Source: a virus. From it: a stretch of 24,190 nucleotides of DNA. The position numbers were made by a program, and so were the translations under genes. The notes below the pieces were generated by a model. It made no database searches and was not told the DNA's origin. It saw only the letters and a program-made list of their open reading frames with translations. The number at the start of each line of letters is the position of its first letter. The first letter of the stretch is position 1. The stretch spans positions 1-24,190 of the IMG/VR virus record IMGVR_UViG_3300009034_002814. The stretch is one strand, 5' to 3'. Of this stretch, positions 1 to 24,190 are shown in pieces.

Positions 1-123
1 GAAGCCAGTAAACTGTTTATTGAGTTGTGGCAAGAAAAGAAGTATCGTCGCTGGCTTATAGGTGGCCTCTATAGCTTCAACGTCTTCATTGTTGCTTTGC
101 TTCTTAAACTAATTTTCGGGTAG
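1..123 (+). CDS. C-terminal end of a small membrane protein (5' truncated)
   Basis: An open frame enters the window at base 1 and stops at TAG 121-123, giving the last 40 residues of a protein. The tail has a charged stretch (QEKKYRR) followed by a hydrophobic segment with FIVALLLKLIFG at the very end, so the C-terminus is probably membrane-embedded or membrane-associated. The start lies upstream of the window. No family can be assigned from 40 residues. It is on the same strand as all other genes here, and a T-rich stretch follows it. Confidence 0.5.
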   Translation, partial: EASKLFIELWQEKKYRRWLIGGLYSFNVFIVALLLKLIFG

Positions 124-143
124 TTTCGGTTTCTTCGTTTTTT
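124..143 (+). terminator. T-rich transcription stop after the first gene
   Basis: Immediately after the stop codon the + strand becomes T-rich and ends in six consecutive T (138-143). T-tracts without a strong hairpin are the usual form of archaeal intrinsic terminators. This is a composition-based call only. Confidence 0.3.
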
Positions 144-200
144 GCGAGGATTGAAAAAATGATTTATCCAATGGTTCATCATTGAGAAGTGGTTTGGTGA

Positions 201-575
201 ATGAAGAAACTACTTGTTGCAGTTGCATTAGTCTTTCTTATTTTAGGAATATTTATAGGTATATTGATTTCTCCGTTACGTATTAAGACTGAAACTATTC
301 TGTCTTCTTCTCTAAACAATTATATAATGGAACGAGATAACTACGCTAAACAAATATTAGAAGAATGGAACTTCACTATAACTAATAGACCTTTCACTCC
401 TTCAATTGATATATCCTACAGTAGCCTTAGAGACTTTGGTGCAAAGGCGGCAGCTTATGGAGTAACTACAATCTATAGATGCGTAGATAATGCAGATTTA
501 ATTATTAAGATATACTACTGGTTTGGAGTTGTAAAGTCTAACATACCAATAATTTTGTGTTACCGAGTTTGGTAA
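201..575 (+). CDS. Small membrane-anchored protein of unknown function
   Basis: A 124-residue protein. Residues 1-27 form a Lys-Lys start followed by a long hydrophobic segment (VALVFLILGIFIGILI), a signal anchor or uncleaved signal peptide. The rest (about 30-124) is polar, so it probably lies outside the membrane, with Cys at two places (YRCVD and LCYRVW) near the C-terminus. A purine-rich AGAAGTGG at 185-192 could serve as ribosome binding site for ATG 201. It ends one base before the HTH gene, so the two are probably co-transcribed. I do not recognise the family. Its place just before the terminase genes is where some viruses keep lysis or host-interaction genes, but nothing in the protein proves this. 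Confidence 0.6.
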   Translation: MKKLLVAVALVFLILGIFIGILISPLRIKTETILSSSLNNYIMERDNYAKQILEEWNFTITNRPFTPSIDISYSSLRDFGAKAAAYGVTTIYRCVDNADLIIKIYYWFGVVKSNIPIILCYRVW

Positions 576-576
576 G

Positions 577-927
577 ATGGGTCGTAAAGAGATTAGGCAA
601 AAACATCTTTTACAAGTGATTTTAGATCGGGGCGGAATCCCGTCATCGAAGGAGCTTGCCACCATTTTTAAGGTTTCAGAACGCACCATTCAATATGATT
701 TGGCGGAAATCACGGAAACAATTCCTGATGTGGCGGTTGAGGATATACGTCGCATTTTGATGTTGCGTTTGCGTAAGCGTGTTCCCGAAATGAAAGATCG
801 GGACTTGCTTAAGCTTGCTGAGTTTTTCTTAAGTAAAAAAACCGAAGTTAAAGGCGAAGTTGACGCGACGATTGTAATTAAGGCTTGGGATTTAGGTAAG
901 GTTGATGCCAAAGGAGTTAGAGATTAA
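577..927 (+). CDS. Small HTH DNA-binding protein, probable terminase small subunit
   Basis: A 116-residue basic protein. Residues about 5-50 read as a helix-turn-helix: GGIPSSKELATIFKVSERTI has the spacing of a winged-helix recognition unit (SSKELA - turn - VSERTIQYDL). The second half is helical and charged (RRILMLRLRKRVPEMKDRDLLKLAEFFLSKK), resembling the oligomerisation region of terminase small subunits. The gene overlaps the large terminase directly downstream by about 20 bases. The role is therefore inferred mainly from position: binding viral DNA at the packaging site and loading it on the motor. The alternative is an ordinary transcription regulator of the late operon, since the HTH alone does not distinguish the two. 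Confidence 0.7.
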   Translation: MGRKEIRQKHLLQVILDRGGIPSSKELATIFKVSERTIQYDLAEITETIPDVAVEDIRRILMLRLRKRVPEMKDRDLLKLAEFFLSKKTEVKGEVDATIVIKAWDLGKVDAKGVRD

Positions 928-2140
928 TTATGATCCGCATCCTCATCAAGCGCCGTTTCATATGGATCGCGGTAAAGTTTTTGCGCGTCTGATTAGTGCG
1001 GCTACGGGTGGCGGGAAAACATATGCGGGCGCGTTTGATGCGTCGTTGTGGGCTCTTGAATGTCCAGGGTCGGTGGGTTACGCGTTTGAGCCGACTTATA
1101 AGATGGTGAAGCGAAACCTTATCCCGACTTTAGAGAGGCTTTTAGGTAAGCCGTTGGAAACGTCGCCTTTTGTTGCGAATTACAATAAGACAGATAGCGT
1201 GTTAACGTTTGTTAACGATTCGCAGATGTGGATGATTGGGCTTGATGAGCCCGAAAGCGCTGAGGGCCCGAATGTTGATTGGATTTGGAGTGACGAAACC
1301 CGTCTTATCCGTCATGTTGAGACGGCTTGGCAAGTTTGGATGCGCCGGTTAAGAGGGTCCATACCTAATAAATTTCGTGTCGGCATCTGGTTAACAACCA
1401 CGCCAAACGAGCCGGGAAGTTTCATTCATAAACTGTTTGAAGACCCCCGCACAAAACTGGAAGACTCTGAAGTTTATCGTTGGAGCATCGACGACAACCC
1501 ATATTTAACTGAAAGTTACCGCCAAAAAGTGAAGGAATCACTTACTGGCGGATTATATGATCGGTTTGTGTTAGGGCGCTTCGCCGCGGTTGCGCGTGGC
1601 AGTTTTGAATTTGATTATAACGAACATGTTGTCGATTTAGTTCCGCCGGAGCGCATCAAAAAAATTGTTTACGGTGTTGATTTCGGCTGGAGCGCGCCTT
1701 CAGTTATTTTGGCAATTGGCTTCGACGATGATGGGCGCGCTTACGTGCTTGACGAGTTTTATCAGACTCGCATAAGCGATGAAACTTTAGTTGCTGAAGC
1801 CTTGGAAATGAAGGGCCGTTATGGTGAAGGCGAATTTATTTGTGATCCTTCGGAACCGCAGACCATTGATAAAATGGTTAAAGCGGGATTGAATGCGAAG
1901 GGCAACAAGAGTAAACGTGATGATGGGATTCGCGAGGTTGGGGGGCGCCTCAAAAAAGCGGGTGACGGACGTTACCGCTTGCTGATTCACAGTCGTTGCG
2001 TCAACTTGATTGCGGAAATGCAAGTTTACGATGCTAAAAAGAAAGAAAACGACCATGGCGTTGATTGTTTGCGTTATGGCTTGTGCGAAGGAGTTCCTGG
2101 GGAGATTCAGGTTTTAACGGGAAAAAGAAGGTATTGGTAA
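905..2140 (+). CDS. terL: Terminase large subunit (packaging ATPase-nuclease)
   Basis: A 411-residue large terminase, the motor that pumps and cuts viral DNA at the portal. The N-terminal ATPase has Walker A AATGGGKT (residues 32-39) and Walker B WIWSDE (126-131, with catalytic Glu), followed by a coupling-type LTTTPNE segment. From about residue 250 the RNase H-like nuclease begins with YGVDFGW (first metal-binding Asp), continues with ICDPSEP (second acidic site) and ends with NDHGVDCLRYG (third). All acidic positions expected for the family are present, so the protein looks intact, and length is normal. I chose ATG 905; an in-frame TTG at 902 would add one residue. The start lies inside the end of the HTH gene, a translational coupling typical of terS-terL pairs. 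The zinc-ribbon gene follows with no gap. Confidence 0.95.
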   Translation: MPKELEINYDPHPHQAPFHMDRGKVFARLISAATGGGKTYAGAFDASLWALECPGSVGYAFEPTYKMVKRNLIPTLERLLGKPLETSPFVANYNKTDSVLTFVNDSQMWMIGLDEPESAEGPNVDWIWSDETRLIRHVETAWQVWMRRLRGSIPNKFRVGIWLTTTPNEPGSFIHKLFEDPRTKLEDSEVYRWSIDDNPYLTESYRQKVKESLTGGLYDRFVLGRFAAVARGSFEFDYNEHVVDLVPPERIKKIVYGVDFGWSAPSVILAIGFDDDGRAYVLDEFYQTRISDETLVAEALEMKGRYGEGEFICDPSEPQTIDKMVKAGLNAKGNKSKRDDGIREVGGRLKKAGDGRYRLLIHSRCVNLIAEMQVYDAKKKENDHGVDCLRYGLCEGVPGEIQVLTGKRRYW

Positions 2141-2326
2141 ATGAGTGACGCCCGTTGGATATGTTGCCCAAAATGTAATTCACCCATCGGCATAATTAGA
2201 CTTGGCTCCGTCGGTGTTGAGGACGTTAAAGACTCTAGTTTGTTTCTGTGTCAATGTTGCAACAGCACGTTCCGCGTGAAAGGCGGAGAAACTATTCTTG
2301 AAGGACTGAGGAGCAAAGGAAAATGA
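2141..2326 (+). CDS. Zinc-ribbon microprotein 1
   Basis: A 61-residue protein with two Cys pairs, CPKC near residue 9 and CQCC near residue 37, separated by a short strand-rich linker. This is a classic zinc-ribbon arrangement able to hold one structural Zn. The ATG follows the terminase stop codon directly, and its own stop overlaps the next start (ATGA at 2323), so translation is coupled on both sides. Zinc ribbons of this size bind nucleic acid or protein partners. The specific role is unknown. It is one of several such proteins spread through this operon. Confidence 0.75.
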   Translation: MSDARWICCPKCNSPIGIIRLGSVGVEDVKDSSLFLCQCCNSTFRVKGGETILEGLRSKGK

Positions 2327-2532
2327 AATTTGTTAAACAACATATATCCTTGATAGAGCGATTAAGATGGCTTCTTCATGGAATTGAATGGTTACCACTA
2401 ACATACATTCCATGCCACGATTATGACACGAAAAAATGGAGAATGGAAAGAATTACTTTTCAAGAACGGTTTGACTGTTTTCTCGCTGGGTTAGAAACAA
2501 GCATCATTGGATATGTTTACGGAACGGAGTAA
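2323..2532 (+). CDS. Small protein of unknown function
   Basis: A 69-residue protein whose start overlaps the preceding stop as ATGA. It is rich in aromatic residues (IEWLPLTYIPCHDYDTKKW) and has one lone Cys-His (PCHDYD) and one further Cys, which is not enough to claim a zinc site. Continuous overlap with neighbours on both sides supports that it is translated. No family is recognised. Confidence 0.6.
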   Translation: MKFVKQHISLIERLRWLLHGIEWLPLTYIPCHDYDTKKWRMERITFQERFDCFLAGLETSIIGYVYGTE

Positions 2533-2533
2533 A

Positions 2534-2707
2534 ATGAGAGAAGTCCAAGCTAGTTGTCCGCAGTGCCATCAAGAGTATGCCCATTTTGAACCAGACGAAT
2601 ATGATTTAACGAGTGGTACTTGGATTTCGGTTAAACAATGTTGTCCCCACTGTGGCTACCCCGATGTAATTACCGATTGCCATGAGTGGATGTTTGACCA
2701 TTATTGA
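2534..2707 (+). CDS. Zinc-ribbon microprotein 2
   Basis: A 57-residue protein beginning MREVQASCPQCHQEY. Two Cys pairs, CPQC (about residues 8-11) and CPHC (about 38-41), flank an acidic strand region (YAHFEPDEYDL), giving a zinc-ribbon fold; extra CC, Cys-His and HY near the end may add ligands. ATG 2534 is preferred over an upstream in-frame TTG (2507) because a GGAG motif at 2527-2530 sits at the right distance and it starts just after the previous stop. Function unknown; probably a small adaptor or regulator of the virus. Confidence 0.7.
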   Translation: MREVQASCPQCHQEYAHFEPDEYDLTSGTWISVKQCCPHCGYPDVITDCHEWMFDHY

Positions 2708-2832
2708 AGTGTCCTAATTGTGGGTTGCTTATTCTTGAGAGCGCTTGTGCGTCTTGTCGCGGAAAAATTAGTTTTTATAAATGTACTCGTTGCGGAACTA
2801 AGGTTCCGAATCCAGATTATGTAGGTAGATAA
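2704..2832 (+). CDS. Zinc-ribbon microprotein 3 (42 residues, TTG start)
   Basis: A short frame beginning with TTG 2704, overlapping the preceding TGA, and ending at TAA 2832, one base before the next ATG. The 42-residue product reads MKCPNCGLLILESACASC at its start and has a third pair, CTRC, near residue 30: three CxxC knuckles in 42 residues. This density of paired Cys and the perfect fit between its neighbours argue strongly that it is real although very short. The pattern resembles double zinc-ribbon proteins. Function unknown. Confidence 0.65.
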   Translation: MKCPNCGLLILESACASCRGKISFYKCTRCGTKVPNPDYVGR

Positions 2833-2833
2833 A

Positions 2834-3145
2834 ATGCGAAAATTCAAGTATGCACCATCTGCTATTCCGCTTTTAACCGAAGAACAGTGGGAATTTCTAG
2901 AGATAGAAATGGATAAACCGATGACCGAAAAAGAAAAAGAAATGTGGAAAAAAGCAGAAGATGTCTATGAGACGATAAACGCAAATAGTAGGTGCGTTGT
3001 TTCCTTAAATGTTGATGTTCGCCGAGCCATTTTCTTGCTTAAAATTCTGCGCTACACATGTTTCTTTTGGTTTCCCTTTCGAAAACAAGTTCTCAAATGG
3101 CTAAGAAATAACCTTCCCCGTTTTGTCAAAGTAAAAGTGATATAG
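2834..3145 (+). CDS. Small protein of unknown function with C-terminal hydrophobic-basic segment
   Basis: A 103-residue protein. The first 55 residues are acidic and helical (LTEEQWEFLEIEMDKPMTEKEKEMWKK is the helical core). Residues about 62-85 are hydrophobic and aromatic (RRAIFLLKILRYTCFFWFPF), then strongly basic. It might be peripheral to the membrane, or bind the portal or nucleic acid; I do not recognise it. The start follows the zinc-ribbon gene by one base and the portal gene starts three bases after its stop. Confidence 0.6.
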   Translation: MRKFKYAPSAIPLLTEEQWEFLEIEMDKPMTEKEKEMWKKAEDVYETINANSRCVVSLNVDVRRAIFLLKILRYTCFFWFPFRKQVLKWLRNNLPRFVKVKVI

Positions 3146-3148
3146 AAA

Positions 3149-4423
3149 ATGCCGTTCAAGTTGAAGCGTAAGTTTCCATTCATTGAATATCGAGTGGCGC
3201 AACTCAAAAGCATAATCGCTGAATCGGGTAAACTTCTTTGGGGTGGCGAACCAACTTTTGAGCCTAAAAACGTGGACACTTATTATAAGTATTTTGAAAA
3301 CGACGGCACGGTTCAACGTAGCATCACGGATTTGGCGGAGCAAGCTTGGGGACAAGGGTTCTTCACTACGGTTGACGAAGATCAGAAAGCTAAAGATTTA
3401 TGCGACGAGTTCTGTCAAAAAATGAATTTAGATGCTTTGTTGCCTAACATTGCGAAGAACATGTTGATTGCGGGGTTTCTTCCCGTAGAAACCAAAATCA
3501 ACGCGTTGCCGAGTAAATGCGTGTTAAAGATTGTACATCCTAAAACAATTTCAAACATTATTTTAGATCCGAAAACAGCGGAAATCAATTTCATTCACCA
3601 AAAAGGCAGAAAACTAAGTTTGCGACCCATCAAAATTTTAGAAAGAGACTTATCATGGTTCGTTTACAACAAAATTGGCAATGATCCGAGGGGAAGTAGC
3701 CTTTTAAAAGGCATCGTTGCCATTCTCGGTTACCAATCAAACGCAATTAAAAACATGGATAAAATCTTAGCGCGCCACGCTAGTCCGTTAGGCATTTGGA
3801 AAAGCAAACGGGCGATAGATGCCATAAGGAAAGTGGTTACGGAAGCTGAGGCGGGAGAAGACCTTTTCCTCGGCAACCTCACAGACGAAGAAATCAAAGA
3901 TTTAGTTCAGTTCATTCAGCTTGATCCACGCGCTCGTTTCTGGGAATACAACGAATATTTGGATCGCAAAATCTACGAAAACTTAGGCGCCCCCTCTCTT
4001 GGGTATTGGCGTAACGCAACGGAAGCGTCAGCAAACAAACTTGATGATATTGTGTTGCGGAACATTTACGCTCTTCAACGCAACGTTAAGCGGATTGTTG
4101 AAGCTAAATGGTTTGCGCCTCTCTGCGAAAAAAATAACTGTACGGAAGTTCCGAAGCTTGAAGCGGGCCTCGAAAAAACAGGCGTAGAAGAATTAGACAT
4201 TAGCACTTTCATAACGAAAGGACTAGAAATAGGCTATATCTCTCTAACCCAGTTCACGAAGTTGTTGCAACAAATGGGTCTCCGGATTGAGGAGGAAGAA
4301 GAAGGCGAAGTTTCTGGCGCAGCCCAACCGCCTGAAGAAACTCCAGAAGAGGGCGAAGAAGAGGAGACATTGAAAGCTGAGAAACTAAAGCTTTACAGGA
4401 AAATGTTGGAGAAACTAGGATGA
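3149..4423 (+). CDS. Portal protein
   Basis: A 424-residue protein matching phage portal proteins in length, order and motifs. The portal forms the dodecameric ring at the capsid vertex through which DNA is packaged by the terminase. Visible hallmarks are the N-terminal wing region with YYKYFENDGTVQRSITDLAE (about 48-67), the beta-rich segment around KIVHPKTISNIILD, the conserved NDPRGSSLLKGI motif (about 181-192) leading into the long stem and clip helices, and NLGAPSLGYW about residue 280. The C-terminus (about 380-412) is a Glu-rich low-complexity tail (EEEEEGEVSG, EETPEEGEEEE), followed by a short basic helix. It lies a few genes downstream of terL as usual and overlaps the next gene by four bases (ATGA). 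Confidence 0.92.
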   Translation: MPFKLKRKFPFIEYRVAQLKSIIAESGKLLWGGEPTFEPKNVDTYYKYFENDGTVQRSITDLAEQAWGQGFFTTVDEDQKAKDLCDEFCQKMNLDALLPNIAKNMLIAGFLPVETKINALPSKCVLKIVHPKTISNIILDPKTAEINFIHQKGRKLSLRPIKILERDLSWFVYNKIGNDPRGSSLLKGIVAILGYQSNAIKNMDKILARHASPLGIWKSKRAIDAIRKVVTEAEAGEDLFLGNLTDEEIKDLVQFIQLDPRARFWEYNEYLDRKIYENLGAPSLGYWRNATEASANKLDDIVLRNIYALQRNVKRIVEAKWFAPLCEKNNCTEVPKLEAGLEKTGVEELDISTFITKGLEIGYISLTQFTKLLQQMGLRIEEEEEGEVSGAAQPPEETPEEGEEEETLKAEKLKLYRKMLEKLG

Positions 4424-4755
4424 TAAAAAAGAAACATTTAATGTTTTACACCGACGAAAAATGCACGGTGCCAACGGAAGATTTCGGTTTCGGTCGCTTA
4501 AAAGGCGGCGACAAGAAAACCCGTGTTTTTTATGTTCGAAACGAAAGTTACGGCGACCTTGAGGACATAACGGTAAAATTAAATCCTAGCCTAAAACCGG
4601 ACGTTCATTATAAGTTGCTTTCGTCAAAGAAAATTAAACGCCTCGCATTAAACGATGTATTTCAAGTTGTGTTGGAAGTCGCAGTTGCCGAGGGGCTCCC
4701 CGCTGGCAAATATCCAGCTCAAGTGTCATTTAAGTTTTGGTTAACAAAAGAATAA
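4420..4755 (+). CDS. Small beta-sandwich protein, possible virion or neck accessory
   Basis: A 111-residue protein starting inside the portal stop (ATGA). The sequence alternates strand and turn in an Ig-like pattern: YTDEKCTVPTEDFGFG, then TRVFYVRNESYGDLEDI, then VFQVVLEVAVAEGLPAGKY and AQVSFKFWL. The arrangement recalls NEW3/ASH-type Ig folds, where 'variable polar - YVRNES - DI-V-L' marks the B-C strands. No catalytic motif is present. Following the portal it may be a decoration or adaptor protein; this is inference from position and fold only. Confidence 0.65.
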   Translation: MIKKKHLMFYTDEKCTVPTEDFGFGRLKGGDKKTRVFYVRNESYGDLEDITVKLNPSLKPDVHYKLLSSKKIKRLALNDVFQVVLEVAVAEGLPAGKYPAQVSFKFWLTKE

Positions 4756-4774
4756 AAGGCAGTCGGCATGTAAG

Positions 4775-6130
4775 ATGGCTTGGCTTTCTGGTTGGCGCAA
4801 ACGAGTTAAAATCACCGTTGATTCAGGTGATGTCGACAGCAACTTGGCATGGTTTCCCGTTCTCATTTACCTCAGCGCCTTATCGGGCTTAAACAGTAAG
4901 GACGTAAGCTTCGTTTTCGACGAGCTTGGAAGCAACTATAAGAGGGTTGCCGTAACCAAAAGTGATGGTATAACAGAGCTTTATGTTGAAGTTGAAAAAT
5001 GGGATGTCACTAATGAGAAAGCTTGGCTATGGGTGAGCCGAGACGGATGGACAATAGCCAGTGGCTCTGATACCGATCTATATCTTTATTACGATAACAC
5101 GCATGCAGACAATAACGCTTACGTTGGCGACCCGAATAGCGCACCAGCAGAAAAAGTTTGGGATAGCTATTTCAAGCTTGTAACTCACATGAGAGACGAC
5201 CCTGACACAAGCCACGTCCGAGATAGCACAGACCAAAATAATGATGGAACAAAGAAGGGAGCAAATGAACCACAAGTTACAACCGACGGTCAGATAGATG
5301 ATGCACAAGACTTCGACGGCACAAATGATTACGTGAGAATTAATGATGACCCGTCTCTACACTTTGGCACCAGCACGGACTTCACAGTTGAATACTGGTT
5401 TAAACCCGTAACGGGCGCAAGTGGAAAAATAGTCTTCGGTTCCTATGGTGGAGTTGGAAAGGGGGAATATCAGAATTATTATCTCAACGACAAAATCCGC
5501 TATAAGTTGGTGGACAAAGATGCGAACCTAGTGCAATTCTACTCGGATGCTATCCTACCTGTTGGTAGTTTCTATCATATCACGATGGTTTCAGATAGAG
5601 ACGGTAATGGGTCAATATATATTAACAGTGTCTTTAATAAGAGTGCCAGCATTGCAGCATTAGGCGATGTAACCACGGATACGGTCTGGGATATTGGGCA
5701 GTTATCGGCTCTTTACTTTAAGGGCATGGTAGACGAACTTCGTATATCTGATACTGCTCGTTTAGGTGCTTGGGTTAAAGCTTGCTACGAAACCCAAAGA
5801 GACCATCTGCTCACATACGGAAGCGAAGAAACCGCAATAGTGGGCGTTGGCGGACGCCTTTTAGACCGAAAAATCATTAGGTTGGAACGTCGTAAACCCC
5901 GAACACAACACGTGAACATTGTTGTTGACGTTCGCAGGCAGACGCAACAAACTGTTCCAATAGAAATGTTGGTTCGCCGAAAAATAGAACAATTAATGGA
6001 AACTTCTATTTCGGTTCGGAGACAAACGAGCCAAACTGTTCTTGTTGAAACAACTATCCCACTTAGTGCCGACGAATTTTTTGGGTTGGCGATACAGTTG
6101 TTGCTTCTTGAAACACTCGATAATGATTGA
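4775..6130 (+). CDS. DUF2341 / LamG-domain surface protein with C-terminal RR repeats
   Basis: A 451-residue protein. Residues about 1-130 resemble DUF2341 (WLSGWRKRVKITVDSG, the WLWVS and LYLYYDN strands, then NSAPAEKVWD). Residues about 155-340 form a LamG/concanavalin A-like jelly roll with the signatures DDAQDFDGTNDYVRI, FTVEYWFKP, YHITMVSD and KGMVDELRISD. Residues 372-428 carry four tandem 14-15-residue units each beginning RR. The end is hydrophobic (FFGLAIQLLLLETL). DUF2341 and LamG domains bind glycans or mediate adhesion in archaeal and phage surface proteins. No signal peptide is seen, which fits an intracellularly assembled virion protein. Its place among head genes, not tail genes, is odd; a capsid fibre is possible. 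Confidence 0.8.
   Translation: MAWLSGWRKRVKITVDSGDVDSNLAWFPVLIYLSALSGLNSKDVSFVFDELGSNYKRVAVTKSDGITELYVEVEKWDVTNEKAWLWVSRDGWTIASGSDTDLYLYYDNTHADNNAYVGDPNSAPAEKVWDSYFKLVTHMRDDPDTSHVRDSTDQNNDGTKKGANEPQVTTDGQIDDAQDFDGTNDYVRINDDPSLHFGTSTDFTVEYWFKPVTGASGKIVFGSYGGVGKGEYQNYYLNDKIRYKLVDKDANLVQFYSDAILPVGSFYHITMVSDRDGNGSIYINSVFNKSASIAALGDVTTDTVWDIGQLSALYFKGMVDELRISDTARLGAWVKACYETQRDHLLTYGSEETAIVGVGGRLLDRKIIRLERRKPRTQHVNIVVDVRRQTQQTVPIEMLVRRKIEQLMETSISVRRQTSQTVLVETTIPLSADEFFGLAIQLLLLETLDND
5888..6058 (+). repeat. Four tandem 14-15-residue RR repeats inside the LamG protein
   Basis: The coding sequence contains four consecutive units: RRKPRTQHVNIVVDV, RRQTQQTVPIEMLV, RRKIEQLMETSISV and RRQTSQTVLVETTI (residues 372-386, 387-400, 401-414, 415-428). 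Units 2 and 4 are most alike. Each has a basic start and a following alternating-hydrophobic strand, suggesting a stacked beta-structure or a basic binding stalk. Confidence 0.75.
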
Positions 6131-6144
6131 GAAAGAGAGTAACA

Positions 6145-6321
6145 ATGCCCGTCATGGATCCGTATAAAAAAGCGCTTGCTCAACAAAGTAAAATCCGCCA
6201 TTTTCGTTTGTGCCGTAAATGTCGCAAAAAATTTCGGAAACTAAATAAATGTCCGAGATGTGGCTCACGCAACTTTCGTGAAGTTCATCATGACGCGCTT
6301 CAGAAAAGGAGACGCGCTTGA
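6145..6321 (+). CDS. Basic zinc-ribbon microprotein 4
   Basis: A 58-residue, strongly basic protein with CRKC (about residues 24-27) and CPRC (about 38-41), ending in a Lys/Arg tail (QKRRRA). The fold is a single zinc ribbon like those of ribosomal or RNA-polymerase accessory proteins, so nucleic acid binding is likely. I chose ATG 6145, preceded by the purine-rich GAGAAAGAGAG (6128-6138); a TTG at 6127 would add six residues and overlap the previous gene. It overlaps the next small gene's start by a base or is adjacent to it. Confidence 0.7.
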   Translation: MPVMDPYKKALAQQSKIRHFRLCRKCRKKFRKLNKCPRCGSRNFREVHHDALQKRRRA

Positions 6322-6444
6322 ATGTTAAGCGTGCTTAAAGAATTGAATCGTTTGGTTTGCGTTAAGTGTGGCGAAGAACGTTATGATGTTTGCCGAGAAT
6401 GTCAGATTCATAAATTAATAAACAAAATTGTAGAGGAAATATGA
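6322..6444 (+). CDS. Zinc-ribbon microprotein 5 (40 residues)
   Basis: A 40-residue frame from ATG 6322, directly after the preceding stop, to TGA 6444, one base before the protease ATG. It encodes two CxxC pairs, CVKC (13-16) and CREC (24-27), between two short helices. The tight fit between its neighbours and the paired Cys support translation. It is short enough to be missed by ordinary gene callers. Function unknown. Confidence 0.6.
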   Translation: MLSVLKELNRLVCVKCGEERYDVCRECQIHKLINKIVEEI

Positions 6445-6445
6445 A

Positions 6446-8347
6446 ATGCCTTGGGACGTGACGGATCAATATATAAGAAGCGGTCATAAAACACCTGGGG
6501 ACCCTTGCCGAACCATTACAATAAGCGCGGATCAAGGAATCAAAGCGATTTATTGTAAATATGGGGACAAATGGGCTATTCAAAGCTACCTTTTCAGTAA
6601 AGCTAAGGGATGGACAGTGAGCAAAGCGAAGGCGTGGTTTCAGCAACACAGAGAAAGCGTAAAAGAAACGCGTCACGACGATTTTCAGCAGATTCTTGAC
6701 CGTTTTGTAATGTTTTTCGGCGATGAGGAAGGAACCCAAATGTATAAAGACTTCCTCAAACAAAACGGACTTGACGAAACTAAACCTTACACCATTGAAG
6801 ACCAAATTTTAGATGAGAAACTCCGAGAAAGCTTCGAGTGGACGGAACCCCTCATCAAATATTGGAAGAAAGATAAGGAAGCCAAATATTACAAAACTCG
6901 GTTGCTTACTGCGAACATCAGCATGAACCTGAACGATTACACAAATCCAGAAGACATGACTTTCGCCGCCAGCAACTTGGGTTGGCGCCCCTTAAACATA
7001 GATCATGACCATAGACTGCGCCTTCCGTTTCCCGATAACCGTTTGGAAATTGGGCGAGTTAGCGAAGAGGGAAACAGCATTGAAGCTGTTCTCCGTATTC
7101 ACAACGAATCCAAAAAGATTCAAGACATGATTAAAAACCGAAAGGTTGTTCATCCAAGCATCGAGGCCCATCCCATTTGCGGCATCACAAAACAAGATGG
7201 ACACAACATTCCAACTTGTGGTTACTATTTAGATGAAGTTGCTTTGTTGCGAAAGAAATATCATTTGCCTGGGGATCCTCTCAGCCAGATTTTCCCTATG
7301 CCCCTAAACGAATCTCTCGCAACACGGTTGGTTGAATCTTTACAAACTCATGATCATGGAGTTTTATCTCAGATGAAAGAAAATATAACACCGAGAGGTG
7401 AAAATAAAAAAATGACTAAAAAAGAAGAAAAAACGCAAGAACAATTCACTGATTTACCAGACAGTTCATTTGCATGTATAGTAGGTGAAGGCGACAGCAA
7501 AATCAGGAAACTACCAATCCACGACGCAGCTCATACACGAAACGCGATGGCACGCCATAACCAAACGGAAGGGTGTCAAACAGCCGAAGTTAAGGCAAAA
7601 ATCTGTCGGGCAGCAAGAAAATTTAACATTGAAAACGCTTTTGAAAAAGGCGGTTTTTGTTATACAGGCGAATCTGTTGAATCCATCGAAGAGATGGCCA
7701 AGAAAGACAACAAAATCAATGAGTTAACTCAGAAAGTTTACGAATTAGAGAAAGATGGCGTTGTGAAGGACGAAACGATAATTCAATCGAAAGAATCAAT
7801 CGAGCGGATGGCAAAGAAAATCGCAAAAATGGAGAGAGATGCATCCAAAACCACATCGAAAGACGCGGAAAACAAAGAAACCATAAAGAATCTACACGCA
7901 AGAATCGCTGAATTGGAAACTACTCAAAACGAATTGAAGGGTGAAAACGTTGAACTTAAAGATCAAGCGGAAATCGCAAACAGTGAGAAAACCGAACTCG
8001 GAAATCAGAAAGATAACTTAGAAGAAGCAAACGCAAAACTACGTACGCGAGTCAGCAAACTTAGTGCAGAATGCGACGAAGCAAAATCTGAAACCGCAAA
8101 AGCAAAGCAAGATGCCATAAACGAAACTAGGGCGCGTGCAACTCTTCAAGAAGATAACGCTGATTTACGCGAGCAAGAAGCAGATAGTGCGAGGCGAATC
8201 AGCGAGTTAAGCACCAAGCGAGTCGAAGATGCAAGGCGAATACACAAACTTGAAGAAGAACTAGGGCAGACAAAAGATACGCTTCAAGAGGCTCTCTATA
8301 AACTAAAGAAAACTCGGCGCATCGCGAAGATCAAAATAAAACGCTGA
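6446..8347 (+). CDS. Prohead protease fused to coiled-coil scaffold
   Basis: A 633-residue head-assembly protein. Residues about 1-75 form an N-terminal module seen in phage head proteins (SGHKTPGDPCRTITISADQG, then WAIQSYLFSKAKGWTVSKA). Residues about 145-290 look like an HK97/U35-type serine protease: NIDHDH (His187 or His189) and VVHPSIEAHP (Ser238). The His-Ser spacing of about 50 matches HK97-family proteases. Residues about 335-400 resemble the DUF6582 module (LPDSSFACIV, RKLPIHDAAHTRNAMAR, KICRAARKF). Residues about 410-620 are a long charged coiled coil, the likely scaffold, which the protease would remove during maturation. It lies directly before the capsid gene, as expected. An internal in-frame ATG (residue 323) has its own ribosome binding site. 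The protease call rests on these motifs and position. Confidence 0.85.
   Translation: MPWDVTDQYIRSGHKTPGDPCRTITISADQGIKAIYCKYGDKWAIQSYLFSKAKGWTVSKAKAWFQQHRESVKETRHDDFQQILDRFVMFFGDEEGTQMYKDFLKQNGLDETKPYTIEDQILDEKLRESFEWTEPLIKYWKKDKEAKYYKTRLLTANISMNLNDYTNPEDMTFAASNLGWRPLNIDHDHRLRLPFPDNRLEIGRVSEEGNSIEAVLRIHNESKKIQDMIKNRKVVHPSIEAHPICGITKQDGHNIPTCGYYLDEVALLRKKYHLPGDPLSQIFPMPLNESLATRLVESLQTHDHGVLSQMKENITPRGENKKMTKKEEKTQEQFTDLPDSSFACIVGEGDSKIRKLPIHDAAHTRNAMARHNQTEGCQTAEVKAKICRAARKFNIENAFEKGGFCYTGESVESIEEMAKKDNKINELTQKVYELEKDGVVKDETIIQSKESIERMAKKIAKMERDASKTTSKDAENKETIKNLHARIAELETTQNELKGENVELKDQAEIANSEKTELGNQKDNLEEANAKLRTRVSKLSAECDEAKSETAKAKQDAINETRARATLQEDNADLREQEADSARRISELSTKRVEDARRIHKLEEELGQTKDTLQEALYKLKKTRRIAKIKIKR
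7393..7414 (+). promoter_or_regulatory. Internal ribosome binding site and start for a free scaffold protein
   Basis: GAGAGGTG at 7393-7400 lies 11 bases before ATG 7412, which is in frame with the protease gene (codon 323). The product from here, about 311 residues, would begin MTKKEEKTQEQF and contain the DUF6582-like module and the complete coiled coil but no protease. This is the lambda C/Nu3 arrangement. Confidence 0.55.
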
Positions 8348-8363
8348 ATTCTCAACTTCCCAA

Positions 8364-8377
8364 CTTTTTTGTTCTTT
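8364..8377 (+). terminator. T-rich terminator after the protease-scaffold gene
   Basis: A run of six T (8365-8370), followed by a second T-rich group ending at 8377, lies shortly after the stop at 8347 and just before the TATA element of the capsid gene. This fits an archaeal T-tract terminator separating early head genes from a separately driven capsid gene. Confidence 0.4.
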
Positions 8378-8383
8378 ACCCAA

Positions 8384-8390
8384 TTTATAG
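8384..8390 (+). promoter_or_regulatory. Probable TATA box for the capsid gene
   Basis: TTTATAG preceded by CAA lies between the T-tract and the capsid leader. With the usual archaeal spacing transcription would start near 8412-8416, giving a leader of about 95 bases. Extra promoters before the capsid gene are common because it needs high expression. Confidence 0.45.
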
Positions 8391-8421
8391 TGACTATTTT
8401 ACGTAAGTCACCTAGAGCGAA

Positions 8422-8463
8422 CCTCCCCAATGACGGGGGTCGGCAGAGTGAGGGCGCCTGTCG
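8422..8463 (+). other. GC-rich structured leader of the capsid mRNA
   Basis: In an otherwise AT-rich gap, two adjacent hairpins can form: CCCC 8425-8428 with GGGG 8435-8438, and CGGCAG 8441-8446 with CTGTCG 8458-8463 (one G-U pair). No good ribosome binding site is seen directly before ATG 8508, so the leader may set mRNA stability or translation. Confidence 0.4.
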
Positions 8464-8507
8464 TGACGCACAGCAGTGTGATCCAGCCCAAAATTAAGTG
8501 ATGTATT

Positions 8508-9635
8508 ATGTCAGAAGAAAAAGAAATCACCGTTGAAGTTGATTTAGGTAGCGTAAAGAAGGAACTGATTGAAGCATTAGACCTCCGTTTCAAGGAACTA
8601 AGCGAGAAGATGGTTCCCGGAGAAACTCCAGACAGCGAAACAGAAGACCTAGAAGACGACACGCCAACAGACTACCGAATTGGCCTTGTTGAGGCTTTAA
8701 CCAACACAAAGAAAGACTTTGTTTGGAGAGGTCCCCAAGACAACAAGGAAGCCGCAGAAGTTGTCGGCGAAGTAAAAGTTGCTGACCCGAAACTTCAAGA
8801 GGCAATAGGCGCTGTCACAGCGACAAACGCTATTCCAGAGATTTGGGCTGCTGAAGTTGAAAGACTCAGCCAATACCCTGAATCTGCTTTCTGGAACGCG
8901 CCTTACATAAACTGGAAAAAAGATATCCAAGGCAAACCAGGTGACACAATTAACGTTATAACTGTTGCTCCAGTCACATGTGCAGACCTTGCTTGTGAAG
9001 AACCGACAACCACAGCAGCCTCAATCGGTAAAGTTCCAATCACGTTGGCTAACAAAGTTTGTGCTTACTACATTTGTAAAGCGGACATGGAAGATGTTGT
9101 GCCGGACACTATAAACGCTCTTAACGAGGGTTTAGCTCGGTGTCTAGCTGAATGTATAGACAACTACTTCCTAACGCAAGCACAAGTAGGCGCTAACGCT
9201 GGAACCTTAACTGAAGCAGGCGCTATGGTTGGCACGGTTATCGCAAAAGCAATGGGAAGCGTCCAAGCTGGGACATATGAACCAGTTGCGTTGATCATGC
9301 ATCCAGTTGTGTACAAGGGTCTAATGCAGGACAGTCAATTCACGAATGCAGCTACTTTTGGCAACCGTAGCGTTATTGAGCGTGGCGAAATCGACAGTTA
9401 CCTTGGCGTTCAAATGGTTGAAAGGCCAAAGGGTACTTTGTTGATTGGAGGCGGAACTTACAGGAGCCTCTTGCTGGCTAAAGGCGCTATTGCAGGTGCC
9501 ATTAAACGCGCTATCGAAGTTGAAACCGAATATGTTGTGCGTTTGCAACAGAAATTCGTGTTGGCAAGCGTGCGGTTCGGTGGAACTGTCGTGCACACCA
9601 ACGGTATTTTCTGGATACAAACCGTGCAAAGCTGA
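8508..9635 (+). CDS. Major capsid protein, HK97 fold
   Basis: A 375-residue HK97-type major capsid protein. Residues about 1-60 are a charged helical delta/scaffold-like arm (KEITVEVDLGSVKKELIEAL) with an acidic linker, probably removed by the upstream protease. The core begins about residue 95 (LQEAIGAVTATNAIPEIWA). The extended loop and spine follow (KPGDTINVITVAPVTCADLA and the ADMEDVV helix region), then the A-domain (LIMHPVVYKGLMQDSQFTNA, SYLGVQMVER) and the terminal FVLASVRFGGTVVHTNGI strand typical of the family. Several Cys (TCADLACEE, KVCAYYICKAD, RCLAECID) are unusual for a capsid protein and could form metal sites or cross-links. It has its own promoter-like region, and hairpins follow its stop directly. 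Family assignment is by pattern and gene order. Confidence 0.88.
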   Translation: MSEEKEITVEVDLGSVKKELIEALDLRFKELSEKMVPGETPDSETEDLEDDTPTDYRIGLVEALTNTKKDFVWRGPQDNKEAAEVVGEVKVADPKLQEAIGAVTATNAIPEIWAAEVERLSQYPESAFWNAPYINWKKDIQGKPGDTINVITVAPVTCADLACEEPTTTAASIGKVPITLANKVCAYYICKADMEDVVPDTINALNEGLARCLAECIDNYFLTQAQVGANAGTLTEAGAMVGTVIAKAMGSVQAGTYEPVALIMHPVVYKGLMQDSQFTNAATFGNRSVIERGEIDSYLGVQMVERPKGTLLIGGGTYRSLLLAKGAIAGAIKRAIEVETEYVVRLQQKFVLASVRFGGTVVHTNGIFWIQTVQS

Positions 9636-9683
9636 TAGACTACTCATAGTCTAACAGTAGACTATTGGGAGCCTCTTTGAGGC
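9636..9683 (+). repeat. Triple heptamer and stem-loops after the capsid gene
   Basis: TAGACTA (9636-9642), TAGTCTA (9647-9653) and TAGACTA (9658-9664) are spaced by four bases, so the middle copy can pair with either outer one in a perfect 7-bp hairpin. A second hairpin, GCCTC-TTT-GAGGC (9671-9683), follows. They begin directly after the capsid stop codon and probably protect the 3' end of the capsid mRNA or lower readthrough into the accessory genes. Confidence 0.6.
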
Positions 9684-9734
9684 AATGACCTTCCCCCACA
9701 TTTTAGGGTTACAAGTTTAAAGGAGAATTAGTTT

Positions 9735-11714
9735 TTGGAGAAAAAGAAAGTTAAGTATAGTAGCAAGAAAAAGTTCAAAGGCTCAAAAAACAGCGATTTT
9801 TACGGCGAAGGATATTTCTTAAGCGCCCAAGGAAGCAACTATGGTCGCCGAGACAAAACTGGAAACCTACTTTTCGTTCCCTACGAAGAACAATATTATT
9901 TGCCTCGCAACCGAGAAGTTGCAAAACACATCGTTCAAAAGTTTCATCCACAACGAGTTTTAGTTCTTGGGTGTGCTCGCGGTTACCTTGTTAAAGCCCT
10001 CCGCGCACTGAATATTGATGCTGTTGGTGTTGACATTAGCGCGTGGGCAATCGAAAATGCACCGAGCGATGTTCAAGATTTCTTGTACGTCGGCGACATA
10101 TGTGATCTCTCGCTCTGGAAGAACAAAAGCTTTGATGTAGTAGTGGCCTTCGACGTTCTAGAGCATATTCGAATTCCCGACTTATACAAAGCCATAAGCG
10201 AAACGTGTAGAGTTGGAAAAAACGTTTTATTAGATGTTCCAATCGCCGATGACGATTTAAGCCCCGACAGAAGCAATGGAACCGACAAAAGCCATGTTAG
10301 TGTTTACACGCCAGATTGGTGGAAAAAACAATTCAAAAAAAGAGGATTACTATCCACCGCAGAACATGTATATAGTTATCCCGAAGGCGACAAAGGCGCT
10401 TCCATTACTTTTCGACCAAAAAAATATCGGCGAAAAACGGTTGTATCGGTTTCCCCCGATAGTAAAAATTTCAGAATCCTACTTTTAAGCAATGCACCCT
10501 TCGTTCCTTCAGGCTACGGAGTGCAAACCGGAGGCATGGCTTATCGATGGTTGAAACATTATGATGTTCGGGTGTTAGCGAATTACGGTCTTGAGGGCCG
10601 AGCGTTAGGTTTGAATGATTTGTATATTTACCCGAAACTGTATAACGACGAATTTGGCGCGTTGACAGCCCAGCTAGTTAATGCTTACTGGAAATATGAT
10701 GTTTTAGTAACGCTTTTTGACATTTGGATGGGTGCTTTCACAACACCGAAACTTATTCATCCCCGCTGGATCCCCATCGTTCCCGTCGATCATAAACCGA
10801 TTCCTGAACAGACACTTCAGCAAGCAACACAAGCCTACAAAGTTGTTGCCATGAGCAAATTTGGTTATGACCAGTTTCGGCAAGGAGGAATTGAAGCGGA
10901 GTTTATTCCGCACGGTATTGACACGAATGTTTTTAAGCCGTCGGAAAACAAGAAAGAAGACAAGATATGGCTTGAAAAACACAGCAAATCAATGAATGCA
11001 CCATCTATTGTGGAAATAACTGAAGATTCCTTCTTAATTGGAGTAAACGCCGCCAACAAAGACCCGTTCCGCAAAAGTTTTCCGCGAATGATGTTAGGAT
11101 TCCAAATCTTTCTAGACAACAACCCAGACGCAAAAAAAGATGCGCGAATGTATATTCACGCTTGGCAAAGTGGCGCCCGAAATCTTCAACGAGACGCACG
11201 GGTGTTGAAGGTTGACAAATATATTAAAACAACTTTCATGTATGACCTGCTTTGTGGCCTCAACGACCAAAACATGACGCGCATGTATAACGCCCTAGAT
11301 GTTTTCGGTAATTGCGCTCAAGCAGAAGGTTTTGGGATTCCAATTTTAGAGGCGTGTGCGTGTGGTGTGCCTCCGATTACAACTGATTGGACAAGCATGA
11401 CTGAATTAACAGTGGGTCATGGCTGGTTGATTCCGCCATTAACGAATTATTTGACGGCGTTAAGCAGTTTGTGGGCGATTCCCAACGAATATAAAATCGC
11501 CGAAGCCTACGAAGATGCCTACAACAACCCTAAAAAAGTTCGTAAACTAGGGAAAAAAGCCAGAAAATTTAGTTTAGGTTACAACTGGGATACGCAGGTT
11601 ATTCCTAAGTGGATTCGGCTTTTTGAAGATGTTCGCGCGGAAATAAAAAGCTTTGGGATTAGCGAGGAGAAAAACAAGGCTTACCTCGAAAAAGCAAAGG
11701 AAATTCTAGCATAA
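9735..11714 (+). CDS. Methyltransferase-glycosyltransferase fusion protein
   Basis: A 659-residue two-domain enzyme starting at TTG 9735, with AGGAGA (9721-9726) at good distance; no in-frame ATG fits better. The N-terminus is very basic (KKKVKYSSKKKFKG). Residues about 65-200 form a class I SAM methyltransferase: VLVLGCARGYLVKAL (motif I), AVGVDIS (acidic end of strand 2), DVVVAFDVLEHI (motif IV/post). Residues about 235-650 form a GT-B glycosyltransferase of the GT4 type: SNAPFVPSGYGVQTGG (N-terminal Gly-rich loop), SKFGYDQF and FIPHGIDTNVF, and QAEGFGIPILEACACGVPPI with the E-x7-E donor site. It probably transfers an activated sugar and methylates a sugar or protein acceptor. It is the first gene of the accessory island behind the capsid gene. 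The acceptor is unknown. Confidence 0.85.
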   Translation: MEKKKVKYSSKKKFKGSKNSDFYGEGYFLSAQGSNYGRRDKTGNLLFVPYEEQYYLPRNREVAKHIVQKFHPQRVLVLGCARGYLVKALRALNIDAVGVDISAWAIENAPSDVQDFLYVGDICDLSLWKNKSFDVVVAFDVLEHIRIPDLYKAISETCRVGKNVLLDVPIADDDLSPDRSNGTDKSHVSVYTPDWWKKQFKKRGLLSTAEHVYSYPEGDKGASITFRPKKYRRKTVVSVSPDSKNFRILLLSNAPFVPSGYGVQTGGMAYRWLKHYDVRVLANYGLEGRALGLNDLYIYPKLYNDEFGALTAQLVNAYWKYDVLVTLFDIWMGAFTTPKLIHPRWIPIVPVDHKPIPEQTLQQATQAYKVVAMSKFGYDQFRQGGIEAEFIPHGIDTNVFKPSENKKEDKIWLEKHSKSMNAPSIVEITEDSFLIGVNAANKDPFRKSFPRMMLGFQIFLDNNPDAKKDARMYIHAWQSGARNLQRDARVLKVDKYIKTTFMYDLLCGLNDQNMTRMYNALDVFGNCAQAEGFGIPILEACACGVPPITTDWTSMTELTVGHGWLIPPLTNYLTALSSLWAIPNEYKIAEAYEDAYNNPKKVRKLGKKARKFSLGYNWDTQVIPKWIRLFEDVRAEIKSFGISEEKNKAYLEKAKEILA

Positions 11715-11721
11715 CAATACA

Positions 11722-11728
11722 TTTATAT
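11722..11728 (+). promoter_or_regulatory. TATA box of the tRNA gene
   Basis: TTTATAT centred about 31 bases before the tRNA 5' end matches archaeal promoter geometry for a tRNA starting at or just before its first base. It suggests that the tRNA has its own promoter in addition to any readthrough. Confidence 0.5.
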
Positions 11729-11755
11729 GTGACGTGTAGCTTACCCATGATATAT

Positions 11756-12104
11756 GCGAGGGTAGCCAAGCTTGGTTGAAGGCGCTCGGCTTAACTCGCC
11801 TGAAACTGAAATGGAAGAATGTATTGAATCTTCGGCAACTTAAAGTGGGAGTCTTCGCCCCAAAATTTGATTTATTGATGAGCGAAGGGAGATTCAGTTG
11901 CCCTCTTTCTTCCGTTTCAGCAGGGTTCGAGTTAAGGGCGAGGCTAAGGGGCGAAAACCTAACTCCTCCCTACTCTAGCGGTAGAGATGGACGCTAGCGG
12001 AAACCTAGGGCACCCATTCAGAGGATAAGGTCGCTAGGCTCAAGGGCTTGGTTGAGATACCGAGTACATAGGCAACGTCGCAAGTTCGAATCTTGCCCCT
12101 CGCA
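11756..12104 (+). tRNA. tRNA-Leu(UAA) interrupted by a ~263-base intron
   Basis: Exon 1 has acceptor strand GCGAGGG (11756-11762), T8-A9, a type II D arm with GCCA...AGGC and a GG pair in the loop (Leu-like), and the anticodon-stem strand CTCGG (11785-11789) followed by CTTAA, placing anticodon TAA at 11792-11794. Exon 2 has CCGAG (12060-12064), a long variable region of about 15 bases, T arm GCAAG-TTCGAAT-CTTGC (12080-12096), acceptor CCCTCGC (12097-12103) and discriminator A, as in Leu and unlike Ser. Without the insert the tRNA is about 86 bases, normal for type II. It would help decode UUA/UUG in viral mRNAs, or it marks an acquired host tRNA. The 3' CCA is not encoded. Base 37 after splicing would be C or T, which is unusual, so exact junctions are uncertain. 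Confidence 0.8.
11796..12058 (+). other. Structured intron in the tRNA-Leu anticodon loop
   Basis: A bulge-helix-bulge can be drawn at the canonical 37/38 site: helix CTTA (11790-11793) with TGAG (12053-12056, one G-U), a 3-base bulge A-T-A (12057-12059) next to the anticodon stem, and a bulge starting at A11794 on the other side; the outer helix is weak (G98-C100 with 12050-12052). Inside, a long rod pairs CTGAAAC 11800-11806 with 11914-11920, GGAAGAA 11813-11819 with 11907-11913, GGCAACT 11834-11840 with 11896-11902, and CTTCGC 11853-11858 with 11882-11887. A second domain has hairpin CTCTA-GCGG-TAGAG (11973-11986) and CTAGCG 11994-11999 with CGCTAG 12032-12037. No homing endonuclease frame is seen. 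Boundaries are approximate. Confidence 0.6.
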
Positions 12105-12127
12105 CTAATATTTTTGGAGAAATTGAA

Positions 12128-12544
12128 ATGGATAAAGAAGTTTTGGAGAAGATAACAAAGAAAATCAAGGCAAAAGACTACGAATTAATTAGCAACGATG
12201 TTCGCGGCAAAATTTGGCGCTTGGAAGTTGACGGCAAAGAATACATTTTAATGTACACCGTCAAAGGCGAAGTGCGCGGTGGAGATTTCCACAAGTCGGT
12301 TCAACACGATTTTGCTTTGAAGGGGCGCGTTTTCTTTATAGAAAAAACATGTTTGACGTGTCCCGACGGCAAAGGCGAAAATCTTCGTGTCGTGCATCCG
12401 GGACAAGAGATCATTTTAGCGGTTGGTGTTCCTCATATGATGGTTAGTTTTGATGAATCGCTTGTTTTAGAGTGGCTTGAGGGTCCTTTCGAAAAGACGT
12501 ATTATCGTCCTTTTCGCGACAAAATTGAGGCGAAACCGCAATGA
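12128..12544 (+). CDS. Cupin-fold protein, probable nucleotide-sugar modifying enzyme
   Basis: A 138-residue single-domain protein with GGAGAA just upstream of ATG 12128. The second half has a cupin-like barrel: GEVRGGDFHKSVQHDFALKG (His-containing first motif), then VHPGQEIILAVGVPHMMVSF (Pro-Gly turn and second His). Its stop overlaps the start of the dehydratase gene (ATGA), and such pairs often make deoxy- or keto-sugars, so a sugar isomerase or epimerase role (RmlC/FdtA-like) is plausible. Not all metal or catalytic residues can be matched by eye, so a non-catalytic sugar-binding cupin remains possible. Confidence 0.7.
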   Translation: MDKEVLEKITKKIKAKDYELISNDVRGKIWRLEVDGKEYILMYTVKGEVRGGDFHKSVQHDFALKGRVFFIEKTCLTCPDGKGENLRVVHPGQEIILAVGVPHMMVSFDESLVLEWLEGPFEKTYYRPFRDKIEAKPQ

Positions 12545-13506
12545 AATACTTTATAACTGGCGGTTCCGGCTTTATTGGGAGCAATTTCATCGATTATATA
12601 CTTAAAGAGAAAGGAAACGATGTTCTCAACTACAGCAGACATACTTACGCTATGAATCCGCGAATTTTACAGCATTTGGAGAACGAGGGGCGTTACAAGT
12701 TTGTTGCTGGCGACGTAACCAACGGCGTTTTCTTGCTTAAAACAATAGAGAAGTTTAAGCCAAGCTGTATAGTTCATTTCGCCGCTTCAACACATGTGGA
12801 TCGTTCGTTCCTTTACCCTGAAGAGTTCTTCCAAGCGAACGCTTATGGCACTTTCACGTTGTTGGAAGTGTTGCGAAATCTGAAAGATAAACCGCGACTG
12901 CTTTATATTTCAACTGATGAAGTTTTTGGCGACGTACCTACTGGTTTTTGTAAGGAAGAAGACCGGCTAGAACCTAGAAATCCTTACTCAGCAAGCAAAG
13001 CGGCGGCGGAACAGTTTGTAAATGCGTATCGCCATAGCTATGAAGTGCCAACGGTAATTGTGCGCCTTATGAATAATTTTGGGCCCCGCCAACATCCTGA
13101 AAAACTCATATCAAAAATCATCACACGATGTTTAACCGACACGCCTTTCACATTGTTTAAAGGCGGATCGACACGTGGCTGGATTTATGTTGAAGATTCA
13201 TGTAGAGCAATTGACGAAGTTTTAATTCGAGGGAAAACTGGCGAAATTTATCATGTTCCTCCAACCGCATACAAAACCGTGCCTGAAGTCGCAGAAACCA
13301 TCTTGAACATAATGAGCAAACAAGAGCTCTTTCAAGGGTTTAAGGGACGCCGTCTCAAAGATGACGAACGCTACAGTTTAGACGGTTCAAAACTGATGTA
13401 TGGTCTGGGATGGAGACCATCCACAGAATTTGAGGAAGGGCTGAAACAGACGATAGAATGGTATCGCAAGAATGAATGGTTCTGGAAGCAAGTTTATGCC
13501 CCCTAA
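12541..13506 (+). CDS. NAD-dependent sugar dehydratase, dTDP-glucose 4,6-dehydratase-like
   Basis: A 321-residue extended short-chain dehydrogenase. The N-terminus has the Rossmann motif GGSGFIGS (residues about 7-14). HFAASTHVDRSF (about 80-91) and STDEVFGD (about 122-129) are signatures of dTDP-glucose 4,6-dehydratases, with the Thr-Asp-Glu needed for dehydration. Tyr149 and Lys153 (YSASK) form the catalytic pair. NNFGPRQHPEKLI and RGWIYVEDSCRAID match the substrate-binding region. It would turn an NDP-hexose into the 4-keto-6-deoxy sugar. It overlaps the cupin gene before it and the glycosyltransferase after it, forming a sugar-making and sugar-transferring unit. The exact nucleotide sugar cannot be read from sequence. 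Confidence 0.88.
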   Translation: MKYFITGGSGFIGSNFIDYILKEKGNDVLNYSRHTYAMNPRILQHLENEGRYKFVAGDVTNGVFLLKTIEKFKPSCIVHFAASTHVDRSFLYPEEFFQANAYGTFTLLEVLRNLKDKPRLLYISTDEVFGDVPTGFCKEEDRLEPRNPYSASKAAAEQFVNAYRHSYEVPTVIVRLMNNFGPRQHPEKLISKIITRCLTDTPFTLFKGGSTRGWIYVEDSCRAIDEVLIRGKTGEIYHVPPTAYKTVPEVAETILNIMSKQELFQGFKGRRLKDDERYSLDGSKLMYGLGWRPSTEFEEGLKQTIEWYRKNEWFWKQVYAP

Positions 13507-14323
13507 AGTAGACCTCATCATCCTCAATTTTAACGGCTTAAAACATCTCAAAAATTGTCTAGCAAGCCTCTACAAAAATACGGAATACCCATTCCATCTT
13601 ATTATTGTTGACAATGCAAGCACTGATGGAAGCCAAGAATGGCTTACCTCCTTCGCAAAAAACAGAAACAATATAACTCTACATTTCAACGAAAAACCCG
13701 ATGGTGGTTTCAGCGAAGGAAACAACACGGGCCTCAAATATGCTAAAAACGAGTTTGTTCTGTTACTCAACAATGACGTATTGATTATCGAGCGTGGATG
13801 GCTTAAACGCCTCGTAAAAGAAATGGAACAAGATGAACAAGTTGGGATAATAGGAACCAAACTTGTCTATCCAAGCGACTTGATTCAGCATGCGGGTGTT
13901 TCCTTCGGCTACGACCCCTCTGCCGATCAGATGGCGCCGTTTCATCTTGGACGTTATTTTCCGCGCAACCAAAAAGAATTTAACATTCAACGTGAAGTTC
14001 CAGCCGTAACTTTTGCGTGTGTGTTGATTCGCCGACAACTGTTGAAAGATGGGTTGGATGAGGCTTACATTAAAGGATGCTACGAAGACACCGATTTCTG
14101 CCTGAAAGTTCGGAAGCAAGGCTACAAAATCTTGTATGTTCCCATCGAACTCTACCATTACGAAGGCGCAACCAACTTAGCGAAACCGAAAGGCGAATGG
14201 ATGGGGCAACTGCAAAAAAATTTTCAGCTTTTTTTGAGTCGCTGGAACGAGTGGTTGAAAGAAGACATTAAAAAGAATGTGGATTTGTATGATCCAAAAG
14301 GCCCAGTTAAAACATATTCCTAA
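13496..14323 (+). CDS. Family 2 glycosyltransferase
   Basis: A 275-residue GT-A fold enzyme. The N-terminus has the nucleotide-binding pattern VDLIILNFNGLKHLKNCLAS and IIVDNASTDGSQEW (family GT2). The metal site follows at LLNNDVLII (DXD-like, about residues 87-95), and GCYEDTDFCLKVRKQGYKI is the typical acceptor/catalytic ED motif (about 196-214). It resembles rhamnosyl- or similar transferases for surface polysaccharides. I chose ATG 13496, with GGAAG 13484-13488 as binding site; an upstream ATG (13472) would add eight residues and deepen the overlap with the dehydratase gene. There is no transmembrane segment. Confidence 0.87.
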   Translation: MPPKVDLIILNFNGLKHLKNCLASLYKNTEYPFHLIIVDNASTDGSQEWLTSFAKNRNNITLHFNEKPDGGFSEGNNTGLKYAKNEFVLLLNNDVLIIERGWLKRLVKEMEQDEQVGIIGTKLVYPSDLIQHAGVSFGYDPSADQMAPFHLGRYFPRNQKEFNIQREVPAVTFACVLIRRQLLKDGLDEAYIKGCYEDTDFCLKVRKQGYKILYVPIELYHYEGATNLAKPKGEWMGQLQKNFQLFLSRWNEWLKEDIKKNVDLYDPKGPVKTYS

Positions 14324-14456
14324 GAAAAATCGCATTTTGGCTGTTTGTCGCAGACAATGGCGTGTTGCTTTGCCCTGTAATTGGGTGAGAAATGGTTGTT
14401 GTGGTTGCGACGCGAAACCTTGTGTGTTACTGTTTTTCAGTGCAAGGGAAAAATAA
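14289..14456 (+). CDS. Cys-rich microprotein (55 residues)
   Basis: A frame not covered by neighbours runs from ATG 14289 (inside the end of the glycosyltransferase) to TAA 14454-14456, whose last base is the A of the next ATG (TAATG). The product is basic and has a Cys cluster, GCCGCDAKPC, preceded by AVCRRQWRVALPC: six Cys in 26 residues. The stop-start overlap and the Cys pattern, shared with other microproteins here, make translation plausible. ATG 14265 is in frame too and would give about 63 residues minus; the exact start is uncertain. No family recognised. Confidence 0.4.
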   Translation: MIQKAQLKHIPKKNRILAVCRRQWRVALPCNWVRNGCCGCDAKPCVLLFFSAREK

Positions 14457-15679
14457 TGGCGAAAGTCACATTAATCCATCCTAGCAACGAGTTTCTTTCG
14501 ACGCCAAAAATGTATTTCTCGTTAGGTCTACTTTATATTGCGGCGGTTTTGGAAGAAGCGGGACACGAAGTTAAGGTTGCGGATTTGCGTGGCAACGAGG
14601 GGTTAGATGCTGTTCCGAGGGCGCAGTTTTATGGAATAACGGCTACGACTTCGATGCAGATAAGTCACGCCAAAAAACTTGTTCGTCAACTCAAAAGCCG
14701 AGATCCTTGGTCCGTAACGGTTCTTGGTGGACATCACGCCCTCTATTTCCCCGAAGAATGCGCCAAACATTTCGATGTTGTTGTTGTGGGCGACGGAGAA
14801 AAAACCGTTTTAGACGTTGTTGACGGGCGCGCGCGTGGAATAGTTTACGGCGGACTTACTAAGGATTTAGATAGTATCCCTTTTCCTGCGCGTCATTTAT
14901 TGCCTGAAGAAGCAGTGTTTAGCAACGCGTTGTTTGAGGGTGAAAAGTATGGTAAGGGTCCTAAAGCAACCACAATCATCACTAGCCGAGGTTGCCCCTA
15001 CCAATGTGCGTTTTGTCCGCAAATGAAAATAATCCGGTTCCGTAGTCCCCAAAACGTTGCCGAGGAAATCCGGTATCTACAGAAGCGTTACAACTGTCAT
15101 CATTTCCGTTTTGTCGACGACAGCTTCACGATTAACAAGAAGAGACTGTTTGAAATCTGTAATTTGTTTGAGCCACTAAACATTCATTTTCGCACGCAAA
15201 CACGAAGCGATCTTCTGGAACCTGAAATGTGTGAAGCACTCTGCAACGCTGGTTGCGACGAGCTGGGGTTAGGCGTTGAAACCGCTAACGACAACGTGTT
15301 AAAGTTGATTAAGAAAGGCGAAACCGTAGAAGATCACCGTCGTGCCGTGGAAATGGCAAAAGAATCGGGGTTGCGCGTTAAAGTTAATTGGATGACTGGT
15401 TTGCCAGGGGAAACGTGGAAAACCATCGAAGAAAACAAGGCGTTTATGCGGGAGATGAAGCCTGACCGTTGGATTTTAAATCAGTTTTGTCCGTTTCCAG
15501 GATGCGATATATGGAGAAATCCAGAGAAGTATGGCGTCAAAATTTTGAATCGTGACTGGAGTTTATACTACAACTTCACGAAAAGCTTCATAGAAACCGA
15601 CGTGGCTTCAAATGAAGAGTTAAACGCGCACTTTGACGAGTTCCGCAGGTTTCTATTTTCAGAGGAATGGCGAAAATGA
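14456..15679 (+). CDS. Radical SAM protein with B12-binding-type N-terminus
   Basis: A 407-residue protein. Residues about 1-135 look like a cobalamin-binding Rossmann domain (VTLIHPSNEF, LGLLYIAAVLEEAGHEVKVAD, VLGGHHALYFPE, DVVVVGDGEKTV), but the DxHxxG cobalt ligand is not seen, so B12 may be bound base-off or not at all. Residues about 175-370 form the radical SAM TIM barrel, with the [4Fe-4S] motif GCPYQCAFC (Cys180, 184, 187), FRFVDDSF, CDELGLGVETAND and VNWMTGLPGET. Members of this class methylate or rearrange sugars, lipids and natural products, so a sugar-modifying role fits this island, but the substrate is unknown. I chose ATG 14456, which has AAGGGAA upstream, over an ATG at 14381. 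Confidence 0.85.
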   Translation: MAKVTLIHPSNEFLSTPKMYFSLGLLYIAAVLEEAGHEVKVADLRGNEGLDAVPRAQFYGITATTSMQISHAKKLVRQLKSRDPWSVTVLGGHHALYFPEECAKHFDVVVVGDGEKTVLDVVDGRARGIVYGGLTKDLDSIPFPARHLLPEEAVFSNALFEGEKYGKGPKATTIITSRGCPYQCAFCPQMKIIRFRSPQNVAEEIRYLQKRYNCHHFRFVDDSFTINKKRLFEICNLFEPLNIHFRTQTRSDLLEPEMCEALCNAGCDELGLGVETANDNVLKLIKKGETVEDHRRAVEMAKESGLRVKVNWMTGLPGETWKTIEENKAFMREMKPDRWILNQFCPFPGCDIWRNPEKYGVKILNRDWSLYYNFTKSFIETDVASNEELNAHFDEFRRFLFSEEWRK

Positions 15680-15903
15680 AATTATGTTGTGATTGGTTAG
15701 GATGTAAGAATCCGGCTTTCCTAGAAGTGGATTATGAAAATCGAAAGAGGGATTGGGTATGGAGTAACCTTTGCCTTCCACATTCCATTATCGAATTAAT
15801 TTTCAAAAGAAAATACTACAAAATGGGCTGGTGTCTATCCCAAGTTTGGTATTCTCATTTCTGGGATACTGTTTGGAAAGTTATGGTTAAGCTATTACCA
15901 TAA
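15676..15903 (+). CDS. Small Cys/Trp-rich protein
   Basis: A 75-residue protein overlapping the radical SAM stop as ATGA. It starts MKLCCDWLGCKNPAFLEV, with CC, C and a later NLCLPH, which could be a four-ligand zinc site (C, C, C, H). The second half is rich in Trp, Tyr and Lys (KRKYYKMGWCLSQVWYSHFW). An upstream ATG at 15667 exists, but GAGG 15661-15664 is better spaced for 15676. Function unknown; it may be a partner of the enzyme it follows. Confidence 0.6.
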   Translation: MKLCCDWLGCKNPAFLEVDYENRKRDWVWSNLCLPHSIIELIFKRKYYKMGWCLSQVWYSHFWDTVWKVMVKLLP

Positions 15904-15914
15904 GGAAATTAGAC

Positions 15915-16904
15915 ATGAAAGTTGATTTGGTTACGACATGGAATACGAATTGCGGGATGGCCTACTATTCTAGGTATCTTTCCGAGGCGCTCCGCAAATT
16001 TGTTGACGTAAAAATCTGTCGCGTGGACCCTAGTTTCACTCGCGAAGAGTTTGCTAAGGCGATTGACAGTTGCGAAGGAGATGTTGTGCATGTTGAACAT
16101 GAGTGGGGCATCTACAACGGCAATGAAGACATGATCTTGGATATCCTCAACAAAAAACGGGTCCCCATAGTTATGACCGCGCATGGCGGTGGATATCAAC
16201 GGTTTTTCGGTAAAGTCGCCAAAATCGCTGTGCCAAACAAGTCGCAGCGTGGACATGTGATAAGCGACGATTTTATTCCGATTTTGCCTCACGGAGTTAC
16301 ACGCTACGAAAAAATGGATAAAGAAAAAGCGCGCAAAGAGCTGGGAATAACTCGGCGACATGTTGTTACTCAATGGGGTTTCATTCTTCCGCACAAGTGC
16401 TACGAACTTGTTTTAGACGCAATTAAAGATTGGGATGACGTTTGCTATTTGGTTGCTGGAAGCGAAGAACGCAACTTTGATTATTGGCTGAAACTTCAAA
16501 AACTGACGAAAGAGTGGAATGTTAAGGCTGAAATCATTAAAACGGGTTTCTTGCCTGAAGAGAAGATTCCGACGGTTTTCGGCGCCACTGACCTCTGCGC
16601 TTTCCCTTACCTAACTGGTATCGATAGCGGATGCTTACGGTACGCTTTAGGCAGTAAAGTGTTGAGTCTCGGATCACCCGCACCCTTCATTCAGGAAATA
16701 TTTAGTCAATATGGAATTCCATATATTAGTAAGGCGCCGTGGGACAAAAACTTCGGCACTGCTATCCGACAATTGCTGGAAAAAGAAGACTTAAGCGATT
16801 ATGAAGCTCGTTGCGAAAGGTTTGCCGAAGAAAACAGTTGGGCGAACGTAGCGAAGAAACATTTTGAGCTTTACAAACAAGTATTAGAGGAAAAGACGAA
16901 ATGA
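15915..16904 (+). CDS. GT-B glycosyltransferase
   Basis: A 329-residue GT-B type enzyme, with AAGGAAA just upstream of ATG 15915. The N-terminal half begins MKVDLVTTWNTNCGMAYYSRYLSEAL, the Gly-containing acceptor loop usual for GT4 proteins, and contains DVVHVEHEWGIY, a common 'H-E-WG' segment, and PIVMTAHGGG. The linker and C-terminal half have FIPILPHGVTRY, TQWGFILPHKCYELVLDAI and ATDLCAFPYLTGIDSGCLRYALG, the donor-binding region. The usual E-x7-E acidic pair is not clear here. It is shorter than standard GT4 proteins (about 370), so it may be a trimmed form. It probably transfers a sugar in the same pathway. It overlaps the next gene by four bases. Confidence 0.78.
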   Translation: MKVDLVTTWNTNCGMAYYSRYLSEALRKFVDVKICRVDPSFTREEFAKAIDSCEGDVVHVEHEWGIYNGNEDMILDILNKKRVPIVMTAHGGGYQRFFGKVAKIAVPNKSQRGHVISDDFIPILPHGVTRYEKMDKEKARKELGITRRHVVTQWGFILPHKCYELVLDAIKDWDDVCYLVAGSEERNFDYWLKLQKLTKEWNVKAEIIKTGFLPEEKIPTVFGATDLCAFPYLTGIDSGCLRYALGSKVLSLGSPAPFIQEIFSQYGIPYISKAPWDKNFGTAIRQLLEKEDLSDYEARCERFAEENSWANVAKKHFELYKQVLEEKTK

Positions 16905-17149
16905 ACGTAATCAGATTTGGTTACATGATCTTGGAAAACGAGGGGCTATATGATTGGAAAATTAATATGGTTGAAGGCGACGAAGGTTTCTGTCACAAAG
17001 ACAGTAAAACGATAAATTTTGGGCAAGAATCTGAGAACAATTTTAAACTTATGATTCATGAAATCGCACATTGTCTAACAGACGCTTATCACTATTCCGA
17101 CGAATTTGAGAGAACTGTCAAAATTCTAGAAGAAAAATACTTGAAGTGA
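16901..17149 (+). CDS. Minimal HExxH metalloprotein
   Basis: An 82-residue protein overlapping the preceding stop (ATGA). Residues about 51-56 carry MIHEIAHCL, the HExxH zinc motif of metallopeptidases, followed by DAYHYSDEFERTVKILEEKY, which offers a third ligand (His or Asp/Glu) at a distance seen in SprT/Wss1-type small proteases. The N-terminal half forms a strand pair around GLYDWKINMVEGDEGFCHKDS and KTINFG, a typical prelude ('IxF' edge strand) in such enzymes. It is very small for an active protease but complete in its core. No signal peptide, so it acts in the cytoplasm or in the virion. Its substrate is unknown. Confidence 0.65.
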   Translation: MNVIRFGYMILENEGLYDWKINMVEGDEGFCHKDSKTINFGQESENNFKLMIHEIAHCLTDAYHYSDEFERTVKILEEKYLK

Positions 17150-17153
17150 AGAC

Positions 17154-17780
17154 ATGGTTGCTCTCTTGCTTAATCATCCTGAATCCGCTTTTATTCTAGA
17201 GCTTCGAACCTTGCCTCGAGGCGAATTGTTTATTGATGTGGGCGCTAACGCTGGTTACTATGCGATTGATTTGGCGGATCGCTACGAAGAGGTTTGGGCG
17301 GTTGAACCCTGCAAAGTATTTGTAGACCAATTATGGTTCAACATTAAACGCTTCAAAATTTCAAACATTAAAGTAATTGAAAAAACAATCAGCGACAGAA
17401 CGGGAAAGGCCGTTTTCTACGGCAATTTTTTAGTTCCTATGGGACAAGACAACCCAAGTTTAAAGCGGGATCTCACACTTAGTTTTGAGGGGCGCCAAAA
17501 AACGCTTCCCATGAAAATGGAAGAAGTGGAAACAACCACTTTAAGCGAGTTAATAGGAAATCGAGAAGTCGATTTAATTAAAGTGGACACTGAAGGCAAC
17601 GAGCTTGAAGTTTTGTGGGGAAGCCTAACCGTTATGTCGCAAATTCAAGCGTGGCATATTGAAGTTCATAATTGGGCGGAAACTCCGGCTATAACAAGTT
17701 TGCTGGAAGTTTATGGTTTCAAAGTTAAGGAAAGAGGTTTAGACGGGAGAGGCCGAGGGTGGTTACTGGCGACAAGGTGA
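17154..17780 (+). CDS. FkbM-family SAM methyltransferase
   Basis: A 208-residue methyltransferase of the FkbM type, which O-methylates sugars or polyketides. Motif I reads LFIDVGANAGYYAIDLADRY (about residues 23-44), the acidic loop VWAVEPCKVFVDQL follows, and LSELIGNREVDLIKVDTEGNE (about 133-150) is the FkbM-specific catalytic strand. The end, with HIEVHNW and a GFKVKE strand, matches the family. It starts four bases after the metalloprotein gene. It likely caps or decorates glycans built by the nearby transferases. Domain order and length are normal. Confidence 0.87.
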   Translation: MVALLLNHPESAFILELRTLPRGELFIDVGANAGYYAIDLADRYEEVWAVEPCKVFVDQLWFNIKRFKISNIKVIEKTISDRTGKAVFYGNFLVPMGQDNPSLKRDLTLSFEGRQKTLPMKMEEVETTTLSELIGNREVDLIKVDTEGNELEVLWGSLTVMSQIQAWHIEVHNWAETPAITSLLEVYGFKVKERGLDGRGRGWLLATR

Positions 17781-17785
17781 ATAGA

Positions 17786-18070
17786 ATGTTTTGGGCGCGC
17801 CTTTATCAAAACCGAACTTTACACATGACATTTATATGGTCTTATCTTCCTGAGTGGCTATGGATTTTCAAATATATACCTGAACAAATCTGGATGAAAT
17901 ACCATAGTTTAGAGCACTTCCTTATAACTCCCCTTAACATATGTATCGCCCTCTTACTTTGTGTAATCAACGGACATCAAATCTCTTGGGTGGATTGTGT
18001 AATCTCATTTAATGATCCAGTGGTTGGTTGCTGTGATCGATGTGGAAAAATTGTTGAGTGTAAGCGGTAA
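17786..18070 (+). CDS. Small membrane-like protein with C-terminal Cys cluster
   Basis: A 94-residue protein. AGGTGA at 17774-17780 precedes ATG 17786 at good distance; GTG 17777, overlapping the FkbM stop, is an alternative start. The body is rich in Trp, Tyr, Phe and His (TFIWSYLPEWLWIFKYIPEQIW), with a hydrophobic span ITPLNICIALLLCVI (about 54-68). The C-terminus has GCCDRCGKIVECKR, four Cys that could bind zinc. It overlaps the next glycosyltransferase by about 59 bases. Not recognised; it could anchor the transferase machinery or be a zinc-binding adaptor. Confidence 0.5.
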   Translation: MFWARLYQNRTLHMTFIWSYLPEWLWIFKYIPEQIWMKYHSLEHFLITPLNICIALLLCVINGHQISWVDCVISFNDPVVGCCDRCGKIVECKR

Positions 18071-18827
18071 AGAGATAAAGGGACCCGTTTGGATCGGCGA
18101 AGAAAACTTAGATGCCGACGCTAACGTGGCGGTTCTTCTCAGCACTTTTAATAGGCCCACTATGGTCGTCAAAGCTATAACCAGCATTTTAGAGCAAACC
18201 TACAAAAGCTGGAACCTTTACATCATTGACAACAATAGCTTACCTCGAGTCAAAGATGTATTGTTAAAGTTTAGGAAGGTTCCAAGGGTTGCGCTTTATT
18301 TTTCTGACACGCAAGCGCAGGAGCGGTTAGATAAGTATTGGTTGGGCGTTATGTTTAACATTGGGTTGCGGAAAGGCAAGGAAGAATTTATTGTGCCTTT
18401 AACCGACGATTGTTATTTACTTCCTCACAGTATCGCAACTAAAGCGGAGTTTTTGGAACGAAATCCGCATGTGATGATTTGTTTTGGGGGGCAATACATC
18501 ATTAAAAAAGATGGGGAAATCCTTCGCATTAGAAACCAATTTCCCCTCGGCTACAAAATCATAAAAGGCTCTTGTGTGGTTGACACTTGCCAAATAATGG
18601 TGCAAAGGAGATTGATGGAGGAGGTAGGGCTCTTCAACGAGGATATTGGTAAGCAACCGTATCCTTGGGTTGACGCCAACTTGTTCGATGAAGCGCAGGC
18701 TCGTGGCTACCCGTTGTATTCGGTTGGTAAACGAACCGATGTTTTTGTTGAGCATGGGAAAAGCCAGATGAAATATTTGCGGGAGAACAGAAGAGCCGAA
18801 CTTCTTTCTGATGAAATCTGGGAATAG
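18012..18827 (+). CDS. Family 2 glycosyltransferase
   Basis: A 271-residue GT-A enzyme. The nucleotide-binding region is VAVLLSTFNRPTMVVKAITSI (about residues 39-60), followed by LYIIDNNS and the metal-binding TDDCYLL (about 130-136). The later segment VQRRLMEEVGLFNEDIG and YPWVDANLFDEAQARGYPL fits the GT2 acceptor helix with its acidic catalytic residue. The first 35 residues (to about GPVWIGEENLDAD) overlap the previous gene and have no clear start signal; GTG 18042 or TTG 18051-18054 may be the real start. It ends the accessory island. Confidence 0.8.
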   Translation: MIQWLVAVIDVEKLLSVSGKEIKGPVWIGEENLDADANVAVLLSTFNRPTMVVKAITSILEQTYKSWNLYIIDNNSLPRVKDVLLKFRKVPRVALYFSDTQAQERLDKYWLGVMFNIGLRKGKEEFIVPLTDDCYLLPHSIATKAEFLERNPHVMICFGGQYIIKKDGEILRIRNQFPLGYKIIKGSCVVDTCQIMVQRRLMEEVGLFNEDIGKQPYPWVDANLFDEAQARGYPLYSVGKRTDVFVEHGKSQMKYLRENRRAELLSDEIWE

Positions 18828-18828
18828 C

Positions 18829-19050
18829 ATGAAAAAAGCGGAAGATTTTGTTGAGGCTATACATTCAAGCCATTTTTTAAGTGATGACGATGAACTTCTC
18901 AAAGTATGTCGAAAAAATCCGGGAAGGAAAAAAACTCATGATTGGGTGCTTGGACATTTGAGGCCTCAAGTCAGCGTGTGGGTTTGCAAGTTTTGTAGCG
19001 CCATAAGAATAGTGGATATTCCGTTTGCGGTTCGTGACGACGATGACTGA
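18829..19050 (+). CDS. Small protein with one Cys pair
   Basis: A 73-residue protein with helical, acidic first half (KKAEDFVEAIHSSHFLSDDDE) and a strand with VWVCKFCSAIRIVDI, one CxxC pair, plus an earlier VCRKNPGRKKTHDW that may give another Cys and His. ATG 18829 follows the glycosyltransferase stop by a single base; an upstream ATG (18811) would overlap it. It ends inside the start of the YD-repeat-like gene. Possible incomplete zinc ribbon; function unknown. Confidence 0.55.
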   Translation: MKKAEDFVEAIHSSHFLSDDDELLKVCRKNPGRKKTHDWVLGHLRPQVSVWVCKFCSAIRIVDIPFAVRDDDD

Positions 19051-19255
19051 TCCTGCTTTGAAGCCGATTCTCGATGCAATTAAAAGCAAAATTTCGGGAA
19101 CGGAAGCGCAAATAGATAAACTTGAATTTACGTATGATGCGCAAGGCAATGTTGAAACCATCAAGATGTACACGAATCCCTCACTGAAATTGACGCTTAC
19201 TTTAGCTTATGATGCAAACGGTAGGATAACAAGCATAACGAGAACTGACGCATAA
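19043..19255 (+). CDS. Small YD-repeat-like protein
   Basis: A 70-residue protein beginning MTDPALKPILDAIKSKI, an amphipathic helix, followed by two strand-turn units, FTYDAQGNVETIKMYT and LAYDANGRITSITRTD, that match the YD (RHS-type) repeat pattern YDxxGxI-x-I. ATG 19043 lies inside the preceding stop (ATGACTGA). A helix plus a short beta hairpin fits a small virion, neck or fibre-base protein. It is followed after 15 bases by the large beta-rich gene and is probably co-transcribed. Confidence 0.55.
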   Translation: MTDPALKPILDAIKSKISGTEAQIDKLEFTYDAQGNVETIKMYTNPSLKLTLTLAYDANGRITSITRTDA

Positions 19256-19270
19256 GTTAAGGAATAAACA

Positions 19271-20854
19271 ATGGCTGTAACCGTAACTCCAAACCTCACC
19301 GATTTGGTTGATTGCGACGTTCTTACAGGAAACCCAGTTACGGGAACCTTTTCTGCAAGTCAAGGGTCACCCGCCGTTGTGACTGATATTTACCGAGAAG
19401 CAACGGGAAGCATCGGAGTTGAATTAAGGTCTGCTGGTGTCCAATATTTAAAGTTCACTAGAACGTCAGGAACATGGGACTTAAGCAACACCCATATTTA
19501 CATATGGTTCCAAAACCTGTTCTTTAACGCGTTAGAAACAAAAACTAACGGTGGCATCAGAATCTTAGTGGGTGACGGAACAAATGTTGGCTATTGGTAT
19601 GTTGGAGGAAAAGACACGTATTCTGGCGGTTGGGTATGCCTTGTTGTTGACACCTCTAAAACACTTGATTCAGGTTCATGCACGTTAACGGCAGTAACAG
19701 AAGTAGGTATCGGCGTAAACTATGCTTCGGCTGTAAGAAACGTAGAATCAACCTACATGGACATAGCCCGATATGGTGATGGAATAACCGTAACTTCCGA
19801 CGCAACATGCACATTGCAAGATATTTATGATTACTCGTCGGCAGATACGGATGGTCGAGCACACGGAATCGTCCGTAAGGAAGGCGGAGTTTTCTATGTT
19901 CAAGGCAAAATCCGTTTTGGCGATGCATCTAGCGGAAGTATTACCTTTGAAGATACGTCGCAAATTGTGATTTTCGAAGATAAAGATGTAAACGCCAATC
20001 TATATGAGATTCTTATTCAAGGTAACGCAACTGGATCAACAAGCGTGAAGTTCGGCACCAAATCAGGCAACAAAGGAATTTCAGGTTTCGTCTTTAAAGC
20101 AGTTGGCACACCTAAATTTGACTTTACCGCCACAGATGCCGACATCGACACGTTAGGTCTTTACGGTTGCACATTCATTGATGCCGACACGATTTCTCTG
20201 CCAGCCTACAACACAAACAAAGAAGTGTTAAGTTGCAACCTTGAGGCTAGTAACGAAATTTTGGCTGACAACTGCATCATGGAATACGTCGCCATCATCA
20301 GTCCAGACGACCGAGGTATAAGGCTTAACGATGTGGATCCCAATGTTAAGTTCAAAAACAGCAACATCATAAACGCCCCCGACGGAATCCACATTAATGT
20401 TGCGGGAACCTATACTTTAGACAACGTGAAGTTTTCAGGATGCACCAAGGACATCGAAAACTCCACTGCTGGAACCGTAGTAATCAAAAACACTAACGGT
20501 TCAAACGCTTCAACTTCTGAGGAGACTGGTGGCGGGAGCACATCAATCGAAACCACCGTCTACCTTAAAGTTTACGTGAAAGACGAAGATGGAAACAACA
20601 TCCAGAACGCACAAGTCGCAATTTTCAAACAAAACGACATGACACAACTCATGAATGAAGACACTGACGCAAACGGATATGCGGAAGAAACATTCAACTA
20701 CGGCGGTGGACCTGACGTTGACATTTATTTGCGAATTAGAAAATCGACAACGGGGACAACAAGGTATGTTCCTATTTCAACCCTAGGAAAAATCACTTCT
20801 GACGGGTTTACTTACTATGCGGTGTTGATAGAAGATGATATTGCTCTACCATAA
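19271..20854 (+). CDS. Large beta-rich virion or fibre protein with C-terminal Ig-like domain
   Basis: A 527-residue protein. Residues about 1-190 look like a jelly-roll lectin or fibre domain (TVTPNLTDLVDC, VQYLKFTRTSGTWDLS, HIYIWFQNLFF). Residues about 190-410 carry short strand-turn repeats rich in Asp, Gly and Asn (ILIQGNATGSTSVKFG, LGLYGCTFIDADTI, KFKNSNIINAPDGI, TLDNVKFSGC), consistent with a beta-helix of the kind found in phage tailspikes. After a Gly/Ser linker (SEETGGGSTS), residues about 430-527 form a carboxypeptidase-regulatory or Ig-like domain (VYVKDEDGNNIQNAQVAIFK, TDANGYAEETFNY). I infer receptor or cell surface binding. No signal peptide, in line with assembly into virions. 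Confidence 0.75.
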   Translation: MAVTVTPNLTDLVDCDVLTGNPVTGTFSASQGSPAVVTDIYREATGSIGVELRSAGVQYLKFTRTSGTWDLSNTHIYIWFQNLFFNALETKTNGGIRILVGDGTNVGYWYVGGKDTYSGGWVCLVVDTSKTLDSGSCTLTAVTEVGIGVNYASAVRNVESTYMDIARYGDGITVTSDATCTLQDIYDYSSADTDGRAHGIVRKEGGVFYVQGKIRFGDASSGSITFEDTSQIVIFEDKDVNANLYEILIQGNATGSTSVKFGTKSGNKGISGFVFKAVGTPKFDFTATDADIDTLGLYGCTFIDADTISLPAYNTNKEVLSCNLEASNEILADNCIMEYVAIISPDDRGIRLNDVDPNVKFKNSNIINAPDGIHINVAGTYTLDNVKFSGCTKDIENSTAGTVVIKNTNGSNASTSEETGGGSTSIETTVYLKVYVKDEDGNNIQNAQVAIFKQNDMTQLMNEDTDANGYAEETFNYGGGPDVDIYLRIRKSTTGTTRYVPISTLGKITSDGFTYYAVLIEDDIALP

Positions 20855-20910
20855 AAGTTGCATGCATGATTATGGAGTTTTACAAGAAAAGAAAGAAATA
20901 AAATTTATGC

Positions 20911-20918
20911 GGAGGTGA
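20911..20918 (+). promoter_or_regulatory. Strong Shine-Dalgarno site
   Basis: GGAGGTGA at 20911-20918 lies four bases before ATG 20923 and is nearly a perfect match to the anti-SD end of 16S rRNA. It decides the start of the 730-residue gene and predicts strong translation. Confidence 0.7.
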
Positions 20919-20922
20919 ATAC

Positions 20923-23115
20923 ATGGCAATAGGTGACGAATTTACGATAGATTACACTAACAAAAGAATTTATCACAATTCTGGAAGCGTGACAGTTTAC
21001 ACCGTTCAAGCTTTATATTCTTGGTTGCAAGATAGTTTTGATGAACAAGCCGCAATGGACGACACGGTTCCAATGTCGGCGCAGACACCAACCGAATATA
21101 CCATGATAAACAATTGGTATCTCGACATTGGTGAGAGCTCTAAGGCTTACCAATTTCTTAAAGGCGGAGCAATCAAAACAGACGGCTATCTCAGCGAAAT
21201 TCAAGTTGTGACATTCGGAGCAACTTACACTAACTGTGTTGCATCTGACATCGGTAAACAAGTTCAAGACGACACAGTTGAAGTAGGTCCTTTGCTCAGT
21301 TACGATAACACGGCGAAGAAATGGTGGGTTAGAACTGGCACTGGAACAGCCATATTAAACGGTTCATCTATGACTATAACTGGTGGAACAGGTGCTGGAA
21401 CTACAAATGCGGATTCAGTTGACGGAGAAGACCTCTACGCTAACATCTATACTCTAGGAACTATTGAAGCAACTGGTCTTATATACGTCAGCCAAGCTGG
21501 CGCTAAGATAGACCCTGACTGGTGGGACGCAGACGAGCACATTGACGTTTTGATTCAAGTTAAAGAAGCTGGAACCGAAATAGATGCTGGAAAAATAACC
21601 GTATATATCCGAGTTTACACAGACCTATTTGACTTCTACGAGATTGATCTTACAAACGGCGGACGAAACGCGGTTCCGCTGGCCTCGTTCGATGATCCAG
21701 ACAACCAAACGGCCGTAGCAACTGTTATGGCTTACATGGAGAACATACGAGTTCACTTCATGAACGGAGAGTTAACCTACGACACGAAGACTGGCGACGA
21801 CCCTGTAGCCTATAAATGTCTTCACGGCACAGTAAACCATTCAACCGCCCTTCTTTTGGATGCTGGCGGTGGCGCGGCAACTTCTGGAACTTTCCAGTTG
21901 GCGAATGTTGAAGGAACAACTTGGGCTGACAACGAAGCTTTAGAAATATGCTCCGAACTTGCTTTTGACGTTCAAACAGCACTCTTCACAGTTGGAAACA
22001 CTGTTGAGGGTGTTACTTCAAGCGCCACTGGCGTAGTGCGTGCCGTTCTCCAAGACCCTGAATTGGAAGGAGATGTCGGCGTTCTCTACTTAAGTGACGT
22101 GTCTGGAACATGGCAAGATAACGAGACAGTTCAGAAGCAAGGTGGCGGTGGCGGTTCGGCTACTACAAACATTCCTTCGGGATTGATTACAAGCACGTTT
22201 GACGCTCAGGTGGCTGGTGCAAGCGCTTTCACTCACGATAACAGCATAACTAAGGACTTGGATAACGGCAACGGCGCGCAACCCTACAACATTGTAATTG
22301 ACTTGAACAGTCAATCAGTAGCTAAACTTTATGAGTATGTTAAGGCACTTTGTCGAAGAGTAGGCACATATTTGTTCTACACTTCCACTGGGTCCGCCAT
22401 AACTAAAATTGAAGGCTATCAATATCAAAGAGCCGTATCCACGCACGCATTGAAGAAAGCTTCGCCAATCGGCACATTTGCTGGAGGCAAATTCTTCGGT
22501 GCCCAAGGCGTATGGATCGAAGATATGCTTGGCACGGACTCTGAAAGCTATTCGTTGATTGACGCCAACGGAACGACACAGAATCCTCCAGTTACAGCCA
22601 CAATCAAAGTCGTTTCGATGATAGCAACAAATGACCGACTGCTAACTTGTGAATCAACTGGTTCCGGTCAGACTGCAATAAAGAGAAACCAGTATACGAT
22701 GACCACTCAAGGATCTGGCGTTGATTACGTGTGTGTTTCCGGCGCAATCGCTGACGATGCTCCTTCAACCGGCGTAGTCCGAGTTGTATACGATTACGGA
22801 TTGGCAACGGAAGGCGAAGACATCTACTCTTACACATCAATAGACCGGTCTGGTGCAGACGACAAATTCATGATTTCGGGCGTGACAGCGCGAGCATATG
22901 ATTCTGGCGACAGAGCTTACAATCCTTACTTAGACAAAAACGCCGATGCTTCGGGAGAAGCAGAAGTATCCGTTAAATATTCTGGCTCTACAAAATACAT
23001 CGTTACGCGCGTCCGATACAAAGGTTACATTCCATTCAGCGTTGCAGGATCATTCGCGGCGGCAGGCATTACGGTGACGGCTATTAGAACGGTGGACGGT
23101 ATCTATCAACCGTAG
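20923..23115 (+). CDS. Large virion protein with an N-terminal module and internal repeats
   Basis: A 730-residue protein. Residues about 1-85 form a module (DYTNKRIYHNSGSVTVYTVQALYSWL, then DTVPMSAQTPTEYTMINNW) shared with the 138-residue protein at 23380. The middle is beta-rich; residues about 315-410 contain strand-turn units (FQLANVEGTTWADNEALEI, later LYLSDVSGTWQDNETVQKQ), a pattern recurring in phage structural proteins. The last third has the VARAYD/TVTAIRTV strands and ends in a domain with SGSTKYIVTRVRYKGYIPF. Composition is rich in Gly, Thr, Asp, as usual for virion surface proteins. It is preceded by a very strong SD site, so high expression is expected. Exact role (fibre, baseplate or head decoration) is not determinable. 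Confidence 0.72.
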   Translation: MAIGDEFTIDYTNKRIYHNSGSVTVYTVQALYSWLQDSFDEQAAMDDTVPMSAQTPTEYTMINNWYLDIGESSKAYQFLKGGAIKTDGYLSEIQVVTFGATYTNCVASDIGKQVQDDTVEVGPLLSYDNTAKKWWVRTGTGTAILNGSSMTITGGTGAGTTNADSVDGEDLYANIYTLGTIEATGLIYVSQAGAKIDPDWWDADEHIDVLIQVKEAGTEIDAGKITVYIRVYTDLFDFYEIDLTNGGRNAVPLASFDDPDNQTAVATVMAYMENIRVHFMNGELTYDTKTGDDPVAYKCLHGTVNHSTALLLDAGGGAATSGTFQLANVEGTTWADNEALEICSELAFDVQTALFTVGNTVEGVTSSATGVVRAVLQDPELEGDVGVLYLSDVSGTWQDNETVQKQGGGGGSATTNIPSGLITSTFDAQVAGASAFTHDNSITKDLDNGNGAQPYNIVIDLNSQSVAKLYEYVKALCRRVGTYLFYTSTGSAITKIEGYQYQRAVSTHALKKASPIGTFAGGKFFGAQGVWIEDMLGTDSESYSLIDANGTTQNPPVTATIKVVSMIATNDRLLTCESTGSGQTAIKRNQYTMTTQGSGVDYVCVSGAIADDAPSTGVVRVVYDYGLATEGEDIYSYTSIDRSGADDKFMISGVTARAYDSGDRAYNPYLDKNADASGEAEVSVKYSGSTKYIVTRVRYKGYIPFSVAGSFAAAGITVTAIRTVDGIYQP

Positions 23116-23165
23116 TTCATATAATTGCTTTGTATTCTCTTTTTCTATTTTTTAGGTGACAGAAG

Positions 23166-23396
23166 GTGAATGAGAAAGAAAAGGGCCTAATACTTGGCTA
23201 CGATGTTGACGCGTTAAAACGGAACATCAAGAAGAGAGAAGAAGACATTAAACTTCTCATTAGCTTAATTGAGAGAGGCGCAAAACACCCCGAAGCTTTT
23301 TCCGCTGAAATCGAAAAGGCGCGACAAGACATTGCAACCCTCAAATCATATATCAAGATGATTGAGGGAGAAAAGACAAATGAGCCTAGAGTTTGA
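23166..23396 (+). CDS. Small coiled-coil protein (GTG start)
   Basis: A 76-residue protein starting with GTG 23166, supported by AGGTGA at 23153-23158; no in-frame ATG is near. Residues about 15-70 form a charged heptad-like helix (VDALKRNIKKREEDIKLLIS, EIEKARQDIATLKSYIKMIEG). Such short coiled coils occur as tail-assembly chaperones or fibre linkers in viruses, but no specific family is recognised. Its end overlaps the next gene by 17 bases. Confidence 0.6.
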   Translation: MNEKEKGLILGYDVDALKRNIKKREEDIKLLISLIERGAKHPEAFSAEIEKARQDIATLKSYIKMIEGEKTNEPRV

Positions 23397-23796
23397 TCCA
23401 GTGAACAAATACATAAAAATTCTGTCTGGAACGTTAATTACAGCACAAGAAATTTACAATCAAACGATGGATTGGTGTGACGCACAGACTAACATGGGAC
23501 ACAGCGTTCCTATGCGGGCGATTGGAAAAGCACCACTTGGTGGAGGAGTCTACAGCGATTCTATCTTCGTATTGCAAAATGGTTGGAAAGTAAAGCTTTA
23601 CGATGGCACTTACCAATTTGTGATTAAAGGCACCCTCATTACTGACGACGAAACAAAACGCACCGTTCCGCCAGACGACGGAAATGTTGAAGTCGTGTTT
23701 CAAGTTACTTCGCAAGGGATTCAAACAGGCGCCGAAGAATTTGAGGCGTCACTTAAGAGGCATGATCAGAAATTGATTGCTCTCAAGTTTATTTAA
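23380..23796 (+). CDS. Small virion protein sharing the N-terminal module of the 730-residue protein
   Basis: A 138-residue protein; ATG 23380 is preferred over TTG 23362 because GGGAG (23366-23370) has correct spacing. Residues about 1-85 (FDPVNKYIKILSGTLITAQ, SVPMRAIGKAP, YQFVIKGTLITDD) align with the start of the 730-residue protein (VNK/TNK, SG, IYNQ/LYSW, SVPM/TVPM, FVIKGTLITDD/FLKGGAIKTD). The short C-terminal part has a beta strand (VEVVFQVTS) and an amphipathic helix (FEASLKRHDQKLIAL). It looks like a stand-alone version of that module, perhaps a fibre anchor or adaptor. Function unproven. Confidence 0.65.
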   Translation: MSLEFDPVNKYIKILSGTLITAQEIYNQTMDWCDAQTNMGHSVPMRAIGKAPLGGGVYSDSIFVLQNGWKVKLYDGTYQFVIKGTLITDDETKRTVPPDDGNVEVVFQVTSQGIQTGAEEFEASLKRHDQKLIALKFI

Positions 23797-23828
23797 AAGG
23801 ACGACTGAAAAACGACACAAAAGAAAGA

Positions 23829-23876
23829 AGAAAAGAAAGTATTTTCTTACTTAATTAGTTTTATAATTTCTTTTCT
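23829..23876 (+). terminator. AT-rich inverted repeat at the end of the structural block
   Basis: AGAAAAGAAA (23829-23838) and TTTCTTTTCT (23867-23876) form a perfect 10-bp stem around a 28-base loop, with T-rich stretches on the 3' arm. It lies in a 187-base gap between two + strand genes, so it probably ends the preceding transcript. Confidence 0.45.
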
Positions 23877-23931
23877 ATCTAAAAAACGCTTATTAGGCTT
23901 ATTCGCTACGATGATTATGAGGACGTGAAAC

Positions 23932-23937
23932 TTATAG
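23932..23937 (+). promoter_or_regulatory. Possible TATA box for the last gene
   Basis: TTATAG preceded by AAAC lies about 47 bases before ATG 23984 and after the terminator-like repeat, giving a predicted leader of about 25 bases. This call rests on motif and position only. Confidence 0.3.
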
Positions 23938-23983
23938 AAACCTTTTGCATCTGTAACAACAACCTAAGAAGGATATAAGTAAG

Positions 23984-24190
23984 ATGCCTACATTCGGATA
24001 TGAAATTAAAGGTGGCACTGAAGGTTACACTATACGCAATAATATACGAGGCAGTTGGTTTTCTTGTCCAGAATTAGCTGATCCACAAAGTATAACAATT
24101 TATCTAAAGCAACGCTATACAGCCACACCAAAGATTAAATGTGCCATATATAAAAAATCAGATAAGTCTTTGATTGCTTACACTGAAGAG
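23984..24190 (+). CDS. N-terminal part of a beta-rich surface protein (3' truncated)
   Basis: An open frame from ATG 23984 runs to the window end (69 codons) without stop. The product starts MPTFGYEIKGGTEGYTIRNN, then RGSWFSCPELADPQSITIYL, TPKIKCAIYKKSD and LIAYTEE. The strand-turn pattern, with 'ITIYL' and 'KCAIYK-SDKSLI' elements, is that of a jelly-roll domain found in archaeal and phage surface proteins; this is a resemblance, not a family match. AAGGATA (23970-23976) is a possible ribosome binding site. Confidence 0.6.
   Translation, partial: MPTFGYEIKGGTEGYTIRNNIRGSWFSCPELADPQSITIYLKQRYTATPKIKCAIYKKSDKSLIAYTEE

Follow-up and report, generated by a model that had tools for sequence, protein, structure and literature searches.

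The gene at positions 6446-8347 of the window, by which we mean the whole 24,190-nucleotide stretch of viral DNA analysed here (from IMG/VR record IMGVR_UViG_3300009034_002814), is probably a nested capsid protease-scaffold gene that gives two products from two in-frame starts. A protease half is followed by a scaffold-like half, and the second in-frame start stands at the joint between them behind a Shine-Dalgarno (SD) signal that is partly conserved among relatives; the two starts, the signal and the order of the domains can all be read directly from the sequence. A first-pass annotation had likened this arrangement to the nesting of C and Nu3 in phage lambda, and the comparison gains support from the presence of a joint ATG in every one of the 12 intact homologues, an N half predicted to have a capsid-protease fold, a C half predicted to form a long helix, and a capsid gene next in line. 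We regard the gene as a well-supported further case of the lambda C/Nu3 kind.

The IMG/VR record (24191 bases) carries, in order, genes for a terminase (902-2140) and a portal-like protein (3149-4423), then the protease-scaffold gene and the major capsid gene (Table 1). A gene of 129-139 residues (L029:5409-5828 and its equivalents; L numbers denote loci of the comparison) lies between the protease-scaffold and capsid genes in 8 of the 8 loci listed; it is also found in L004 and L025 and is absent from the window. Directly behind the head genes, the window encodes a fused methyltransferase/glycosyltransferase (9735-11714), and positions 12128-18827 hold a run of epimerase-, radical-SAM- and glycosyltransferase-like genes, identified by eye from their translations. 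Also by eye, the head-morphogenesis-like protein at L046:3298-4818 has an apparent intein-like insert (CLIPGTLVTTNKG ... VHNC).

Table 1. Features of the protease-scaffold gene and its neighbourhood. Coordinates are those of the window unless a locus is named; residues are those of the long product unless stated.
Feature	Coordinates	Strand	Basis or remark
Long product: protease and scaffold-like half, 633 aa	6446..8347	+	Open frame; protease half homologous to 11 other intact genes
N-terminal 70-residue module (YIRSGH...GIKAIYCKYGDKW)	6446..6655	+	Also behind DUF2213-type proteases, also as separate ORF; no match in a Pfam scan
Protease fold, residues about 142-300; candidate catalytic His187 and Ser238	6869..7345	+	AlphaFold model matches; residues in 12/12
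Low-confidence linker, residues 284-322	7295..7411	+	pLDDT <50
Internal Shine-Dalgarno, GAGAGGTGA	7393..7401	+	
Internal start ATG, Met323	7412..7414	+	
Predicted short product: free scaffold-like protein, 311 aa	7412..8347	+	
DUF6582 module, residues 350-396	7493..7633	+	Pfam profile
Long helix, coiled-coil-like, residues 92-310 of short product	7685..8341	+	Predicted model; weak SMC coiled-coil matches
Major capsid protein gene	8508..9635	+	Phage_capsid_2 E 3.9e-6; phrog_267 E 1.8e-9; 42% identity to L004 homologue
RNA element, copies in ten loci	L025:6782-6861, L029:5891-5974, L031:5892-5984, L032:5889-5969, L036:5861-5964, L037:5902-5983, L038:5898-5981, L039:3766-3845, L040:5876-5956, L041:5872-5951		

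The first-pass annotation had placed a ribosome binding site ahead of an in-frame ATG at codon 323, between the protease and a DUF6582-like half, and each of these particulars holds. The motif GAGAGGTG occupies 7393-7400, 11 bases ahead of the ATG at 7412-7414, which by (7412-6446)/3 = 322 is codon 323 of 633, in frame with the ORF and between the protease fold (residues about 142-300) and the DUF6582 module (residues 350-396). The GAGGTGA at 7395-7401 lies ahead of this ATG. SD energy was taken as the pairing of 17 bases (-20 to -4) with the 16S tail (anti-Shine-Dalgarno), and internal start codons were those beyond codon 30 of the 29 listed plus-strand ORFs. At -11.7 kcal/mol the site ranks first of 107 in-frame internal ATGs in the window, first of the 322 internal ATG, GTG and TTG codons, and, when both strands are taken together (792 ATGs), second only to the start of the ORF at 20923. 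Across the 20 related loci of the first scans, this energy was matched by none of 803 internal ATGs but by 5 of 159 gene starts, and in the window itself the median SD energy was -4.9 for gene starts (n = 21) versus -1.7 for internal ATGs (n = 99; p = 6.5e-9). The RNA around 7412 is weakly folded, ranking sixth of 98.

Under synonymous-codon shuffling, the energy of the window site was reached in 11% of trials (P = 0.11), AGAGGTGAA being favoured by the Arg-Gly-Glu encoded there. Between the GAGG core and the ATG lie 13 nt, a spacer longer than the usual 5-9; among 86 starts with a recognisable SD in the 20 loci, 62 had spacers of 5-10 nt and two had spacers of 13 nt. A TATA-like stretch of archaeal type at about 7380-7388 was weighed as a possible promoter of its own and rejected, because a simple pattern placed 16-45 nt before the ATG found such a stretch in the window but not in any of the 11 relatives.

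Relatives were taken from viral metagenomes. A search with the 70-residue N-terminal module gave 19 loci, an alignment of the protease half gave L025/L026, and ten further contigs came from aligning the capsid protein and the protease half. The counted set comprised 12 intact homologous genes, which form nine clusters at 70% identity and whose protease halves are 33-88% identical. Left out as the same or near-identical contigs were L004, L022-L024, L026, L033-L035, L037 and L042-L045. L030, which has the same site sequence as L029, and L038, in which the frame is interrupted (it has the ATG and an SD of -9.9), were dropped as well. L011, a distant homologue (23-35% identity), was also left out; its protease part has two Mets close to the end, with SD energies of 0.6 and -3.2, and counting L011 as a miss would give 12 of 13. 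L028 and the other loci with the N-terminal module stand outside the count, their proteases not being aligned to that of the window. The genome contigs searched held no relative. When viral contigs were scanned with one protein at a time, the protease half retrieved a single relative and the C half, capsid protein and terminase retrieved none; the alignment queries gave more. In the phage collection, neither the full protease-scaffold protein nor the L003 protease half had a match, parts of the protein gave weak matches only (E 0.06-5), the protease-scaffold and capsid proteins had none at E 0.01, and the terminase and portal matched 739 and 11 records respectively, distantly.

An ATG stands at the joint in all 12 intact homologues, between an LVES-like protease end and the scaffold modules; it falls in one MAFFT column in nine of them, the linkers being longer in the window, L009 and L046. 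The joint Met was chosen by eye from listings in each gene before counting, and the 111 other internal Mets with which it was compared include the earlier linker Met of six of the genes (window, L003, L025, L029, L031 and L040). Ser or Thr follows the joint Met in 11 of 12 genes versus 14 of the 111 others (Fisher p = 3e-8), and in 8 of 9 when one gene per 70% cluster is taken (p = 3e-6); these and the following conservation p-values are optimistic because the sequences are related. An SD of -10.7 or stronger was found at the joint in 5 of 12 genes (window -11.7, L029 -11.0, L032 -12.1, L036 -10.7, L046 -11.7) versus 1 of 111 other internal Mets (p = 2e-5; by cluster 4 of 9, p = 7e-5). When the SD is required to be ungapped, five or more bases long and 4-13 nt from the ATG, 7 of the 12 genes and 10 of the 111 other Mets have one (p = 1.5e-4). 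AAGGA stands at 5 nt in L003 and L040. GAGGTGA and AAAAAAATG both recur in L046, which of all the relatives resembles the window least (33%).

The SD is weak, badly spaced or absent in the remaining five genes. The clade of L025, L039 and L041 keeps the ATG and has no real SD (-2.9, -2.9 and -3.9), and those of L031 and L009 are weak or poorly spaced. For L025 and L039, 97% of synonymous shuffles were at least as strong as the actual site, and the rank of the site among internal ATGs of its own locus is unremarkable in L003 (12 of 34), L025 (16 of 36) and L009 (9 of 40). Combined synonymous-shuffle p-values were 0.017 for all 12 genes and 0.008 for the nine cluster members. The first-pass annotation had proposed looking for the internal ATG and its SD in relatives: with a strong SD in only 5 of 12 genes and the ATG in all of them, conservation extends fully to the start codon and only partly to the SD.

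The N half models as a capsid protease fold of the T4 gp21/herpesvirus assemblin type. The AlphaFold model, made from five sequences, has a mean pLDDT of 65, a moderate confidence, and after re-alignment its residues 142-300 match pseudorabies assemblin (Z 8.8) and T4 gp21 (Z 8.7; rmsd 3.4 over 124 residues). The best 31 re-aligned structures were all herpesvirus proteases or T4 gp21, with Z of 6.2-8.8, which is near the level of a common arrangement; predicted viral prohead proteases in BFVD were also matched. Plain Foldseek against the PDB gave no match at E 0.001, with MCE proteins on top at poor rmsd and a herpesvirus protease seventh, and it was the re-alignment that moved the assemblins to first place. 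His187 and Ser238 are invariant in the 12 genes and form a candidate catalytic pair. Family searches against Pfam, PHROGs and NCBIfam did not name the protease, a PDB sequence search with it gave nothing useful, and a kinship with DUF2213-type proteases by profile comparison was unconvincing (probability 2%, E 0.023). No S49 peptidase appeared among the matches listed from Pfam profiles, Foldseek against the PDB, BFVD and the re-alignment.

The scaffold-like half might be freed by self-cleavage of the long protein within the linker, the internal ATG being incidental. P2 gpO offers a precedent, the predicted protease fold is present, a conserved LVES-like motif lies just ahead of the linker, and the clade of L025, L039 and L041 lacks an SD. 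However, self-cleavage requires neither the Met-Ser/Thr pair found in 11 of 12 genes nor the SDs, both of which are enriched at the joint, and we consider it unlikely; cleavage and internal initiation could also act together. It seems quite improbable that the ATG is a relic, the old start codon left unused after once-separate protease and scaffold genes were fused. Separate ORFs in sister cassettes and the differing modules behind the joint would fit such a history, but the Met is present in 12 of 12 genes despite protease halves that are 33-66% identical in 62 of the 66 pairs. In the linker alignment, the only residues otherwise kept at the frequency of the Met column (9 of 12) are the Leu beside the LVES motif (10 of 12) and a Glu (9 of 12), with nothing else comparable. 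A second start in use at the joint is the reading that we prefer.

In the model of the C half, built on four sequences, a single 219-residue helix spans residues 92-310 of the short product, pLDDT is at least 90 for 167 of 311 residues, and residues 1-91, mostly of low confidence, contain two short helices. DUF6582 (PF20223) scored 28.9 bits against a cut-off of 27.3 when residues 323-428 were scanned alone, and 23.6 bits, below the 27.3 cut-off, in the scan of the full protein. It is very improbable that the true scaffold is instead an N-terminal extension of the capsid protein, like the delta domain of HK97 described in a passage of PMC8508860, in which case the C half would be no more than a tail that targets the protease and the internal start would be noise: the capsid domain does begin about 70-100 residues in, as extrapolated from profile positions, and this extension aligns with that of L004, but a 219-residue helix with exchangeable domains is more than a tail needs, and the conserved internal start would be left unexplained.

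Returning to two products from one nested gene, the modules behind the ATG differ between relatives. In the window they are DUF6582 and the coil, in L003 a Cys-rich domain and the coil, in L009 the coil only, and in L025 a DUF6582-like part, a Cys-rich domain and the coil, the DUF6582-like part of L025 being inferred from alignment with the window; among the C halves scanned, Pfam DUF6582 matched that of the window only. A BLAST alignment of L003 with L025 breaks at L025 residue 233, three residues ahead of the Met, and resumes at 356, and L040 has an LPHH-containing domain behind the ATG, as read from its translation. The internal start may be a joint for the exchange of scaffold modules (DUF6582, Cys-rich and the LPHH-containing domain of L040) across a broad group of uncultivated tailed viruses, with each module entering both products, a proposal that we hold to be evenly balanced.

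Related cassettes with a DUF2213-type protease have a separate small ORF after the protease, whose SD energy is -7.1 to -7.3 in L002, L007 and L008, -4.7 in L005 and -0.1 in L013 (first start). The 70-residue module that stands ahead of the protease in the window lies behind the DUF2213-type protease in L002, L005, L007, L008, L010 and L013, the DUF2213 identity itself having been checked for L002 only. In L025 the module is a separate ORF (4001-4297) that overlaps the protease ORF (4278-6269) by 20 bases, and a GGAGG (in AAGGAGGT) stands six bases before the TTG start of the latter; the two ORFs are likely to be translationally coupled.

A covarying RNA element lies in the gap just upstream of the major capsid gene (Table 1); it consists of two hairpins, each with a possible pseudoknot. 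Its loops can pair downstream (GUGCC/GGCAC and GGGC/GCCC), the GGGC/GCCC pairing lying near the start region of the capsid gene. Across ten loci 96.8% of cells pair and both sides change in 11 of 19 pairs; of 500 shuffles, none reached the observed value on four of five measures and two did so on the remaining one. The slide control favours the structure because it was hand-drawn from these same sequences. The element had no Rfam match. A model built from the ten loci had no hit at E <0.01 in 32 sources other than these loci and their duplicates, and with filters off it gave weak, diverged traces in the window (8421-8492; 7.1 bits) and L046 (12 bits). Possible partial tandem copies of hairpin 1 lie upstream of the full copy in L040 (L040:5802-5875; 18.7 bits, E 0.087). 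The element could be a leader controlling translation of the capsid protein.

Each of the known systems closest to the window gene shares some of its features. Lambda C and Nu3 lie in the same reading frame. As in the account of lambda in a passage of PMC8508860, protease and putative scaffold share a single gene in the window, the frame of the scaffold lying nested in its 3' part; an excerpt of PMC10695390 lists C and nu3 separately, with C as an S49 family peptidase. Unlike in lambda, the matches to the protease of the window are of the gp21/assemblin type, another fold class, and the scaffold half, with those of the relatives, carries DUF6582 or Cys-rich modules. The predicted assemblin-type fold is shared with herpesvirus UL26/UL26.5, which likewise have a nested C-terminal scaffold in a shared frame. 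UL26.5 is made from its own transcript, whereas the signal for the short form in the window is a Shine-Dalgarno sequence. T4 gp21 is alike in its prohead-protease fold; the T4 core scaffold gp22 is encoded by a separate gene, unlike the single gene of the window.

Under the nested reading, initiation at 6446 would yield the 633-residue protein, made up of the N-terminal module, protease, flexible linker, DUF6582 module and long coiled coil. Initiation at ATG 7412, aided by GAGGTGA and a weakly folded, A-rich stretch, would yield the 311-residue protein without the protease. We infer that this short form is made, that it is the scaffold and that it is produced in excess. It would then polymerise with the capsid protein inside the procapsid, and the long form, incorporated by way of the coiled coil common to both, would digest the scaffold afterwards, an order of events that is likewise our proposal.

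This lineage was undescribed in the literature searched, which left out most subscription papers. The nested protease-scaffold layout would here be extended to a divergent lineage found in metagenomes only, and joined with a protease fold of the assemblin/gp21 type. Annotation pipelines would give one protein where two are likely made, and the short, clearly bounded frame together with 12 natural variants makes the proposal easy to test. If the internal start is indeed a joint for module exchange, a module arriving behind the ATG would join the free scaffold and the protease-scaffold at once, so that the parts could evolve while the two products stay matched.
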